Source: an uncultured Clostridium sp. (GTDB lineage Bacteria; Bacillota; Clostridia; Lachnospirales; Lachnospiraceae). Taken from it: a stretch of DNA of 64,000 nt. A program made the translations under genes and the position numbers. Each line of letters begins with the position of its first letter. Position 1 is the stretch's first letter. Below the pieces are notes generated by a model. That model made no database searches and had not been told where the DNA came from. It was given only the letters and a program-made list of their open reading frames with translations. The stretch spans positions 1 through 64,000 of the forward strand of contig CAMNRM010000002.1 of the NCBI GenBank assembly GCA_946553025.1. Reading direction: 5' to 3'. Below, one piece after another: positions 1 to 64,000 of the stretch.

Positions 1-3
1 GCA

Positions 4-25
4 AAACCGTGGGATTCCATGGTTT
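4..25. terminator. hairpin at left edge, possible terminator
   Basis: A 9-bp stem (4-12 with 17-25, one G-T pair) closes a 4-nt loop. It could end a gene lying left of the window. There is no clean T tract, so this is only a suggestion. Confidence 0.3.
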
Positions 26-42
26 CTTAGTGTTACAAACTT

Positions 43-72
43 TTAACTCACAAGCTTTATACATGATACAAT
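43..72 (+). promoter_or_regulatory. possible promoter for the ADP-ribosylglycohydrolase gene
   Basis: TTAACT at 43-48 and TACAAT at 67-72 with an 18-nt spacer lie 44 nt before the chosen start. The -35 match is weak. Confidence 0.25.
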
Positions 73-115
73 TTAACCTAATGGAATGAAAATAAAAAGA
101 AAGAGAGTAAAAACA

Positions 116-1096
116 ATGCAAAAAAAATCACCCCCTCTGAATCAAAAACAAGATAAGATTCTCGGCGGGCTTTTTGGACTGTTAATCGGAGATGCCCTTG
201 GTGTTCCCTATGAATTTTATCCGCCCGAACAGCTTCCTGCCTACCAGGATATTGAGATGCAGCCGCCCGCCGGCTTTAAAAGAACCCATTCCTGGGTAGA
301 AGCAGGAACCTGGTCGGATGACGGCGCACAGGCGTTATGTCTTTTGGACAGTCTGCTGTGCTGCGGTTCGTTTTCACTGGATGATTTTTCCAATCGGCTT
401 TTATCCTGGTATGAGCATGGGCTTTGGGCCGTAGAAAATGTAGTATTTGACGTGGGAATCCAGACCTCTTCTGCTCTTCGCGCCTATAAAAACGGGTATT
501 CTCCCGAGATCTGCGGCAAGATACGTCCCGAGGGCAAAGGTAACGGTGCCCTGATGCGGGTTCTCCCCCTTGCCCTGTGGCATGATGATAAGGAAAAACT
601 GGTGCTGGACGCCCATGAACAGTGCCTGATTACCCACGGACACCTCTGCAATCAGGTCTGCTGTGCCCTGTACTGTCTTGTGGCAAATGCTCTTTTTGAA
701 GGTGAAAATCCTAAAAAAGCCATCCAGACAGGCGTGGATACGCTCCGGCAAATCTATCGGAACATGCCGGAGTATGCCCGGGAACTTGAGTGGAGTATCC
801 GCCCGGACGCCCCCTGGGAAGGCACGGGAAGCGGCTACGTGGTAGACAGCCTCCGCAGTGCCTTTATGCTGCTGGAACAGACCAAAAACTATGAAGAATC
901 CGTAAAACGCGCTGTCTGTTTGGGCAACGATACCGACACGACCGCCTGCATCACCGGCGGATTAACCGGCATATTCTACGGCTTTTCGTCCATTCCCGAG
1001 CGTTGGATTTCCATGCTGAAGGAAAAAAACCGGGCGGAAGAACTGTTTCAAAAGCTTCTTTGCCGCAGAAATATGCAGCCAACGCAGGGCGTTTAG
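116..1096 (+). CDS. ADP-ribosylglycohydrolase family protein
   Basis: DraG/ARH-type hydrolase (326 aa), a cytoplasmic family that removes ADP-ribose from proteins or small molecules using a binuclear metal site. Seen: GLLIGDALGVPYEF near residues 21-34, the metal-binding SDDGAQ stretch near 67, GNGALMR in the middle and the C-terminal GNDTDTTACITGG motif that carries the second set of metal-binding aspartates. The frame is open from an ATG at 86, but the ATG at 116 has a purine-rich AAGAGAG at 101-107 in front and is preferred. It stands alone and faces the glucosidase gene, 15 bp from its stop. The substrate is unknown. Confidence 0.88.
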   Translation: MQKKSPPLNQKQDKILGGLFGLLIGDALGVPYEFYPPEQLPAYQDIEMQPPAGFKRTHSWVEAGTWSDDGAQALCLLDSLLCCGSFSLDDFSNRLLSWYEHGLWAVENVVFDVGIQTSSALRAYKNGYSPEICGKIRPEGKGNGALMRVLPLALWHDDKEKLVLDAHEQCLITHGHLCNQVCCALYCLVANALFEGENPKKAIQTGVDTLRQIYRNMPEYARELEWSIRPDAPWEGTGSGYVVDSLRSAFMLLEQTKNYEESVKRAVCLGNDTDTTACITGGLTGIFYGFSSIPERWISMLKEKNRAEELFQKLLCRRNMQPTQGV

Positions 1097-1111
1097 GCTA
1101 TTTAAGGAAGT

Positions 1112-2788
1112 TCAGCCAATCAAAACAGCAAATGCCTCATAAGGCCGAAGCACGCCCTCTTTTCCGGGATTTTCGTAGTTGGCAATCAGATACCTACCGC
1201 CGTTAAACTCTTCCGGTAAAGTAAATGCCGTTTCTTGATCCGTAAAACTGCAGACCACAAGAAGCTTTTCCTTTCTAAGCGTCCGCTGATAGGCAAAGAT
1301 TTCTTCGCTGTCCGCAAAAAGAAGCTTGTAATCGCCGTGGACAATGATGGGATACTGTTTTCTTAAGGCAATTAACTTCTGGTAGTGATAAAATACGGAA
1401 CCGGGATCTTCAAGGGCGGCTTTGGCATTGATTTCCTTATAATTCGGATTAACCGGCATCCACGGCTCGCCCTTCGTAAATCCGGCCTGTGCGCTCTCAT
1501 CCCACTGCATCGGCGTGCGGGCATTGTCCCGGCTTATCCTGGTAATGCAGGGCCAAAATTCTTCATGAGAAACACAACCGGATTTGCACCACTCTTCGTA
1601 GGCGTGGATGCTTTCAATATCATGAAAATCCTCCGGATCTTTAAAAGGATAATTGGTCATGCCCAGTTCCTCGCCCTGATAGATATAGGGGGTTCCCTGC
1701 ATCAGGTGAAGGCAGGTGGCAAGCATCTTTGCCGACAATACACGCCACTGGGGTGCATCATTGCCAAACCTTGATACGGCTCTTGGCTGATCGTGGTTAT
1801 CCCAGAATAAGCTGTTCCACGCCTTTCCATAAAGTTCGTTCTGCCAGCGGGAGAGAATCGCCTTTAAGGTCGTCAGGGGCATCCTTTCGTCTGTCCATTT
1901 CCCATACTTTCCGCAGCTGTCCACATGCTGGAACTGGAATACCATATTTAATTCCTGTTCATCCTTTCCCGCATAGCGGCAGGCTTCCTCAGGGGTAACA
2001 CCCGCGGTTTCCCCCACCGTCATCAGGTCATATTTTGACAGTACTTCCCGGTTCATTTCTTTAAGATAGCTGTGTACATTCGGGCCATGGACGCAGTAGG
2101 GAGAGTAATCCCCGTAAAGTCCGCGGATTTCCCCGTCCGGCATTTCCTTTGTCTTGGAAATCATGCTGATAACATCCATGCGGAAGCCGTCAATTCCCTT
2201 TTGGCACCACCAGTCCATCATGGCAAAAACTTCACTGCGCACCTTGGGGTTATCCCAGTTTAAATCCGGCTGTTTTTTTGAAAAGAGATGAAGGTAGTAC
2301 TGCCCCCGCTTTTGGTCAAATTCCCAGGCGCTCCCGCCAAAACATGCTCCCCAGTTATTCGGTGCAGAACCGTCCTCTTTTGCATCCCTCCAGATATAAT
2401 AATCGCTGTAAGGATTATCTTTATTTTTCCGGCTTTCCACAAACCAGCGGTGTTCATCCGAGGTGTGATTAACCACCAGATCCATAACGATTTTCAGACC
2501 CTTTTCATGTGCCTTTAAAAGCAGTTCGTCAAAATCCTCCATTGTTCCAAATTCTTCCATAATGGCTTGGTAATCGCTGATATCGTAGCCGTTATCGTCG
2601 TTGGGCGACTGATAGACGGGCGACATCCAAATCACATCCACGCCCAGGGTTTTTAAATAGTCCAGGCGGCGGATAATCCCCTGCAAATCCCCAATGCCGT
2701 CCCCGTTGCTGTCCATAAAGCTCCGGGGATAAATCTGATAGACCACAGCTTCCTTCCACCATGCAGTATTCGTTTTGTTCTCCATCAT
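1112..2788 (-). CDS. oligo-1,6-glucosidase / alpha-glucosidase (GH13)
   Basis: Cytoplasmic GH13 alpha-glucosidase (558 aa, usual length for the oligo-1,6-glucosidase group) releasing glucose from short isomalto- or malto-oligosaccharides. Seen in order: QIYPRSF, DLVVNHTS, GFRMDVIS with the nucleophile Asp, GETAG with the acid/base Glu, and FWDNHDQPR with the transition-state Asp. In this family Val after the nucleophile Asp (as here) goes with alpha-1,6 preference and Thr with alpha-1,4, so isomaltose-type substrates are inferred. The frame opens at 2800, but the ATG at 2788 has GGAG at the right distance. No transporter or regulator is adjacent, so it looks like a single-gene unit. Confidence 0.9.
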   Translation of the reverse strand: MMENKTNTAWWKEAVVYQIYPRSFMDSNGDGIGDLQGIIRRLDYLKTLGVDVIWMSPVYQSPNDDNGYDISDYQAIMEEFGTMEDFDELLLKAHEKGLKIVMDLVVNHTSDEHRWFVESRKNKDNPYSDYYIWRDAKEDGSAPNNWGACFGGSAWEFDQKRGQYYLHLFSKKQPDLNWDNPKVRSEVFAMMDWWCQKGIDGFRMDVISMISKTKEMPDGEIRGLYGDYSPYCVHGPNVHSYLKEMNREVLSKYDLMTVGETAGVTPEEACRYAGKDEQELNMVFQFQHVDSCGKYGKWTDERMPLTTLKAILSRWQNELYGKAWNSLFWDNHDQPRAVSRFGNDAPQWRVLSAKMLATCLHLMQGTPYIYQGEELGMTNYPFKDPEDFHDIESIHAYEEWCKSGCVSHEEFWPCITRISRDNARTPMQWDESAQAGFTKGEPWMPVNPNYKEINAKAALEDPGSVFYHYQKLIALRKQYPIIVHGDYKLLFADSEEIFAYQRTLRKEKLLVVCSFTDQETAFTLPEEFNGGRYLIANYENPGKEGVLRPYEAFAVLIG

Positions 2789-2938
2789 GCTCTTCTCCAT
2801 TCTTTTACTGTATTTTTTATGTATATTTTTAATCTTTTATGTTTCTTTCCATATACTATCCTACTTGATTTTCCCGGAAAAATCTTGCAGTATTTTTTAC
2901 TATAAATAACACAATCTTGACATTATATACAAATACCC

Positions 2939-2966
2939 TTGACAAATCTTCTGGAGTGTGTATAAT
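2939..2966 (+). promoter_or_regulatory. promoter of the marR gene
   Basis: TTGACA at 2939-2944, a 16-nt spacer and TATAAT at 2961-2966, about 50 nt before the GTG start at 3017. Both boxes match the sigma-A consensus exactly. Confidence 0.75.
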
Positions 2967-2978
2967 AACAATCAAAAT

Positions 2979-2994
2979 ATACAAGTACCTGTAT
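2979..2994 (+). promoter_or_regulatory. palindromic operator candidate for the MarR protein
   Basis: The 16-mer ATACAAGTACCTGTAT is a near-perfect palindrome just downstream of the -10 box. A similar half (ATACAAATACC) overlaps the -35 region. MarR proteins usually bind such palindromes in their own promoter, so autorepression is inferred. Confidence 0.5.
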
Positions 2995-3016
2995 GAAATA
3001 AGGAGGTGAACACAAC

Positions 3017-3676
3017 GTGGACGATATCTATACAGCTGTTTATGAGAAGCTGTCCACACTGCAATGGCTTATGAAACGCCGTCAGATGTTCAGCCAGGCG
3101 GAATCCGGGCCGTTTGCCGACTCGACAAGAGGTCAGGGGCGCATCCTTGCCATGCTGAAAATCCAGCCGGAAATTGCCACAAAGGATTTAGCTTATCTTC
3201 TGGGCATCCGCCAGCAATCGCTGAATGAACTGTTGAACAAGTTGGAAAAAAACAGCTATGTGGAGCGCAGGCCATCCGAGAAAGACAGGCGGGTCATGGT
3301 GGTGCATTTGACCGAAAAAGGGAAAGAAGCCCAGGAGCCGGAAACAAATTATCAGGAGTTCCTCGGTTGTCTGTCGCCGGAAGAATTGCAGCAATTCGGC
3401 GAATATTTAGACAGGATTATTGCCGCTTTCCGGATGGGAGCAGGCACAAGCGAGGACGAGGAGGCAATGGCCGACTGGATGGACAAAGCACGAAAACGTA
3501 TGGGTGATGAACAATTTGAACAGTTAATGTCCATGCGTGAACGAGCCTTTGGCCCCTTTGGGCGAGGAGAAAAGCCGGATCATATCCCGGGGGCGGAGCG
3601 CTTCTCTCCCGATTACGATGGGCCTGTGCCAGACAGAGGCGGATTTGGCTTTTTTGGCGGCAGAGAAAGAAAATAG
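3017..3676 (+). CDS. MarR family transcriptional regulator
   Basis: Winged-helix MarR regulator (219 aa). Residues about 35-100 hold the DNA-binding core with the wing motif ERRPSEKDRRVMVVHLTEKG. It starts with GTG at 3017, set by a perfect AGGAGGTG at 3001-3008. The C-terminal 50 residues are an unusual Gly/Phe/Arg/Pro-rich tail absent from ordinary MarR proteins of about 145 aa. It precedes an ABC exporter operon on the same strand, so it probably represses that operon and itself in response to a toxic ligand. Confidence 0.88.
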   Translation: MDDIYTAVYEKLSTLQWLMKRRQMFSQAESGPFADSTRGQGRILAMLKIQPEIATKDLAYLLGIRQQSLNELLNKLEKNSYVERRPSEKDRRVMVVHLTEKGKEAQEPETNYQEFLGCLSPEELQQFGEYLDRIIAAFRMGAGTSEDEEAMADWMDKARKRMGDEQFEQLMSMRERAFGPFGRGEKPDHIPGAERFSPDYDGPVPDRGGFGFFGGRERK

Positions 3677-3709
3677 AATCCATGGAGGCACCATATTCGT
3701 TATGGAGAT

Positions 3710-3749
3710 AAGTCCTATGCGCATAAAGCGCATAGGACTTCATTTTTTT
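3710..3749 (+). terminator. intrinsic terminator or attenuator between marR and the exporter operon
   Basis: A perfect 13-bp inverted repeat (3710-3722 with 3728-3740, 5-nt loop) followed by a run of seven T. It ends 12 nt before the ATPase start, and the ribosome binding site GGAGGTG follows at once. No promoter is obvious between it and the ATPase gene, so it probably sets how much exporter transcript is made by read-through. Confidence 0.75.
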
Positions 3750-3761
3750 GGAGGTGATGAA

Positions 3762-4679
3762 ATGAACCCAATTATTCAAGTAGAACATTTCGCAAAGAAG
3801 TACGGAAATTTTACAGCAGTAGACGACATTTCCTTTACCGTGGACGAGGGCAGCATTTTTGCTTTCCTTGGCCCCAACGGTGCAGGCAAGAGTACAACCA
3901 TCAACACACTTTGTACCATCCTGGACAAAACGGAGGGACGCCTGTGCATCAATGGGCATGATGTTTCCGGCGAACGGGATTTGGTACGAAAAGACATTGG
4001 AATCGTATTCCAGGATTCAACCCTTGATACAAAAATGACCGTGGAGGAAAATCTGAAATACCATTGCAGCTTCTACAAAGTGCCGAAAGATGAGGTGCAG
4101 GAACGCATTGACTTCGCGCTTAGCCTGGTGGAACTTACAGATTGGAAAAAGGCCATTGCGGGCAGTCTGTCCGGCGGTATGAAACGGCGGGCCGAGATTG
4201 CAAGGGGACTGGTTCATAATCCGAAAGTATTGTTTCTGGACGAACCGACGACCGGACTCGACCCGCAGACGAGGGCCAGTGTCTGGAGATATATTCAGCA
4301 GCTTCAAAAGCAAAAGAATATGACCATCTTCCTGACGACGCACTACATGGACGAGGCAGAGATCTGCTCGAAAATTGTTATCATGGATCACGGTAAAATC
4401 GTTGCCAGCGACACGCCCGAGAACCTGGAACGCCAATATACCAGCACAGAGGTGGATGTTGTCTGCACACAGACGGAGCAGCTGGAAAGCGTGCTGACAC
4501 AGCGGGGCGTTTCTTATGATAAAACCGAAAACCGCATGATTTTTTGCACAAAGAACGCACCGATGGTACTGGAAATTTTATTTTGCTGCAGGGAAACCAT
4601 CCTTAATTTTGAAGTGAAAAACGGGACGCTGAATGAAGTGTTCCTTGCCATTACAGGAAAGGAGATCCGAAAGGTATGA
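3762..4679 (+). CDS. ABC transporter ATP-binding protein (DrrA/CcmA type)
   Basis: ATPase subunit of an ABC-2 exporter (305 aa). Walker A GPNGAGKST, signature LSGGMKRR, Walker B VLFLDEPTTGLDP and the H-loop TTHYMDEAE are all present. The C-terminal 80 residues form the extension usual in drug or antibiotic exporters. The open frame runs upstream to 3537, but the ATG at 3762 is chosen because GGAGGTG lies 6 nt before it and the upstream frame overlaps marR. It is coupled by a 4-bp ATGA overlap to the permease gene. Confidence 0.92.
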   Translation: MNPIIQVEHFAKKYGNFTAVDDISFTVDEGSIFAFLGPNGAGKSTTINTLCTILDKTEGRLCINGHDVSGERDLVRKDIGIVFQDSTLDTKMTVEENLKYHCSFYKVPKDEVQERIDFALSLVELTDWKKAIAGSLSGGMKRRAEIARGLVHNPKVLFLDEPTTGLDPQTRASVWRYIQQLQKQKNMTIFLTTHYMDEAEICSKIVIMDHGKIVASDTPENLERQYTSTEVDVVCTQTEQLESVLTQRGVSYDKTENRMIFCTKNAPMVLEILFCCRETILNFEVKNGTLNEVFLAITGKEIRKV

Positions 4680-5521
4680 ACCCTATCATCGCAATTATTG
4701 AAAGAAATCTGCTGAACTATACCCGCAACAAGGCACGGCTTTTTGGAAGTCTGTTTATGTCCTTTTTTATGCTGGTGATGTTTTCATTTTTGATGAGATC
4801 CTCTATAAGTGGTTTGGGCCAGCCCATGAACTATCTGCTGGCCGGCGTCATCATCATGACGGTTTTTCAAACCGGCATTAACCATTCCTCCGAGATTTTG
4901 TCGGATATCGCAGGTGGTTACATGAAAGAAGTTATGGTGGCCCCCATTTCCCGCAGCGAAATTTCCATCGGCAACATTGCGGCGGGAGCGCTGGTCGCAA
5001 CCTTGCAGGGGGCCATTATGATGATCCTTGCCATTTTTCTGGGGCTTCATGTTTCGATTTTGCAATTTCTTCTGATGTTGATCCTGATGCTGCTCTCGGC
5101 GATGACTTTCAGCGCGATCGGTCTGTTCCTTGCAACCGTTTCCCGGAACGCCCCCGCCTTTCAAACCGTCAGTTCCATGGTCATGATGCCCCTGACCTTT
5201 GTTTCCGGCGCATACATCCCCACAACGATCATGCCCGGTTTCCTCCTGCCAGTGGTCTATCTGAATCCACTGACTTATACGACCTCCATTTTCCGCTATA
5301 TTGCTTTGGGCGCGTATAAGCTGACCACGATGGAACTTTTAGAGCAGGGCATGGCGTTTGCTGTCGGCGGATTTGTGATTACACCGATTATGGGTTTGGC
5401 AATCACTGTTTTGATCGGTGCCTTTTTCTTCGTACTATGTGTCCGTAAATTTAATCAGGCGGATTTCTCTACGGTAAAAGTCGCTGCGGGTTTGCGCGGC
5501 GGCGGCGCACCGGCAAGGTAA
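4676..5521 (+). CDS. ABC-2 type permease
   Basis: Membrane subunit (281 aa) partnering the ATPase encoded just before it; the genes overlap by 4 bp. Six hydrophobic segments fit the ABC-2 fold, with the family-typical stretch FVSGAYIPTTIMPG before the last pair of helices. Substrate unknown; with a MarR regulator in front, export of a drug or toxic metabolite is the usual role. Confidence 0.9.
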   Translation: MNPIIAIIERNLLNYTRNKARLFGSLFMSFFMLVMFSFLMRSSISGLGQPMNYLLAGVIIMTVFQTGINHSSEILSDIAGGYMKEVMVAPISRSEISIGNIAAGALVATLQGAIMMILAIFLGLHVSILQFLLMLILMLLSAMTFSAIGLFLATVSRNAPAFQTVSSMVMMPLTFVSGAYIPTTIMPGFLLPVVYLNPLTYTTSIFRYIALGAYKLTTMELLEQGMAFAVGGFVITPIMGLAITVLIGAFFFVLCVRKFNQADFSTVKVAAGLRGGGAPAR

Positions 5522-5533
5522 GGGAGGTAAGCT

Positions 5534-6415
5534 ATGGAATTGCAGTTTGAACAGGTTTCAAAAAACTATAAAGACAAAAAAGTCCTCAAAGGAATTTCCC
5601 TCACCATGGGAACCGGAGTCTATGGGCTGCTCGGCCCGAATGGATCGGGAAAGACCACCATGATACGGATTCTGGCCGATGTGCTGCGTCCCGGCAAAGG
5701 GCGGGTCTTATGCGACGGCAGGGACATTCACGCCATGGGGGACGAATACCGGGCAAAAATCGGCTACCTGCCCCAGGATGTCAGCTTCTACGGTGACTTT
5801 ACCGGCAAAGATTATCTGGAATATGCAGCAGCGCTGAAAGGTATGGAAAAGTCCATGGCCAGAAAGCGGATAGAGGAATTGGCATACGTCGTTGGTCTGC
5901 AAAAGGATCTGGAGCGGAAATGCACCGCCTATTCGGGCGGGATGCAGCGCAGGCTTGGCATCGCACAGGCCCTGCTGGATAACCCGGAAATCCTGATTTT
6001 GGATGAACCCACGTCCGGTCTTGATCCCTATGAGCGCATCAAATTCCGAAATATTATCTCCGCCTATGCAAAAGACCGCCTGGTGCTGCTTTCTACGCAC
6101 ATTGTTTCCGATGTTGAGCACATTGCCGCGCAGATTATGATGATGGAGTACGGTGTTATTCAATACACGCTTACCAATGCAGAGTACATCAAAAAGATGT
6201 ATGGATGTGTCTGGCTGGTGAAAATGCCCGCCGAGCAGCTTGTAGAATATCAAAATCAAGCCGTTATCAGCAATGTCATTGCCAAAGGCGACCATATGGA
6301 AGTGCGCGTCATTGATGAAGCAAAACCTGACCCTGAAGCAGTGCAGGCTGTTCCCACATTGGAGGATGCCTATTTATATATTTTCAACTACTTGCCCGGA
6401 AAGAAAAGGAGGTAA
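5534..6415 (+). CDS. ABC transporter ATP-binding protein (second pair)
   Basis: ATPase (293 aa) with Walker A GPNGSGKTT, signature YSGGMQRRLG, Walker B ILILDEPTSGLDP and an H-loop in LLSTHIVSDVEH. It lies 12 nt after the first permease with its own GGGAGG site. The C-terminal 70 residues are a variable domain. It forms a second ATPase/permease pair with the next gene, so the operon encodes two ABC-2 half systems under one regulator, either two exporters or one heteromeric machine. Confidence 0.9.
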   Translation: MELQFEQVSKNYKDKKVLKGISLTMGTGVYGLLGPNGSGKTTMIRILADVLRPGKGRVLCDGRDIHAMGDEYRAKIGYLPQDVSFYGDFTGKDYLEYAAALKGMEKSMARKRIEELAYVVGLQKDLERKCTAYSGGMQRRLGIAQALLDNPEILILDEPTSGLDPYERIKFRNIISAYAKDRLVLLSTHIVSDVEHIAAQIMMMEYGVIQYTLTNAEYIKKMYGCVWLVKMPAEQLVEYQNQAVISNVIAKGDHMEVRVIDEAKPDPEAVQAVPTLEDAYLYIFNYLPGKKRR

Positions 6416-6420
6416 TGTTC

Positions 6421-7623
6421 ATGTCACTATTCTATTTTGAACTCCGAAAGCTGCTGTTCAATAAGAAAACCAGCCTTTTGCTGCTATGTCTGTTTGCGCT
6501 TTACAGCGTGATTGGCTTTACTTCCACGATATTTCTGATTGGCAGCAATGACAGTTACCGTGCATATGAGGAAATGGCTGCTGCTTATGAGGGCTCCTTT
6601 GACAACGAAAAGGCTGCTGAAGCAGAACGCATTTATAACGAGGTGAGCGCCCGCTACGGCACAGATTCCCGGATGATCGCCCGAAGTGTCAAAGACCAGC
6701 CAGAAATCATTTTAGCGGTGAACTACTACGCCTATGCCCAGCAGGTGGAGGAATATTGGAACGGTACACCGCCGGAGAGCGCCGAAGAGCCCTATGGCAT
6801 TGCCCTCCTGAAAGCAAAACTGACAGCGTTGGAGAATCAGGGAAAGCAAGATACATTCGCCTACCGAAAACTCTCTGATGCCCTGCAATGCCTGATTGAA
6901 CTTGGCGAACCGGCGTTTGCCAATATTCTGCTCTGGGAGAACTTGTTCAACAACTGGGGGGAGCATATGATGCAGTTTCTCCTGTTTGTGCCGCTGGCAT
7001 TTATCATTGCACCGGTTTTCGCCGTGGAACGGTCAAGCGGCATGGACAATCTGATTTTAAGTTCCCGCCATGGCCGGAAAAAGATTGTCACAGCGAAGCT
7101 GTTGAGCGTACTTGTTGCCTCCACCGTTGTAGTCGCATTGTATCTGGCAGCTACCTTTCTTTTCGGTTTTCTTCCTCACAAAAGCCTGCATGGATGGAAT
7201 GCTGCCATTCAGTCCATTCCCACATACGCCCGATCGATGTTCCCATTCAAGGCTTGGCAGCTTGCACTTGTGGGAGCTGCATGGCTCATTTTCACCGGTG
7301 CAGTTTACAGCCTGATCGTCAGCTTTATCTCATCTCGTATGAAAAGCCAGATGGGGACGGCAGGCATCAGCCTGGCGCTTCTGTTTGTAAATGTGGGACT
7401 GGCCGCAATGGGTGATACGGTTCTCCAAAGAATCCAGCCTCTTGTGGACTTTGGACTGGCAAACGTCACTTTAATAAAAGAGGTATTCGGCGCTCATAAA
7501 CTTTTCGATGTATTTGGCGTGAGTATCAGCTACCCCGTTATGGCGGTTTTGGTTTTAACCTCTATTGCTGCCCTCGCTGTCTTTGGGATTTACCAGGGGC
7601 AAAGAAGCAGAACTGTTGCATAA
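6421..7623 (+). CDS. ABC-2 type permease (second pair)
   Basis: Membrane protein of 400 aa: TM1 near residues 17-40, a long outside domain of about 130 residues rich in Glu and Ala, then five hydrophobic segments from about residue 180 to the end. The ATG at 6421 is preferred over 6415 because AAAGGAGG at 6405-6412 is then 8 nt away. Last gene of the exporter operon. Confidence 0.85.
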   Translation: MSLFYFELRKLLFNKKTSLLLLCLFALYSVIGFTSTIFLIGSNDSYRAYEEMAAAYEGSFDNEKAAEAERIYNEVSARYGTDSRMIARSVKDQPEIILAVNYYAYAQQVEEYWNGTPPESAEEPYGIALLKAKLTALENQGKQDTFAYRKLSDALQCLIELGEPAFANILLWENLFNNWGEHMMQFLLFVPLAFIIAPVFAVERSSGMDNLILSSRHGRKKIVTAKLLSVLVASTVVVALYLAATFLFGFLPHKSLHGWNAAIQSIPTYARSMFPFKAWQLALVGAAWLIFTGAVYSLIVSFISSRMKSQMGTAGISLALLFVNVGLAAMGDTVLQRIQPLVDFGLANVTLIKEVFGAHKLFDVFGVSISYPVMAVLVLTSIAALAVFGIYQGQRSRTVA

Positions 7624-7630
7624 TTATGAT

Positions 7631-7660
7631 AGAAGCGTCAAAAGGTCTTTTGCCGCTTCT
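7631..7660. terminator. inverted repeat between convergent genes
   Basis: AGAAGCG/CGCTTCT and CAAAAG/CTTTTG form a stem of 13 pairs with one mismatch and a 2-nt centre, between the convergent ABC operon and thiW. It lacks a strong T tract but sits where a shared terminator is expected. Confidence 0.45.
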
Positions 7661-7682
7661 TATGATACAGATTGCTCCGTGA

Positions 7683-8213
7683 TTAGCTGTTTTCCTTCCC
7701 TTGTACAATATTTTGCAGCACATGGATAACGCCGGATCGCTCCATAACACCGAAAAGAATCGCTGCCATCACCGTTCCGCAGCCGGTGCTTAAAAGGAAG
7801 GGAACTACATAGGCAAAGACCGCAGTTTCCTTTCCCATCAGCATCGTTGCCACCGGATAGCACAGAATACCGCCTAAAATCCCGGTTCCCACCACTTCCC
7901 CCGCATAGGCGGCAAAAAGCTTTCCGGTATGCTGATAGAGATAGCCCGCAAGAAACGCCCCAACCATACTGCCAGGAAAAGCCAGCAAGCTTCCGGTTCC
8001 CAAAAGATTGCGGATCAGCGATGTACAAAACGCCGCTCCTGTCCCGTAAACCGGCCCGAGAAATACGGCGGCAATCACATTCACCAAATGCTGGATGGGA
8101 AAACATTTTGACGCTCCGATGGGAATGGAAAAGCTGGATAATGATACCGCCAGCGCAGCCAGCATAGCGCTGATAACCAGTTTTTTGCTCTCGAATTTAT
8201 TTTCTGTTTTCAT
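7683..8213 (-). CDS. thiW: ThiW, ECF transporter S component for a thiamine precursor
   Basis: Membrane protein (176 aa) with about five to six hydrophobic helices and a KLVISAMLAAL start, typical of energy-coupling-factor substrate-binding subunits. ThiW members are predicted to bring in the thiazole precursor of thiamine. It follows thiC by 67 bp on the same strand with its own AGAGGAAAA site, so both genes should be under the TPP riboswitch. The shared energising module (EcfAAT) is not in the window. Confidence 0.88.
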   Translation of the reverse strand: MKTENKFESKKLVISAMLAALAVSLSSFSIPIGASKCFPIQHLVNVIAAVFLGPVYGTGAAFCTSLIRNLLGTGSLLAFPGSMVGAFLAGYLYQHTGKLFAAYAGEVVGTGILGGILCYPVATMLMGKETAVFAYVVPFLLSTGCGTVMAAILFGVMERSGVIHVLQNIVQGKENS

Positions 8214-8280
8214 AAGATTTTCCTCTTTTTCTCTGATTTTTTACTCTATATTTCTCTTGTTTTATCGGTTACTCATCCAA

Positions 8281-9588
8281 TTACTCATCATAAATACTGA
8301 CAATCTCGCCGTCCAGAATCCGGTTCATATTTTTAACTGCGCAGAAATTCCCGCACATCGAACAGGTATCTTCCTTTTCCGGCTTTGCCAAAGCCCGGTA
8401 AGCCCTGGCCTTTTCCGGGTCAATGGACAGATTAAACATCTCTTCCCAATCCAGATTTTTCCTTGCCAGACTCATCTTATTATCCCAATCCCTTGCCCCG
8501 CGAATTCCCTTGGCGATATCGGCGGCATGGGCGGCGATCCTTGCGGCAATAATCCCTTCTTTAACGTCTTTAAGATCGGGAAGCCTTAAATGTTCTGCAG
8601 GAGTTACATAGCATAAAAATGACGCTCCCGCCGCCGCTGCTATGGCCCCGCCAATCGCCGCCGTAATATGATCATAGCCCGGTGCCACATCCGTTACCAG
8701 CGGCCCCAACACATAAAAAGGCGCTCCCTTGCAGATCGTTTCCTGGATTTTCATATTGGCGGCAATCTGATCTAACGGCATGTGTCCCGGCCCCTCAATG
8801 ATCACCTGAACCTGCTTCTCCCACGCCCTCTTCGTCAGTTCTCCGAGAGTAACCAGTTCTTCCATCTGTGAAATATCCGTGGCGTCGGCAATGCACCCTG
8901 GACGGCAGGCATCGCCAAGGCTGAGCGTCACATCATATTCCCGGCAGATATCCAAAATCTCGTCATAATGCGCATAAAACGGATTTTCCTCCCCTGTCAT
9001 TTCCATCCAGGCAAAGATAATGGAGCCGCCTCTGGACACAATATTCGTCAGCCGCTTTGCCTCCTTAAACCGATGCGCGGTCGCCCTGTTAATCCCCACA
9101 TGAATCGTCATAAAATCCACCCCGTCCTCGGCGTGCATTTTTACAATATCGATCCATTCCCTGGCGGTAATATCCTTTAACGGCTTGTGATAATACACCA
9201 CGGCATCATAAATCGGAACCGTGCCGATCATCGCCGGACATTCCGCCGTCAGCCTGTGCCGAAACTTCTGCGTATCGCCAAAGGAACTTAAATCCATAAT
9301 CGACTCCGCTCCCAGCTTTACGGCATAATTAACCTTTTCCAGCTCCTGCTTCCTATCCATGCAGTCCCTGGATGTTCCCAGATTGACATTAATCTTTGTC
9401 CGAAGCATGGAACCGATAGCATTCGGCTCCAGACAGGTATGGTTTTTATTTGCCGGAATCACTACCCTTCCTTCCGCCACCAGTTTTCTTAATTCCTCCG
9501 GCTCCATATGCTCCTTTTTGGCTGCCAGCTTCATTTCCCTGGTCACGATGCCCTTGTTTGCAGCATCCATCTGTGTTGTGTAATTCAT
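8281..9588 (-). CDS. thiC: phosphomethylpyrimidine synthase ThiC
   Basis: ThiC (435 aa) converts aminoimidazole ribotide to the HMP-phosphate moiety of thiamine by radical SAM chemistry. Seen: MNVNLGTS-like N-terminal region, [30 protein letters not shown], and the C-terminal [11 protein letters not shown] cluster motif. The CX2CX3C spacing is the short form of Clostridia and archaea; the enterobacterial form is CX2CX4C. The frame extends to 9654, but the ATG at 9588 has AAGGAAGGAG before it. It lies behind a TPP riboswitch and ahead of thiW. Confidence 0.95.
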
Positions 9589-9704
9589 GGTTTTCTCCTT
9601 CCTTCTCATCGGGGATTTGACGATGTTCAGATATGCGCTGCCGGCAGAAAGCAAGTTTTAAACGTCAAACATGCTCTTGGAAAATGCAATCGAAATGCTG
9701 GATC

Positions 9705-9741
9705 AAAAAACGGATGGCAACGCATCAAACATTACCATCCG
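9705..9741 (-). terminator. riboswitch-controlled intrinsic terminator of thiC
   Basis: Read on the minus strand, CGGATGGTAA pairs with TTGCCATCCG (one wobble), followed by six T. It lies between the TPP aptamer and thiC, about 115 nt before the start, so TPP binding should stop transcription here. Confidence 0.85.
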
Positions 9742-9768
9742 AAAAAAAGCTTATGAGCCAAGATCTGC

Positions 9769-9853
9769 AACTCCCTCCGGCGGCATTATCCGCATCAGGT
9801 TCAAGGGTCGAAGGTTTACCTTCCTCTCAGCCTGTCCCACAAGCTCCCCTGCT
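9769..9853 (-). promoter_or_regulatory. TPP riboswitch (THI element)
   Basis: The minus strand carries the conserved aptamer segments in order: GGGGAGC (P1), CTGAGAGG, ACCCTTGAACCTGATG, GGATAATGCCG and closing GGAGGGAG. These are the universal thi-box elements. With the terminator at 9705-9741 it forms a transcriptional off-switch for thiC-thiW. Confidence 0.95.
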
Positions 9854-9965
9854 ATGTAATTTTTTTCATTATAAGGCTAAAATCCAGCTTTGTCAAACAA
9901 AAAATCTTTCCGCAAAAAAACTTTTTATAAAAAACTTTTCCACTAAGATTTTTCCCGCCAAGATA

Positions 9966-10964
9966 TTAAGCAGGCTTAGACGATTTAAAGTTAGACAAAA
10001 ATAATCCTGCAATCGCCAAAAGCGTTCCCACCGCCGTAATCCAGTTCACCGGCTCCTTTAAAATCAACGCGGAGGTTACCACGGTGATTACCGGAACCAG
10101 ATAAATATAGACGCTGGTTTTCACCGGGCCAAGACGCTTTACCGCAACATTCCAGGTGGTAAAGCACATGGCAGAGGCACCAAGCCCCAGATAGAGGAAG
10201 TTAAACAGGTAAACCGGATGGCAGAAACGTTCCAGCCTGAATTCTACATCGTACAAAAGCATCGAAGGCAGCATAAACAGAATGCCGTAGAAAAACGATC
10301 TCCGCGTCGTTAGGATGACCGGATAGCCGTAACCGGAAATTTTCTTGGTCAGCAGCGAGTAACAGGCCCAGGAGAAGGCAGCAATCACCGATAAAATATC
10401 ACCCGCAGGATTCAGTTTTAACTGGGAGCCATTAAAGCTAATCATGGCAATCCCGGTCATGGCGACAAAAAAGCCCAGAAAGAACCCCGGATGTAATCGC
10501 TCTTGTCCATCCTCTGCAATTTTCTCCTCACCTGATGCCTTACCGCCTTTTTTCCTGTGGTGCATGAAATGAAAAAGTATCGCCGTAAAAAACGGAGAAA
10601 CGGAAACAACTACCCCCACATTCGACGCCATTGTAAAGGTAAGGGCAATATTTTCCAGCAAATAATACAGGCACACCCCGCTAAGACCTGCAAAAACAAA
10701 GGTCAGTTCCTGGCGGATACCGGTTGTTTTCAATCGGCGCGGGCAGGCCAGAAACAGAGCACAATAGCCCATAATAAAGCGAAACAGCAAAATTTCCGCC
10801 GGATTAAATTCTTCAAGCAGAATCTTAATCGAAACAAAGGTCGTTCCCCATAAAAGAATCGTAAACCATGCCGCTGCCTGCCCGATAACACGGGAAGCTC
10901 CCCCTGACGTGCCCGGCTGATTTCCATTTCCGGCAGTATTTCCTGTTCTTATCTTATTTTCCAT
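9966..10964 (-). CDS. EamA/DMT superfamily transporter
   Basis: Inner-membrane exporter-type protein (332 aa) with two EamA repeats, about ten helices in all (WFTILLWGTTFVSIKILL at the N-terminus, TSVYIYLVPVITVV in the second repeat). The region between repeats holds a charged loop (about residues 135-155). The frame opens with GTG at 10973, but the ATG at 10964 is better spaced from AAGGA. Substrate cannot be told from sequence. Single gene. Confidence 0.88.
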   Translation of the reverse strand: MENKIRTGNTAGNGNQPGTSGGASRVIGQAAAWFTILLWGTTFVSIKILLEEFNPAEILLFRFIMGYCALFLACPRRLKTTGIRQELTFVFAGLSGVCLYYLLENIALTFTMASNVGVVVSVSPFFTAILFHFMHHRKKGGKASGEEKIAEDGQERLHPGFFLGFFVAMTGIAMISFNGSQLKLNPAGDILSVIAAFSWACYSLLTKKISGYGYPVILTTRRSFFYGILFMLPSMLLYDVEFRLERFCHPVYLFNFLYLGLGASAMCFTTWNVAVKRLGPVKTSVYIYLVPVITVVTSALILKEPVNWITAVGTLLAIAGLFLSNFKSSKPA

Positions 10965-10998
10965 CTTGTCCACCGTCCTTATTTTTTATCATGCTTAG

Positions 10999-11082
10999 CA
11001 TAAAAACCGTTACGGTTCACCTAGGTTCACTTACATTCACCTACGTTCACTGTAACCCCAAAATGTCGGTGCGGTTTTTATG
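10999..11082. repeat. four tandem 10-bp repeats inside an inverted repeat
   Basis: From 11011 to 11050 there are four head-to-tail 10-bp units ending in TTCAC (TACGGTTCAC, CTAGGTTCAC, TTACATTCAC, CTACGTTCAC), one helical turn apart. They are bracketed by an 11-bp inverted repeat (CATAAAAACCG at 10999-11009, its complement at 11072-11082). A fifth GGTTCAC follows at 11082. The spacing suggests a cooperative protein-binding array between the divergent eamA and GNAT genes. Confidence 0.6.
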
Positions 11083-11159
11083 GTTCACCGCTATTCTACC
11101 GCATATTTTGCGTTTTGTCTTGTAAAATATCTTCAATTTTCTCAATTCAATTTTCTCAT

Positions 11160-11188
11160 TTGCGTTCATGGTAAACCTATGCTATGAT
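11160..11188 (+). promoter_or_regulatory. promoter of the GNAT gene
   Basis: TTGCGT at 11160-11165, 17-nt spacer and TATGAT at 11183-11188, about 50 nt before the start at 11239. Confidence 0.5.
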
Positions 11189-11238
11189 AGAAACATCAAA
11201 AAGTCTTTAGAATCCAGTCAAAACAAAAGAGGTACACC

Positions 11239-11751
11239 ATGGCAGAAAGCAACACAGAAAAGAACATATTAAAGAAAGCAACTAAGAACGTATTAGAGAA
11301 AGCAATTATCTTGAGAAAAGCGCAGCAGGAAGATTTAAGGCCGATCATTGAACTGCAGAAAAAAATATTTTACCTCGAACAAAACATCCCAGCAGACGAT
11401 ATCGAAGGATTTCTTGACCGGAACCCGATGTGCTGGTGTGCGGTCTGTGATGATAAGATTGTCAGCGCAGCGGCGGCCTGGGAAGAAAACGGCGTTCTCC
11501 ACTGGGGAAGGTTTGTCACCAATTCCCGGTACAGAGGGCTGCACATCGGCACACAGTTAGCCCGCCGCTGCTTTGATGATCTCTTTTCTCAGGGCTATAC
11601 GCAGATTTACATGGAAGCCAGGGAAGTTACGGTAAAGATGATCGTGAACATGGGCGGAGAAATCACAGGGGAAACCGTACCCTTTTTTGCAGGAACCGTA
11701 ACCCCGTTAATCCTGAAAAAAGAAAGCTATTACAAAAGCGCGGGGTTATAA
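11239..11751 (+). CDS. GNAT family N-acetyltransferase
   Basis: Acetyltransferase (170 aa). Residues 25-150 have the GNAT fold, with the acetyl-CoA loop YRGLHIGTQLARRCFD and a closing NMGGE segment. The N-terminal 24 residues are a Lys/Glu-rich extension. GAGGT precedes the ATG. Acceptor unknown. It converges on a MATE transporter gene. Confidence 0.8.
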   Translation: MAESNTEKNILKKATKNVLEKAIILRKAQQEDLRPIIELQKKIFYLEQNIPADDIEGFLDRNPMCWCAVCDDKIVSAAAAWEENGVLHWGRFVTNSRYRGLHIGTQLARRCFDDLFSQGYTQIYMEAREVTVKMIVNMGGEITGETVPFFAGTVTPLILKKESYYKSAGL

Positions 11752-11766
11752 TCTCCGCTTTTTCCC
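11734..11766 (+). terminator. intrinsic terminator of the GNAT gene
   Basis: AAAAGCG at 11734-11740 pairs with CGCTTTT further on and is followed by a T run. The left arm overlaps the last codons of the gene. Confidence 0.6.
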
Positions 11767-11787
11767 TTATTTTACCTTCTTTCCCCG

Positions 11788-11872
11788 CCTGCCCGATTTT
11801 CTTAATATAGGTTTCCGCCACCTGCCTGATTTTCCCGGTATATTTTCCCGCCTGCCCAATTTTCCCGATATA
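11788..11872. repeat. three imperfect tandem ~30-bp repeats across the MATE stop codon
   Basis: Units beginning CCTGCC(C/T)(G/A)ATTTT start at 11788, 11821 and 11851. They encode the repeated tail of the MATE protein (YREN-AGG motifs) and include its stop codon, so the C-terminus has grown by tandem duplication. Confidence 0.65.
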
Positions 11873-13223
11873 AAAACCCTGCGGTAATTCCTATGGTAAC
11901 GACTTCTGTCACCGGCGCTGCCATCCACACGCCCGTCATGCCAAAAAGAACGGGCAGGGTAAAGATACAGATCAAAAGAACAAATAATCCCCTTGAAAAA
12001 GATATTGCCGCGGAAGCAAACGCCCTTCCTGTCGCGGTAAAGTAAAAGGAGGTAATCGAGTTTATCCCGGAAAAGAAAAAGGAGGTCATAAAAATCATCA
12101 TTCCTGCACGAATCATGGTCTGCACGGATTCATTCCGGACAAAAACTCTGCTGTAAGGTTCGGAAAATAAAGCCATAACCAGGACGACCGCCGCTCCCGC
12201 CAGAAACACATAGCGATTCGTCCTTTTTCGGATAGCTGCTGCAAGCGTTTTTTCCTCCGCTCCATAGCAAAAACTGATTAAAGGGCTGCTTCCCTGTCCG
12301 AATCCGACGATAACCATACTGAACAGATAGGATACATACCCGACAATGGTAAATGCCGTCACCCCGTCCACACCAAATTTTTTCATAATCACAAAATTGT
12401 ATGCAAACATGGCAATTCCCGTGGACATTTCCCCGATAAATTCTGAACTTCCATTTAAGATTCCCCGGATGCAAAGCTTAAAAGAAAAATGAAATTTTCC
12501 CAGACGATAAACTTTTGCCCGCTGAAAGGAAAGCTTTGCCTGTTGAAAGGAAACCTTTTCGTACCCACAAGCGTCTGCACCACCCAGGAAATAATACAGG
12601 ATACAGACAAAAGATACCAGGGCTGAAACCAGCGAAGCCATGGCAATTCCTGCTGCCCCCAAACTCAGCACGGCAGAAAAAATATAATCAAAAGCCACAT
12701 TCAGCAAGACATTAACTACAGTCACTTTCATAAAAAACCTGGGATTTCCCTCCCCGCGGATAAACATACCAAAGGAAGAATTAACCACCATCACCGGAAG
12801 TTCCAAAAGCATAATCCGGTAATATTCCCGAAAATACCCCTTGGTGATCTCATCCGCCCGCAGCACGGAAAGCATGGGGGAAAAGCAAAACACCAGGATT
12901 ATGCTGATAAGCCCAGAGACAATCACCGTCGTTGTAATGGTCTGGCGAAACACCTGGTTGGCAAAATCGGTATCACCGGAACCCAGCGCCATTCCCGCGG
13001 CAGCCACGCCGCCAATGGAAATCATCAGACCCACGCCCAGGTAGAGATAAATCATGGGCAGCCCTAAATTTACCGCCGCAATCCCTTCTTTTCCCACATA
13101 GTTTCCCATAAAAAATCCGTCAGCAACCGTAATCAGCGCCGTCAGCACCATTGAGATAATCGCGGGAACAGAAAACTGTAAAATCTTTTTTGCCGGGTTT
13201 TTCCGGATTTCTTCTAACTGCAT
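11802..13223 (-). CDS. MATE family efflux transporter
   Basis: Twelve-helix antiporter (473 aa) of the MATE superfamily that expels cationic drugs or metabolites using Na+ or H+. Seen: GTLVNVLLNVAFDYIF-like first half, FGQGSSPLISFCYGA in the second half, which is the hallmark of the DinF/NorM-like group. The ATG at 13223 is chosen because AAGGAGG precedes it; the frame opens at 13244. The last 25 residues are a repetitive hydrophilic tail (YREN..AGG twice) encoded by tandem DNA repeats and not expected in the family. Confidence 0.9.
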   Translation of the reverse strand: MQLEEIRKNPAKKILQFSVPAIISMVLTALITVADGFFMGNYVGKEGIAAVNLGLPMIYLYLGVGLMISIGGVAAAGMALGSGDTDFANQVFRQTITTTVIVSGLISIILVFCFSPMLSVLRADEITKGYFREYYRIMLLELPVMVVNSSFGMFIRGEGNPRFFMKVTVVNVLLNVAFDYIFSAVLSLGAAGIAMASLVSALVSFVCILYYFLGGADACGYEKVSFQQAKLSFQRAKVYRLGKFHFSFKLCIRGILNGSSEFIGEMSTGIAMFAYNFVIMKKFGVDGVTAFTIVGYVSYLFSMVIVGFGQGSSPLISFCYGAEEKTLAAAIRKRTNRYVFLAGAAVVLVMALFSEPYSRVFVRNESVQTMIRAGMMIFMTSFFFSGINSITSFYFTATGRAFASAAISFSRGLFVLLICIFTLPVLFGMTGVWMAAPVTEVVTIGITAGFLYRENWAGGKIYRENQAGGGNLY

Positions 13224-13499
13224 AAAAATTTCCTCCTTGTTCATGATAATGTTCTTGCGCCAATGTTCTTACATCCATGTCCTTCCATCCATGCTTTTAC
13301 CTTCATACCTTTGCATCGATCGTTGTCATGTAATCCATTGAATATTACCCATGATAGAGAAGGAATCAAAAAAATACTTCTGGATTCTTGCCCTGTATTT
13401 TCCGTTTATTTTTCTGTATCACCGGAATTTAGCCATGCCAATGTAACACGGTACGCCGCCCAAATAGAGTTTTTATTTACTATAGTTGCAGGTGCATAT
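13224..13499. other. 276-bp stretch without a recognised gene
   Basis: Between the MATE gene and the small broken ORF. It should hold the minus-strand MATE promoter, but no clear boxes were seen. Short ORFs here do not resemble known proteins. Confidence 0.4.
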
Positions 13500-13602
13500 C
13501 TACAGCTTGCTTCCCATTTCGTATAAAGCATCGCATTTTTCCTTAGTAAAGGTGGTATTTTTCCATGATTAATGCCTTATATGCTTTTTCATCTTTCGTC
13601 AT
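13500..13602 (-). pseudogene. frameshifted small ORF downstream of the nucleotidyltransferase
   Basis: An ATG at 13602 overlaps the end of the nucleotidyltransferase gene by 14 nt and opens a 19-codon frame (MTKDEKAYKALIMEKYH then a stop). Removing one T from the TTT at that point gives a continuous 33-aa protein ending LTKEKCDALYEMGSKL and a stop at 13500. The coherent sequence on both sides argues for a single-base insertion. No family recognised; its place after an MNT gene suggests a partner. Confidence 0.45.
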
Positions 13603-13951
13603 ACAATATAATACCATCCTTTTCTACTTGCTTATAAAATAAACTGTTTCTTACAGATTTCAATTCATTTCTTCCATAGGACAACAAATCAAACTCAACA
13701 TCACCTAATATACTCCACAATTTTGAATGAAAATCAAACATTTCTTTATTTGTCAACAGCTTGCCTGTTGGCATATATTCAGATTCAATGTATAAATCGA
13801 CATCCGAATCCACAGTACTCTCTCCCCTTGCTGTAGAACCAAACAATACAACTAAACTAAACAGATGGTTAAAATTATGACATAATTCTCTTACCTGTTT
13901 TATCATATCTTCTCTGCCATTCAGCATAATAGTATTATCCCATGTTCTCAT
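13589..13951 (-). CDS. MNT-type nucleotidyltransferase domain protein
   Basis: Minimal nucleotidyltransferase (120 aa) with the pol-beta core GSTARGESTVDSDVDL (Gly38-Ser39, Asp50 and Asp52 as metal ligands) and a C-terminal FDLLSYGRNELK strand carrying the third acidic residue. Such proteins are usually the antitoxin half of HEPN/MNT pairs and add AMP to the HEPN toxin. AAGGAG precedes the ATG at 13951. No HEPN gene follows; only a short broken ORF overlaps its end. Confidence 0.8.
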   Translation of the reverse strand: MRTWDNTIMLNGREDMIKQVRELCHNFNHLFSLVVLFGSTARGESTVDSDVDLYIESEYMPTGKLLTNKEMFDFHSKLWSILGDVEFDLLSYGRNELKSVRNSLFYKQVEKDGIILYDER

Positions 13952-13976
13952 ATTGAAATCTCCTTTTTATCCAATA

Positions 13977-14813
13977 CTACCTCACCGGGACACAAATATC
14001 CATCTCCGCTTCCATTGCCGCGCAGTCCACGACATGATAGATATCGATGATATTTCGCCTCTCGTCCAGCCGATAGCGCGTTTTGGGAAGCCATACCAGA
14101 AAAAGAGTCTGATAAGCCGCATAAATGGCTTTAATATGTCCCTTAAACGAATAAACCGCACATTTTCCGCCATGCAGAATAGTTATATTTTCCAACCTGC
14201 ACTCCTCTCCCACACTCAAACCAATATCATAAAGGCAGTTCTTTGCCCTGGTCAGCGACGGATCATCATAGGTTATTTCAAGAAACTTTGTATCCTTAGA
14301 AATATAGTCCCGGTAGCGCACAAGCAGTTCACCCCAGTCCCTGTGCATGTGCTCGTAGCTGCCAAAACGACGCTCATAAATCATGCGGTAATCGGGTATC
14401 TCCTTTATCGCAATCTTTCGGTTACAGTCGGCAAAGCTTTCTGCCCTCCATTGTTCATGATGGAAAAACGGATGCTCCATTGCCCCCTGGTAACTCTTTT
14501 TTCGGAAGGAAACCGGCGACGTCTTATAGTGCTGGCGGAAAGCCGAACTGTAATTGGATGAACTGTAACCATAATCGGCACTGATCTCCGTTATCGAACG
14601 CTCCTTTTCCGTTTTCAGCCGAAACGCACTCTGCTCGAGCCGAACCCTCTTAATAAATTGATAAACGCTCTCCCCCGTCTGGGTTTTAAACAGCCGGCTG
14701 AAATAATAGGGGGAAAAATAACAGTGTGCTGCCACTTCATTGAGGGTGAGTTCTTCCTCTATATGCTGTAAGATATAATCAATCGCCTGGTTAATGGCTT
14801 TACTGGTAATCAT
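13977..14813 (-). CDS. AraC family regulator with GyrI-like ligand domain
   Basis: Transcription factor (278 aa). Residues 1-105 hold two AraC helix-turn-helix motifs (EVAAHCYFSPYYFSRLFK and SITEISADYGYSSSNYSSAFR). The C-terminal half has the GyrI-like (SOUL/BmrR-type) ligand-binding fold, including FGSYEHMHRDWGEL and a typical end near YHVVDCAAMEAEMDICVPV. The frame opens at 14870, but AGGAGG sits before the ATG at 14813. Family members sense drugs or small ligands. It is not next to an obvious target. Confidence 0.87.
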   Translation of the reverse strand: MITSKAINQAIDYILQHIEEELTLNEVAAHCYFSPYYFSRLFKTQTGESVYQFIKRVRLEQSAFRLKTEKERSITEISADYGYSSSNYSSAFRQHYKTSPVSFRKKSYQGAMEHPFFHHEQWRAESFADCNRKIAIKEIPDYRMIYERRFGSYEHMHRDWGELLVRYRDYISKDTKFLEITYDDPSLTRAKNCLYDIGLSVGEECRLENITILHGGKCAVYSFKGHIKAIYAAYQTLFLVWLPKTRYRLDERRNIIDIYHVVDCAAMEAEMDICVPVR

Positions 14814-15073
14814 TCCGTCCTCCTGCCTTCCCTTTCTTTCCCCTTGCTTAATATCATCAGTATAACGCATAAAACAGGCTTTGACAATGCTTCCGAACCG
14901 GATTCCCGATCAAATACACCTGAATAACTGCATCCGCCGTAATACCAGTTGCATATAAAAATCTTTTCCGCTAAACTAAAAAAGAGAAATCTAAAAAAGA
15001 GAAAAAAGAAGATAAAACTTACCCTAAAAAACAACACCCAAAACAAATTCTCACAAAGGAGTATCCGCAAAAA

Positions 15074-15964
15074 ATGAACCTGAACTTTGAATACTACAAA
15101 GTGTTTTACTATGTTTCCAAATACGGCAACCTGACCCGGGCTGCCAGTGTTTTGATGACCAGCCAGCCTGCAGTTACCCGCACCATCCACAATCTGGAAA
15201 ATGAACTTGGCTGCCGGCTCTTCATCCGAAGCAAAAAAGGAATGGAACTGACCCCGGAGGGCCGGCGGTTTTACGAATATATTTCTGCTGCCTGCGAGCA
15301 GATTTTCAAGGGGGAAAATGAACTCTCCGGCATGATCAGCTTAGACAACGGCACCATCTGCATCAGCGCCACGGAAACCGCTCTTCACTGCTGCCTTTTC
15401 CAGGCTGTGGAGGCATTTAACAAGGAATATCCCAATGTCCGGTTTAAACTTTTAAATAACAGTACAAGCGATTCCATCCTGGCGCTGAAAGCGGGAAAAA
15501 TCGATATGGCTGTCGTATCCTCTGTACCCATTCGGGCGGAACTGCCGCTAAAAGTAAAAAAGATTCAGGGCTACCACGACATCCTGATTGGCGGAAATAA
15601 GTTTCAGCACCTGAAAGGAAAAAAGCAGACCCTCGAAGAATTAAAGGATTATCCGTGGATCAGCCTGACTTCGGAAGCCATGACCAGGAATTTCCTGAAC
15701 CATTATTTTTCGGAACAGGGGCTGACATTTGACCCGGATATCGAACTGGCTACGACCGATATGATTCTCCCGGCAGTCCGCCACAATCTGGGCATCGGCT
15801 TTATCCCGGCGGAATTTGCCGCTGAAGATATCCGTCAGGGAAGCCTTTTTGAGATTGCCATCGAAGAAAAGCTGCCTGAACGAAATATCCTTCTGGTCTA
15901 CGATACGGAATATCCCCAGAGCATTGCATCCAAAACTTTCCAAAAATTCCTCTGCCGGCAATAA
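15074..15964 (+). CDS. LysR family transcriptional regulator
   Basis: LysR-type regulator (296 aa): N-terminal winged helix with YVSKYGNLTRAASVLMTSQPAV, then a periplasmic-binding-protein-like effector domain from about residue 90. AAAGGAG precedes the ATG. The phosphoketolase gene follows on the same strand after 161 bp with its own promoter-like sequence, so regulation of that gene is possible but not shown. Confidence 0.9.
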   Translation: MNLNFEYYKVFYYVSKYGNLTRAASVLMTSQPAVTRTIHNLENELGCRLFIRSKKGMELTPEGRRFYEYISAACEQIFKGENELSGMISLDNGTICISATETALHCCLFQAVEAFNKEYPNVRFKLLNNSTSDSILALKAGKIDMAVVSSVPIRAELPLKVKKIQGYHDILIGGNKFQHLKGKKQTLEELKDYPWISLTSEAMTRNFLNHYFSEQGLTFDPDIELATTDMILPAVRHNLGIGFIPAEFAAEDIRQGSLFEIAIEEKLPERNILLVYDTEYPQSIASKTFQKFLCRQ

Positions 15965-16051
15965 TGTTTCAGGAATACTATTCACCTATTTACAGTACCA
16001 TCATTTCTCCATCCATATCAAAAACGTATGGATACAATCAAAGAATACTAT

Positions 16052-16080
16052 TTTACCTCTTCTTTCCTTCATGCTACAAT
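16052..16080 (+). promoter_or_regulatory. possible promoter of the phosphoketolase gene
   Basis: TTTACC at 16052-16057 and TACAAT at 16075-16080 with 17 nt between, 45 nt before the start. Confidence 0.35.
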
Positions 16081-16125
16081 ATTTATGGTTAAAAAAATAA
16101 CAATAAAAAAACAAAGGAAAGAAGG

Positions 16126-18513
16126 ATGAGTATGCAAGAAACAACCTGTATCGAAAAACAACCCTTATCCCAGGAAATGCTGGAAAAAATGAACGCTTAC
16201 TGGCGTGCGGCAAACTATCTCTCCGCCGGACAGCTCTACCTGCTGGACAATCCTCTGCTGCGCAAACCCCTTGCCATGGACCAGATCAAGAAAAAAATCG
16301 TCGGTCACTGGGGAACCGTACCCGGACAGAATTTCGTGTACGTCCACTGCAACCGCGCCATCAAGCGCTACGATTTGGATATGATCCTGCTCTCCGGGCC
16401 TGGACACGGCGGAAACTTTCTGATTGCCAATACCTACCTGGACGGAAGCTACAGCGAGGTTTATCCGAACATCAGCCGCGACGAAGAAGGTATGAAAAAG
16501 ATGTTCAAGCAGTTTTCCTTCCCCTGCGGCGTTCCCAGCCACTGTGCACCGGAAACTCCCGGTTCCATTAATGAAGGCGGCGAGTTAGGCTATTCAATTG
16601 CCCATGCCTTTGGTGCAGTCCTGGATAACCCGGATTTAATTGCCACGGTGGTTGTCGGCGACGGTGAAGCTGAAACCGGCCCTCTGGCAACTTCCTGGCA
16701 GTCCAATAAGTTTTTAAACCCTATTACCGACGGTGCCGTTCTCCCCATTCTCCACTTAAACGGCTATAAAATCAGCAACCCCACCATCTTCTCCCGCATC
16801 TCCCATGAAGAACTGGAATCTTTCTTTAAGGGCTGCGGCTGGAAACCCTACTTCGTTGAAGGCGACGACCCGATGACCATGCACAAAACTATGGCCCAGA
16901 CCATGGATACGGTAATTGAAGAAATCAGAGCCATTCAGAAGAATGCCCGCGATAACAATGACCCCGAACGCCCCATCTGGCCGATGATCGTTCTGCGCAC
17001 ACCAAAGGGCTGGACCGGGCCAAAGGTTGTGGACGGCAAACAAATCGAAGGGTCTTTCCGCGCCCATCAGGTGCCAATCACCATGGAAGAAGAGGGACAT
17101 CTTGCGTTATTAAAAGAATGGCTGGAAAGCTACCATCCCGAAGAATTGTTTGATGAAAACGGCCGCCTGATTCCCGAACTTCAGGAATTAGCCCCCAAGG
17201 GCAATGCCCGCCTGGGTGCCAATCCTCACGCAAACGGAGGACTGCTTCTGAAAGACCTCAGACTTCCAGATTTCCGTACCTACGGCATAGAGGTCGAACC
17301 GGGAAAAACCAAGGCACAGGATATGATTGAGCTGGGCGGCTACATCCGTGATATTTTTAAGTTAAACCAGGAAAATAAAAACTTCCGTATTTTCGGGCCG
17401 GATGAAAGCATGTCCAACCGCCTTTACAAAGTATTTGAAGAGCAGAACCGCGACTGGAACGCAGGTCTTTTGGACACCGACGAATGCCTGGCAAGAAACG
17501 GGCGCATTATGGACGGTATGCTGAGCGAACATATGTGCGAAGGCTGGCTGGAGGGCTATCTTCTGACCGGACGCCACGGCTTCTTTGCCAGCTATGAAGC
17601 CTTTATCCGTATCGTGGATTCCATGGCGGCACAACATGCCAAATGGCTGAAGGTTTGCAACCAGCTTTCCTGGCGGCAGCCGATTGCATCCCTGAACTTT
17701 ATCCTGACCTCAAATGTATGGCAGCAGGATCATAACGGCTTTACCCACCAGGACCCCGGATTTCTGGATCATATCGCCAATAAAAAGGCCGACGTTGTCC
17801 GCATGTATCTCCCGCCGGATACCAACTGCCTGTTATCCTGCTTTGATCACTGCATCAGGAGCAAAAACTATGTCAATGCCATCGTAGCCTCCAAGCATCC
17901 GAGCTGCCAGTGGCTGTCTATGGATCAGGCGGTAAAGCACTGCACCCAGGGCATCGGCATCTGGGAATGGGCCAGCAATGACCTCTGCGAAGAACCGGAT
18001 CTCGTCATGGCCTGCTGCGGCGATACGCCTACCTTGGAAACCATGGCTGCCGTTACGATTCTCAGAGAGGAAATGCCGGAATTAAAGATTCGCGTAGTCA
18101 ACGTGGTTGACCTGTTTAAAATGCAGTCCGACCGCAAACACCCCCACGGACTCAGCGACGCCGAGTACGACGCTATCTTTACCAAAGATAAACCCATTAT
18201 CTTCGCATTCCACGGCTACCCAACCCTGATCCACGAACTCACCTTTGAGCGCAATAACCACAACATGCACGTTCACGGCTACCTGGAGGAAGGCACCATC
18301 ACTACCCCGTTCGATATGCGTGTCCAGAATCAAATTGACCGCTTCAACCTGGTAAAAGACGCCATTATTCATCTGCCGCAGCTTGGCAATAAAGGCTCGC
18401 ACCTGATTCAGAAGATGAATGACAAGCTGGTAGAACATAAACAGTACATCGCCGCCCATGGTCAGGATATGGAAGAAATCCGAAACTGGCAGTGGCACGG
18501 GGCGGAAAAATAG
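16126..18513 (+). CDS. xfp: phosphoketolase (xylulose-5-P / fructose-6-P)
   Basis: Thiamine-diphosphate enzyme (795 aa, usual length) splitting xylulose 5-phosphate, and often fructose 6-phosphate, with phosphate into acetyl phosphate and an aldose phosphate. Seen: [24 protein letters not shown], the ThDP-binding [14 protein letters not shown], and the C-terminal domain with HGYP and [13 protein letters not shown] at 16126 or 16132 both fit the GGAAAGAAGG upstream. It stands alone behind a LysR gene. Carbon flow into acetate and ATP is the expected role. Confidence 0.94.
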
Positions 18514-18569
18514 TTACGGTTCACACATGCATCGCAGCGAAAAATAGTAATTTCTGATTTTCACACCTA

Positions 18570-18598
18570 TTGCTATTCTGCTGAAGATCGGCTACAAT
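18570..18598 (+). promoter_or_regulatory. promoter of the dus gene
   Basis: TTGCTA at 18570-18575, 17-nt spacer, TACAAT at 18593-18598, 52 nt before the start. A TTACGGTTCAC identical to a unit of the 11.0-kb repeat lies upstream at 18514. Confidence 0.55.
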
Positions 18599-18649
18599 AG
18601 AGGGATATAAGAATACAAAGAATAAAAGGAAAAAAGTTTTTTAATATCT

Positions 18650-19591
18650 ATGGAAATCAGAAAACTTCGCGCAGGCGGCATTCTCCTGCCCTCCAATGTT
18701 TTTATGGCCCCCCTTGCCGGCTACACCTGCTATCCCTTCCGCATTATGGCCTACGCCCTTGGCGCGGGCCTGTGCTTTACGGAAATGTCGAGCACCAACG
18801 CATTAAAATACCAGGATCGGGCCACCCGCCGCCTCTTATTGACCACCGAAAAAGAGCCGATAAAGGCGGTTCAGCTCTTAGGCGGCAATCCTGCGGTGAT
18901 GGAGGAGATGGCGGCCTCCGAACTTTTAAGCGGCTTTGACATCTTAGATATCAACATGGGCTGTCCCGTCCCCAACGTCTTTAAAAGCGGGGAAGGGAGC
19001 GCCCTGATGCTGGATAAAAAACGGGCGGCAAGGATTATCCGGGGCTGCAAAAAAAGCGGCAAAGTCATCACCGTAAAATGCCGCACGGGAATCCAGAAAG
19101 AACAAATGTTTGCTGCGGAATTTGCCCGCATGTGCGAGGATGCCGGGGCGGATTTAATTACGATTCACGGGCGCAGCCGGAGCATGATGTATGACGGCGA
19201 ATGCTGCTATGAAGAAATCGCCCAGGCCAAGGCTGCTGTTTCCATCCCGGTCATCGCCAACGGCGGAATTTTCTCTGCCAAAGACGCCGATACCATGATG
19301 GAAAGAACCGGCGCAGACGGCGTAATGATTGCCCGCTATGCCCTGGAAAATCCCTTTATTTTCAGCGAATTAACCGGGAAAACCATCGAAAAAAACACCC
19401 TGCAGCTCCTTATGGAACAGCTTGAACTTACCGCACAGTACTATGACGAAACCTTTACCTTAGCCTATATCCGAAAGCTGGCTTCCTATGCGATGAAGAA
19501 GAAAAAAGGGACGAAAAAATACAAGGAGCGCCTGTTTCAATGCGGAAGCCTGGAGGAATTACAGGGGCTTTTGGTGCAGATATTTTCCTGA
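18650..19591 (+). CDS. dus: tRNA-dihydrouridine synthase
   Basis: FMN/NADPH-dependent reductase (313 aa) making dihydrouridine in tRNA. TIM barrel with MAPLAGYTCYPFR at the N-terminus, the catalytic loop INMGCPVPNVFKSGEGSAL (Cys105), KCRTGI, ITIHGRSR and the phosphate-binding IANGGIFS. Closest in type to DusB. The gene is separate, with its own promoter. Confidence 0.93.
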   Translation: MEIRKLRAGGILLPSNVFMAPLAGYTCYPFRIMAYALGAGLCFTEMSSTNALKYQDRATRRLLLTTEKEPIKAVQLLGGNPAVMEEMAASELLSGFDILDINMGCPVPNVFKSGEGSALMLDKKRAARIIRGCKKSGKVITVKCRTGIQKEQMFAAEFARMCEDAGADLITIHGRSRSMMYDGECCYEEIAQAKAAVSIPVIANGGIFSAKDADTMMERTGADGVMIARYALENPFIFSELTGKTIEKNTLQLLMEQLELTAQYYDETFTLAYIRKLASYAMKKKKGTKKYKERLFQCGSLEELQGLLVQIFS

Positions 19592-19688
19592 TATATTTCC
19601 CTGATTTTTGCTTTTGCAATACCATCCCTTTTCTGATTCTGGTTTCTGCAAAACCGCCAAACAACGTCAATAAAGGATGATCACAGCC

Positions 19689-22600
19689 ATGAACACAACA
19701 TCTTACCAGGATTTTCATATCACCGACGGCGTTTTACATGCCTATACCGGCAGGGACGAATCCATCCTTGTCCCGGAACACGTCCACACTATCGGCGAAG
19801 GGGCATTTAAAGCCTGTGTTTCCTTAAAACAGGTGGTTCTTCCAAAACATCTTCGGCATATATTATCCGGGGCATTTAAGGGGTGCCGAAAGCTTGAACA
19901 CATACACATTCCCGAAGGGGTTTGCACCATCGGCGACTATGCATTTCACCGCTGCCATGCCTTAACCTCCATTGTGCTTCCGCCGTTGGTGGAGGAACTT
20001 GGCGACTGTGTATTTCTCTACTGCGACAGCCTTACCCGGGCAGAAATTCCCGGTGTTAAGCGCATGGGAAAGCAGGTGTTTGTCAATGATGTTCTGCTCC
20101 AGAAGATTACCATTTCCCCCCAATTGCAGGAGGAATGTATCTGCGATGTCTTTACCGGATGCAGCCGTCTGTCCCAGATTTCCTTTTTTCAGGGAGAATC
20201 CTTTGCCTTTCCCAATGCCGTGGAGGCCATCGCCGGGGAGATAAAACTTCCCTCTCTGGCCCGCGCCATTGCAGCGGATGTATTAAGGATGATGGAACTT
20301 GACGGGCGGCGGCTGGTTAAATTTCTTACCAACCTCAAGCATGTGGAAATCCCGGAAGGAATCGAACAGATTGGAAAAAGCTGCTTTTTTGATAAGCGCG
20401 GAATCCTCTCTGTCAGCCTTCCGGCTTCTTTGCGTGAAATAGAAAGCCGCGCCTTCCGCAACTGCATCAGCCTGGAAACCGTCCGCTTTCAAAAGGATTC
20501 GGTGATTATCCATAGTGACGCTTTTAAAAACTGTTCTCTGCTGAAAGAAGTTCATACATCGGACGGAACAATCTACCGCATGGAGGGAATTTCCGATGTT
20601 TCAGCCTTATCGGATACGTATCCTGACGATATGGACGCTGCGGACGGCTGGACTGCCGGTGTTTCCTCATCTTCCGCGGATAATGCCCCGACTCCTGCGC
20701 AGACCCTGGTTCGGACGATTCATCAGCAGGTTTTGGGAAATTTCTGTATCAGCGGCAGTATTCTGCTTAAGTATCTTGGCGATGAGTCCCGGGTTCTTGT
20801 TCCTGACGGGATTACCCGCATTGCCGAAGAAGCCTTTGCCGGGAAGGAAAGCATTGACCGCGTTATCCTGCCGGATTCTGTGACGGAAATCGGTGCCGGC
20901 GCGTTTCGGGACTGCCTGCTTCTTCAGACCATCCCCTTCCCCGATAACCTCTGCCGGATTGGCGAGGGCGCTTTTGAACACTGTGTAAAGCTTCTCCGCG
21001 TCGTCCTGCCCGCAAAGCTGGTTCAGGTGGAAGCAAAGACGTTTAAGCACTGTTCTAAATTAAAAGAAATCGTGATGGGTGAAGAACTTCGGGCAATTGG
21101 AGAACAGGCGTTTTATGGCTGTGCTTCGTTAAAAGAAATTCGTTTTCCACAAAATTTACGGTCGATTGGGATGATGGCATTTTATCGCTGCACAGGACTG
21201 CGCGAGGTCTGTCTTTCACCGGAAATCCATCATGTGGGAAATCTCGCCTTTGCGGGAAGCGGAGTGAGAAAGGCAAGGCTTTGCGGGAGTGGAAAGGGCT
21301 ATGGATCAGACTTGTTCTTTGGTTGCCTTTCCCTGAAAACCATGGTACTGGAAAACGGTCTGCGCCATCTTTCGGATAAGCTTGCCTGGGGCTGCACGGC
21401 GTTAAAGAAGGTGGTATGGGCAGATTCTTCTTCCCTTGTGTCTGTCGGTAAGAACGTATGGGAAAATACGCCGTTTCTGGATGACTGGGTGAATGAATAT
21501 GCCGGGGATGAGAGAAAAACCGATGGTGAAATCTTATGGGATGGGCGAAATCTTTCCGGGGAAGTTTACCTGCCGAAACAGACACGAATCATTGCCGGAG
21601 GTGCATTCTATGGAAACGAACATCTGACGGCTGTTTACATTCCTGACGGAGTAACTTGGATTGGTTCTGCCGCATTTAAAGGCTGCTCTTCTCTGCGCTA
21701 TGTGGTCTGGCCTTCGGGAATAAAAACCGTAGAAACAGAGGTGTTTTCGGGCTGTATCTGTCTGGAAAAAATAGAAACCTCTGTTCATTGGCTTTTTATT
21801 CGGGAACGGGCTTTTTATGGGTGTCATCATCTTGAATATATTCTGTTGGACGAGGTGAAAACCATTGGAAAAGAAGCCTTTTCAGGCTGTTATGCCTTAG
21901 CTGGTACTTTCCGGTTAGCTTTACAAAAAGAGAGGAATCATCTGGTCTGGGTGGGCGAAAGAGCATTGGAAAATATTGGGGTTGATGTGGTGGGAAATAT
22001 TCTTATCTCAGGACAGAATACGGGCGGCGAGGTACAGCCTTCCCCTCTTCTGACGAGTGACACAGCAGGTTCCTTTAGGATTCCCGAAGGGATTCGTGTT
22101 ATCGCCCCCTATGCTTTTTCTGGAAATCAAAACATCACTCACCTGATTCTTCCTGAAAGTCTGCAGTTCATCGGTGAAGGTGCTTTCTGGGGATGCAGCT
22201 GCCTGGTGCAGGTTGATTTTCCTTCTCATTTATGCAGCATTGGCGACAGGGCTTTTGAAAAATGTACGGCGCTTGGAAAAATCCGCCTTCATGCACGCCA
22301 TATCGGAGCCAGGGCTTTTGCCTGCTGTACTGCACTGAAAACGGCGAAAATTGCAGGGGTTTTACGGTTGGAAAACCGGCTGTTTGAGCATTGTACAAGC
22401 CTTGAAAAATGCAGTTTTACCGCCCCTGTACGTGTACAAAATATTGGTGATTTCTGCTTTAGCGGATGTAGAAATCTGGACGGTTTTGACCTTTCTTCAG
22501 TTCTGGAAATCGGGTGTTATGCTTTTCAAAACTGCGACAGTTTAGGCAGCATTTCCCTTAATGACAACACAGTTCTTCGTCCCCACGCCTTTGAAGACTG

Positions 22601-23846
22601 CGGCGGATTAACACGGGTTTTGCTTACCGGAAAACAGGGAATTTTAGTTTTATATGAATATGCTTTATCCGGCTGTACGGCCTTAACGCAGGTCAGTCAC
22701 GGCGAAAAAACATGGATTTTAAAGCGTTATCGGGATCGTTTATCCGGGCAGTTACCGGAAACCGTCCGTCTGCTTTTTCACAGCGCATTAAGCTGCTTTA
22801 CCGTCGAACAAGAAGAAATTCTGTGCGGCTATCGCGGTGCCGGGCACATCGTTCATATCCCTTATGGAATCCGGCGGATTGAGGCAGAGGTCTTTCGGGA
22901 TGTACTGATGCTTGAACAGATAACGATTCCTGAAACCGTGGATTACATCGGGGCAAGGGCATTTCACGGAACAGCGTGGATGGAAAAGATGCGCAGAAAA
23001 TCGCCCCTGGTCACGGTCAATGCCATGCTTCTGGACGGTTCCTTATGCGAGGGGGAAGTGACCATTCCCGAAGATATCCGGCTTATCTGCGGCTGGGCCT
23101 TTGCCGGGGGTATGGGAATTACACGGATAAATTTCCTGTCTGGTCGGGTGAAGGTGGAGGCATTTGCTTTCCGCAATTGTATTTATTTACGGGAAATGCA
23201 GCTTGCCGACGGCACATGCATCCGCTTTGAGGGAATTGCCGACCGCGGGAAAACACTCCCTCCTTTAGCCATGCAGGCCGTTACCGACAGCCTGAACTGT
23301 TTTAAAACCGATGAACACAATCAATTGATCGAATGTACCGGAAATATTTCCTGCCTTCTTATCGCTCATGGGATTACGGCAATTGGTGACCGTGTGTTCC
23401 AGGACGGAAATCTTTTAACCGAAGTTACCCTGCCCGCAACGGTTACCTCCATCGGAAAGTCTGCATTTTCCGGGTGTAAATGGCTGAGAGCGGTAAAGCA
23501 GGCGCAGTCGGTGGAATATATCGGCGAGAGGGCATTTTGGGGGTGCGGGGTTTTAGAAAAAATAGAACTTTCAGAAAAGCTTGCCTTTATCGGGGTCCGG
23601 GCATTTGAAAACTGCACATCCCTGAAAGAAATCTTGCTGCCGGAAGGTCTGGAAGAAATCCCGGATCGGGCATTTTTCCGCTGCCACAGCCTGGAAAGGA
23701 TTTTGCTTCCTTCAACATTAAAACGGATTGGAAAAGAAGCCTTTGCATTTTGTAAAAATCTGGATATGCCGGTTTTGCCCCAGGGTGTTTTGGTGGAAAG
23801 CGGGGCATTTACCGGGATAAACAAGGCAGAAAATTTACTGGAATAA
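19689..23846 (+). CDS. BspA-like leucine-rich repeat protein (LRR_5)
   Basis: Very long protein (1385 aa) built almost wholly of about 23-residue BspA/TpLRR repeats with the pattern I..GAF..C..L..V.LP..L. Examples are IGEGAFKACVSLKQVVLP near residue 35 and IGKEAFAFCKNLDMPVLP near the end. Relatives are usually secreted and anchored, but here there is no signal peptide, no LPXTG signal and no membrane segment: it begins with repeat-like sequence within 20 residues. It therefore looks cytoplasmic or exported by another route. ATG at 19689 is favoured over 19677 by distance from AAAGGA. Single gene. Confidence 0.9.
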   Translation: MNTTSYQDFHITDGVLHAYTGRDESILVPEHVHTIGEGAFKACVSLKQVVLPKHLRHILSGAFKGCRKLEHIHIPEGVCTIGDYAFHRCHALTSIVLPPLVEELGDCVFLYCDSLTRAEIPGVKRMGKQVFVNDVLLQKITISPQLQEECICDVFTGCSRLSQISFFQGESFAFPNAVEAIAGEIKLPSLARAIAADVLRMMELDGRRLVKFLTNLKHVEIPEGIEQIGKSCFFDKRGILSVSLPASLREIESRAFRNCISLETVRFQKDSVIIHSDAFKNCSLLKEVHTSDGTIYRMEGISDVSALSDTYPDDMDAADGWTAGVSSSSADNAPTPAQTLVRTIHQQVLGNFCISGSILLKYLGDESRVLVPDGITRIAEEAFAGKESIDRVILPDSVTEIGAGAFRDCLLLQTIPFPDNLCRIGEGAFEHCVKLLRVVLPAKLVQVEAKTFKHCSKLKEIVMGEELRAIGEQAFYGCASLKEIRFPQNLRSIGMMAFYRCTGLREVCLSPEIHHVGNLAFAGSGVRKARLCGSGKGYGSDLFFGCLSLKTMVLENGLRHLSDKLAWGCTALKKVVWADSSSLVSVGKNVWENTPFLDDWVNEYAGDERKTDGEILWDGRNLSGEVYLPKQTRIIAGGAFYGNEHLTAVYIPDGVTWIGSAAFKGCSSLRYVVWPSGIKTVETEVFSGCICLEKIETSVHWLFIRERAFYGCHHLEYILLDEVKTIGKEAFSGCYALAGTFRLALQKERNHLVWVGERALENIGVDVVGNILISGQNTGGEVQPSPLLTSDTAGSFRIPEGIRVIAPYAFSGNQNITHLILPESLQFIGEGAFWGCSCLVQVDFPSHLCSIGDRAFEKCTALGKIRLHARHIGARAFACCTALKTAKIAGVLRLENRLFEHCTSLEKCSFTAPVRVQNIGDFCFSGCRNLDGFDLSSVLEIGCYAFQNCDSLGSISLNDNTVLRPHAFEDCGGLTRVLLTGKQGILVLYEYALSGCTALTQVSHGEKTWILKRYRDRLSGQLPETVRLLFHSALSCFTVEQEEILCGYRGAGHIVHIPYGIRRIEAEVFRDVLMLEQITIPETVDYIGARAFHGTAWMEKMRRKSPLVTVNAMLLDGSLCEGEVTIPEDIRLICGWAFAGGMGITRINFLSGRVKVEAFAFRNCIYLREMQLADGTCIRFEGIADRGKTLPPLAMQAVTDSLNCFKTDEHNQLIECTGNISCLLIAHGITAIGDRVFQDGNLLTEVTLPATVTSIGKSAFSGCKWLRAVKQAQSVEYIGERAFWGCGVLEKIELSEKLAFIGVRAFENCTSLKEILLPEGLEEIPDRAFFRCHSLERILLPSTLKRIGKEAFAFCKNLDMPVLPQGVLVESGAFTGINKAENLLE

Positions 23847-23915
23847 AGCATTTCCATTGCTAGGTTCACATCGATAAAAGAATAAAAGAGTTATCACAAA
23901 TAAAGGGGATTTTTT

Positions 23916-25052
23916 ATGCGCTACCGAAAATTAGGCCGTACCGGATTAATGGTTTCTGAAATCAGCTTTGGCACCATTCCCATCTTACAGGGAAGTGTTC
24001 CTGTCCTTCCGGCTTACTTTAATCTCAGTGAAGAACAGGCCGTAGAAGTGATGGAACATGCCTTCCGGCTGGGGTGCAATCTGTACGATACGGCTATTTT
24101 CCCGGAATACGGTGACGCAGAACAAAAACTGGGGAAATTTGCTGCAAAAATCGGTCGCGAGCGTATCATTATTTCCGATAAAGCACGCTTTTTTGACGGC
24201 AATGCCATGTATACGGCGGTTCTTTCTTCGTGTGAAAATCTGAAAACCTTCCCGGATATCTACTTTGTCCACCAGGCAGATGCTGAACATGAGGAGGAAA
24301 TTTTTCAAAAAGGCGGGGCATTGGACGCCCTCTGCGAATTAAAACAAGAAGGAAAAATTCGCTTTACGGGATTGGCTTCCCACTATTACGATATCCTTCT
24401 TCGCGGGGCCATGGATTCCCGTGTCGATGTGCTTCAGGGCAGCGGAAACCTTCTGGAACGGGGAATGCTTGACCGAATCAGGGAAGAACCGCATTTTCAT
24501 GGCAAGGGTATTTTTATGAATAAGGTTTATGCTGCCGGAATCCTCCCCCGGTTTTTTCCGGTGAAAACCCTGATCTCCTCCGTACTCTCCTATCCGGTTT
24601 CCAGTGCGCTAATCGGTATCGGCACAAAAGAACAGGCAGAGGCGGCGATGCTGCGGGACGCACCCCTGCCCCCGTTATCGCCCGCCTTACCGCCATTGCC
24701 CCAACCCTCCTTTTCGCCCGCTTTGCCGCCTTCGCCCCCACTCTCTTTTTCCCAGGTAATATCCCGGCTGGAAAAAGAGTTTTCTCCCATCCCCTGCGAC
24801 CGCTGCCAGAGGTGTAAGTGTCCCTATGGCACGGAAATCCACACGCTGTTTCGGCAATATAATTATTACTTTCTCGGCAAGGACTACTGGGCACTGCGCA
24901 AATTAAATATGGGCATATCCTGCAGTGCCGAATTATGCCGGTTCTGCACGGACATGCCCTGTCTTTCCATGTGCCCAAAAAACATCCGTATTCCCGATGA
25001 AATCGAAAGGGTGATGGAATTAGTAAACACGTTTTATCCGATTAGAAGTTGA
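23916..25052 (+). CDS. aldo/keto reductase with C-terminal ferredoxin-like domain
   Basis: 378 aa. Residues 1-240 are an aldo/keto reductase barrel with the tetrad Asp58, Tyr65, Lys89 and His119. The C-terminal 100 residues carry a cysteine-rich region (CDRCQRCKCPYG, then CRFCTDMPCLSMCP) that fits one or two Fe-S clusters, as in the known AKR/ferredoxin fusions. Between them is a 30-residue Pro/Ser/Leu-rich linker of repeated PPL-type units, longer than needed. AAAGGGG lies before the ATG. Function: likely reduction of a carbonyl with electrons from NADPH or ferredoxin. Confidence 0.87.
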   Translation: MRYRKLGRTGLMVSEISFGTIPILQGSVPVLPAYFNLSEEQAVEVMEHAFRLGCNLYDTAIFPEYGDAEQKLGKFAAKIGRERIIISDKARFFDGNAMYTAVLSSCENLKTFPDIYFVHQADAEHEEEIFQKGGALDALCELKQEGKIRFTGLASHYYDILLRGAMDSRVDVLQGSGNLLERGMLDRIREEPHFHGKGIFMNKVYAAGILPRFFPVKTLISSVLSYPVSSALIGIGTKEQAEAAMLRDAPLPPLSPALPPLPQPSFSPALPPSPPLSFSQVISRLEKEFSPIPCDRCQRCKCPYGTEIHTLFRQYNYYFLGKDYWALRKLNMGISCSAELCRFCTDMPCLSMCPKNIRIPDEIERVMELVNTFYPIRS

Positions 25053-25086
25053 ATATTTTTTAGAGGCATCAACACATAACCACGCA

Positions 25087-26077
25087 TTATGCTTCAAGTC
25101 CAAGCCACTCCTTTACCGTTTCCACCGCATACCCTACGCCTTGAGCAATCTTTTCAACATCAACCCCAAGATTATAAAAATTCCTGGCGGCTTCTTTAGC
25201 TTTATTTAATTCTCCTATCTGCCTTTCCTCTTTCCTCATTTCCTGAATCGCCTGGCACACATTAACCACCTCGTCTTCTTCATCATATTTTATGCCGGAA
25301 TTTGTAATTGCCTCAATCACATCTGCCGCTCTGCGTTCCACTTCCCGGAAACGCTTCTCATTGACTTTCAATATTCGGCTTAAATTCTCCCTGTCCCTTG
25401 AATACTTGATGAATAGCATGACCTCCCGCAAGCTGGATTGAAACTTCATAATTTCCTCATCCGCCATCTGTGCCGGGGCGATCAGCCGTACACGGTAATT
25501 ATCCATGCAGGCAAGCACATCTGGGTCTGACACATCCATCATATCAAATAGACTTAATGGTCCATCCCACTCTCTTGAATTGAAAAATATGGTCACCGTG
25601 ATGGATGGTATCAATCTATCCTCTGCCCAAAAACCACTTAAAAATTCACCTGTGTTTGGTGTTTTCCTGCCTTCTTCAGCAGACGTTTCCCCTTGCTTCT
25701 TTTTTCCGTTTCATCTCTTTCCGGTGTGATTTTGCCGCCTCTTCCACCTGCCCTGCATATTCCAGCGCATCATAGAGATTGTTCTTGACAGCCATGGCAT
25801 AATGAATCTCTGCTTGGTTCTCCACACCATAAAGGACATATTCCATCTTTCCATCCGTCATTGCGGCATACAGCTTCTGGACATCACGGAACTTCTGAAC
25901 AGGAACCGCAACGCCATCCGCACCATATGGCAGTGCAATTTTCGTGGAATCGCGCTCTATAAGCTGCTCCGGCAAGATCACCTGTCGTCCGCCATAAATA
26001 TAGTAATTAAAAATATCGGCAAAAACACCCGCATCTTTTACATAATTCTTTGTAACTGTATCTACCTTCAACGGCAT
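25087..26077 (-). pseudogene. Rpn family nuclease/transposase-like gene with frameshift
   Basis: Two frames together match one Rpn (PD-(D/E)XK) protein. The N-terminal part (26077 to 25676) has YVLYGVENQAEIHYAMAVKN and the YDALEYAGQ segment. The C-terminal part (stop at 25087) runs from AEEGRKTPNTGEFLSGF through LIPSITVTIFFNSREWDGPLSL. The frames switch at about 25675 by one base just after RGNV. Rpn proteins are recombination-promoting nucleases, often numerous in gut Clostridia. It is broken or has a sequencing error. Confidence 0.8.
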
Positions 26078-26140
26078 TCACCGCCTTTCCGCATGTATGT
26101 ATGGAAGGTGTTTCGCAAATCTTCTCCCTGCCACAATTTT

Positions 26141-26169
26141 ATTATACTCAAAATTTTCCTTTTTTTCAA
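26141..26169 (-). promoter_or_regulatory. promoter of the Rpn gene
   Basis: On the minus strand TTGAAA (26164-26169), 17-nt spacer, TATAAT (26141-26146), about 64 nt before the Rpn start. Confidence 0.55.
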
Positions 26170-26306
26170 GCGCAACTGATAGTCTGGATAATTGAAAAAA
26201 TGCAGATTATATGGTAGGATGTAGGTATTTCAATTTGAACCAATAAACCTGCAAACACTGCCCAAAAACACAACGTTTTCTTTAAAATGAAGAAAGGTTT
26301 CCACCC

Positions 26307-27206
26307 ATGATTGAATACATCCCCGCCAAAACCATTGTAACCAAAACAAAGGACAGCCGCTGGTTCGGACTCGACTACAATATGAATATTTACAAAGGCT
26401 GCTGCCATGGCTGTATTTACTGTGACAGCCGTTCGGACTGTTATCAGATTGATGAATTTGACCGTGTAAGAGCCAAGGAAAATGCCCTCACCATCATCCG
26501 CGATGATCTGCGCCGTAAAGTAAAAAAAGGCGTAGTCGGCACGGGTTCGATGAGTGACCCGTATAATCCCTTGGAAAAAGAATTAAACCTGACCCGGCAC
26601 AGCCTGGAATTGATAGATGCCTTTGGTTTTGGCATTGCCATTGCCACGAAAAGTCCTCTTCTTTTTCGGGATGCGGACATTTTAGAGAGTATCCAAGAAC
26701 ACTCTCCCGTGCTGTGCAAAGTAACGGTTACAACCATCGACGATGATCTGGCAGCTAAGGTTGAGCCGCACGCCCCCTCTTCCTCTGCACGCCTTGACCT
26801 GATTTCCGATTTATCTTCCCGTGGAATCTTTACCGGAATATTACTCATGCCTGTACTGCCCTTTTTGGAGGATAACGCAGAAAATATTTCGGGCATCGTT
26901 AAGGCTGCCCATGAAGCCGGGGCAAAATTTATCTATGCAGAGTTTGGCATGACCTTAAGAGGACGTCAAAAAGAATGGTATTTTTCCCGGTTAGAACAGT
27001 TATTTCCCGGAGAAAATCTGGCACTTCGCTACGGCAGAACCTACAAAAACAACTATATCTGCCCCAGTCCCAGGGCTAAGACACTGTGGAATGTTTTTGC
27101 CGGAGAATGTGAGCGCTATGGAATACTTTACAAGATGAAGGATATTATCTGCGCCTATCAGCGGGGGTATGAAGAAAATGGGCAGTTAAGTTTATTTGAG
27201 CTCTGA
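26307..27206 (+). CDS. radical SAM protein (SPL-like, COG1533 type)
   Basis: 299 aa. The radical SAM cluster motif is GCCHGCIYCDSR (Cys32, Cys36, Cys39 in CX3CX2C), followed by GTGSMSDPYNPLE and a TIM-barrel-like body. It resembles the spore-photoproduct-lyase-like group of unassigned radical SAM proteins. The C-terminus ends with a QLSLFEL tail. Its stop codon directly abuts the stop codon of the EFR1 gene on the other strand, with zero bases between. Confidence 0.85.
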   Translation: MIEYIPAKTIVTKTKDSRWFGLDYNMNIYKGCCHGCIYCDSRSDCYQIDEFDRVRAKENALTIIRDDLRRKVKKGVVGTGSMSDPYNPLEKELNLTRHSLELIDAFGFGIAIATKSPLLFRDADILESIQEHSPVLCKVTVTTIDDDLAAKVEPHAPSSSARLDLISDLSSRGIFTGILLMPVLPFLEDNAENISGIVKAAHEAGAKFIYAEFGMTLRGRQKEWYFSRLEQLFPGENLALRYGRTYKNNYICPSPRAKTLWNVFAGECERYGILYKMKDIICAYQRGYEENGQLSLFEL

Positions 27207-28010
27207 TTAAGCTAAAAACAGCGTATTTTCCTTGCGGACGCTGCAGGCTTTTTTCAGTTTCATACTGCCTGCGGCGAGCAAAGCCTTGCTGACACTTCGG
27301 GCATTTTCCGGGCAGACGGCAATGCAGCGCATACAGGAGATACAGCTTTCCGTATTCGTCCTTGACGGATCATCCGCCGGGATCGCCCCTGTCGGACACT
27401 CCCTTGCACAAGTCCCGCACCGGGTACAGGCTTTTCCCGCCTGGGGCTTCATCGGCACGCCGCCGTACTTGCGGTAGGGGCGGTTTCCGGGAAGGGTCAG
27501 CCCTGTTTTTGTCTGCTTCTTAAGCACTTCCCCAATCCTTTCTGCAAAGCCTTGAAGCTGTTCTTCATCCTCCTTATCCGGTCGGCCTGCAGCAAACTGG
27601 CGCATTATGGAATGTTCGGCAATCGCCGCTATTCCCGCTGCACAGACAAATCCCGCTGCCTCTAAAACATCCTGTAATTCAGCAAAAGTATCATCATAAT
27701 CGCGGTTTCCGTACACGACAATCAAGATGGCCTTTGCCCCATTCCCTTTCATCTGGCTTAACCGCGACACCGCCGTTTCAGGGACCCTTCCGCCATAAGA
27801 AGGGACAGAAACAATACAGACATCCTCTGCGGAAAATGCACAGGCAGAATAATCCTTATCCCTTTTCAGCAGATCGATCACAGCGCTTTTCTGGGCAATA
27901 ACTTCCGCGATCGGTTCGCTCATCGCCTTGGTCAATGCTTTTGTAAACACATCAGAAACTTTTTTTGTCCCGCCGGTAGGACTGAACATAATTTCAAAAA
28001 CAGCCATCAT
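27207..28010 (-). CDS. EFR1 family flavodoxin-ferredoxin fusion
   Basis: 267 aa. Residues 1-170 are flavodoxin-like with the FMN phosphate loop FSPTGGTKK and the PSYGG loop. The C-terminal 75 residues hold two 4Fe-4S motifs, CTRCGTCARECP and CISCMRCIAVCP. These EFR1 proteins are common electron carriers in anaerobic Clostridia. AAAGGGG precedes the ATG. It converges directly on the radical SAM gene. Confidence 0.9.
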   Translation of the reverse strand: MMAVFEIMFSPTGGTKKVSDVFTKALTKAMSEPIAEVIAQKSAVIDLLKRDKDYSACAFSAEDVCIVSVPSYGGRVPETAVSRLSQMKGNGAKAILIVVYGNRDYDDTFAELQDVLEAAGFVCAAGIAAIAEHSIMRQFAAGRPDKEDEEQLQGFAERIGEVLKKQTKTGLTLPGNRPYRKYGGVPMKPQAGKACTRCGTCARECPTGAIPADDPSRTNTESCISCMRCIAVCPENARSVSKALLAAGSMKLKKACSVRKENTLFLA

Positions 28011-28289
28011 TTAACCCCTTTCATCATCCTGTTTTTCTATAACTACTCCGATTTTATCTTTCCTTTTCTTTACATCATTCGTTTGATTCTTTCCTTTGAT
28101 CTATATCTTTTCATCTTGTTTTATACCGATAAAATACAGGGAACATTATACCCGGGAATAAGCTTATCGAACAAAACTTTCAATTTTCTATAGTATAGGT
28201 AACTTTCCCCCAAAAAGCAAGTATGTTTTTGTATTCTATGCTTTTTAAATTCTCACAGAAAATCAAATAAATTTTACTTCTCATTTTTA

Positions 28290-28318
28290 TTGACATATTT
28301 CCCGCAAAAACGTATAAT
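28290..28318 (+). promoter_or_regulatory. consensus promoter of the type III antitoxin RNA
   Basis: TTGACA at 28290-28295, exactly 17 nt, TATAAT at 28313-28318. This is a perfect sigma-A promoter, the strongest seen in the window. Transcription should start near 28325, just before the RNA repeats. Confidence 0.85.
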
Positions 28319-28342
28319 AATAGCAGAGATGGGAAACCATCA

Positions 28343-28457
28343 TCAGGAGAGTTCCTGCCAGATAGTGGAAAACTTTATATTCAGGAGAGTTCCTGCCAGA
28401 TAGTGGAAAACTTTATTATTCAGGAGATTCCCTGCCAGACAGTGGGAACCTTTAAAA
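28343..28457 (+). ncRNA. type III antitoxin RNA, three tandem 38-39-nt repeats
   Basis: Units start at 28343, 28381 and 28420, each beginning TCAGGAGA and containing CCTGCCAGA(T/C)AGTGG. Units 1 and 2 are identical over their first 36 nt and unit 3 has about seven changes. Such tandem repeats between a strong promoter and a terminator, directly before a ToxN/AbiQ-like gene, are the signature of ToxI/AntiQ/CptI antitoxins, where each processed repeat folds as a pseudoknot and binds the toxin. Confidence 0.82.
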
Positions 28458-28460
28458 TCG

Positions 28461-28487
28461 AAGGGTGATCACTATGATCGCCCTTTT
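28461..28487 (+). terminator. intrinsic terminator between antitoxin RNA and toxin
   Basis: AAGGGTGATC (28461-28470) pairs with GATCGCCCTT (28476-28485) around a 5-nt loop, then T-rich sequence. In type III systems this hairpin keeps the antitoxin RNA in excess over the toxin message. Confidence 0.85.
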
Positions 28488-28504
28488 CTCTATAGGAGAT
28501 ACTA

Positions 28505-28900
28505 ATGAGCGAATTAAAATTATACGAAATATCCGAGGAATACATCTCGTATATCAGTACCGTTGAAAAAAATGTTTTTTCTTCCAAAGAAAATGATCGA
28601 AACCATACCCGAAAGTATCTGGGCATTGTATACAGCATTAACGGATATAACTATTACATTCCCCTTTCCTCCCCTAAAAATTCTGATTATCAATTGGAAA
28701 ACGGAGTTCGGAAAATCCGTGGAAGCATTATCCCTATCATCCGTATCACATCCCAATCCTCATTTGGTGAACTGGAACTAAAGGGAACTTTGAAACTTAG
28801 CAATATGCTTCCTGTCCCTGCATCCAACTCCCCAGCCCGCACAATCAGCCGTTCGATATCTTCTGTTTTTGCATCATTCTATCTCTTATCTCACTTATAA
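28505..28900 (+). pseudogene. type III toxin ToxN/AbiQ family, probably truncated
   Basis: 131-aa frame with AGGAGA before the ATG. Residues 1-110 match the endoribonuclease toxins: KLYEISEEYISYI at the start, YLGIVYSINGYNYYIPLSSPK with the active-site Ser55-Ser56-Pro-Lys58 block, and TLKLSNMLPVP. Full toxins have about 165-170 aa and end in a helical region. Here the sequence after residue 112 (NSPARTISRS and on) does not fit. A +1 frame from about 28865 reads TEEIRRYIFKNAVQKISR, which does look like the missing helix. A frameshift or small rearrangement is likely, so the toxin may be inactive. Confidence 0.72.
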
Positions 28901-28941
28901 AACAGAGGAAATCCGCCGATATATATTTAAAAATGCTGTGC

Positions 28942-28986
28942 AAAAAATAAGCCGTATCCCCCTAACAAAGGTATGACTTATTTTTT
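28942..28986 (+). terminator. terminator after the toxin gene
   Basis: AAAAAATAAG at 28942 pairs with CTTATTTTTT at 28977-28986, extended inward with one mismatch and two wobble pairs, loop of about 12 nt. It can work on both strands and closes the toxin-antitoxin unit. Confidence 0.75.
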
Positions 28987-29032
28987 ATCGTGGGCAATGA
29001 TGGGCAGCAGAATAGAAAAGGAGGCTGGACGT

Positions 29033-30733
29033 ATGATAAGTTACATACGGAATTTAAAAATCAAATTTAAACTTTATATCCTTATAGGCGTTGCACTGCT
29101 TGGCATGTTCGTTATCGGCGGCATGTCATTCTCTCTGATGGGACGAATGAATGATATGACCAGTGATATTTCGACAAGCTGGCTTCCCAGTATTAATACG
29201 GCAAGAGAACTGACAACGACCATTTCCAATATCCGTCTGAATGAATTAGGCTATCTTACGGCGATTTCTGAGGATGTAGAAGTATCCAGCCTCCAGTACC
29301 TTCAAAAGGAAAAGGAAAACATGGACAGCCTCTTAGCTGCCTATGGAGGAATGATTGACGAAGAAGAACGAAATTTCTATGAGAATGCCATGCGTCTTTG
29401 GACACAATATGATACAGCCGATGAAGAAATAATGGCATTAGCCAAACAGGGACAGACTAAAGAAGCCCGCGCTGTCTTTGAGGGCGAATGTGTAGAACTT
29501 TATAATGCGTTAAACAGCGCATTTAATGATATCGTTGTTTACAATACCGAGGGCAGCGACGCGGCAACAGAGGAAAGTTTTTTCCTTTACCGAACCGCCA
29601 CCTTCCTTATGGCAGCGGTTATCCTTGCCGTTATCCTCGTGGGCGTTTTCTTCTCCTTTGTAATTGTCGGTCTGATTAAGACTCCGATTTCGGAAATCGA
29701 GAGCGCTGCAATCCGAATGGCTGAGGGTGATTTGGATGTGGAGATTGCCTATGACTCGAAGGATGAACTGGGCGTTCTCGCCGCGCAGGTGCGCCGGTTA
29801 ATTCATAAGCTTCAGGTCATTATTGACGATGAAAATAAATTCCTTGCCAAAATGGCGGAAGGCGATTTTACCGTAGATTCCATCTGTGAAGAAGAATACA
29901 CCGGAGGTTTTCATCCGCTTCTGGTTTCTTTCCGCGGGATTGCAGAAAAACTCAACGACACGATGCAGCAAATCAGCCAGAGTTCCACGCAGGTTGCCAG
30001 CGGTTCAGAACAGGTATCCAACGGTGCCCAGGCCCTCTCCCAGGGTGCAACCGAACAGGCAAGTTCCGTACAGGAACTCGCCGCCACGATTAATGAGATT
30101 TCCAGCAGGGTAAATCAAAACGCCGACAGTGCACAGCAGGCCAATGCAAAGGCAGGCAACGTCAGCGCAGAAATGAACGTAAGCAACGACAAAATGCAGC
30201 AGATGATCAAAGCCATGGGAGATATCAGCAATTGTTCCAATGAAATCGGCAAGATTATTAAGACCATCGAAGACATTGCTTTCCAGACCAACATCCTTGC
30301 CCTTAATGCCGCCGTAGAAGCCGCCCGCGCAGGCACCGCCGGAAAAGGTTTTGCTGTGGTCGCCGATGAAGTCCGCAACCTGGCAAGCAAAAGCGCGGAG
30401 GCATCGAAGAATACCTCGGACTTAATTGAAAATACCTTAAAGGCTGTAGAACGCGGAACCCAGATTGCCGACGAAACCGCGCACACTCTCTTCCAGGCCG
30501 TCAGTGACGTCAACGAAATGACCGGCATTATCGGACAGATTTCCGAGGCCAGCAGCGCACAGGCGGATTCCATCAGTCAGATTACCATGGGCATTGACCA
30601 GATTTCCAGCGTTGTACAGACAAACTCCGCAACTGCCCAGGAAAGCGCGGCAGCAAGCGAAGAACTGTCCAGCCAGTCCCAGCTGATGAAGAGCCTGGTG
30701 GGAAGATTTAAGCTGAAAAATAATGTTTATTAA
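29033..30733 (+). CDS. methyl-accepting chemotaxis protein
   Basis: Chemoreceptor (566 aa). TM1 about residues 13-32, a 4HB_MCP-type outer sensor of about 155 residues, TM2 about 188-213, HAMP, then a cytoplasmic coiled coil whose tip is TIEDIAFQTNILALNAAVEA with GKGFAVVADEVRNLA after it. The ATG at 29033 has AAAGGAGG in front; the frame opens at 28973 inside the upstream terminator. No other chemotaxis genes are near, so it is an orphan receptor. Confidence 0.93.
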   Translation: MISYIRNLKIKFKLYILIGVALLGMFVIGGMSFSLMGRMNDMTSDISTSWLPSINTARELTTTISNIRLNELGYLTAISEDVEVSSLQYLQKEKENMDSLLAAYGGMIDEEERNFYENAMRLWTQYDTADEEIMALAKQGQTKEARAVFEGECVELYNALNSAFNDIVVYNTEGSDAATEESFFLYRTATFLMAAVILAVILVGVFFSFVIVGLIKTPISEIESAAIRMAEGDLDVEIAYDSKDELGVLAAQVRRLIHKLQVIIDDENKFLAKMAEGDFTVDSICEEEYTGGFHPLLVSFRGIAEKLNDTMQQISQSSTQVASGSEQVSNGAQALSQGATEQASSVQELAATINEISSRVNQNADSAQQANAKAGNVSAEMNVSNDKMQQMIKAMGDISNCSNEIGKIIKTIEDIAFQTNILALNAAVEAARAGTAGKGFAVVADEVRNLASKSAEASKNTSDLIENTLKAVERGTQIADETAHTLFQAVSDVNEMTGIIGQISEASSAQADSISQITMGIDQISSVVQTNSATAQESAAASEELSSQSQLMKSLVGRFKLKNNVY

Positions 30734-30763
30734 GCAATATTAAGCACTCATGAAGCAAAGAGT

Positions 30764-30809
30764 AAAGAGCAGTCAGAACCGTGATTCTGCTTCTGCTCTT
30801 TGCTTTTTT
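30764..30809 (+). terminator. terminator of the chemoreceptor gene
   Basis: AAAGAGCAG pairs with CTGCTCTTT with an inner CAGAA/TTCTG stem, followed by six T at 30804-30809. Confidence 0.85.
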
Positions 30810-30847
30810 CTTCTGTTAATAGCTGCTAATATGTAAAGATCTTACTT

Positions 30848-30949
30848 TCACTAAACTCATATTTATCATTAATCAGCACATTTTTCAAGCAGTTTTTGCG
30901 CAAGCACGGTCTTTCCTGTGTGGGATGCGCCTGTAATTAATATAATCAC
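30848..30949 (-). pseudogene. remnant of P-loop kinase, middle deleted
   Basis: A GTG at 30949 opens a frame reading ILITGASHTGKTVLAQKLLE, nearly the same as the start of the intact kinase at 46377-46889, and it stops at 30869. Out of frame just after comes VLINDKYEF, the C-terminal segment also found at 42828-42890. So both ends of the gene remain and the middle is gone. It overlaps the end of the VOC gene, as in an operon. Confidence 0.75.
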
Positions 30950-31308
30950 ACAGGTGTTCCCACCTCAATCAAATTTCCGTCCAAATCATAAAAACGAATC
31001 ACCGTTTGTCCCCAGCTATGTGTTATCTTTCGCTGAACATATTGGACTTCGGGATATAATTTTTCCAGTTTTTCAATAAATGCTTCTATCTGTTGTTCTT
31101 CAAAATACAGTTCACAGGAATTGCTTTTCGGAATAATATCTTTTCCCAAAAAACCTTTCCAGATTTTTTCATCCTGAAGTACAAGGCCCTCCGTCAAAAT
31201 CATATTGCCGTCATTGTCAAGGATTACATCAAGGCCGAATAAGTCGTGATAAAATTGTTTCGACTTTTCGATATCTTTAACCACAATCAAAATATTCTTT
31301 AATTTCAT
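30946..31308 (-). CDS. VOC family protein (glyoxalase/bleomycin resistance fold)
   Basis: 120-aa vicinal-oxygen-chelate protein with two beta-alpha-beta-beta-beta modules: KNILIVVKDIEKSKQFYHDL at the start and VIRFYDLDGNLIEVG at the end, where the last Glu is the usual metal ligand. AAATTTGGAGG stands before the ATG. Substrate unknown. First gene of the low-GC minus-strand island. Confidence 0.85.
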   Translation of the reverse strand: MKLKNILIVVKDIEKSKQFYHDLFGLDVILDNDGNMILTEGLVLQDEKIWKGFLGKDIIPKSNSCELYFEEQQIEAFIEKLEKLYPEVQYVQRKITHSWGQTVIRFYDLDGNLIEVGTPV

Positions 31309-31398
31309 TATCGGATTTCCTCCAAATTTTATTCTAACCGCCGGAAAGGGTATTTTTCTTTTGAAACCAGTGTAGTCCGTACATTATCCTTTCTGTTT

Positions 31399-31866
31399 TC
31401 ATTCTTCTTTTAGTTCCATTTCATGATTCATTTTTACAAAACCATACTTTTCATACAAAGGACGCCCCAAATCGGTCGCTTCCAAAGAAATAGCGGTAAT
31501 GCCTCTTTCCCTTATATCATGCACCAGCAAATCTAAGGTTCTATAGGCAATTCCTTTTCTTCTGTATGCTGGATGTGTATACATATTCATAATATAAGCC
31601 TTTTTTCCAGTTGGATTAGAATACGTCGGCATTACCTGATAAAAACTGACACCTCCTGCACCAACAAAACGACACTCATCAAATACCAGATAAGCAATAT
31701 GTGTACCTTCCTGTAAAGCTTTCTGATAATAATGATAAGACTGCTCTTTTATTTCTTGCATATCTGCATCATCAGGTAAGTGATTTGCCGCTTTCAGTAC
31801 TTCGATTCTTGTTTCGGTTAAAACAGAAATATCTTCTATGGTTGCCTGTTTATAAATCAATTTCAT
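31399..31866 (-). CDS. GNAT family N-acetyltransferase (GNAT1)
   Basis: 155 aa with the acetyl-CoA signature HPAYRRKGIAYRTLDLLV and the C-terminal PLYEKYGFVKMNHEMEL typical of GNATs acting on small molecules. The ATG at 31866 follows AGGTGAATCCA. It overlaps the 3' end of a decayed GNAT2 copy, and the same overlap exists at 43 kb where GNAT2 is intact and GNAT1 is the decayed one. Further C-terminal scraps of this gene lie at 35213 and 42900. Confidence 0.85.
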   Translation of the reverse strand: MKLIYKQATIEDISVLTETRIEVLKAANHLPDDADMQEIKEQSYHYYQKALQEGTHIAYLVFDECRFVGAGGVSFYQVMPTYSNPTGKKAYIMNMYTHPAYRRKGIAYRTLDLLVHDIRERGITAISLEATDLGRPLYEKYGFVKMNHEMELKEE

Positions 31867-31921
31867 TGGATTCACCTGTCAATTCCGGCTGATCAACCAA
31901 CCGCAAAATAGTATAATTCAT
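31850..31921 (-). pseudogene. GNAT2 remnant with in-frame internal deletion
   Basis: A 23-aa frame starts with 14 residues nearly identical to the start of the GNAT at 43029-43511 (MNYTILRLVDQPEL) and ends with its last residues (ESNEIDL). About 135 codons are missing with the frame kept. The stop still overlaps the GNAT1 start as in the second copy. Confidence 0.8.
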
Positions 31922-31994
31922 CTTTACTCTTCCCCTCTACTACAATATATTTATGGTCAATATTCTTTTTTAAACCCGTCCGTATAAAAATGAT

Positions 31995-32615
31995 TTAGTC
32001 AAATAAAGTTTCCCATTTTTCTTCACAGGCGGCACGAAAGCACATCTCTATCTGCTCCCGGTTATTTTTTTCTTCGGCAAGCTGCGGAAGGTTATCTAAC
32101 GCAAAATAATCAAAGCCAACGGTTTCGATATTTTCCGCAAACTTGCCGGAAATCACCTCACAGAGTACAAATATCTTACACACTTTATAAGCATAGATGG
32201 GCAGATTATGCTTTTCCCTGTCCTGGACGGCAATAATACGTTTTGCTCTTACATCAAGTCCTGCTTCCTCTTTTACCTCTTTAATCGTATTTTCTTTCAC
32301 GGAAATATTAACATCAACCCATCCCCCGGGAAGCGACCAGGTTCCGTTTGCTTCATGAACCAGCAATATTTTATTATCCTTAAAAATAGCCGCTCTTGTA
32401 TCAATTTTAGGGGTTTGATAGCCGATTTCATTGCAGAATAAATCTTTAACTTTTTCAAGGGGAATTTCGGTTTTATTACTTAACATTTCTGCAGCAATTT
32501 CGCGGATTCGTGTATAGCGTTCCCGTTCATAATTATCTTTGCTGTAAAATAACCCAGCCTGCGCCAATGCCTGCAATTCTACCGCCCAATTCAGCCATGG
32601 TTCGTTCTTTTTCAT
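31995..32615 (-). CDS. NUDIX hydrolase with NUDIX_N domain
   Basis: 206 aa. Residues 1-60 are the N-terminal helical domain seen in a Firmicutes NUDIX group (WLNWAVELQALAQAGL). The NUDIX box GGWVDVNISVKENTIKEVKE runs near residues 100-120, with Lys in place of the usual Arg before Glu and the first Glu position changed, as is common in this subgroup. It hydrolyses a nucleoside diphosphate linked to another moiety; ADP-ribose-type substrates are possible. Confidence 0.88.
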   Translation of the reverse strand: MKKNEPWLNWAVELQALAQAGLFYSKDNYERERYTRIREIAAEMLSNKTEIPLEKVKDLFCNEIGYQTPKIDTRAAIFKDNKILLVHEANGTWSLPGGWVDVNISVKENTIKEVKEEAGLDVRAKRIIAVQDREKHNLPIYAYKVCKIFVLCEVISGKFAENIETVGFDYFALDNLPQLAEEKNNREQIEMCFRAACEEKWETLFD

Positions 32616-32625
32616 TTGCTTTCCC

Positions 32626-33048
32626 TCATTCCTTCTCTGTAATTTCTAAAAGATATTGATATGCAAACGCAATAGCATCACAGGTCAAGTTTTCGCATCG
32701 GTGCGGCGGGTCATTTTCTGAAAAACCCCCGGGACGTAATACAAAACATCTTAGTGAACCAAATGTTTTATCAAAAGCAGACGCAAAATGATAACAGGCA
32801 GATACTATCTCATCTTCTGTTTTTCCCAACATATGAAGATAAATCCCAATAAACATAAGTGCGCCTTCAACTAAACCGCACTGTGCCCGATACCCGCCAG
32901 CACCGTGTAATCCAACCGCAGACCAGAGTATTTGCGGTTCAATGCTCACTTTAAATAATTCACGCAGACAGATGATAGTAGTTCTTGCACAATTAATATC
33001 ATCATTCCAATATAATTCATGTACCCGTTTTTTTATATATTCTTTCAT
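32626..33048 (-). CDS. C_GCAxxG_C_C family protein
   Basis: 140 aa, with Cys near 20, GLHGAGGYRAQCGLVEGALM in the middle and late Cys residues, matching the redox-type C_GCAxxG_C_C family, although the first GCA cysteine is replaced by Gly. Members are thought to bind metal or carry redox-active cysteines. The ATG at 33048 follows GGAGA; the longer frame to 33075 runs into a DUF3795 scar. It lies 10 bp before the NUDIX gene. Confidence 0.7.
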   Translation of the reverse strand: MKEYIKKRVHELYWNDDINCARTTIICLRELFKVSIEPQILWSAVGLHGAGGYRAQCGLVEGALMFIGIYLHMLGKTEDEIVSACYHFASAFDKTFGSLRCFVLRPGGFSENDPPHRCENLTCDAIAFAYQYLLEITEKE

Positions 33049-33165
33049 TATGTAGCATCTCCAGCCATATTCCATTTTTTACATTGTTCAATTCGCACGC
33101 CATTATCACTTTGTTCCTTCTATTATTTTTGTTACAGGCTCTTCTTTTTTATCATGCCATAGTAT
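33049..33165 (-). pseudogene. DUF3795 remnant
   Basis: The minus strand reads NGVRIEQCKKWN, the C-terminal sequence of the DUF3795 gene at 43877-44170, and then jumps directly into sequence like that gene's upstream region (TTCTATTATTTTTGTTACAGG). Nearly all of the coding part is missing. Confidence 0.65.
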
Positions 33166-33176
33166 AACCTATAATT

Positions 33177-33380
33177 TTATATCTGATGAAAGCTAACCGT
33201 TTGTCCCTTCATTGATATTTTTCCAACCTGATAGCCATACTGGTTAAGTTCTTTTTTGCAGCCTAAGAAGGAATGATCGATAGGGATGCCTGTAATCTTT
33301 TCTATTTCTTCAAACGTCAATAGAAGCGAACTGTTTCCATCTTTTTGAATATACTCCCACAGAGGGTCAAATTTACTCAT
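33177..33380 (-). CDS. small protein, DUF7662-like
   Basis: 67 aa beginning SKFDPLWEYIQKDG with LTFEEIEKITGIPIDHSFL in the middle. This is the pattern of a small uncharacterised domain (as I recall, DUF7662) found alone or beside GNAT and other accessory genes. The ATG at 33380 has AAAAGGAG before it. No function known. Confidence 0.6.
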   Translation of the reverse strand: MSKFDPLWEYIQKDGNSSLLLTFEEIEKITGIPIDHSFLGCKKELNQYGYQVGKISMKGQTVSFHQI

Positions 33381-33444
33381 AGTCTTTTTCTCCTTTTTTC
33401 TTTGCAGACATAATTTAGGCATTGATTCTATAACTTCGGTTCTA

Positions 33445-34131
33445 TCAATGTATCACCTTATAACGCAATCGCAAATAGGAGTCCTCCAAAATCAAACATT
33501 CCTGAAGTTTCAAAACACCTAAATTGGATAATTCTTTTTGCGAAACCAGGGATGTTCCGTCAATTAACGTCGATGTATCCTTTCCCCCAATCAAAACCGG
33601 AGCGACAACAACATCGACACAATCAAATAGCTTTTCGCGGAGAAATAAACCATTCAGCGTCCCGCCGGTTTGTATCGTTATCCTCTCACAGCCGTATTCT
33701 GATTTAAGTTTTATCAATGCATCTTTTAACGATAATTCCTTTTGACAGATAATATGGAGATTTTCTTCCTCTATGTCAAATGCCGGATGTTTTTCATTTG
33801 AGGTAATCAATACAAACGTTTTCGATAATGCACAAAAATATTTTATACCATGTTCATTCAAATGTTTATTATCGATTATCACAAAAGATACCGGTGTTTT
33901 CTTTGGCATTTTCTTTGTATTGACACCCATTTTGGCCTGAACCCGACCAGAATTAAGGGACCATAAATCGGTTGTCTGCTCAATTTCATAATATTGGTGC
34001 AAGCCTTCGCTAAGTCCTGCAATCTGGGGGAAATCTTTGTCTACATCTAAATCGTCCGTTGCACCAGTGCTTATTTTTCCGTCAACCGACATCAGCATAA
34101 ATAATGTTGTAACAGGTCTGTTCATTTCCAT
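33445..34131 (-). CDS. RibD C-terminal / dihydrofolate reductase family protein
   Basis: 228 aa. Starts TTLFMLMSVDGKISTG and contains ITIQTGGTLNGLFLREKLFD and VAPVLIGGKDTSTLIDG, the motifs of the RibD reductase domain (NADPH-binding). It stands alone, without riboflavin genes, like many stand-alone family members of unknown substrate. GGAG is placed before the ATG at 34131. Confidence 0.85.
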   Translation of the reverse strand: MEMNRPVTTLFMLMSVDGKISTGATDDLDVDKDFPQIAGLSEGLHQYYEIEQTTDLWSLNSGRVQAKMGVNTKKMPKKTPVSFVIIDNKHLNEHGIKYFCALSKTFVLITSNEKHPAFDIEEENLHIICQKELSLKDALIKLKSEYGCERITIQTGGTLNGLFLREKLFDCVDVVVAPVLIGGKDTSTLIDGTSLVSQKELSNLGVLKLQECLILEDSYLRLRYKVIH

Positions 34132-34145
34132 TATACTCCAATTCT

Positions 34146-34262
34146 TTATTTCTTTTCTCTATCTGTTTTTTTTAGTTCAGCGACAGCACCATAATGTAAA
34201 ACATCAAACTTATCCGGTGCAATTTTGTCAAGCAATTCCCTGTGTTCCTTTTCAAATCTGAA
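34146..34262 (-). pseudogene. C-terminal fragment of an unrecognised gene
   Basis: A frame with no start reads DKFRFEKEHRELLDKIAPDK then FDVLHYGAVAELKKTDREKK and stops at 34146. It abuts the stop of the downstream-numbered GNAT gene at 34264. The coherent sequence suggests the tail of a lost gene; family not recognised. Confidence 0.5.
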
Positions 34263-34263
34263 T

Positions 34264-34725
34264 TTATCTACCCAATCTCATATATAAAAGCGGATATGGA
34301 TTACCTTGTTCATCACACGCTGTTCTTTTATAAACTTCAAATCCCATATGTTCATAGAAACCTTTTGCAAGAGGATTTTGCTCATTAACTGCCAAATCAT
34401 TAATCGAATATTTTTTTATGCCATATTTAAGCAATTCTTTGCCCAATCCTTTCCCACGTTCTTCTGGAGAGATAAAGAGCATTTCAAGATGTTGCTCAAC
34501 AATTCCCATAAAACCAATAGGGATTTGGTTTTCGTTTTCTGCAATGATTAAAAAAGGTATTTCTTTTAATGCTTGTGGCACGTACTTCTTAATGTTTTCT
34601 ATTTCACTTTCTGATAAAAAGAGATGTGTTGCCTTTACAGAACTTTCCCACACGTTCAATAATTGTTCTGTCAACAGTATGGTTCTGTCCTTTACCTCTG
34701 TAATTTTCAAATTTTTATCCTCCAT
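34264..34725 (-). CDS. GNAT family N-acetyltransferase (YjaB-like)
   Basis: 153 aa. The N-terminal LLNVWESSVKATHLFLSESE is typical of the YjaB group, with the acetyl-CoA loop PEERGKGLGKELLKYG and closing NPLAKGFYEHMGFEVYKR. No good ribosome binding site precedes the ATG. Acceptor unknown. Confidence 0.83.
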   Translation of the reverse strand: MEDKNLKITEVKDRTILLTEQLLNVWESSVKATHLFLSESEIENIKKYVPQALKEIPFLIIAENENQIPIGFMGIVEQHLEMLFISPEERGKGLGKELLKYGIKKYSINDLAVNEQNPLAKGFYEHMGFEVYKRTACDEQGNPYPLLYMRLGR

Positions 34726-34752
34726 AATTGCCGATTTGGTTTCTTACATTTA

Positions 34753-35133
34753 TTATACTGTCGTATACCACCAGAAACATAAATAATCGTGTTCACTTTC
34801 TGCAGCATAAATAACTTCATCCCAGCTTTCTTCTTTCAAACGAACTGCACGAATATACGTTGTAGGAATTTGAATTTCTGCATGATAAAGGTCAGAAGTA
34901 TATTCCTGAATTTTTTTATCAAATGTTTCCGGACAAATATCTTCAATATGGAACTCTGCAAACCATTCCTCCAAGGATTGCCTTCCATAATTGGCTTCCG
35001 TATGTTGCTTTATCCAACAAAATTGAATAAAATCATTCAATGAAGAAAATTCACTTTTGGAGGAAAACCACAAAATAATGGTTTGTTCCATATCGTGTTT
35101 AAAACACCCTCCTCCCAATTCAATTTTATACAT
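34753..35133 (-). CDS. hypothetical protein (126 aa)
   Basis: Not recognised. It is acidic, rich in aromatic residues (Trp, Tyr, Phe), begins MYKIELGGGCFKHDMEQ and ends HDYLCFWWYTTV. No membrane segment or known motif. AGAGG stands before the ATG. Its last 77 bp are duplicated at 40762-40838. Size and company resemble immunity-type proteins, but that is only inference. Confidence 0.6.
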   Translation of the reverse strand: MYKIELGGGCFKHDMEQTIILWFSSKSEFSSLNDFIQFCWIKQHTEANYGRQSLEEWFAEFHIEDICPETFDKKIQEYTSDLYHAEIQIPTTYIRAVRLKEESWDEVIYAAESEHDYLCFWWYTTV

Positions 35134-35212
35134 ATGCTGCCTCTATTATCAATTCATTCTTAAAAAAATCACTCATAGCCTCTCCTTCTCTCGAATCTCT
35201 TCATTATAATTC

Positions 35213-35250
35213 CATTTCATGATTCATTTTTACAAAACCATATTTTTCAG
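35213..35250 (-). pseudogene. third scrap of GNAT1 C-terminus
   Basis: Nearly identical to the last 38 bp or so of the GNAT1 gene (31404 onward) and to 42900 onward. Nothing else of the gene remains here. The rest of 35134-35266 shows no gene. Confidence 0.6.
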
Positions 35251-35266
35251 TTTAAAAAGCAGGAAA

Positions 35267-35692
35267 TCAACGGTTCCTGCGGATTTTAATCAAACGCATA
35301 AGATCACAATATAAAGCATCCTTATCTTCTAAATCAACCATCAGCCATCTCTGTCCATTTCCTTCCTGTGTCTGATGATATATCCTTTGCAGTTCGGCTG
35401 TACAATCGGAAAGAATTTCCTCAACCCGTGCTTTTTCTTTTTTGCCGACAACGACCAAAACCGTAAAATAACCCTCTCTTGGATATATCGTACACAAGGT
35501 TTTTCCGGCTTTTTTCCATTTAACATTCCAGCCCTTTTCCCAACTGCATGAACTGTATTCTATTTTTTCATCACATTGATAAGCATCCTTAATTTCTATA
35601 CAAAATTGCGTAAACACGGAATTTTTAATATACTGATCTATTTCCTCAAGGGTGGGGCAATAATTTTTCTCTTTTACATCTATCACAAACAT
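35267..35692 (-). CDS. DUF3788 family protein
   Basis: 141 aa with the family core KAGKTLCTIYPREGYFTVLV and NGQRWLMVDLEDKD near the end, closing in LIKIRRN. Function unknown; common in gut Firmicutes accessory regions. TTTGGAGGAAAA precedes the ATG. Confidence 0.82.
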   Translation of the reverse strand: MFVIDVKEKNYCPTLEEIDQYIKNSVFTQFCIEIKDAYQCDEKIEYSSCSWEKGWNVKWKKAGKTLCTIYPREGYFTVLVVVGKKEKARVEEILSDCTAELQRIYHQTQEGNGQRWLMVDLEDKDALYCDLMRLIKIRRNR

Positions 35693-35765
35693 TTTTCCTC
35701 CAAATTTTATTGTATCATTTTTCTATCCTTTTCATTTTTTCCACATCCATTCTTTGGTATATTTT

Positions 35766-36635
35766 CTAAAGCACATATCCGGTTCCCGTAGGTAACTCCT
35801 GACATATATGGTAATCATCCACTCTTCCAATGTAAGCAAGCATCAAAATCATACGAAGCGCCTGCTCATTATTATAAAAAAGAGGAACTGTAAACTTGCT
35901 GTGAATCTCTTCCAATTTCTTTGCAACCATATCTTCATCCATACGAATTGTTGCTGCAATCAATTCATCTGATTCCTGCAGCAAACGATATAATTCTGGT
36001 CGTCCGCCATTTTTTACTGCGCGGATAAATTCGCCCCTTACCTCTTCATTGGGAATAAAAACGGATGAAGTTCTTTCATCAAATGCCAAATATCCTAAAT
36101 GCACTAATAATGTCAAAACATCATCTTTATTTTTTAATGATGTCATATCATTTTGAAAACTTCCCGTATCAATTCTGCTGCTTTCTCCTATCAACATTTG
36201 TAAAATCACTTCTTTTAACCCATCATGATTCAAATCAATATAAATCTGTAGTGCTTCATAAGTTTCCGTACTTGTCCAAAAACTTTTAAGCTTTCGGCTC
36301 CGCATGGCATCTACTACAGATTTCGGATTATAAATATGAATATCGTCCCCCAAAACATACCCATCATACCAACGCCTTATTTCAGAAAAATCTTTTTTAT
36401 ATCCTTTACAAAGCACTTTTACTTCATCCTCAGTGAATCCTGTATATTCTGCAAACATTTCAGGTGTCGTCATCGAATATTCGTCAAAAATATTTAATGC
36501 TGAATGCGTTCCGTATTTTTTTATTGGCAAGATCCCTGTCATATAGGCCAAAGAAACATAGGTGCGATCCTTAAATAAATCTTTCAGAAAATCAAGATAA
36601 TGTTTCTGCGCCTTGACATCCTGCTTTTCTTCCCT
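35766..36635 (-). pseudogene. AAA-ATPase-like/PD-(D/E)XK protein, both ends missing
   Basis: The frame reads FREEKQDVKAQKHYLDFLKD then YVSLAYMTGILPIKKYGTHS and on to ELPTGTGYVL, the middle part of the AAA-ATPase-like/DUF1703 family. The N-terminal P-loop domain (about 200 residues) is missing; the frame joins a GNAT fragment at about 36635. The C-terminal nuclease motif is also missing, as the frame stops just after the ELPTG turn. An internal ATG at 36551 opens a 261-aa frame, but this is not a whole gene. Confidence 0.8.
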
Positions 36636-36778
36636 GAAGATGTGGGATTACGTTTCAAGTACTTTTCAATGCCCTCCCTGCTGTCATCGGTTGAATTTAA
36701 TCCCATTCCCGGAGTATTCATCCACAGGTTATATACACAGTCATAATCCGTTATTGACATTACCCTGATATCTATCAT
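36636..36778 (-). pseudogene. GNAT N-terminal fragment fused to ATPase remnant
   Basis: With a good GGAGG site, an ATG at 36778 starts MIDIRVMSITDYDCVYNLWM, then NTPGMGLNSTDDSREGIEKY and LKRNP, which is the N-terminus of a known GNAT group. After about 47 residues homology ends and the ATPase remnant begins in another frame. So the fragment marks a recombination or deletion junction. Confidence 0.75.
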
Positions 36779-36851
36779 AATAAATCCTCACATCCTCCTG
36801 TTTCCGTGGTAAAATTTTATATCATCTACGAAATTCCCTTTCAAATTTCGA

Positions 36852-37571
36852 CTACTCCATTTGCCGCCTTAATTCATTCCAGTCCTTTATGATCAGGATA
36901 TTTTTATCTTCTTTATACAATGAATCATCCATTGCCCCCACATACCATACAGGCGACATCCCGGCATTTAAGGAACCTTTTACATCACATTCATACTGAT
37001 CTCCTATATACCAGACTTCACTTGGCTGCAATTCAGCTTTTTCTAAGGCCAAATCAAATATCCTTTTATTCGGTTTGCGAAACATATAATTGCTTGAAGT
37101 AATAATAAATTCAAATACATTTTCTGGAAGCAGCCTGTTGATACGTTCCGCAACCACAGACGAAGCATAAGGAATATTGCTGATTACGCCTGTGCGGATA
37201 CCTTTCTTTTTCAAATCGTTTAAAAATTCTTTTATATGTTCTGTTGGCGCTCCAGGAGCAGCAGCATTCCAGAATACTGTATCCATTTCATCATTATTCA
37301 ATGCAATCTCTATTCCCAGAGATTCATAAAGATAAGACATAAACATTGTATTGGGTATTTCTGTCTGCAATAAATACCTTTTTTCAGAAGTAAACCTTCC
37401 CAACTCCTGATTGATTTCATTTGCTCTGTCCTGCACCTGCTCTGCCGTCAAATGATATTTATTTCTTGTAGCATACGGTAAGACAGCTTCTATTCCCTTT
37501 ATTCCGTTAAATTTCTGTTCTGCAATTAGTGTCTGACCATAATCAAACAGTATCATTTTGGGTATTTCCAT
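36852..37571 (-). CDS. HAD family hydrolase
   Basis: 239 aa phosphatase-type HAD protein. Motif I is FDYGQTL (nucleophile Asp9, with Gly where many HADs have the second Asp), motif II is VISNIP, motif III is the Lys in FRKPNKRIF and motif IV is YIGDQYECDVKGSLNAGM. A helical cap lies between motifs I and II. It has its own GGGGAG site. Substrate unknown. Confidence 0.87.
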   Translation of the reverse strand: MEIPKMILFDYGQTLIAEQKFNGIKGIEAVLPYATRNKYHLTAEQVQDRANEINQELGRFTSEKRYLLQTEIPNTMFMSYLYESLGIEIALNNDEMDTVFWNAAAPGAPTEHIKEFLNDLKKKGIRTGVISNIPYASSVVAERINRLLPENVFEFIITSSNYMFRKPNKRIFDLALEKAELQPSEVWYIGDQYECDVKGSLNAGMSPVWYVGAMDDSLYKEDKNILIIKDWNELRRQME

Positions 37572-37651
37572 ACAATTTTTCTCCCCATTCCAATACCATC
37601 ATCACAAAGGATAATTTTTTAGTCTATTCGCTTTAATGAAATGTGGTTCCT

Positions 37652-37933
37652 TTATTTATCACCATAAAAACTATTTTCACTATATTGTGCCCATTTTAAA
37701 TACATTTCTTTATAATTATCTTTAATAAATGCTCTTATTTTTCTTATTTCTCTGTCATTTAAAATCCCTTTATTTTGTAACTCACAATCTCCATTTGCTT
37801 TCACTAAAAATTTAGCAGAACCAGCTTCCGTTAATGCCTTATCACTGGCATGAACATGCATACATTCAACAACACAAAATGATGTAAAATACAAGTAATA
37901 TCCAGCCACTTTAAATTGATAATATTTAGGCAT
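37652..37933 (-). CDS. DUF4160 family protein
   Basis: 93 aa with the DUF4160 layout: MPKYYQFKVAGYYLYF, then HVHASDKALTEAGSAKF, a central acidic turn and a helical end (IRAFIKDNYKEMYLKWAQY). Third gene of a tight three-gene set; the previous gene stops one base before its ATG and supplies its GGAGG. DUF4160 proteins are often beside DUF2442 partners; the set has been suspected to be toxin-antitoxin-like, but no activity is known to me. Confidence 0.78.
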   Translation of the reverse strand: MPKYYQFKVAGYYLYFTSFCVVECMHVHASDKALTEAGSAKFLVKANGDCELQNKGILNDREIRKIRAFIKDNYKEMYLKWAQYSENSFYGDK

Positions 37934-37934
37934 T

Positions 37935-38156
37935 TTAATCCTCCATATATTTTCTGTTTTTTTTCAGATAATCACTAACAATACTAATTTCAATATCATC
38001 CATTGTAGTTTCCATCACTTCTTCATTTGAGGAAAACACTACAGCCTTTTCAGGAGCATTTAAGTTAAGAACGCGAAAACCTAATGCACATTTGGTAAAA
38101 GCATAACCATTAATAATTACATCTGCTGCATCTGCCACTTCTCTAATGTCTATCAT
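37935..38156 (-). CDS. hypothetical protein, middle gene of DUF4160 set
   Basis: 73 aa, starts MIDIREVADAADVIINGYAF and contains RVLNLNAPEKAVVFS, ending in a charged helix. Not assigned to a family with certainty. Its start overlaps the end of the gene before it by 14 bp and its stop lies 1 bp before the DUF4160 start, so translation is coupled. Confidence 0.7.
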   Translation of the reverse strand: MIDIREVADAADVIINGYAFTKCALGFRVLNLNAPEKAVVFSSNEEVMETTMDDIEISIVSDYLKKNRKYMED

Positions 38157-38418
38157 AATGAACCCTCACTTCCTCTATTTGATTTACAAAATAGTCTGCA
38201 TCAATATATAAATTTTCCAATATAGGAATTAAATCAATGTATTCTTCTTCATCCTCTATATTATGACAATATTTTGCCATAACAACCAAATAACCATGAT
38301 TCCATTCTTTCACCGACGAGTAATACTCTAATGAATATGCTGCTTTAAATCGAATCACATAATGATTAAATTTGAATATTGTATAATTTTTTTCACTACT
38401 TAATGTGGCATAATTCAT
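38143..38418 (-). CDS. hypothetical protein, first gene of DUF4160 set
   Basis: 91 aa with FNHYVIRFKAAYSLEYYSS and GYLVVMAKYCHN and an acidic DEEEYIDLIPILENLY segment that resembles an antitoxin-like or immunity-like acidic helix. Family not recognised. ATG at 38418 follows AGAGGT; the frame opens at a TTG six bases earlier. Confidence 0.7.
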   Translation of the reverse strand: MNYATLSSEKNYTIFKFNHYVIRFKAAYSLEYYSSVKEWNHGYLVVMAKYCHNIEDEEEYIDLIPILENLYIDADYFVNQIEEVRVHYDRH

Positions 38419-38457
38419 ATTCAATTACCTCTGATTTATATTGAATTTGTTGGAACT

Positions 38458-38518
38458 TTTTCCTGTTTTTTTGAACTTTTTTTGCCGATTAAAACATCTC
38501 ATTCCCTATTATATTCAT
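38458..38518 (-). pseudogene. cytidine deaminase 5' remnant
   Basis: Matches the first 60 bp of the intact deaminase gene (44305-44697). Here codon 10 (CAA) is changed to the stop TAA and the gene ends about 20 codons in, joined to the DUF4160 set. Confidence 0.8.
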
Positions 38519-38521
38519 TTT

Positions 38522-38989
38522 TTACTTCTCCATTATTGCATCTATTATCAATTTCTTATTATCTTTCAGCAACTTCCGCTCCCACCCATACAGCCAAGTT
38601 TCATGATCGGTTATCCATTGATCTATTTTTTCCGATTCCTCTATCCAAGCATCAGGATAATTAAAATTTCCGGCATATTTAGGATTTTGATAGTCATGTA
38701 CTCCATAACGAAAAATAGAAACTAATTCATCATCGTCTTTTTCTTCCAAAAATCGAATCGTTAATTGAATATCTTCAGGAGGTGTTGCTTCATAAAACGT
38801 CCATACCCCACTTCTTTGGGACATCGCAAACCAATTAATTATAGTAAAAAAAGCAATTACACACAGCGGTCTTTTCTCCGGCGGAATATGATAATACAAT
38901 TCTTTACAAAATTCCGGTTCCAGAAGATACAAATCCTGATCATCAATTTCTTCCAGCTGCTGATAAAGTTTTTCAATCCTACTTTCCAT
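38522..38989 (-). CDS. DUF4375/DMP19-like protein, copy A
   Basis: 155 aa helical protein with DLYLLEPEFCKELYYHIPPE, FFTIINWFAMSQRSGVWTF and an acidic EEKDDDELVSIFRYG stretch. It resembles the DMP19/DUF4375 proteins (a DNA-mimic and immunity-like family), though the match is by pattern only. Second copy at 44701-45168 differs at about ten residues, mostly near the C-terminus. AGGAG lies before the ATG at 38989. Confidence 0.65.
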   Translation of the reverse strand: MESRIEKLYQQLEEIDDQDLYLLEPEFCKELYYHIPPEKRPLCVIAFFTIINWFAMSQRSGVWTFYEATPPEDIQLTIRFLEEKDDDELVSIFRYGVHDYQNPKYAGNFNYPDAWIEESEKIDQWITDHETWLYGWERKLLKDNKKLIIDAIMEK

Positions 38990-39052
38990 ATCAACCACAC
39001 TCCTGTTTATGAATTTAACCTAATGCTTACTTATCTGGTGTAAAAATTCTTT

Positions 39053-39163
39053 TCAAGATTCATATAAATTTGTATAGTTTACTTCTTTGCTGTTAAGGAT
39101 AAAAGCTAAATCAGGGCACTCTATATCTTTATTATTAAATCCAGCAAACACATCAATTCTTTA
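39053..39163 (-). pseudogene. C-terminal fragment of an unrecognised gene
   Basis: A frame without a start reads DVFAGFNNKDIECPDLAFIL then NSKEVNYTNLYES and stops at 39053. It looks like the tail of a lost protein. It sits exactly at the edge of the 599-bp duplication. Confidence 0.45.
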
Positions 39164-39194
39164 TTGATTTTCTAATTTTCTATAAATTCCCTAT

Positions 39195-39563
39195 TTATAA
39201 TAATTCCCGCATATATTTTGAAACATAGAACCGGTCTTCTTCTAACTCTGTATCCAGGCAAGACCAATAGATAATATCCTGATAATATAGCTGCTTTTCA
39301 GCAACAAGAATAGTCTTTATTTTATTCCAAATTTGCTCAAGTAAAACGGATTCTCTTCCTTCTGCAATCAAATCATCAAACCCCTGAATAATCATATTTA
39401 TCATTTCTTTTTTTTGATGCACAGACAGGATATTTTCATGATAAAAATCAATATAATCTTCTGTGTTTTCACTATCTCCTGCAGTAAAACGCCAGTCCTG
39501 ATCGAATTTATCCGGCGGAATAACTCCATATTTCTGATAAAGTACGGAATAAAAATCCTGCAT
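39195..39563 (-). CDS. hypothetical protein (about 122 aa)
   Basis: Not recognised. Begins MQDFYSVLYQKYGVIPPDKF, acidic, with ILVAEKQLYYQDIIYWSCLD near the end. No transmembrane segment. A GTG at 39587 is an alternative start; neither has a strong ribosome binding site. Size, acidity and setting resemble immunity proteins. Confidence 0.55.
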   Translation of the reverse strand: MQDFYSVLYQKYGVIPPDKFDQDWRFTAGDSENTEDYIDFYHENILSVHQKKEMINMIIQGFDDLIAEGRESVLLEQIWNKIKTILVAEKQLYYQDIIYWSCLDTELEEDRFYVSKYMRELL

Positions 39564-39671
39564 TTCTATTATACTTTCCCTTTCCACATTTAATCATCTT
39601 GAGTAATGATAGGATTATTTTATTCTTTAGCTTCCGTAATAAAACCCTCTTTCATATCCTCATATATTCTT

Positions 39672-40217
39672 TCATTCGATAAACATCTCCATGTCATTTA
39701 GTTTAACATATACATAAGTATCTTTCCAAATAGGTTTTTCCGTTTCATCTTTCCAGAAATACACATTTTTTCTAAAATGAGCTTCGCGCTGAAATCCTAA
39801 CACTTCAAGTAATTTCCATGAACTCTTATTATTGGGATCACACTCTGCATATACCCTATGTACACCATTAGAAAATGCACGTTCGATTAAAGCTTTGCAA
39901 CTTTCAGCAGCATAACCATATCCCCAATAATTTTGATTAAATACATATCCTATTTCCAGTGCTTCAAACTCACGCTTTCCCATATATACATTTCCAATCA
40001 TTTTATGGGATTTTTTCAATTCAACAGCAATCATTTCATCTGTACTAATGCGCCATTCAAGACTTTTTTGTGTTTCCTCGAAGGTTTGCGGTTTATACGG
40101 TTCATATCTCACGACTTCCTTATCGGATAAATATTCAAATAAATCCTGAATATCTTCTTTTTTATATCTTCTTAAAATTAACCTTTCTGTTTCTGCTATA
40201 AATAGTTTGTTTTCCAT
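39672..40217 (-). CDS. GNAT family N-acetyltransferase (RimJ/RimL-like, GNAT3)
   Basis: 181 aa: ETERLILRRYKKEDIQDLFE at the start, LEIGYVFNQNYWGYGYAAES as the acetyl-CoA region and NNKSSWKLLEVLGFQREAHF late. This is the RimJ/RimL/SpeG-type group acting on proteins or small amines. GGGAGC precedes the ATG. A second copy at 46978 retains only both ends. Confidence 0.87.
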   Translation of the reverse strand: MENKLFIAETERLILRRYKKEDIQDLFEYLSDKEVVRYEPYKPQTFEETQKSLEWRISTDEMIAVELKKSHKMIGNVYMGKREFEALEIGYVFNQNYWGYGYAAESCKALIERAFSNGVHRVYAECDPNNKSSWKLLEVLGFQREAHFRKNVYFWKDETEKPIWKDTYVYVKLNDMEMFIE

Positions 40218-40295
40218 ATCACACGCTCCCTAAACGAATAAGCTTTACTTGTTTCTTTTTTGAAAACTTACCAAAAACTTTGTCTACCCCAACAG

Positions 40296-40394
40296 TCAAT
40301 AGAATACTCCACAACCCACAGCATCTCTGATATTCATTTGATTTTTTAAAATATGTCCAAGTACTTGTATATCTCTGCTATAACTTTTATTCAC
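40296..40394 (-). pseudogene. truncated HepT-like (HEPN) toxin gene
   Basis: A GTG at 40394, overlapping the nucleotidyltransferase stop by 8 bp, starts NKSYSRDIQVLGHILKN followed by MNIRDAV, the usual start of HepT-like HEPN RNases. After about 26 codons it runs into another sequence and stops at 40296. The RX4-6H active-site motif is absent, so no toxin is made. The joined sequence belongs to a small-protein repeat also present at 47120 (reading GLWSILLTVGVDKVFGKFS in another frame). Confidence 0.68.
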
Positions 40395-40716
40395 ACCATA
40401 CCACCTCTTTTAGAACATTTTTATAAACACTTTCATCATTTGTTGGGAGATCCATTTCTTTGAAAAAATTGTCCATTTCTTCATCTTCTTGTTTTAATAG
40501 GCCAAGCAACAACACATCTACATCTATTCCATAAAAACTACTTTTTATATAATCCATATCAGTTATTGGCATTAAATCTGTATCTACTACTATATCTATA
40601 TCACTTGAATCTGTATTATCACCTCTGGCATAAGAACCTGCTAATCCCATCTTTATGTTATAAAACCTATTATGTTTAATTTTTGATAGTATCCCAAGTA
40701 TCTCATTCTTGTTCAT
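40387..40716 (-). CDS. MNT-type nucleotidyltransferase (antitoxin of HEPN/MNT pair)
   Basis: 109 aa. GLAGSYARGDNTDSSDIDIV holds the pol-beta core (Gly27-Ser28, Asp39, Asp41), with a third acidic strand at IDVDVLLLG. It belongs to minimal nucleotidyltransferases that AMPylate and silence HEPN toxins. ATG at 40716 follows GGAGATGAG; the open frame reaches 40833 but that part is a repeat of another gene's end. Its toxin partner downstream is cut short, leaving an orphan antitoxin. Confidence 0.82.
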   Translation of the reverse strand: MNKNEILGILSKIKHNRFYNIKMGLAGSYARGDNTDSSDIDIVVDTDLMPITDMDYIKSSFYGIDVDVLLLGLLKQEDEEMDNFFKEMDLPTNDESVYKNVLKEVVWCE

Positions 40717-40761
40717 AAATCTCATCTCCATTTTTTGTCCAGTTATCCAAGAAACTGGAAT

Positions 40762-40838
40762 TTTATTATGCTGTCGTATACCACCAGAAACATAAATAAT
40801 TGTGTTCACTTTCTGCAGCATAAATAACTTCATCCCAG
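40762..40838 (-). pseudogene. 3' fragment of the 126-aa hypothetical gene
   Basis: 77 bp nearly identical (two differences) to 34749-34825, the end of the gene at 34753-35133. It overlaps the end of the CPCC gene, so it lies precisely at a junction. Confidence 0.8.
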
Positions 40839-41174
40839 TTCATTCTCTGCTGTACTTACCTTATCTCCAGTCTTTTCGTTATTTTCCGGTAATTCCTGCA
40901 AAAGCGGTAAACGCACCGAATCTACAAACCGCGGATCACATGCTGAATATTTCCGATAATTTTCACGTCCCTCTGCCAGAGTTTCATGGTTTGCCCCGCT
41001 GTATATTTCAGGATTATCTCTAAACACATCATTTTCCCAAAAACAAACTGGACAAATATCCCACATAATATCTTCTTCTGTTCCCACTAACGTATAATAG
41101 CCGCAGCATTTACATTGATGCCGCTTTTCAATCCCATGATTTTCCAATTCAACATCTTCCATCTTATTTCCCAT
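40830..41174 (-). CDS. CPCC family cysteine-rich protein
   Basis: About 114 aa with CKCCGYYTLVGTEEDIMWDI, then CPVCFWENDV and GANHETLAEGRENYRKYSAC, the cysteine-rich CPCC domain (likely a zinc ribbon). Function unknown; often found near polymorphic-toxin immunity genes. The open frame goes up to 41279, but a promoter (41238-41266) lies inside it, so the true start is at 41174 or 41162. The last residues come from sequence shared with the 126-aa gene scar. Confidence 0.8.
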   Translation of the reverse strand: MGNKMEDVELENHGIEKRHQCKCCGYYTLVGTEEDIMWDICPVCFWENDVFRDNPEIYSGANHETLAEGRENYRKYSACDPRFVDSVRLPLLQELPENNEKTGDKVSTAENELG

Positions 41175-41237
41175 AACATCCACACTCTCATCTATGGGTT
41201 TAACCGAACATACACATATCGCCTGTTCATGATAAAC

Positions 41238-41266
41238 ATTATAAACGATCTTTCCTTCCCTGGCAA
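41238..41266 (-). promoter_or_regulatory. promoter of the CPCC gene, repeated element
   Basis: On the minus strand TTGCCA, 17 nt, TATAAT. The region from about 41246 to 41300 is nearly the same as that at 50519-50578 in front of the HD gene, so a promoter has been copied to two unrelated genes. Confidence 0.65.
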
Positions 41267-41367
41267 AACCTTTTTCCATTCTGCGGAAATTTTTCCTACA
41301 AAAAACTTTGTTTTCTTGTACTACTCAGCACGGTATAATCTCTGACGAATTTACCTATAAAGCATAA

Positions 41368-41784
41368 TCAGCTATCAAACACACCCAGAAACTTAAAATA
41401 GCCAAAGGTTTCATTTTGTACTTCTTTGATTGCACCGTCATAAATTATCCTATCCAAAATAATAATCGCATTATAAGGTCTGTCTAATCTATCGGGATAC
41501 ATTCTTTTTAACGCATCAATATCAAAAATTTCTGCGCCTTTGACAAGTTCATCTATTCTAGCCGTCAAATTCTTCTGCAATACCATAACAGCAAAATCTT
41601 CATCATAGGTATTTATGCCAAAATCAACACCCATTTCAAATCCTATATAATCATCCTCCAAAAGGTCATAATCCTTTTCCCAATATTGTTCAAATAGCTC
41701 CTGCGATTTACAAACGCCAATAAAAACTGAGCAGCGACTTTCGTCTGTGCTATAGCTAATATCTAATTGTTCAACCTGCCTCAT
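41368..41784 (-). CDS. immunity 22-like protein
   Basis: 138 aa with CSVFIGVCKSQELFEQYWEK, FEMGVDFGINTYDEDFAVMV and a helical rest, which fits the Imm22 pattern (short fold with a YDEDF motif). Imm22 proteins protect against polymorphic toxins. No cognate toxin gene is seen, so it may be an orphan immunity gene. GAGGTTAAAAT precedes the ATG. Confidence 0.65.
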   Translation of the reverse strand: MRQVEQLDISYSTDESRCSVFIGVCKSQELFEQYWEKDYDLLEDDYIGFEMGVDFGINTYDEDFAVMVLQKNLTARIDELVKGAEIFDIDALKRMYPDRLDRPYNAIIILDRIIYDGAIKEVQNETFGYFKFLGVFDS

Positions 41785-41810
41785 ATTTTAACCTCCTCGA
41801 AAATCTCGAT

Positions 41811-42102
41811 TTATCCATTCTCCTTCATTCGCTTACAGCCCTTGTTCCAATGCTTCTAAACAATCATAATAACCTGAAAAATGATAAGTTCCTTTCCTTT
41901 TAGATAAAACTGCCCACATTAAACTATTTGTTTCATCATCAATAATTTCAGCAATATATGTACCCCCATACTTGAACATTCGACGCGGTATTTCATCATC
42001 CAAAAAATCCGTTTTTGAAAGATTTATTTCCGAGAGAATTTCACAATGATGTTCCTTAAGAAAGATTAATTCTTTCTTTGTATAAGTTATATTTAATTTA
42101 AT
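41811..42102. repeat. 292-bp duplication, copy A
   Basis: Equal in length and almost identical to 45369-45660. It contains the 101-aa hypothetical gene without its start. Confidence 0.88.
41833..42102 (-). pseudogene. 101-aa hypothetical gene, copy A without start
   Basis: The frame matches residues from IKLNITYTKKELIFLK to the stop of the gene at 45391, but the start codons are lost at the boundary with the methyltransferase gene, 6 bp from that gene's stop. Otherwise the frame is whole, so an alternative start fed by the upstream ribosome is not excluded. Confidence 0.7.
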
Positions 42103-42107
42103 TTTGA

Positions 42108-42815
42108 TTATTTCAGCCTAATAGAAATACCAACAAAACAAGTATATGGTTTAATAATAGTTTCAAAATACTGCTTATCGCCGAGAGCAAATGGATTATC
42201 TGTTGCCAGCCAATCTTCCCATGCTCTGCTGAAGCAGTCCATTTCCCATGTTTTCACCGACTCAATTCTATCACTGATGCCGATAATCTCTTTCCAGCAT
42301 TTTGGACTCTTAAACATATGAGCATCATCTCCAACCCAATCGGAAAGAAGCTCTTCGGCACAGCCTGTATATTCATCCTTCAACCCTGGAATTCCAATCA
42401 AAACCACCCCGTTGCTCTTCATCAACGGCAAAATCTTTTCCTGAAAAAATCCCTTACTTCCCCCAAAATAATGATAAGCATCAACACTAAACAGTGCATG
42501 AAATTGTTTTTCTTCAAAATGAAGCTGGTTCGCATCCTCACAAACAGGTGTTATCTGTTCTCCAACCCCCCAACAGGCAAATCGTTTTCCATTTTCTTCC
42601 GCACGCACCCAAAGATCATTGGCAAAAACTTTCGCTCCTGTTTCCTTGGCAATAACAAAACTTGTCAGCCCTGTCCCGCATCCCAAATCAAGAATCCGGT
42701 CATCCGCAGCAAACCGCAAAGGATATTTATCCAATAATTCCGCTAAAATCCTGACACTATTTGGGCCCATCATGGTTTCTTCGGAAATATATTTTTTATA
42801 ATTGTTAATATCCAA
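42108..42815 (-). CDS. class I SAM-dependent methyltransferase
   Basis: 235 aa with motif I DDRILDLGCGTGLTSFVIAK and the acidic second motif VFANDLWV, plus a CFSRAWEDWLATDNPFA segment typical of a small group of Firmicutes enzymes of unknown acceptor. Start is set to TTG at 42815, as GGAGGTG lies 6 nt ahead and relatives begin near MDINNYKKYISEE. Upstream ATGs (42839, 42848) belong to the end of a kinase scar. Confidence 0.85.
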   Translation of the reverse strand: MDINNYKKYISEETMMGPNSVRILAELLDKYPLRFAADDRILDLGCGTGLTSFVIAKETGAKVFANDLWVRAEENGKRFACWGVGEQITPVCEDANQLHFEEKQFHALFSVDAYHYFGGSKGFFQEKILPLMKSNGVVLIGIPGLKDEYTGCAEELLSDWVGDDAHMFKSPKCWKEIIGISDRIESVKTWEMDCFSRAWEDWLATDNPFALGDKQYFETIIKPYTCFVGISIRLK

Positions 42816-42827
42816 TGATTTCACCTC

Positions 42828-42890
42828 CGCTAAATTCATATTTATCATTAATCAGCACGTAATTGACATGATATTTTTGCGCCAATGTTA
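42828..42890 (-). pseudogene. kinase C-terminal remnant
   Basis: Minus strand reads ITLAQKYHVNYVLINDKYEF, the end of the P-loop kinase family seen whole at 46377-46889. It overlaps the methyltransferase ribosome binding site. Confidence 0.7.
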
Positions 42891-42899
42891 TTTTCTTTT

Positions 42900-43045
42900 A
42901 GTTCCATTTCATGATTCATTTTTACAAAACCGTACTTTTCATATAAAGGACGCCCCATACCCGTCGCTTCCAAAGGAATAGCGGTAATGCCTCTTTCCCT
43001 TATATCATGCATTTTCTATCGTTGCTTTTTATAAATCAATTTCAT
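42900..43045 (-). pseudogene. GNAT1 remnant, middle deleted
   Basis: The ATG at 43045 opens MKLIYKK, the start of GNAT1, then about 300 bp are missing and the last 40 codons follow out of frame. The ATG still overlaps the end of the intact GNAT2 gene. Confidence 0.8.
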
Positions 43046-43511
43046 TGGATTCATCTGTCCTTTGATGGACATACATCCTGCTCATATTTGACTCTCCGTC
43101 ACCCTGCACCATACAGAAAAATTTCCATCCATAGCGCTCATAAAAGGAATCATGATCGGTGAGCAGATACAGAGTGTCGATCCCTCTTTCCTTCATATCT
43201 GCACAGACAAACTGCAGCAGCGCACCGGCAATACCGTTACACCGCTTATCCTCCTCAACAAAAACAGCACAGACATTAGGCGTTAAATCTTTTCGATTAT
43301 GGAAATCATTGGCAATAACACCTAATCCGCCGATAATCCGCTCTCCCTCCACAGCCACATACCATTGCGGAACAGCATTTTCCTTTTTCAGGCACTCTTC
43401 CATGCTTTCCAGATAGGCGGATAAAGGAATATTCCACTTTTCATGAAACCACCGGGCAGCGCATTCTTTTAATTCCGGCTGATCAACCAACCGCAAAATA
43501 CGATAATTCAT
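43029..43511 (-). CDS. GNAT family N-acetyltransferase (GNAT2)
   Basis: 160 aa: acetyl-CoA loop DKRCNGIAGALLQFVCADMK, then LYLLTDHDSFYERYGWKFFC, which is characteristic of GNATs close to aminoglycoside or amino-acid acetyltransferases. GGAAGAG sits before the ATG. A decayed copy at 31850 holds just both ends. Confidence 0.87.
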   Translation of the reverse strand: MNYRILRLVDQPELKECAARWFHEKWNIPLSAYLESMEECLKKENAVPQWYVAVEGERIIGGLGVIANDFHNRKDLTPNVCAVFVEEDKRCNGIAGALLQFVCADMKERGIDTLYLLTDHDSFYERYGWKFFCMVQGDGESNMSRMYVHQRTDESNEIDL

Positions 43512-43590
43512 CTTTACTCTTCCCTTTTATAACTATATTTTACCAACAAAGATTTTTGATATTCCGTCTTATTCTAAGCTAATAAAATCA

Positions 43591-43866
43591 TTATGCGATT
43601 TTTTCTTTTACCGCGTTTAAGGCATACAATGTATCAGGATCAATATCTATGCAAGCAGAATTATCTCGATTTCCAGACACATCCCATGCTAAAGTATCAT
43701 TCATTACTGTACATGTATTCATAAAAACAGTAATTTCTCTTAATTGAACAAATATCTCTTTTTCTAACAAAGGCTTCACATCATAACAAACAATTTTTCC
43801 ATCTTCAAAATATACATATACGGTAAATTCCTCTGTTGGAACTACCTGAACAACTTTGGGTATCAT
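43591..43866 (-). CDS. DUF2442 family protein
   Basis: 91 aa with YFEDGKIVCYDVKPLL and TLAWDVSGNRDNSACIDIDP, typical of DUF2442. Such proteins often pair with DUF4160 as a toxin-antitoxin-like set; here the DUF4160 gene is 6 kb away. It follows the DUF3795 gene by 10 bp with AGGAGGAAAA in the gap. Confidence 0.85.
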   Translation of the reverse strand: MIPKVVQVVPTEEFTVYVYFEDGKIVCYDVKPLLEKEIFVQLREITVFMNTCTVMNDTLAWDVSGNRDNSACIDIDPDTLYALNAVKEKIA

Positions 43867-43876
43867 CGTTTTCCTC

Positions 43877-44170
43877 CTACATCAATGGCGAAATCTTATT
43901 TAAAGGTTTTCCAACCGTATTCCACTTTTTACACTGTTCAATTCGCACGCCATTATCGCTTTGTTCCATATCATAGGCAAAGGTATGCAGCAAAGAACAA
44001 ACAAAATCATCACATTCTCCGCAGTTTTTTAATTTTTTTGATTCACAGCAAGATTTAACGGGGCAGCTATCCGCCCAAAAAGGCTTATCCATATTGACAC
44101 AACCTTTACATCCCATTGTTTCCTGAAAATTGCACTTACTGCATAATAACCCACATCTTGATTCAATCAT
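43877..44170 (-). CDS. DUF3795 family protein
   Basis: 97 aa with CGLLCSKCNFQETMGCKGCV, then CPVKSCCESKKLKNCGECDD. These cysteines suggest one or two zinc or Fe-S sites. Function unknown, widespread in anaerobes. GGAGGAAAA is before the ATG. Remnant copy at 33049. Confidence 0.88.
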   Translation of the reverse strand: MIESRCGLLCSKCNFQETMGCKGCVNMDKPFWADSCPVKSCCESKKLKNCGECDDFVCSLLHTFAYDMEQSDNGVRIEQCKKWNTVGKPLNKISPLM

Positions 44171-44184
44171 AGTATTTTCCTCCG

Positions 44185-44304
44185 TACTGTTTTTCTATTA
44201 TTTTTACTACAGGATCTCCTTTTTTCCTTGCAAATAAAATTTAGTCATTGATTACATAACTTCGGTTATCGTAGCTGCATGGAATGTTTGCTCTTATAAA
44301 ATAA
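44185..44304. other. spacer shared with 33.1 and 33.4 kb
   Basis: TTTAGTCATTGATTACATAA and the following ACTTCGGTT recur with changes near 33410-33440, and the TTCTATTATTTTTACTACAGG part recurs near 33120. No gene recognised. Confidence 0.45.
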
Positions 44305-44697
44305 CTATATCCACCACTGGGGAGTAAGTTCACCAAGCGTAATAACCTTTTCTGCTTCAAAATCAAGAAGGATTTCAATCTCCTGATAGTTATGGGGCAT
44401 GAGTTGAACCATCAGTTCCCTGCACGCACCACATGGAGCACCTGTTTTTCCGTCAGGCATAATGGCAAGAACCTTTTTTATTTCCTGTTCTCCATTCGTT
44501 ATCATATTGAAGATAGCATTTCTTTCAGCACATATTCCTAATGTGGAACAGGTGTCTATACACACTCCTGTATATATTTTTCCTGATGATGACAATACAG
44601 CAGCCGCAACGCCACCGGCCTCTACATAATCAGATATTTTCCTGTTTTTTTGAACTTTTTTTGCCGCTTGAAACATCTCATTCCATATTGTATTCAT
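44305..44697 (-). CDS. cytidine deaminase family protein
   Basis: 130 aa zinc deaminase: CAERNA (zinc Cys and catalytic Glu) and APCGACRELM (two zinc Cys). Small homotetrameric type acting on cytidine/deoxycytidine or a nucleoside analogue; relatives include blasticidin-S deaminases. The C-terminal LTPQWWI replaces the usual LLP-type end. It starts 3 bp after the DUF4375 copy B stop and shares its GGAG. Confidence 0.87.
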   Translation of the reverse strand: MNTIWNEMFQAAKKVQKNRKISDYVEAGGVAAAVLSSSGKIYTGVCIDTCSTLGICAERNAIFNMITNGEQEIKKVLAIMPDGKTGAPCGACRELMVQLMPHNYQEIEILLDFEAEKVITLGELTPQWWI

Positions 44698-45235
44698 ATT
44701 TTACTTCTCCATCATTGCATCTATTATCAATTCCTTATTATCATTTAGCAACTTCCGTTCCCACCCATACAGCCATATTTCATGATTGGTTATCCATTGA
44801 TCTATTTTTTCCGATTCCTCTATCCAAATATCAGGATAATTAAAATTTCCGGCATAGTTAGGATTTTGATAGTCATGTATTCCATAACGAAAAATAGAAA
44901 CCAATTCATCATCGTCTTTTTCTTCCAAAAATCGAATCGTTAATTGAATATCTTCAGGAGGTGTTGCTTCATAAAACGTCCATACCCCACTTCTTTGGGA
45001 CATCGCAAACCAATTAATTATAGTAAAAAAAGCAATTACACACAGCGGTCTTTTCTCCGGCGGAATATGATAATACAATTCTTTACAAAATTCCGGTTCC
45101 AGAAGATACAAATCCTGATCATCAATTTCTTCCAGCTGCTGATAAAGTTTTTCAATCCTATTTTCCATATCAACCACGCTCCTGTTTATAAATTTAACCT
45201 AATGCTTACTTATCTGGTGTAAAAATTCTTTTCAA
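44637..45235. repeat. 599-bp duplication, copy B
   Basis: See copy A at 38458-39056. In this copy both genes are intact. Confidence 0.9.
44701..45168 (-). CDS. DUF4375/DMP19-like protein, copy B
   Basis: 155 aa, near-identical to copy A at 38522-38989, with changes mostly in the last 50 residues (for example YGIHDYQNPNYAG instead of YGVHDYQNPKYAG). Retention of the frame in both copies suggests that both are or were used. Linked to cytidine deaminase. Confidence 0.65.
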   Translation of the reverse strand: MENRIEKLYQQLEEIDDQDLYLLEPEFCKELYYHIPPEKRPLCVIAFFTIINWFAMSQRSGVWTFYEATPPEDIQLTIRFLEEKDDDELVSIFRYGIHDYQNPNYAGNFNYPDIWIEESEKIDQWITNHEIWLYGWERKLLNDNKELIIDAMMEK

Positions 45236-45262
45236 CTTTCTCCAACCAGCAACTTGGAGCCT

Positions 45263-45367
45263 TTATAAGGTGTACCAATCAAAACCGGTCTGTTTTTCAT
45301 CAATCATATCTGGGAACTCAACAATCTTACGATTTTCATTTTGAAAGTAAGATTTAATTTTGCTCAT
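45263..45367 (-). CDS. small protein or 5' gene fragment (34 aa)
   Basis: ATG at 45367 with AAGGAGAATAGATAAA before it; reads MSKIKSYFQNENRKIVEFPD then MIDEKQTGFDWYTL and stops at 45263. It lies 23 bp after the 101-aa gene. Not recognised. It ends near the 599-bp duplication edge, so it may be the head of a lost gene. Confidence 0.5.
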   Translation of the reverse strand: MSKIKSYFQNENRKIVEFPDMIDEKQTGFDWYTL

Positions 45368-45368
45368 T

Positions 45369-45660
45369 TTATCTATTCTCCTTCATTCGCTTACAGCCCT
45401 TGTTCCAATGCTTCTAAACAATCGTAATAACCTGAAAAATGATAAGTTCCTTTCCTTTTAGATAAAACTGCCCACATTAAACTATTTGTTTCATCATCAA
45501 TAATTTCAGCAATATATGTACCCCCATACTTGAACATTCGACGCGGTATTTCATCATCCAAAAAATCCGTTTTTGAAAGATTTATTTCCGAGAGAATTTC
45601 ACAATGATGTTCCTTAAGAAAGATTAATTCTTTCTTTGTATAAGTTATATTTAATTTAAT
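45369..45660. repeat. 292-bp duplication, copy B
   Basis: Nearly identical to 41811-42102; here the gene has a start. Confidence 0.88.
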
Positions 45661-45696
45661 CTTCATCTTTCTTTTAATTCTATATTTATTATTCAT
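45391..45696 (-). CDS. hypothetical protein (101 aa), copy B
   Basis: Not recognised. KIKLNITYTKKELIFLKEHH at the start, RRMFKYGGTYIAEIIDDE in the middle and LMWAVLSKRKGTYHFSGYYD near the end: an alpha-beta protein of immunity-like size. Start uncertain: ATG at 45696 or 45666 (after AAAAGAAAG). Copy A lacks both. Confidence 0.6.
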   Translation of the reverse strand: MNNKYRIKRKMKIKLNITYTKKELIFLKEHHCEILSEINLSKTDFLDDEIPRRMFKYGGTYIAEIIDDETNSLMWAVLSKRKGTYHFSGYYDCLEALEQGL

Positions 45697-45713
45697 TTTT
45701 AATAATGGCTTTT

Positions 45714-45758
45714 TCAGACACTATCAAAAGTACCAATAGAACCAATGGTGATTTCCAT
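45714..45758 (-). pseudogene. 5' end of a lost gene
   Basis: A strong AGGAGGAAAGC before the ATG at 45758 leads to MEITIGSIGTFDSV and a stop. The good ribosome site with only 14 codons suggests that the rest was deleted. Confidence 0.45.
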
Positions 45759-45839
45759 GCTTTCCTCCTGTTGCTCATTCTATCCCTTGCTATACTGTTT
45801 TGTGATTTATAAAATAGATTGATATACAAATTGGAACTG

Positions 45840-46349
45840 TCAGCACTGAACCACATAACGATAATGCAGCATATCCACACCCCTGTAATGCTTTATCCAT
45901 GAATCTGTCATTGTCATTCCGTTCCTTATGGCTACATTTTGAGATGCTCTATTGGATTCTCTGATAATAGAGCAAACTTCCTCTGCTTTTAATACTTCAA
46001 ATGCATACTTTTTACATGCCTTTGCTGCTTCGATGGCATATCCTTTATGCCAATATAATCTCTCGAAAAGATAGCCTATTTCAAGTACTTCTTCATCTTT
46101 CCAGGGCTGCATGGTAAGTCCGCATTGCCCGATCATTTCATCCGTTTCTTTTAAAATGACTGCCCATAAACCAAAACCACATTTTTGATAACGGGAAATT
46201 TGTCGTTCAAGCCATTCCTGAACTTCATCATCACTGAACGCTCCCTCATATGCATACATTGTATCTTTATCTTGTAAGATTTTACACAAAGACGCAAAAT
46301 CAAATGGGTTCATCTCACGCAGATATAATCTCTCTGTTTCAAGTATCAT
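45840..46349 (-). CDS. GNAT family N-acetyltransferase (RimJ/RimL-like, GNAT4)
   Basis: 169 aa: LETERLYLREMNPFDFASLC, LEIGYLFERLYWHKGYAIEA as the acetyl-CoA region, and SNRASQNVAIRNGMTMTDSW. Same group as GNAT3 but only distantly alike. TATGGAGGAAAT is before the ATG at 46349. Confidence 0.87.
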   Translation of the reverse strand: MILETERLYLREMNPFDFASLCKILQDKDTMYAYEGAFSDDEVQEWLERQISRYQKCGFGLWAVILKETDEMIGQCGLTMQPWKDEEVLEIGYLFERLYWHKGYAIEAAKACKKYAFEVLKAEEVCSIIRESNRASQNVAIRNGMTMTDSWIKHYRGVDMLHYRYVVQC

Positions 46350-46376
46350 ATTTCCTCCATACATTCCGCTTTGTTG

Positions 46377-46889
46377 CTATAAATCAATATTAATTTCATA
46401 TGCATCATCTATAAGCACATAGTTTACATTGTATTTTTGAGCAAGTTCTAAAAATTGTCTATTATCTTTCAAAACATTTTCCAGCGTACAACATCCATCA
46501 TCTAAACGACTTTCTATGATATTTGCATAGCTTTTTATATTGGAAAAATGATTTTTTATATAAGCTTCACTCATTATAAGGCAAAAGTATTTCATATGCC
46601 TGAGATATTCCTTTGTAAAATCCTTTGACCAATCAAAAGGAATGTAACATCCTTCAACAATAAGATTTTGCTTGTTCTCAATCGCTGTTTTAATTATTTC
46701 ACGAATAACTGGCCACAAATAATTCGTAAGTTCACAATCATCCTCCGGTGTAAGTTTCGTATAACCGCTGCGAATTAATCCCATCTTCAAGTGATCTATA
46801 GATAAATAGGGATAATTATATTTTTCCAGTAATTTTTGTGCAAGTACAGTCTTACCTGTATGCGATGCACCTGTGATTAATAAAACCAT
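46377..46889 (-). CDS. P-loop kinase (AAA/zeta-toxin-like small kinase)
   Basis: 170 aa with Walker A GASHTGKT (residues 7-14), a YLSIDHLKMGLIRSGYTK substrate segment and NLIVEGCYIPFDW in place of Walker B. Looks like a small-molecule kinase of the 2-phosphoglycerate kinase/zeta-toxin-like group. AGGAGGAAAA precedes the ATG. Two broken copies lie at 30848 and 42828. Confidence 0.82.
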   Translation of the reverse strand: MVLLITGASHTGKTVLAQKLLEKYNYPYLSIDHLKMGLIRSGYTKLTPEDDCELTNYLWPVIREIIKTAIENKQNLIVEGCYIPFDWSKDFTKEYLRHMKYFCLIMSEAYIKNHFSNIKSYANIIESRLDDGCCTLENVLKDNRQFLELAQKYNVNYVLIDDAYEINIDL

Positions 46890-46977
46890 TTTTCCTCCTA
46901 AATTGGAATTTACTTAGTTCTTTTGGCAAACTTATATTCTTTCATTCGATAAACATCTCCATATCATTTAGTTTAAC

Positions 46978-47097
46978 CTATACATAGGTATCTTTCCAAA
47001 TAAGTTTTTCCGTTTCATCTTTCCAGAAATACACATTTTTTCTAAATCTTCTTAAAATTAGCCTTTCTGTTTCTGCTATAAATAGTTTGTTTTCCAT
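46978..47097 (-). pseudogene. GNAT3 remnant with in-frame internal deletion
   Basis: 39-aa frame: the first 17 residues of GNAT3 (MENKLFIAETERLILRR) join in frame to RKNVYFWKDETEKLIWKDTY and then a stop, where the original has YVYVKLN. About 390 bp are missing from the middle, while upstream and downstream flanks still match 39.66 and 40.2 kb. Confidence 0.82.
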
Positions 47098-47116
47098 GTC
47101 ACACGCTTCCTAAACG

Positions 47117-47212
47117 AATAATCTTTACTTGTTTCTTTTTTGAAAACTTACCAATAACTTTGTTTACCCTAACAGTCAATAGAATACTCCATAATCCACA
47201 GCATCTATTCCA
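47117..47212 (-). pseudogene. small hydrophobic protein repeat, remnant
   Basis: Nearly identical to 40237-40330. The minus strand reads CCGLWSILLTVRVNKVIGKF then SKKKQVK, related to the broken small gene at 49746. It seems to be the C-terminal half of a 33-35-aa membrane peptide. An open frame 47099-47287 passes through it, but its upstream part is antisense-like filler from the next gene. Confidence 0.5.
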
Positions 47213-47717
47213 AATCATCATCATTACACGCAATACAGCCAAAAATAGAATGATAAATTCCATGCTTTTCACATTTAGGATATCCATTTTTTATCGGCTC
47301 ATTAAGTTCAACATCTTCTAACCATTCTCTCGTTGCTTCCTCATCAATATCTTCTATTTGAATTGCCTGAAACATTTCATACAAACAATCTATCCGATTA
47401 AAAATCATTTCTTCATTAGGTTCATAGGAAAGAGTTTCCCAACCTATTCTTTTTTTTACACCATCAAGCACACGCAGCATAAATTGTTTTTGTCTTTCAA
47501 AATATTCCTTTTCCCACAGCATTTCCGTAATTTCAAATCCAACCGTTCCCCTTCCAACGATATTTTGATCTTTCATCATCAACCAGACCATCATATTTTT
47601 CTCATCGTCTGTCCTCGCCAATCGAGAACCGCTCAGTCCGATTACGGTCAACAGCACATCGGTACATCCATTACTGCACTGACATGTTTTTTCACGAAAA
47701 TTTATCAAATTACTCAT
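47205..47717 (-). CDS. hypothetical protein (170 aa) with Cys motifs
   Basis: Not recognised. N-terminal FREKTCQCSNGCTDVLLTVI and C-terminal CEKHGIYHSIFGCIACNDDD could bind zinc; the middle is helical with WEKEYFERQKQFMLRVLDGV. GAAGGGGAAGAT precedes the ATG. It could be an immunity protein, but this is only by setting. Confidence 0.6.
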   Translation of the reverse strand: MSNLINFREKTCQCSNGCTDVLLTVIGLSGSRLARTDDEKNMMVWLMMKDQNIVGRGTVGFEITEMLWEKEYFERQKQFMLRVLDGVKKRIGWETLSYEPNEEMIFNRIDCLYEMFQAIQIEDIDEEATREWLEDVELNEPIKNGYPKCEKHGIYHSIFGCIACNDDDLE

Positions 47718-47728
47718 ATCTTCCCCTT

Positions 47729-48250
47729 CTATTGGATGTTTTCATTATCACCGTTTAATTTTAAGATTTCTTTTGCTGCTTCCTCAGGAGCACGAGTTTT
47801 AAGATAGTCGATAATTTTCTTCCTATCATTTTCAGAATCACTCCACCAATAATACGGAGATGAACACATACGTTTTAACACTGCGGGCTTATAAACTTTC
47901 TTCATTCGATAATTTTCAATATATGCAGAGCGCATAATAACTTCAATATATTTATTTCCATATCGAGGCAAACCAATTACAACAATGTTTTCATATCCAT
48001 CTCCCCATTGAACCGGTGCAAGATATACTTTCGTTCCGCGAGAAAAATGTTTTGTCCCATATTTTATTTCTCGTTTCAAACCATACTCATGTTCCTGCAC
48101 AATATTTCCAACAAGACACCAACACCAATGATGACCATATTCCGTATATTTTTCATAGGATTCTGCAACTGCTGTTTTGTATTTTTCATAAAAATCTTCC
48201 AAAGAATAATAATCTTCTGCTTTCTTTGATATTTCCATAATTTCAATCAT
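47729..48250 (-). CDS. hypothetical protein (173 aa)
   Basis: Contains CWCLVGNIVQEHEYGLKREI, YGTKHFSRGTKVYLAPVQWG and ENIVVIGLPRYGNKYIEVIM: a beta-rich protein whose GTK.F..GTKVY pattern I have seen in an uncharacterised accessory family. No catalytic motif clear. ATG at 48250 follows AGGTGAGTACT. It lies 11 bp before the 170-aa gene, so the two are probably co-transcribed. Confidence 0.6.
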   Translation of the reverse strand: MIEIMEISKKAEDYYSLEDFYEKYKTAVAESYEKYTEYGHHWCWCLVGNIVQEHEYGLKREIKYGTKHFSRGTKVYLAPVQWGDGYENIVVIGLPRYGNKYIEVIMRSAYIENYRMKKVYKPAVLKRMCSSPYYWWSDSENDRKKIIDYLKTRAPEEAAKEILKLNGDNENIQ

Positions 48251-48337
48251 AGTACTCACCTAATTTCAATGATAATCCAGAAGAAAAATCATTAACTCAT
48301 ACTCATTAGCCATACCATCAATATCATCTTCATATAA

Positions 48338-48472
48338 TCAAAATTCAGTGACTGCCCCGACATCTGCACATAATCTCATCACTTCAAAACATTCATCTTT
48401 ATAGGGGTCTTCTCTTTTTGTAATAAAATTTATAATTACATTTATATCAATCAATGAAATTATATTTTTCAT
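48338..48472 (-). pseudogene. PIN-domain toxin, 5' fragment only
   Basis: ATG at 48472 overlaps the antitoxin end by 26 bp and reads IISLIDINVIINFITKREDP then YKDECFEVMRLCADVGA, a PIN/VapC start with the first acidic residue in LIDINVIINF. It stops at 48338 after 44 codons and the other acidic residues are gone, so the toxin is dead. Confidence 0.68.
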
Positions 48473-48707
48473 TTATCGCTTCCTCCATCACTTTTTTATA
48501 ATCAAAATCCTTCGGATATGTCGATTGTTCTCTCATCTTTAACATATTTTGAAATGCTTTCTTTTTACGTATCAAAGATTTATCTGTATCTGTTTCAAAT
48601 AAGATACCTTGTTGCCTGGCAATCTCATTTGCCATAACAAGAATTAATCTTATCCCATCCTCTGGCAATTTCATTATTTTTTCATATACTTCTTGTTGTA
48701 TTGTCAT
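48447..48707 (-). CDS. antitoxin of a PIN-type toxin-antitoxin pair
   Basis: 86 aa: helical TIQQEVYEKIMKLPEDGIRL at the start and a C-terminal toxin-wrapping segment KDFDYKKVMEEAINEKYNFI, a pattern of Firmicutes antitoxins next to PIN toxins. Start at 48707 is after AAAGGGATGGTAAAGG. It overlaps the PIN fragment, as is normal for such pairs. It now stands without an active toxin. Confidence 0.65.
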   Translation of the reverse strand: MTIQQEVYEKIMKLPEDGIRLILVMANEIARQQGILFETDTDKSLIRKKKAFQNMLKMREQSTYPKDFDYKKVMEEAINEKYNFID

Positions 48708-48895
48708 ATCCTTTACCATCCCTTTCACTTTTTTATAATCCTTTAATTCATAAACTAATATAAAATATCTCCATATTCTTTCAAATTGTCCATTAGTTCT
48801 TTTGTTTTTCAGACACACGCAGCTTCAAAATATCCCATATATTTTTTCCGTTTACTTTCTCCAGTCGAAGCATATTGATATCCTCATATATTCTT

Positions 48896-49711
48896 TTATA
48901 AGTCATTGGCAATTACACCATATGCACAACCAACCATTCCTCCATTAAGAAGCAGTTCCTTGACCTTTTTTTGCAAACTTGTTTCTGCTGGCAGACTTTC
49001 ATTATCCGTATTCGATGGAACCTGAAACAACCATTCAATGCATTCTCTGCCCTCTTTCTCTTCCCGGATAATTCTAAAACGTTTTTGAAAAGATAATATA
49101 TTTGATTTTTCCGGCAGCAACGGTTTTAACACAGGAGATAATAACCATGAATTGCAAGTATACTTTTTATATAAATAACTGCTGTAATATGTGTGAAAAA
49201 ACATGTCCGCCTGCTTTAATGAACTGTCAACAGCCTCTTTGGATAAATTTGCATCTGACGGCACATGAATTCCTATAACCTTCTCTCCTTCGTACTCTTT
49301 AAATTCATATTCCAATTCACCAATGCGAAATATTTTCATACTAATCTGACGGTAAGTCCACCATCCTCGATCAAAAAACATTCTTCCGTTTTTTCTTCTG
49401 CATTCTTCAATAAATCTGGTAAAACATTTCATAGATTCTTGATAAATAATTAGAGGAATATGTTTTTCCTGATATCGGTCGAACACCCGCCGGGCACATT
49501 CTAATTGGCAATACAGCATTTTAAGGTGATCTTCATCGTCAGCCAATACTTTCTTTAATTCCTGGTAGGATTTCGCTGCAGTTTTTTCGTCCATCAGTTT
49601 TTCCAAATATTCCTCCAATTCACTTAGATGAATCTCCCCACGAATAATTCTTAATTTTTGAATCATTTCAGTCTGTAAATCGATTAAATGATATAATTCA
49701 TCTAATTTCAT
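48896..49711 (-). CDS. acyltransferase domain protein (GNAT_C-type)
   Basis: 271 aa. The second half has KVIGIHVPSDANLSKEAVDS, the double-Tyr YSSYLYKKYTCNSWLLSPVL and SNILSFQKRFRI, which match the NAT_N/GNAT_C acyltransferase family of unknown acceptor. GTGGAGGTGGAG lies before the ATG at 49711. The gap 48708-48895 before the antitoxin gene shows no gene. Confidence 0.7.
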   Translation of the reverse strand: MKLDELYHLIDLQTEMIQKLRIIRGEIHLSELEEYLEKLMDEKTAAKSYQELKKVLADDEDHLKMLYCQLECARRVFDRYQEKHIPLIIYQESMKCFTRFIEECRRKNGRMFFDRGWWTYRQISMKIFRIGELEYEFKEYEGEKVIGIHVPSDANLSKEAVDSSLKQADMFFHTYYSSYLYKKYTCNSWLLSPVLKPLLPEKSNILSFQKRFRIIREEKEGRECIEWLFQVPSNTDNESLPAETSLQKKVKELLLNGGMVGCAYGVIANDL

Positions 49712-49745
49712 CTCCACCTCCACCGGTTATCCGACAAATTAGAAT

Positions 49746-49847
49746 TTACTTATTTCTTTTGGCAAACTTATCAATAACATTGTCTACCCAAAAAGTGATA
49801 AAGAAATCAGCAATCTCTGCAAATAGATTAACAATAAAATCAACCAT
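49746..49847 (-). pseudogene. small hydrophobic protein gene, frameshifted
   Basis: An ATG near 49848 after GGAG opens MVDFIVNLFAEIADFF and then goes out of frame at a run of T; the neighbouring frame continues TFWVDNVIDKFAKRNK to a stop near 49746. Together they give a 33-aa one-helix peptide like the repeats at 40237 and 47117. One-base insertion inferred. Confidence 0.5.
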
Positions 49848-49871
49848 ATAAGGTTTCTCCAAATTTTTATT

Positions 49872-50480
49872 TTATAGCCTGTAGGTTTCCTTTTCTACAA
49901 CATAATAAATATCTTTCCCTGTTTTCTCTTCAAAATATCTTTTTAGTCTTATATTTGCATCCCATTTTTCCTGCGGATAATAACCATATCTTCTTTTTAC
50001 ATCACCCATACGCTCTTCTATATCTAATACACATTCACTGCCTGCCAAAGAATCACACAACTGAATCAACCTGTCATAGTCATCCATAACAACTTTAGCC
50101 AAAGCATGATTAATCAATTCCAATTCTTCATCAGAGGTATCAAATTTTCCAATATAATCTTTCGCCGATTGATTGTGAAATGAGTGCGTAAGGCAAACCT
50201 TTGCGACTTCATCATATCCCAATGCTTTCATATAAGTATAGCCATCGGATACATGCCCTAAATGCCTGACCCCAAACTTTCTTCCAATGTCATGAAGCAA
50301 TCCCAGTACATAGGCTTTTTCCGCATATAACCCATCGCATAATCCAGCTATTTTTTCCGCACAATGCGCGGTAATCCGACTATGATTTCCCCAGGGCCCC
50401 GGATTATCTTTTTCGGCCTCTCTTAATAATCTTTCAGCTTCTATTCTTGTAGGTATCATTTCTTCTATCATCATCTCCAT
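49872..50480 (-). CDS. HD domain-containing protein
   Basis: 202 aa HD-type phosphohydrolase with His33 in WGNHSRITAHC, His63-Asp64 in LGLLHDIGRKFG, and the later CLTHSFHNQSAKDY. Probably a metal-dependent nucleotide phosphohydrolase. Several ATGs near the start make the N-terminus uncertain. First gene (5') of the minus-strand island, with a promoter at 50513-50541. Confidence 0.85.
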   Translation of the reverse strand: MEMMIEEMIPTRIEAERLLREAEKDNPGPWGNHSRITAHCAEKIAGLCDGLYAEKAYVLGLLHDIGRKFGVRHLGHVSDGYTYMKALGYDEVAKVCLTHSFHNQSAKDYIGKFDTSDEELELINHALAKVVMDDYDRLIQLCDSLAGSECVLDIEERMGDVKRRYGYYPQEKWDANIRLKRYFEEKTGKDIYYVVEKETYRL

Positions 50481-50512
50481 CTATTAGATTTAAAACTTCC
50501 CCATCTCCTATG

Positions 50513-50541
50513 ATTATAAATGATTTTCCCCTCCCTGGCAA
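50513..50541 (-). promoter_or_regulatory. promoter of the HD gene, repeated element
   Basis: Minus strand TTGCCA, 17 nt, TATAAT; the same element as at 41238-41266, with conserved flanks over about 60 bp. Confidence 0.65.
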
Positions 50542-50678
50542 AACCTTTTTCCCTTCTGCGGAAATTTTTTCTACAAAAATCCATAAAAAAAGAGTTAAAT
50601 TTTTATATTGACTTTCCAGGAATTACGCGATAATGTAGTACATTGTAGAATTTGAAATCAGGCAAGGAGTGATTACCC

Positions 50679-52103
50679 ATGATAGCTGTGACAAGAACAA
50701 AACAAGCCTTTGACTGGCATTATTTTATCAAGCACATCGCCATTATCGCCGTCCCCGTCGCCCTGCAAAACCTCTTAACCACGACGGGAAGCATGGTGGA
50801 TATGATGATGCTGGCTTCTTTAGGGGAAAAAACCGTGGGTGCGGTAGGTCTGTGCGCACAGTTTTCCAGCCTGATGTTTGCGGGCTACTGGGGTTTTGTG
50901 GGCGGCGGGATGCTGTTCTTTTCGCAGTACTGGGGCGCGGGGGACGAGGACGGGATTACACGCTCCTACGGGCTGACCCTCTCCTTTATGCTGACCGTGG
51001 GCTTTCTTTTTGCTGCCCTGGCCCTGATTTTCCCGGATGTGGTGATGCATATTTACACCGATAAAAAAGAAATCCAGGACATCGGCATTACCTATTTAAA
51101 AATCGTGGGTTTTGCCTACCCCCTGCAGATTTTTGCCATGGCCATAAGCGCCCTTCTGCGCTCCATTGAACAGGTGAAGGTTCCTCTCTACGGAGGGATC
51201 GCCTCGGTGATTGCCAACTGCTTTTTTAACTACCTGCTGATCTTCGGCAAATGCGGCCTTCCGGCAATGGGTGCCTCCGGTGCTGCCTTAGGGACGGTTC
51301 TTGCAGGTATGGTGAACCTGATCGTGCTCTTTGCTTTTATCATCAAAAAAAGACTCCCCTTCGTCCTTGCCTTCTCCCGGCATTTTCGGTGGAGCCGTAT
51401 ATTTGTAAGGGAATATTTACAGAAATGCTTTCCGATTCTCTGCAATGAAGTGCTGATCGGTATTGGAAATATGATGGTCAATATCGTCTTAGGCCACCAG
51501 AGTGAACAGGCCATCGCCGCCGTTGCCGTGTTTCGGACGCTTGAAGGGCTGGTTATCGCCTTCTTCAGCGGTTTTTCCAATGCGGCGACGGTTCTGGTCG
51601 GAAAAGAGGTGGGTGCCGGGCATCACGAAACGGCTTACCAGCGGGCCTGGCGTCTGGTTTATCTGTGCAGCGGTCTGATTGGCACAGCCTGCCTGGTCTT
51701 AAACGCCGTACACAATCCCCTGCTTCACGCCATGGGCCTGCACGATGAATCCTACCGGATCGGCACGGGAATGCTGATCATCTACAGTGTCGCCGCCGTT
51801 ATCCGCATGGGAAACTGGGTGCAGAACGACACCTACCGCTCCGCCGGGGACGCCGCCTTTGGCTCCATAATGGAAATCACCTTTATGTATCTTATGGTGC
51901 TTCCCTGCGTCTACGGAGCCAATTACGGGCTGCACGCCCCCTTCCTTCTGGTGTTTGCCCTCTGCTATGTGGATGAACCGATCCGCTATATTATCATGCA
52001 GTTCCACATGTATTCCGCCAAATGGATTAAACCTGTGTCGGATACGGGACGTGCAACGATAGCAGAATTTAGGGAAAAGCACAGAGTGAAGCTGAAGCGC
52101 TAG
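50679..52103 (+). CDS. MATE family efflux transporter
   Basis: Twelve-helix transporter (474 aa) with AVPVALQNLLTTTGSMVDMM at the N-terminus and LNCFFNYLLIFGKCGLPAMG-type middle. Closer to the NorM-like bacterial group than the protein at 11802, and with a clear second copy of the MATE fold after residue 240. AAGGAG precedes the ATG. Possible promoter TTGACT at 50608 with a short spacer to GATAAT. Confidence 0.9.
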   Translation: MIAVTRTKQAFDWHYFIKHIAIIAVPVALQNLLTTTGSMVDMMMLASLGEKTVGAVGLCAQFSSLMFAGYWGFVGGGMLFFSQYWGAGDEDGITRSYGLTLSFMLTVGFLFAALALIFPDVVMHIYTDKKEIQDIGITYLKIVGFAYPLQIFAMAISALLRSIEQVKVPLYGGIASVIANCFFNYLLIFGKCGLPAMGASGAALGTVLAGMVNLIVLFAFIIKKRLPFVLAFSRHFRWSRIFVREYLQKCFPILCNEVLIGIGNMMVNIVLGHQSEQAIAAVAVFRTLEGLVIAFFSGFSNAATVLVGKEVGAGHHETAYQRAWRLVYLCSGLIGTACLVLNAVHNPLLHAMGLHDESYRIGTGMLIIYSVAAVIRMGNWVQNDTYRSAGDAAFGSIMEITFMYLMVLPCVYGANYGLHAPFLLVFALCYVDEPIRYIIMQFHMYSAKWIKPVSDTGRATIAEFREKHRVKLKR

Positions 52104-52131
52104 AATCGTGGGGTGAGGCTTAAGCGCTAGA
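52088..52131 (+). repeat. short tandem duplication at the end of the MATE gene
   Basis: GTGAAGCTGAAGCGCTAGAA is followed after 6 bp by GTGAGGCTTAAGCGCTAGAA. The duplicate includes the stop codon, so it lies after the gene without effect on the protein. Confidence 0.6.
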
Positions 52132-52171
52132 ACATGCAGACAACGGGAATACATGTTCAAACACGCGCTAA

Positions 52172-53836
52172 TCACCCCATATTCTTCAGCACCCGCAAAA
52201 CCACCCGCGTTCCCTTTCCTTCTTCGCTCGAAAGTTCCACCCCGCAGGGGACGCCGTAGCCCAGGCGTATCCGCTGATGAACATTCCACAGGCCAAAACC
52301 CTTCTCCTGGCCTGTGTTCTCTTTGTCAAAATCATTGGCTTCCCGGTTCATCCTCTCTTTAAGCTGCCGTAAAGTTTCCTGACTCATCCCCTCCCCGGTA
52401 TCCTCCACAATCAGCAGAAGGTATTCTCCTTCCTCCTGCGCAAATATCTGGATGCATCCTATGCCCTCCCTGGATTTCACCCCATGATAGATGGCATTTT
52501 CCACGATGGGCTGAAGGATGAACTTCATTATCTTATACTCCATCAGCGAAGAAGGAACATGCATTTCCCAGCGCAGCTGATCGGCAAAACGGATTTTTTG
52601 AATTTTTAGGTAATACATCACATGCATCAGTTCATCGCGCACCGTTACCTTATCCTGTCCCTGGTGAAGCCCTAAGCGGAAGAGCCGGGATAAATCCGTG
52701 ACCAGCTCTGCCACCTGCTCGTCCCCGTTCTGCCGGGCCAGGATATTGACGGAATCTAGGGTATTGTACAGAAAATGAGGATTAATCTGGTAGACCATGG
52801 CCTGCAGCTCCAGCCTCCGGCTCTGCTCTTCCTCCTCCTTTACCCGGAAAAAAAGCATGGAAATCTGCTCGGACATCTGGTTCAGCAGACGGCCCAGATC
52901 CCCGATCTCATCCCTTCCCGTCACCCTGACCTTGGCGGAAAAATCTCCCTTTCCGTAACGGGCCATGGTTTCCTTCATCACCTGTATCGGGCGGGTAATC
53001 CGATCGGCTAAAAGAATGCTGATTCCCGCCGAAACCACCAGGGCGGCGATAAGCACCCGCGCAAGCTTATAGAGAAGTTCCTTCGCCGGCCCGAGAATCA
53101 AAGTTTTATCGCTCCAGGTCCGCAGCTTCCAGTCGCCGATTTCCCTTTCCGTGTGCAGAAGATCTTCATAATTATCATAATAGCGGTAAAAAAAGCCCTG
53201 TTCCGTCACCTCAAAGCCATTGCGCACGCCCTTGAGGGAAAACCTCTGGCTGTTTTGCAGGCGGAACTGGTTAAACAAATTTAAAATCTGTGCATTGTCA
53301 ATCTGAAGAAAGAGATAAGCTGACCGTTTCTCCTTGGCAGATGTGCGCACCTTTCCAAAAACCATCATGCTTGTCGTGTTATAGCCGCTGTCCCAGACGA
53401 TTCCCCCGGCATAGCGCTCCGCAGTGCTGATCCGGTCAATAAGATAGGTTCGGACCTTTTCCTCTTCCTCCCCTGCCCCGACAATCTCTCCCGCCTGGTT
53501 CATCAGAAACAAATCGCAAATCCAGTCATTTTCGTTTACCGCGGCCCTCATCCACGCTTCAAGTTCCTGCCTGTCCTCCCCCTTTTCCCATAAAAGCGGA
53601 AGAAGGGCGGACAGTTCTTCCCCCTCCAACAGTTCTTCCATCACCGTTTCCACATTCTGCCGGAAAAAAAGGATGGACGAACACAGCGATTCCGCCAGCC
53701 GATCCTGGCTCTTTTTCTGCATATTCATCTGGTAATCCGAAAGCACCTGATATCCGGTCATTCCAAATAAAAGGAACAAAATAATAATTGCCCCGCCAAA
53801 GCACACGATAATCTTTGCCTTAATCGTCCGAATCAT
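52172..53836 (-). CDS. sensor histidine kinase (YesM-type)
   Basis: 554 aa: TM1 about residues 8-30, an outer dCACHE-like sensor to about 265, TM2, HAMP, then the HisKA_7TM-less core with the phospho-His in INPHFLYNTLDSVNIL and the HATPase with VENAIYHGV and DTGEGMS. YesM-type kinases sense sugars or other nutrients. The ATG at 53836 overlaps the response regulator's end by 17 bp; the open frame to 53923 is antisense filler of that gene. Last gene of the nine-gene minus-strand locus. Confidence 0.9.
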   Translation of the reverse strand: MIRTIKAKIIVCFGGAIIILFLLFGMTGYQVLSDYQMNMQKKSQDRLAESLCSSILFFRQNVETVMEELLEGEELSALLPLLWEKGEDRQELEAWMRAAVNENDWICDLFLMNQAGEIVGAGEEEEKVRTYLIDRISTAERYAGGIVWDSGYNTTSMMVFGKVRTSAKEKRSAYLFLQIDNAQILNLFNQFRLQNSQRFSLKGVRNGFEVTEQGFFYRYYDNYEDLLHTEREIGDWKLRTWSDKTLILGPAKELLYKLARVLIAALVVSAGISILLADRITRPIQVMKETMARYGKGDFSAKVRVTGRDEIGDLGRLLNQMSEQISMLFFRVKEEEEQSRRLELQAMVYQINPHFLYNTLDSVNILARQNGDEQVAELVTDLSRLFRLGLHQGQDKVTVRDELMHVMYYLKIQKIRFADQLRWEMHVPSSLMEYKIMKFILQPIVENAIYHGVKSREGIGCIQIFAQEEGEYLLLIVEDTGEGMSQETLRQLKERMNREANDFDKENTGQEKGFGLWNVHQRIRLGYGVPCGVELSSEEGKGTRVVLRVLKNMG

Positions 53837-55025
53837 CTTTTTTCCCCACACGCTTCCTGTACTGCCCCGGTGTTTCTCCGGTCTGTTTTTTAAACTGCAG
53901 GCTGAAATAATAGACGCTGGCATAGCCTACGGCCTGCGCTATCGCCTGGTGCTTCATCTCCGTGCGCTCCAAAAGCTTCCTGGCCCGCTCTATCCGTTTC
54001 TGGGTTAAGTATTCAATGCAGGTAATTCCCATCTGCTTTTTAAACAGCCGGGAAAAATACCCGGCGCTGACATGAAGGCGCTGTGCAATATCATTTACCC
54101 CGAAATCCTCCTGGCTTAAATGCTCTTCAATCAGCTTTATCGACTGAAAGACCAGGTTTTCTCCCTCCTGGCCAAGCCGTCCCCCTGCCTTTAACACCGC
54201 CTCGGCATCCTTAAAGGATAAGGAAATTTCCATCCAGTCCCTTGCCAGACGCCCCGCTGCCGCCTGCACTTCCTGGTGGATTTCCGATCCGAAAAGATAG
54301 GAAAACAGCAAAAGCTGGGAAGAATCCGGTTCATGGGAGAGCAAAAGAACCACCCTTTTCTCTCCCATCCGAACCCAGTACATACAGCCGGAAAACGCGC
54401 CTTTCGCCGCCTCCTCTATGCTTTTCCCTAAATCTTTCCAGTTTATGTCTTCTTTTCCCTCCCACACCGCAGCCACACAGCACAGCCCTCCGTCGGGAAA
54501 AATGATCCCTGCAAGTTCCATCCTTCGCTTGGCATCCTGCTTATCCGAAACCTCGTCCTTTAACAGTGCCCGCCAGAAATCCGCAGCCAGCTGCGGGCGG
54601 AAAACATGGATAAATTCCTCCGACTCCCTGACCTGCTGCTTGATCTGGCGGCTTTCCTCTACCTGGCGGAATGCCTCCAGCACGGTATTTTCCAGTTCTG
54701 CCGGGACAATGGGCTTTAACAGATACTTAAACACCCCGGCCTCAATGGCTTCCCTTGCGTAAGTAAAGTCCTCATAGGCGGACAGAATAATCACCCGCAT
54801 CCAGGGCCAGGCGTCATGAATCTTCTTTGCCAGTTCAATTCCGGTCATTTTCTGCATATAGATATCCGTTATCACTAAATCAAAGGCTTCGTTTTCCAGC
54901 AGTTCCAGCGCCCTGGCTGCATTCTCTGCCGTCACAAGCTTCTGGCATCCGATTTTTTCCCAGTTGATAATCGCCCGCATCCCGTCCCGGATAATTTTTT
55001 CATCATCCACGAACAATATTTTCAT
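53820..55025 (-). CDS. response regulator with AraC output domain (YesN-type)
   Basis: 401 aa: receiver domain with LFVDDEK at the start, phospho-acceptor Asp in LVITDIYM and Lys in YLLKPI; the middle is a variable linker; the last 100 residues carry two AraC-type helix-turn-helix motifs (VNDIAQRLHVSAGYFSRLFK). Works with the kinase encoded next. The ATG at 55025 follows GGGAGG; the frame opens at 55058. Likely activates the ABC importer/glycyl radical operon. Confidence 0.92.
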   Translation of the reverse strand: MKILFVDDEKIIRDGMRAIINWEKIGCQKLVTAENAARALELLENEAFDLVITDIYMQKMTGIELAKKIHDAWPWMRVIILSAYEDFTYAREAIEAGVFKYLLKPIVPAELENTVLEAFRQVEESRQIKQQVRESEEFIHVFRPQLAADFWRALLKDEVSDKQDAKRRMELAGIIFPDGGLCCVAAVWEGKEDINWKDLGKSIEEAAKGAFSGCMYWVRMGEKRVVLLLSHEPDSSQLLLFSYLFGSEIHQEVQAAAGRLARDWMEISLSFKDAEAVLKAGGRLGQEGENLVFQSIKLIEEHLSQEDFGVNDIAQRLHVSAGYFSRLFKKQMGITCIEYLTQKRIERARKLLERTEMKHQAIAQAVGYASVYYFSLQFKKQTGETPGQYRKRVGKKDDSDD

Positions 55026-55114
55026 TCGCCAGCCCTCCCGTACACTTCCATCTGCCATCTACCCTTTAGTATAACGAAATCCGCCACAAGTTTCCAGTAT
55101 TAATGATTTCCTTT

Positions 55115-56113
55115 TTAATGATTTCCTTTTGCCAAAAGCTTATCCGCATAGACGGCAAGAACCAAAATCGTGCCTTTGATCAGATACTGATAAAACGAAG
55201 GCACATTGACCATATCCAGCCCGTTATTGAGCACAGCCAGGAAGGCAACCCCGAGAAGGGTTCCAAAAACACCTCCGTTCCCGCCGGACATCCCGGTTCC
55301 CCCCAGGGCAACCGCGGTAATCAAATCCAGTTCGTAGCCCTTGGCTGCCACGGTCGAGGCGCTCGAGAGCCGGCCCACCAGAATCAGACCGCTTAACCCT
55401 GCCATGGCCCCGCACAGGGTATAGCAGAGCAAAAGAATCCTCTCCGGGCGGATTCCCGCCAGACGGGCAATTTCACGGCTTCCGCCCACGGCATAGACCT
55501 TGCGCCCGGTTCTGGTATAGGTTAAAAAGAAAAACATCACGCCGAACACAGCCAGAAAAAGAATCATCTGCACGGGAATCGGGCCGATATGCCCCTGACC
55601 AAGGAAGCTGTAGCCGTCATCCATAAAGGTGATCGGCGAACCGGACACCCCGCGCACCACAAAGTCGGCAACCACATAGACCAGTCCGCGGGCAATGGAC
55701 ATCATGGCAAGGGTAGCGACAAAGGGGGCAATGTGCAGCCGCGCAATGCACAGGCCGTTGAACAGTCCCAGCAGTCCGCAGCCCGCCATCGCTGCAAGGA
55801 TCGTCACGATAAACGGAAGCTTTATCGGATTGGCAGCCCCGATTCCCTTGCCCAGAAGCCCTGCACCCAGCACGCCGGCCAGCGCCATCATCGAGCCCGC
55901 GGAAAGATCCGTTCCCCCGGTTAGAATCACCAGCGTCATTCCCAGGGAGGCAATCCCGTACAGGGACATCGTGCACAGAATATTATCCAGGCTCCGGGGA
56001 GCGGCAAACTCCGGGCGGATAGCCGTAAATCCGATAAACAGCAGCACCAGCAGCAGGAAGATCAATTTCTGCTGGTTAAGGCTTCTTTTTTGTCTTTCCT
56101 TTCCTTCTCTCAT
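55115..56113 (-). CDS. sugar-type ABC transporter permease (RbsC-like), second
   Basis: 332 aa inner-membrane permease with about nine helices, ILTGGTDLSAGSMMALAGVL and the conserved GGTGMSGGNGGVFGTLLG. Carries the BPD_transp_2 fold of ribose/galactose-type importers. Overlaps the first permease by 4 bp. With two permeases, the channel is probably a heterodimer. Confidence 0.92.
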   Translation of the reverse strand: MREGKERQKRSLNQQKLIFLLLVLLFIGFTAIRPEFAAPRSLDNILCTMSLYGIASLGMTLVILTGGTDLSAGSMMALAGVLGAGLLGKGIGAANPIKLPFIVTILAAMAGCGLLGLFNGLCIARLHIAPFVATLAMMSIARGLVYVVADFVVRGVSGSPITFMDDGYSFLGQGHIGPIPVQMILFLAVFGVMFFFLTYTRTGRKVYAVGGSREIARLAGIRPERILLLCYTLCGAMAGLSGLILVGRLSSASTVAAKGYELDLITAVALGGTGMSGGNGGVFGTLLGVAFLAVLNNGLDMVNVPSFYQYLIKGTILVLAVYADKLLAKGNH

Positions 56114-57102
56114 TTGGCTGCCCCTCCTTTCTTTTTCTGTGCGGGTCTTACGTGCAGATACTTTCCGCCGACCGCCAAAATCACCACCAGACCCTTAATC
56201 AGCAGTTTATAGTAGGTGGGAAGTCCCATCATGTTCATGCCGTTTTCAATTACGCCAAAGATAAAAATACCAATCACCGTGCCAAGCACCGAACCCTTTC
56301 CGCCCGACTGCAGGGTGCCGCCCAGCACAACGCCGGCGATAACGTCCATCTCGTAGGCTTCCCCGGCTACGGCAGAGGCCGAGGCCACCCGGGCAGTCAT
56401 CACAATCCCTGCCAGACCGGACATCATTCCCATAAGCACATAGGTCAGACAGATATTCTTTTCCACCGCAATCCCCGAAAGTTCTGCGGTTTCCCGGTTT
56501 CCGCCGACAGCAAACAGCGAACGGCCATAAGCCGTATATTTTAAGAGCCATCCCCCAGCCAGCGCCACAAGAATAAATAAAATCGCCGGAGCCGGGATAA
56601 TGCCGGCATAGCCCTTACCCAGCCAGGCAAATCCTTCAGGAATCGGCTGGAAATTAATGGGATAGCCCCCGGTGTACAGGTAGGTAAGCCCCCGGACAAA
56701 GATCATCATCGCCAGGGTTGCAATAAACGGTTCCACCTTAAGCTTTGTAATAATCAGACCATTGACCAGGCCGATACACCCCGCCGCCAAAAGCCCCAGG
56801 GCAATCGCAACAATTACCGGACATTTAAAGAGATTGCTGGTGATATAGTCGCTGTATCCGCCCACCAGGAGAGAGGCCGTTACCGCCCCGGAGAGCGCAA
56901 AGGTCGAACCCACGGATAAGTCAATTCCCCCCGTCAGCAGCACAAGAGTCATGGCAATGGACATCATCCCCTTAATCGAGTTTAAGCGGATAATATCCAG
57001 CAGATTTCCCTGGGTTAAAAAATTCGGCACCAGAAGGCTCATCAGCCCGGTGAGCAAAAAAAGTGCAGCCAAAAGCCGTAAATTATCCTTTCTTCTCTGC
57101 AT
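56110..57102 (-). CDS. sugar-type ABC transporter permease (RbsC-like), first
   Basis: 330 aa, about nine helices, with VLLTGGIDLSVGSTFALSGA and the loop GGTLQSGGKGSVLGTVIG. Paralogue of the other permease. The ATG at 57102 has AAAAGGAGAG ahead and overlaps the ATPase gene by 20 bp; the frame opens at 57201. Confidence 0.92.
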   Translation of the reverse strand: MQRRKDNLRLLAALFLLTGLMSLLVPNFLTQGNLLDIIRLNSIKGMMSIAMTLVLLTGGIDLSVGSTFALSGAVTASLLVGGYSDYITSNLFKCPVIVAIALGLLAAGCIGLVNGLIITKLKVEPFIATLAMMIFVRGLTYLYTGGYPINFQPIPEGFAWLGKGYAGIIPAPAILFILVALAGGWLLKYTAYGRSLFAVGGNRETAELSGIAVEKNICLTYVLMGMMSGLAGIVMTARVASASAVAGEAYEMDVIAGVVLGGTLQSGGKGSVLGTVIGIFIFGVIENGMNMMGLPTYYKLLIKGLVVILAVGGKYLHVRPAQKKKGGAAK

Positions 57103-58609
57103 TGCTTCTCTCCTTTTCCCGCCCCTGCCCTGCGGCAAAGGCCATAATCGTTTCCTCGTCAAATGCATCCCGCGCCAGTTCCCCGGTGATTTCTCCCTCA
57201 TGCATCACTAAAATCCGGTCACAGATCCCCATAAGTTCCGGCATCTCCGAAGAGATGATCAGGATTGCCATCCCTTTTTCCACCAGAGTTTTTACCATTT
57301 CGTAAATCTCCACCTTCGCCCCCACGTCAATTCCCCGGGTCGGTTCGTCGATAATCAAAAGGCGGCAGTCGGCAAACAGCCATTTTCCCAAAACCACCTT
57401 CTGCTGGTTTCCGCCGGAGAGATTCGACACCGTTTCGTCGATTCCCGGCGTGGCAATATGAAGGCGGCTCCGATAATCCTCGGCAGCCTCTGCTTCCCTT
57501 TTTAAGTTCAGCTTTCCCCACTGCACCAGCTTCTTTAAATTCGCCAGGGTTGTATTCCCCCTGACATCCATCATCAGCACCAGGCCCTGATTCTTCCGAT
57601 CCTCCGGCACAAGCCCGATCCGGTTGGCTATGGCATCCCTTGGTGAACGGACAGCAAGAACTTTCCCGTCCATTTCCACTTCCCCGCTGCTGATTTTATC
57701 CGCGCCGAAAACAGCCCTGGCAAGCTCTGTTCTCCCCGCTCCCACTAATCCGGCAATCCCAAGGATTTCCCCCTGATGAACCGTAAGGCTGATATCCTTT
57801 AGCTTGTCCCTGGTCGAAAGATGGCGGACGCTTAAGACCGGTTCTCCAATCTTTACACTGGATTTGGGATACATATCCGCCAGATCCCGCCCGACCATCA
57901 TCCGAATCATATCGGGAATCTCCACATCCTTTACCTTTGCCGTACCCACATAGCATCCGTCGCGAAGCACCGTTATCCGATCGCCGATTGCCTTGATTTC
58001 TTCCAGATGATGCGAAACGTAAATCACGGCAACCTGGCGGCTTTTCAGCTTTTGAATCACCGTAAAAAGATGGTCGATTTCCTTCTGGGTGAGCGCGGCA
58101 CTGGGCTCATCCATAATAATCAGCTTTGCCTTTTTGGAAAGGGCTTTGGCAATCTCCACCATCTGCTGCTGTGCAACCTTAAGGCGGGAAACCGGCGTTT
58201 TCGGATCGATATCAAGGCCCGCCTGCAAAAGCAGTTCTCTGCTTTCGTCATAACATGTTTTCCAGTCAATCATCCCGTTTTTCTTCCTTGGCTGCCGCCC
58301 CAGAAAGATGTTTTCTGCCGCGCTCAGATAGGGAAGAAGGGTAAATTCCTGATAGATAATCGAGATTCCCAAATCCTCGGCAAGCTTTGGCGTCAGCCCT
58401 CCCACAGCCTTCCCTTCGATGTAAATCTCGCCCTCATCCCTGGCATAGGCACCCGCTAAGATCTTTAGCAGGGTCGATTTTCCCGCCCCGTTTTCCCCTA
58501 AAAGGGCGTGTACCTCCCCGCAGAAAACCTCCAGATTTACCTTGGAAAGCGCCTTTACTCCGGGAAAGGATTTGCTGATATTAACCATACGAAGATATGT
58601 ATTATCCAT
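57083..58609 (-). CDS. sugar-type ABC transporter ATPase (RbsA/MglA-like)
   Basis: 508-aa double ATPase. First half: Walker A GENGAGKST, Walker B LIIMDEPSAALT. Second half: degenerate first site with GLVGAGRTELARAVFG, signature NLSGGNQQKVVLGKW, Walker B LLIIDEPTRGIDVG. This tandem with a changed second Walker A is the hallmark of RbsA-type importers. Overlaps the activase gene by 8 bp. Confidence 0.94.
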   Translation of the reverse strand: MDNTYLRMVNISKSFPGVKALSKVNLEVFCGEVHALLGENGAGKSTLLKILAGAYARDEGEIYIEGKAVGGLTPKLAEDLGISIIYQEFTLLPYLSAAENIFLGRQPRKKNGMIDWKTCYDESRELLLQAGLDIDPKTPVSRLKVAQQQMVEIAKALSKKAKLIIMDEPSAALTQKEIDHLFTVIQKLKSRQVAVIYVSHHLEEIKAIGDRITVLRDGCYVGTAKVKDVEIPDMIRMMVGRDLADMYPKSSVKIGEPVLSVRHLSTRDKLKDISLTVHQGEILGIAGLVGAGRTELARAVFGADKISSGEVEMDGKVLAVRSPRDAIANRIGLVPEDRKNQGLVLMMDVRGNTTLANLKKLVQWGKLNLKREAEAAEDYRSRLHIATPGIDETVSNLSGGNQQKVVLGKWLFADCRLLIIDEPTRGIDVGAKVEIYEMVKTLVEKGMAILIISSEMPELMGICDRILVMHEGEITGELARDAFDEETIMAFAAGQGREKERSNAEKKG

Positions 58610-59636
58610 GGTTTTTCTTCCTCCTTCTTCGGACTTCCTCGTTTAATCTCTGCATTTGCTCCTCTTTGGGAACTGCGGTTTCCGTCAGCAGATACGTTTT
58701 TCCAAGACTTGCATATTTCCCGCGTCCCAGGCGGTGATAGGGCAAAAGCTGATAATCCGAAACGCCGGGAAGATTATGGACAATCCAGTCCGCCATCGCA
58801 CCGATATCCTCTGTGCGGTCATTAACTCCGGGGATAACCGGTGTGCGGACAATCACCTTAAGCCCCGTATTTTCTGTATCTTTTCCATTTTTCCCCTTTT
58901 TCATCTCGGTCACATATGCAGATACCTTCCGCATATTTTCCTGAATCATTCTTGTCCCGACTCCCGTATAATAGCGATGCTTTTCTTCATCCAAAAGCTT
59001 CATATCCATAAATAAAACATCCACAAAGGGCAGACATGGGGCAATCGCCTCCCACTCGGCATACATGCTGCTTTCCATGGCTGTGTTAAGCCCCAGAGCC
59101 TTTGCCTTCTGTAAAAGCTTTAAGAGAAATGCCGGCTGGGCAAACGGCTCTCCGCCGGTTACGGTAAGCCCCCCGCCGCTGCTTGCATAGATGGCCTTAT
59201 CATGCATCACTTCTTCTAAAATTTCATCGACCGAAACCTCCCATCCCATCACCGAAAGCGCCTCTGCATAGCACGCCTTGCTGCATAAAAATCCACCTTC
59301 TTCAGGGCCTTTTTTGTAACAGTTTTTACGGCAGATTTCCGTGTCAATCACCAGACCTTCCCCTTTATCCGAACCCTTTTCTTCCTGAATCCCGCCGTAA
59401 GGACAGTGCTTTATACAGCTTCTGCAGCCGATGCATTTATCCCGGAAAAACGCCAGTTCAAAACAGCCCTCCTGTGATTCGGGGTTGCTGCACCACTGAC
59501 AGCGCAGAGGGCAGCCCTTAAAAAATACATTGGTGCGGATTCCCGGCCCGTCGTGCAGGCTCCAGCGCTGAATATCGAAAATCCTTCCCTTGATGCCAAT
59601 CTCCGGGGTTTCTTTTTTGTTTTCTTCTTTATTCAT
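58602..59636 (-). CDS. glycyl radical enzyme activating enzyme (radical SAM)
   Basis: 344 aa. Radical SAM motif GCPLRCQWC (Cys42, Cys46, Cys49 in CX3CX2C), then a ferredoxin-like insert (CIGCRSCIKHCPYGG, further cysteines near CRKNC and CSKAC) for two extra 4Fe-4S clusters, GGEPFAQP and the SAM-binding TGGE region. It makes the Gly radical on the small GRE subunit. AAAGGAAAACAGG is before the ATG. Confidence 0.93.
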   Translation of the reverse strand: MNKEENKKETPEIGIKGRIFDIQRWSLHDGPGIRTNVFFKGCPLRCQWCSNPESQEGCFELAFFRDKCIGCRSCIKHCPYGGIQEEKGSDKGEGLVIDTEICRKNCYKKGPEEGGFLCSKACYAEALSVMGWEVSVDEILEEVMHDKAIYASSGGGLTVTGGEPFAQPAFLLKLLQKAKALGLNTAMESSMYAEWEAIAPCLPFVDVLFMDMKLLDEEKHRYYTGVGTRMIQENMRKVSAYVTEMKKGKNGKDTENTGLKVIVRTPVIPGVNDRTEDIGAMADWIVHNLPGVSDYQLLPYHRLGRGKYASLGKTYLLTETAVPKEEQMQRLNEEVRRRRKKNHG

Positions 59637-59667
59637 CCTGTTTTCCTTTCTATTTATCTATAGAAAA

Positions 59668-59697
59668 GCGGCGCTGCTAAATAAATTACAGCGCCGC
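59668..59697 (-). terminator. hairpin between GRE small subunit and activase
   Basis: Perfect 9-bp GCGGCGCTG/CAGCGCCGC stem with a 12-nt loop, followed on the minus strand by TTTTC. A weak terminator or processing site, likely reducing activase and transporter message below that of the enzyme. Confidence 0.65.
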
Positions 59698-59704
59698 ACA
59701 ATCC

Positions 59705-59941
59705 TTAAATCCGCTCTTCGGTTCGCTCAATAATATCCTGCTGCACCTTCTTTTCCAGGTTCACAAAATATGCCGAATAGCCGGCCACCCGCACGATTAA
59801 ATTCTGATATTTGGCGGGATCGGCCTGTGCTCTGAGCAGGGTATCGCGGCTGACAACATTAAACTGCATCTGCATCCCTCCCAGAGAAAAATAGTAATCA
59901 ATTAAGTTCACCAGACGAGCTAAGCCTGCATTTTGTTCCAT
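59705..59941 (-). CDS. glycine radical domain protein (small part of split GRE)
   Basis: 78 aa. It holds only the C-terminal glycyl radical domain: GGMQMQFNVVSRDTLLRAQ and VRVAGYSAYFVNL with the radical Gly54. In normal enzymes this domain is fused to the catalytic barrel. Here a stop codon, a new GGAAGGAG and a new ATG separate it, 24 bp after the large gene. Size of both parts (757 + 78) equals one full glycyl radical enzyme. No frameshift: the large frame ends at TAA and the small one begins anew. Confidence 0.9.
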   Translation of the reverse strand: MEQNAGLARLVNLIDYYFSLGGMQMQFNVVSRDTLLRAQADPAKYQNLIVRVAGYSAYFVNLEKKVQQDIIERTEERI

Positions 59942-59965
59942 CGTTTTCTCTCCTTCCATTCCCAT

Positions 59966-62239
59966 TTAATCCCGCAAATCCTGCGGCAGCAGCTTTAAGT
60001 TATAAAGCGATCCTTCAGACAAGATTATATTTTTACATTTGGAAACAGACTGTACCGCAGCGGTCGGGCCTTTGGTATCCGTTCCGCGCATGGGCGACTG
60101 CCCGTCGGAAAGCGGCACATTTCCTTCTCTTCCGTCGGGTAAAGCCCCGGTCAGCAGACCAAACGGCGTATTGGAAGAAACCGTGGTCGTGGATGCCTGG
60201 AAAATCCCGCCTATCGGTCCCCGTCCATAGCGGGTATTCTTATATTTGGGAAGTTCTTCACACACTGACTCTAAAACCCGGCTGACCATTAAGTCAACCT
60301 CTTCCACATCATTTCCATACTTGGGGACATGCAGGCAGAGCTGCTGAATCTGCGGCCCGGTAGGGCTTGTCGTCATGTCCTTAAAATTCGTTAAAAGTGC
60401 GTGCTTAAGCTGCTCCCCGGTCAGCTTCTTATCGTCAAATACCAGTTTTTTCACCGCATAGAGGCTGTTTCCCGTATTGGCTGTGCCGATGGTTTCATTG
60501 CCGGTAAAATCATACTTTGCCCCGCCTCGTTTAATCGACTTTCCGCGCTCTAAAACCGTCAGCGTACAGCCCATAATCGACGTCAGCGGTTCTTCCATGT
60601 ACTCTTCCCACAGACGGTCCGTGTAGTTATCCATAATCACATGGATTTTCGCATAGTAGCGCATCTGATCCTGGAAGGCTTCCCATAACTCCTCAAAATT
60701 TGCAAAGGTCGCCAGATCCTTTCCGCTGCTGTTGGGGTGAAGGGTCACGCCGCTTCGGGGATCTTTTCCGTTGTACAGGGTTACTTCCAAAATCTTTGCC
60801 AGGCAAAACCATGCTGCCCCGGTTCTTCCTCCGCGCAGTCCGGCAACTCCCGGCTCTGCACAGCCCACGATACAGTAATCCGAAGCATCTTCTCTGCTGT
60901 AGCCGCGGTTCATCATGGCAGGTATGTAGAGATCGTCGTTGGCTACCGCAGGGAAACCTGTTCCCAGCCGAATCGTTTCGGCAATCTTTAACTTAAATTC
61001 CTCCGGCGTGTTCTTGTGCCAGCGTACATAGTGGGAGGGCTGAAGCGTCCGGGTATTAGCAATACAGTCCATAATCAGATAAGATAATTCGTTCGTTGCG
61101 TCTTTGCCCGTTGCCGGGTCAATTCCTCCGGTCGTTAAGTTCTGGAAAATCGGCTTTCCCCTAAAGTACGCGGTATCTTCCCAGGAACGCATCCTCTCTA
61201 CCGTGGAGAGCAGGACAAAAAAGTTTTCCACCAGTTCCACGGCAAGATCCCTGGTCAGCCTTCCCTCTTCAAGATCTTTTCGATAGTAAGAAATCATCAC
61301 CTGGTCGAAGCGCCCGGGACTGATTCCCTGGGCATTGTCCTCGATTTGTATGCCAAACTGAACAAAGGTCATAAACTGCAGGGCTTCGTGGAAGGTTTCC
61401 GCAGGGTTTTCGGGAACTTTTTTGCATATCCTGGAAAGTTCTTCCAGTTCAGCCCTGCGCACAGGGTTTTCTTCCTTTTCTGCCATTTCCTTCGCCAGCT
61501 TGTGATAGCGGTGCGCATAGGCAATCAATGCCTCGCAGACGGTTTTTGCCGCCTGGTAAAAACGCCGCTTTTCCATCCCCTCCACTGTCCACAGCTCCAG
61601 CGCCGAAAGCTTTTCTTCACAAATCCTGATAATTTCCTTTAACCCGTGGGCAAACAGCCAGGGCCAGGGCGGGGTGAGATGCCCGCAGCCGCCGTGCATA
61701 AAGTTGACGATATTAACCGCACCCACATCATCCTGGGCAGAGATGGCTTCCGGCGGAAGGTTGGCATAGAGCCTGTCTTTATGGGTATTTCCCTTCCAGA
61801 AATGAATGATTTTCTCTAACTCCGGCATATCACTGCGCTTATATTCAATCTTGTCCGCCGGGCGCTCATCCGGGTAATACGGCTTTCCGTGGATAAACTC
61901 CTCCTCCAGAAAATCTACGGCATATTCGGGAAAGAGCGGTGCATAGTTGGGACGGCTCGCCTGATTTCCGGCTAAAAGACTTCCCGGAAGGATGTAGATG
62001 GACATCTTATTCAGGATTTCCTTTAACGCAGCGGCCCGAAGCTGAATGGGCGTAAGGTCACGGTTATTCTGGTAAACCTCGGTAATAATCCGCCCCCGCT
62101 CCATACACATCCCAACCTTCGACGCTCCAACGACCTGATAAAGATGGTCAATCCTCTGCGTCCGCACGGGTTTTTGGTGCATCTGGTAATGAAAGGGTTC
62201 ATTATCTGCTATTTCTTTACTTACCATTTCTTTATCCAT
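59966..62239 (-). CDS. glycyl radical enzyme, catalytic large part (split GRE)
   Basis: 757 aa. PFL-like barrel of the dehydratase/lyase type: thiyl Cys460 and base Glu462 in DYCIVGCAEPGV, His187 in HGGCGHLTP, and a TTTVSSNTPFGLLTGALPDG region near the end. A single Cys followed by x-Glu fits diol dehydratase, choline lyase and hydroxyproline dehydratase kin, not pyruvate formate lyase (Cys-Cys). The glycyl radical domain is missing and encoded by the next gene. AGAGGAGAAAACT is before the ATG. Substrate not known; the importer in the same locus suggests an imported small polyol or sugar acid. Confidence 0.92.
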   Translation of the reverse strand: MDKEMVSKEIADNEPFHYQMHQKPVRTQRIDHLYQVVGASKVGMCMERGRIITEVYQNNRDLTPIQLRAAALKEILNKMSIYILPGSLLAGNQASRPNYAPLFPEYAVDFLEEEFIHGKPYYPDERPADKIEYKRSDMPELEKIIHFWKGNTHKDRLYANLPPEAISAQDDVGAVNIVNFMHGGCGHLTPPWPWLFAHGLKEIIRICEEKLSALELWTVEGMEKRRFYQAAKTVCEALIAYAHRYHKLAKEMAEKEENPVRRAELEELSRICKKVPENPAETFHEALQFMTFVQFGIQIEDNAQGISPGRFDQVMISYYRKDLEEGRLTRDLAVELVENFFVLLSTVERMRSWEDTAYFRGKPIFQNLTTGGIDPATGKDATNELSYLIMDCIANTRTLQPSHYVRWHKNTPEEFKLKIAETIRLGTGFPAVANDDLYIPAMMNRGYSREDASDYCIVGCAEPGVAGLRGGRTGAAWFCLAKILEVTLYNGKDPRSGVTLHPNSSGKDLATFANFEELWEAFQDQMRYYAKIHVIMDNYTDRLWEEYMEEPLTSIMGCTLTVLERGKSIKRGGAKYDFTGNETIGTANTGNSLYAVKKLVFDDKKLTGEQLKHALLTNFKDMTTSPTGPQIQQLCLHVPKYGNDVEEVDLMVSRVLESVCEELPKYKNTRYGRGPIGGIFQASTTTVSSNTPFGLLTGALPDGREGNVPLSDGQSPMRGTDTKGPTAAVQSVSKCKNIILSEGSLYNLKLLPQDLRD

Positions 62240-62370
62240 AGTTTTCTCCTCTTTTCTGTTTACATTAATTCAGGTATTCCAAATATACCCAGCAGGCTTT
62301 TATTCATGGTGGTGTACTCTGCTGTTGGCGCATAATGGTTACTTTGAAACTCTATCGCCGGATAAGCGGA
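62240..62370. other. gap between binding protein and GRE genes
   Basis: 131 bp. It contains a 15-codon minus-strand frame (MNKSLLGIFGIPELM) without a good ribosome site. No clear promoter or terminator. Confidence 0.3.
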
Positions 62371-63528
62371 TTACCAGCCCTGGAATTCCGGTTCGTTGCA
62401 GTTTGTCTGGTCGATTTTATAGCAGGTCGGCCTGAGCCAGGTAAATCCGTCGTCGGTTTCGGTAACTTCTATCGGCGTTCCCTTATAGGAAATATTGCTG
62501 TAGTCCACGGTTTCCCCTTTGGCAACCAGGTAGGCAACTTCCACGGCTACGGCCTGCTCATCGGGCTTAAACATAACCTCGTAGTTAATTTTTCCCGCAC
62601 GAACCGCATCCAGTGCTTCTTTTTCTCCGTCCACGCTGATAATCTGGAACTCGCCCAGCCGCCCGGCGGCCTCCACGGCCTGCAGTCCGCCAAGAGCCAT
62701 CTCGTCATTCATATAGTAGATAACGTCAAAGTCCCCGGCATTAGGATAGCGCTGAAGAATGGTTTCGGTAACTTCCATGCCCTTTGTCCGGTCAAAATCA
62801 CCGTCCACTTTATAGATAACCTCAATTCCCGGCTCCTCCTCCAGCTTTGCATAGTAGGCACCGCCGCGGTCAATCGTCGAGCCTGCCCCCGCGGTTCCTT
62901 CAACCACAACGACCTTGCCCTTGGCATTTCCTGCGCCGCCTAAGGCTTCAATCGTCTGCTCTGCGCCCTGTGTTCCGGATAAAACCATATCCCAGGTCAC
63001 ATAGCACTCCCAGCCTACGTCCTGACCCTGCTTTAAGATACGGCGGTCAACAATAATCAGGGGAATCCCTGCGTCATTGACCTTTTTAATGGACGGGAGC
63101 ATGGGATCGGAAACTGCCGCAGTTAAGATAATCGCGTCCACACCCTGGGCAAGAAAGGTATCAATCTGGGAGGCCTGGGTCGTGGCATCGTTCTTTCCGT
63201 CGGCAAAAACCAGTTCACAGTTTTCCAGCCCGTCGGCAACCTCCTGCGCCCCCTGCATTAAAAGCTGGTAAACCGGGTGATCAAAATACGCCATCGCCCA
63301 TCCAATCGTGATTTTTTCACCGGAATTTTCCGCCGCCTTTGCCGACTCGGTTACTGCCTCCTTGGCAGCGCTCTCTTCACTTCCTGCCGCCTGATTTTGT
63401 CCGTCAGCCGGTGCCGGTGCCTGCTCCTGCGACGAACCGCAGCCGACAAAGGTAAAAGCAAGCGATGCTGCCAGAAACAGACAGCCGAGCATTTTTTTCA
63501 TCTTCTTTGTGTTCTTCATTTTTTTCAT
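62371..63528 (-). CDS. sugar-type ABC substrate-binding lipoprotein
   Basis: 385 aa. Lipoprotein signal with basic start and LAFTFVGCGSS (Cys30), then a Ser/Ala/Gln-rich linker, then a type I binding protein domain (Peripla_BP_4: ITIGWAMAYFDHPVYQLLMQ, DAIILTAAVSDPMLP and a late DGEKEALDAVRAGKI). First gene of the locus. The ATG at 63528 has the GGAGG of the upstream ATGGAGG. Ligand not certain: ribose/allose-like or a polyol. Confidence 0.93.
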   Translation of the reverse strand: MKKMKNTKKMKKMLGCLFLAASLAFTFVGCGSSQEQAPAPADGQNQAAGSEESAAKEAVTESAKAAENSGEKITIGWAMAYFDHPVYQLLMQGAQEVADGLENCELVFADGKNDATTQASQIDTFLAQGVDAIILTAAVSDPMLPSIKKVNDAGIPLIIVDRRILKQGQDVGWECYVTWDMVLSGTQGAEQTIEALGGAGNAKGKVVVVEGTAGAGSTIDRGGAYYAKLEEEPGIEVIYKVDGDFDRTKGMEVTETILQRYPNAGDFDVIYYMNDEMALGGLQAVEAAGRLGEFQIISVDGEKEALDAVRAGKINYEVMFKPDEQAVAVEVAYLVAKGETVDYSNISYKGTPIEVTETDDGFTWLRPTCYKIDQTNCNEPEFQGW

Positions 63529-63540
63529 GTCGTCCTCCAT

Positions 63541-63720
63541 ATTTTTTTTAAAATGCCCCGTTTATCCGGGAGTTATCCGTTTCCATTTCAATAATTATGC
63601 ATAATTATCTTGTTTCTTTTTATCTTATGTTATTCATTTTATACAATGATTTTAGCAATGGGACAGGAAAAAGTAAATTTACTTTTATGGTCGGTTTTTT
63701 ATAGTTTTTTGACCTGAAAA
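63541..63720. other. divergent control region
   Basis: Very AT-rich 180 bp between the nine-gene minus-strand locus and the gene at 63842. Expected to hold the response-regulator binding site. Seen: AT-rich palindromic bits such as ATTATGCATAAT at 63593-63604 and AAGTAAATTTACTT at 63671-63684. Confidence 0.4.
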
Positions 63721-63749
63721 TTGATTTTCATGGGATATTGTGCTATGAT
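63721..63749 (+). promoter_or_regulatory. promoter of the right-edge gene
   Basis: TTGATT at 63721-63726, 17 nt, TATGAT at 63744-63749, about 93 nt before the start. Confidence 0.5.
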
Positions 63750-63841
63750 GGTGGGAATATGATCGGAAGAAACAGCGATGATTTTGTTCCTGTGAACATG
63801 TAAACAGCACTATATTTTTGACAGAAAAGGAGCGTAAGATT

Positions 63842-64000
63842 ATGGGACATTTGACAACAAGAGATGCTTACAAGAACTTAGAAGAGCGGATCAACTGGTT
63901 TACACAGGGCGCTCCGCCATCGGAAACCTTATATAAGATACTGCAGGTATTATACACCGAAAAAGAGGCAAAATGGGTCGCCCTTCTCCCCGTCCGCCCC
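63842..64000 (+). CDS. 5' part of a gene, probable 4Fe-4S-type protein, cut by window
   Basis: ATG at 63842 with AAAAGGAGCG ahead. The 53 codons visible read MGHLTTRDAYKNLEERINWF then TQGAPPSETLYKILQVLYTE and on. This N-terminal pattern (MGHLT....YR.L..R....GAP.S) is that of large ferredoxin-type proteins in Clostridia, but no cysteine motif lies within the visible part. Confidence 0.6.
   Translation, partial: MGHLTTRDAYKNLEERINWFTQGAPPSETLYKILQVLYTEKEAKWVALLPVRP

Follow-up and report, generated by a model that had tools for sequence, protein, structure and literature searches.

The window, the whole 64,000-nt stretch analysed here (positions 1 to 64,000 of contig CAMNRM010000002.1, assembly GCA_946553025.1, uncultured Clostridium sp.), encodes a glycyl radical enzyme (GRE) as two adjacent proteins, flanked by an activase and a sugar-type ABC importer. 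The features of the locus are as follows.

53820..55058, minus strand: AraC-type response regulator, the probable regulator (PF00072 and PF12833)
55115..56113, minus strand: ABC importer permease 2, assigned by reading of its sequence only
56110..57201, minus strand: ABC importer permease 1 (BPD_transp_2 domain match)
57083..58609, minus strand: sugar-type ABC importer ATPase, 508 aa (library matches below equivalog cut-offs)
58602..59636, minus strand: radical SAM GRE activase, 344 aa (CPLRCQWC; PF04055; TIGR02494 at 312.7 bits, cut-off 174.35)
59705..59941, minus strand: radical subunit, 78 aa (RVAGY motif, in RVAGYSAYF)
59780-59782, minus strand: codon of the predicted radical Gly54, in RVAGY of the small protein
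59942..59965, minus strand: intergenic gap of 24 nt, with ribosome site AGGAGA at 59949-59954
59966..62239, minus strand: GRE catalytic (thiyl) subunit, an ORF of 757 aa lacking the radical domain (PF02901)
60860-60862, minus strand: codon of the thiyl Cys460 (GCAEPG, within the YCIVGCAEPG loop)
62371..63540, minus strand: ribose-type substrate-binding protein, 389 aa (PF13407 at 158.3 bits; RbsB-like, below equivalog cut-off)

We take Cys460 to be the thiyl cysteine from what is known of the family, and Gly54 to be the radical glycine from its position in the family motif. A promoter and terminator scan returned six promoter-like and six terminator-like sites, none of them inside the 24-nt gap; shuffled sequences gave 4.2 and 5.0, so the scan is uninformative. 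Elsewhere in the window, two 158-aa ORFs (38522-38998 and 44701-45177, both minus strand) are identical at 463 of 477 nt and sit among many small ORFs and acetyltransferase-like proteins (named by eye).

The initial annotation had described a true stop after the large gene and a new ribosome site and ATG 24 bp on, and the window sequence bears this out. The large ORF ends in LLPQDLRD followed by TAA. The small-ORF ATG at 59941 lies exactly 24 nt downstream, spaced 7 nt from AGGAGA. Two earlier in-frame ATGs, one directly past the stop and one at +6, are preceded by poorer matches to AGGAGG (4/6 and 3/6), so the ATG at 59941 is most likely the start.

PF02901 matches residues 28-694 of the large protein at 648.5 bits (cut-off 24.3). 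The glycyl radical profile PF01228 is divided, with positions 2-46 on the large protein (24.0 bits) and 45-106 on the small one (77.6 bits, cut-off 22.2), and the domain is complete only with both chains. In PFL-like GREs the radical domain usually sits on the same chain as the thiyl cysteine, which is not a chemical requirement; the window GRE does not have this arrangement. The two proteins sum to 835 aa (757 + 78), compared with 827, 828 and 829 aa in three single-chain relatives (lengths that depend on the start codons chosen), in agreement with the earlier remark that they add up to a normal single-chain enzyme. Six PF01228 matches occur in the same genome. The other five (G000:C17, C44, C45, C54 and C100, corresponding to L001, L002, L005, L004 and L006) are encoded in unbroken frames of 795-859 aa, so splitting is not the general rule for GREs in this cell.

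Since the small ORF shares the reading frame of the large one, the window alone would allow a single mutation; relatives exclude it. The enzyme belongs to a clade of PFL-like GREs represented by 17 loci, of which 13 are split at the same place, three are single-chain and one (G048; L037 and L070) is cut by a contig end and excluded from the counts.

Split, 13 loci with 14 large genes: the window, L051-L055, L067-L069, L084, L087, L088 and L093; named members are a [Clostridium] symbiosum MAG (L055), a Mediterraneibacter MAG (L052) and Bacillus canaveralius (L054)
Fused, three loci: L050 ([Clostridium] symbiosum ATCC 14940), L089 and L094

The same split is kept by relatives in several anaerobic bacterial groups, and the split gene in B. 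canaveralius (L054, 6001-8496) lies outside Clostridia-type genomes.

These loci came from several overlapping genome draws with strict thresholds (E 1e-140 for the family search, 1e-220 or 1e-240 for profiles). With the window protein as query, a contig search gave six clade loci among 17 loci returned, and a search of 397 genomes of the window's own family gave five, including its own and the contig-end-cut one. A profile built from 11 large proteins brought in G780 from a class draw (391 genomes) and G1175, G1242 and G1184 from a phylum draw (398 genomes); profile searches further added G1431 (genus of G1175, 11 genomes) and G1436 (family of G1242, 8 genomes). No close relative was found in 10 other genomes of the window's genus (nearest, a 32% match), and no clade member besides the query genome in 295 genomes of the order or besides G780 in six genomes of its family. 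PF01228 matches turned up in 275 of the 398 genomes scanned, a figure that does not measure the prevalence of other split GREs; among the matches listed, with weak ones unlisted, were two frames of 198 and 252 aa. The locus had no plasmid match by megablast, tblastn against plasmids gave only GREs below 60% identity (best among the matches listed 38.5%, 23 records), and no match to viral contigs was confirmed. With no close match in these searches, we reject a mobile or phage origin.

Conserved motifs accompany the split. GCxE is present in 17/17 clade rows and 9/9 outgroup rows, and RVAGY in all 16 clade loci that possess a radical domain. Judged by eye, 11 of the 13 split loci have an activase close to the GRE; none is visible in the stretches covered for L084 and L093.

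The cut always falls in a short linker between ...P-x-D/E/H-L and the helix GLxRxV, but its details vary. Stop codons at the 13 split junctions are TAA (7), TGA (4) and TAG (2). The tail is in frame 0 relative to the large gene in nine loci and in frame +2 in four, and the gap from stop to best start ranges from about 6 to 153 nt. At least 5/6 AGGAGG positions are matched at 11 of the 12 start sites scored, a count made with no shuffled control. L093 was unscored for ribosome sites, and the start in L084 is uncertain (4/6 positions), its tail running into the contig end.

This variety bears on two explanations in which the small gene is not a true separate gene. A gene for one chain could look split through a point mutation, decay to a pseudogene or a sequencing error: the window has only a single in-frame TAA at the junction, and L050 is unbroken. 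But 12 further loci are split with other stops, frames and gaps, start sites matching at least 5/6 AGGAGG positions occur in 11 of the 12 loci scored (with no shuffled control), and both genes are under strong purifying selection (see below). We give this explanation practically no chance and regard a point mutation or assembly error as refuted by the conserved split in those 12 loci. Alternatively, programmed read-through or frameshifting could yield a full-length chain, as the same frame and one intervening stop in six of the 13 split loci, the window included, would allow. The tail is in another frame in four loci, however, further stops intervene in three more and the type of stop is not conserved. 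Such an arrangement is not conserved, and we reject the explanation as very improbable, although some read-through product is possible in the six same-frame, one-stop loci.

The initial annotation had proposed a two-part enzyme with the small protein as its radical source, and had suggested looking for the same split in other genomes; the 12 further loci found, with their varied stops, gaps and frames, support it. So do the three loci in which these two parts are naturally fused, and the large proteins, which lack a radical domain. It had also named two observations that would count against it. One, a second full radical domain in the large protein, was found in none of the large proteins. The other, an unbroken gene in a sister strain, does exist (L050, 85% identical) but does not argue for a point mutation in the window.

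Phylogenetic trees place L050 in context. We built a first tree of 45 proteins (729 columns) and a second of 26 rows (740 columns), to which L093 and L094 were added and which has nine outgroups. The clade separates from the outgroups with support of 100 in the first tree and 100/100 in the second. L050 falls within a subclade of eight (100/100), and the seven others are all split; the exact place of L050 there is weaker (86.6/67). Its fused junction is rebuilt (QDLSEDAGLNRL). Given this nesting and the rebuilt junction, L050 is most simply explained as a re-fusion. The other fused members are less settled: L089 shifts from sister of L088 (91, first tree) to a basal position (85.7/69, second tree), and L094 groups with L088 at 91/52. 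Because of this unstable placing, one old split with later re-fusions and two to three separate splits are both possible histories. Outgroups were filtered for a radical motif at the C-terminus (30 of 33 proteins passed, two of the 30 rows being the same gene), so they are fused by construction and the tree is silent on splits elsewhere. The three proteins dropped by the filter proved single-chain on inspection. Function does not depend on the split, as three members of the clade make do with one chain.

Both parts appear to be maintained. Between the window and L055, the tail has dN 0.027 and dS 0.76; the large protein has dN 0.075 with dS saturated. Tail and large gene are thus under strong purifying selection by these sequence comparisons. 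Identities of the large protein and the tail rise together across 16 loci, three of them fused (Pearson 0.86 over 120 non-independent pairs).

In G025 (L067), two tandem catalytic genes (9619-11859 and 12704-14944, minus strand) are present with a tail gene after the second only. A tblastn search for a second tail over the 19.9-kb stretch found none (best other match E 0.86). The first 1050 nt of the catalytic copies are 82% identical (dN 0.085, dS 0.96, w about 0.09) and the last 1188 nt 98.8% identical, which looks like gene conversion together with selection on both copies. Within the genus of G1175, L087 (1908-10501) and L093 (4583-12099) have kinase, aldolase and isomerase genes upstream that are 91-96% identical, while PfkB (70%), the large protein (60%), the tail (73%) and the binding protein (32%) have diverged. 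This looks like an exchange of large gene and tail as one cassette.

One explanation for these patterns is neutral fission: the split protein works as one enzyme without benefit, and its parts part and rejoin by drift. Fused L050 nested in a split subclade, fused L094 beside split L088 and the likeness of split L055 and fused L050 in operon and sequence all fit this explanation. It is harder to square with retention of the split in 13 of the 16 scorable loci, down to about 53% identity, and with G025, where two catalytic genes under selection and one tail suggest a use for separateness (the upstream copy could be idle). We regard neutral fission as a serious possibility while leaning somewhat against it.

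Clues to the substrate come from the pocket, the neighbours and the nearest structures. The large protein misses all NCBIfam equivalog cut-offs by far (best 431.9 against 1000, part of the shortfall coming from the missing radical domain), including those for GREs of known substrate (choline, hydroxyproline, sulfopropanediol, arylacetate and others). For the PFL2-3 subfamily model TIGR01774, the two chains score 591.3 and 87.9 bits, together 679.2 against a cut-off of 678.2, although the curated test does not provide for adding up two chains. A GH(S/G) pocket motif is present in 9/9 outgroup rows and reads QG, AG, VG or YG in 17/17 clade rows. In glycerol dehydratase, the His and Ser of this motif bind the substrate.

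Sugar genes accompany several clade members. The neighbours of L087 include an AgaR-like regulator (below cut-off), a ROK glucokinase, a tagatose/ketose-bisphosphate aldolase, a phosphoglucose/phosphomannose isomerase and a 1-phosphofructokinase-type kinase. Fused L089 (10445-15361) lies with a class II aldolase, an FGGY kinase and a distant sulfoquinovose isomerase-like protein (271.8/700 bits), which we treat as a lead to the substrate. YbiW is among the nearest solved structures to the large protein and, in the available part of its description, opens 1,5-anhydroglucitol 6-phosphate to 1-deoxyfructose 6-phosphate (PMC12441222). From GCxE, the sugar-gene neighbours and the YbiW reaction, our guess is that the clade enzyme is a sugar or polyol C-O lyase. 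The ABC rather than PTS import route and the changed pocket suggest a substrate other than that of YbiW.

The window pair is most likely a sugar or polyol lyase with two obligate subunits. The ribose-type ABC importer would bring in a sugar-like polyol. The large subunit would provide the barrel, substrate pocket and thiyl Cys460. Tail residues 10-74 align with PFL 685-754, which by extrapolation puts the natural cut near PFL 676, so the 78-aa subunit should contribute the final strand of the barrel, the glycyl loop and the C-terminal helix. The activase encoded alongside would place the radical on Gly54, the small subunit would sit in the large one and generate a thiyl radical on Cys460, and the complex would break a C-O bond by dehydration or ring opening. 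We have high confidence that a two-chain enzyme exists, whereas the binding of the two proteins and their carrying of the radical are inferred from sequence. A two-subunit GRE of this kind, with pocket and thiyl cysteine on one chain and radical on the other, cleaving a C-O bond of an imported sugar-like polyol, is very probably what the locus encodes.

A conserved two-chain form would allow activase access to the glycine, entry of the radical domain into the barrel and the swap of an oxygen-cut radical part to be studied separately. Fused and split forms that occur naturally, at about 85-89% identity to the window protein, could be compared directly. The clade also points to a radical reaction on a sugar or polyol, as yet undescribed, in anaerobes of the gut and the environment. 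A bolder reading is that this is the first natural GRE with an exchangeable radical subunit (activated, inserted and replaced independently), serving more than one catalytic subunit, as in G025, and acting on a sugar-like substrate new for GREs; we consider it possible but doubtful.

The window GRE is genuine and conserved, a two-chain version of an enzyme type already known. It shares with PFL2/glycerol dehydratase-type GREs (PF02901 and PF01228, TIGR01774; YbiW, glycerol/diol dehydratase) the fold family, the GCxE thiyl loop, the RVAGY radical motif and an activase neighbour. Unlike them, it has two chains, and its clade lacks the His of GHS. Like 4-hydroxyphenylacetate decarboxylase and the X-succinate synthases, it is made of more than one gene product. 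In those enzymes, however, the large chain keeps its radical domain, and the small subunits are proteins of another kind; the solved large chains 2y8n, 9o8u and 4pkc of GREs with extra subunits match the tail.

Free-standing glycyl radical domains are known as small proteins in GrcA/YfiD and phage T4 Y06I, and the small protein resembles YfiD in its solved structure (6owr, E 2.1e-7). GrcA is a spare for intact PFL, whereas at the window locus no other chain carries a radical domain and the partner gene lacks its own. The small protein is also without the long YfiD N-terminus, and it falls below the cut-offs for GrcA (41.5/170 bits), GrcA2 (48/145) and GrcA3 (69.6/158). According to the portion of the source available, YfiD and Y06I replace the oxygen-cut radical part of PFL and are the only validated spare parts of this kind, and YfiD acquires no radical without a PFL variant (PMC8683613). 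By analogy, the radical subunit could be a cartridge made in excess and swapped after an oxygen cut, sparing the 85-kDa subunit. The small gene has its own ribosome site, in keeping with this use, but each of the genome's five other GREs consists of one chain, and we think it on balance unlikely. That the benefit is cheap replacement of an oxygen-cut subunit, or a variable subunit ratio, is a guess.

Described GREs, in the portions of the literature available, carry radical glycine and thiyl cysteine on one chain, with the free radical domain as a repair part. Among the papers listed in our searches of open-licence literature we saw no natural split GRE, nor in the accessible parts of PMC8683613, PMC12288474, PMC12441222 and PMC11659671; a report elsewhere is possible. 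The closest parallel is an artificially split PFL, cut at nearly the same place. In the available text, the pair of tPFL (1-695) and the YfiD C-terminal part reaches wild-type activity once activated, but binding is undetectable by ITC and activation of tPFL:YfiD is 32-fold lower (PMC8683613), so a split is not free of cost. That split is man-made and binds and activates poorly; the window split is natural, and the natural pair has presumably solved both binding and activation.
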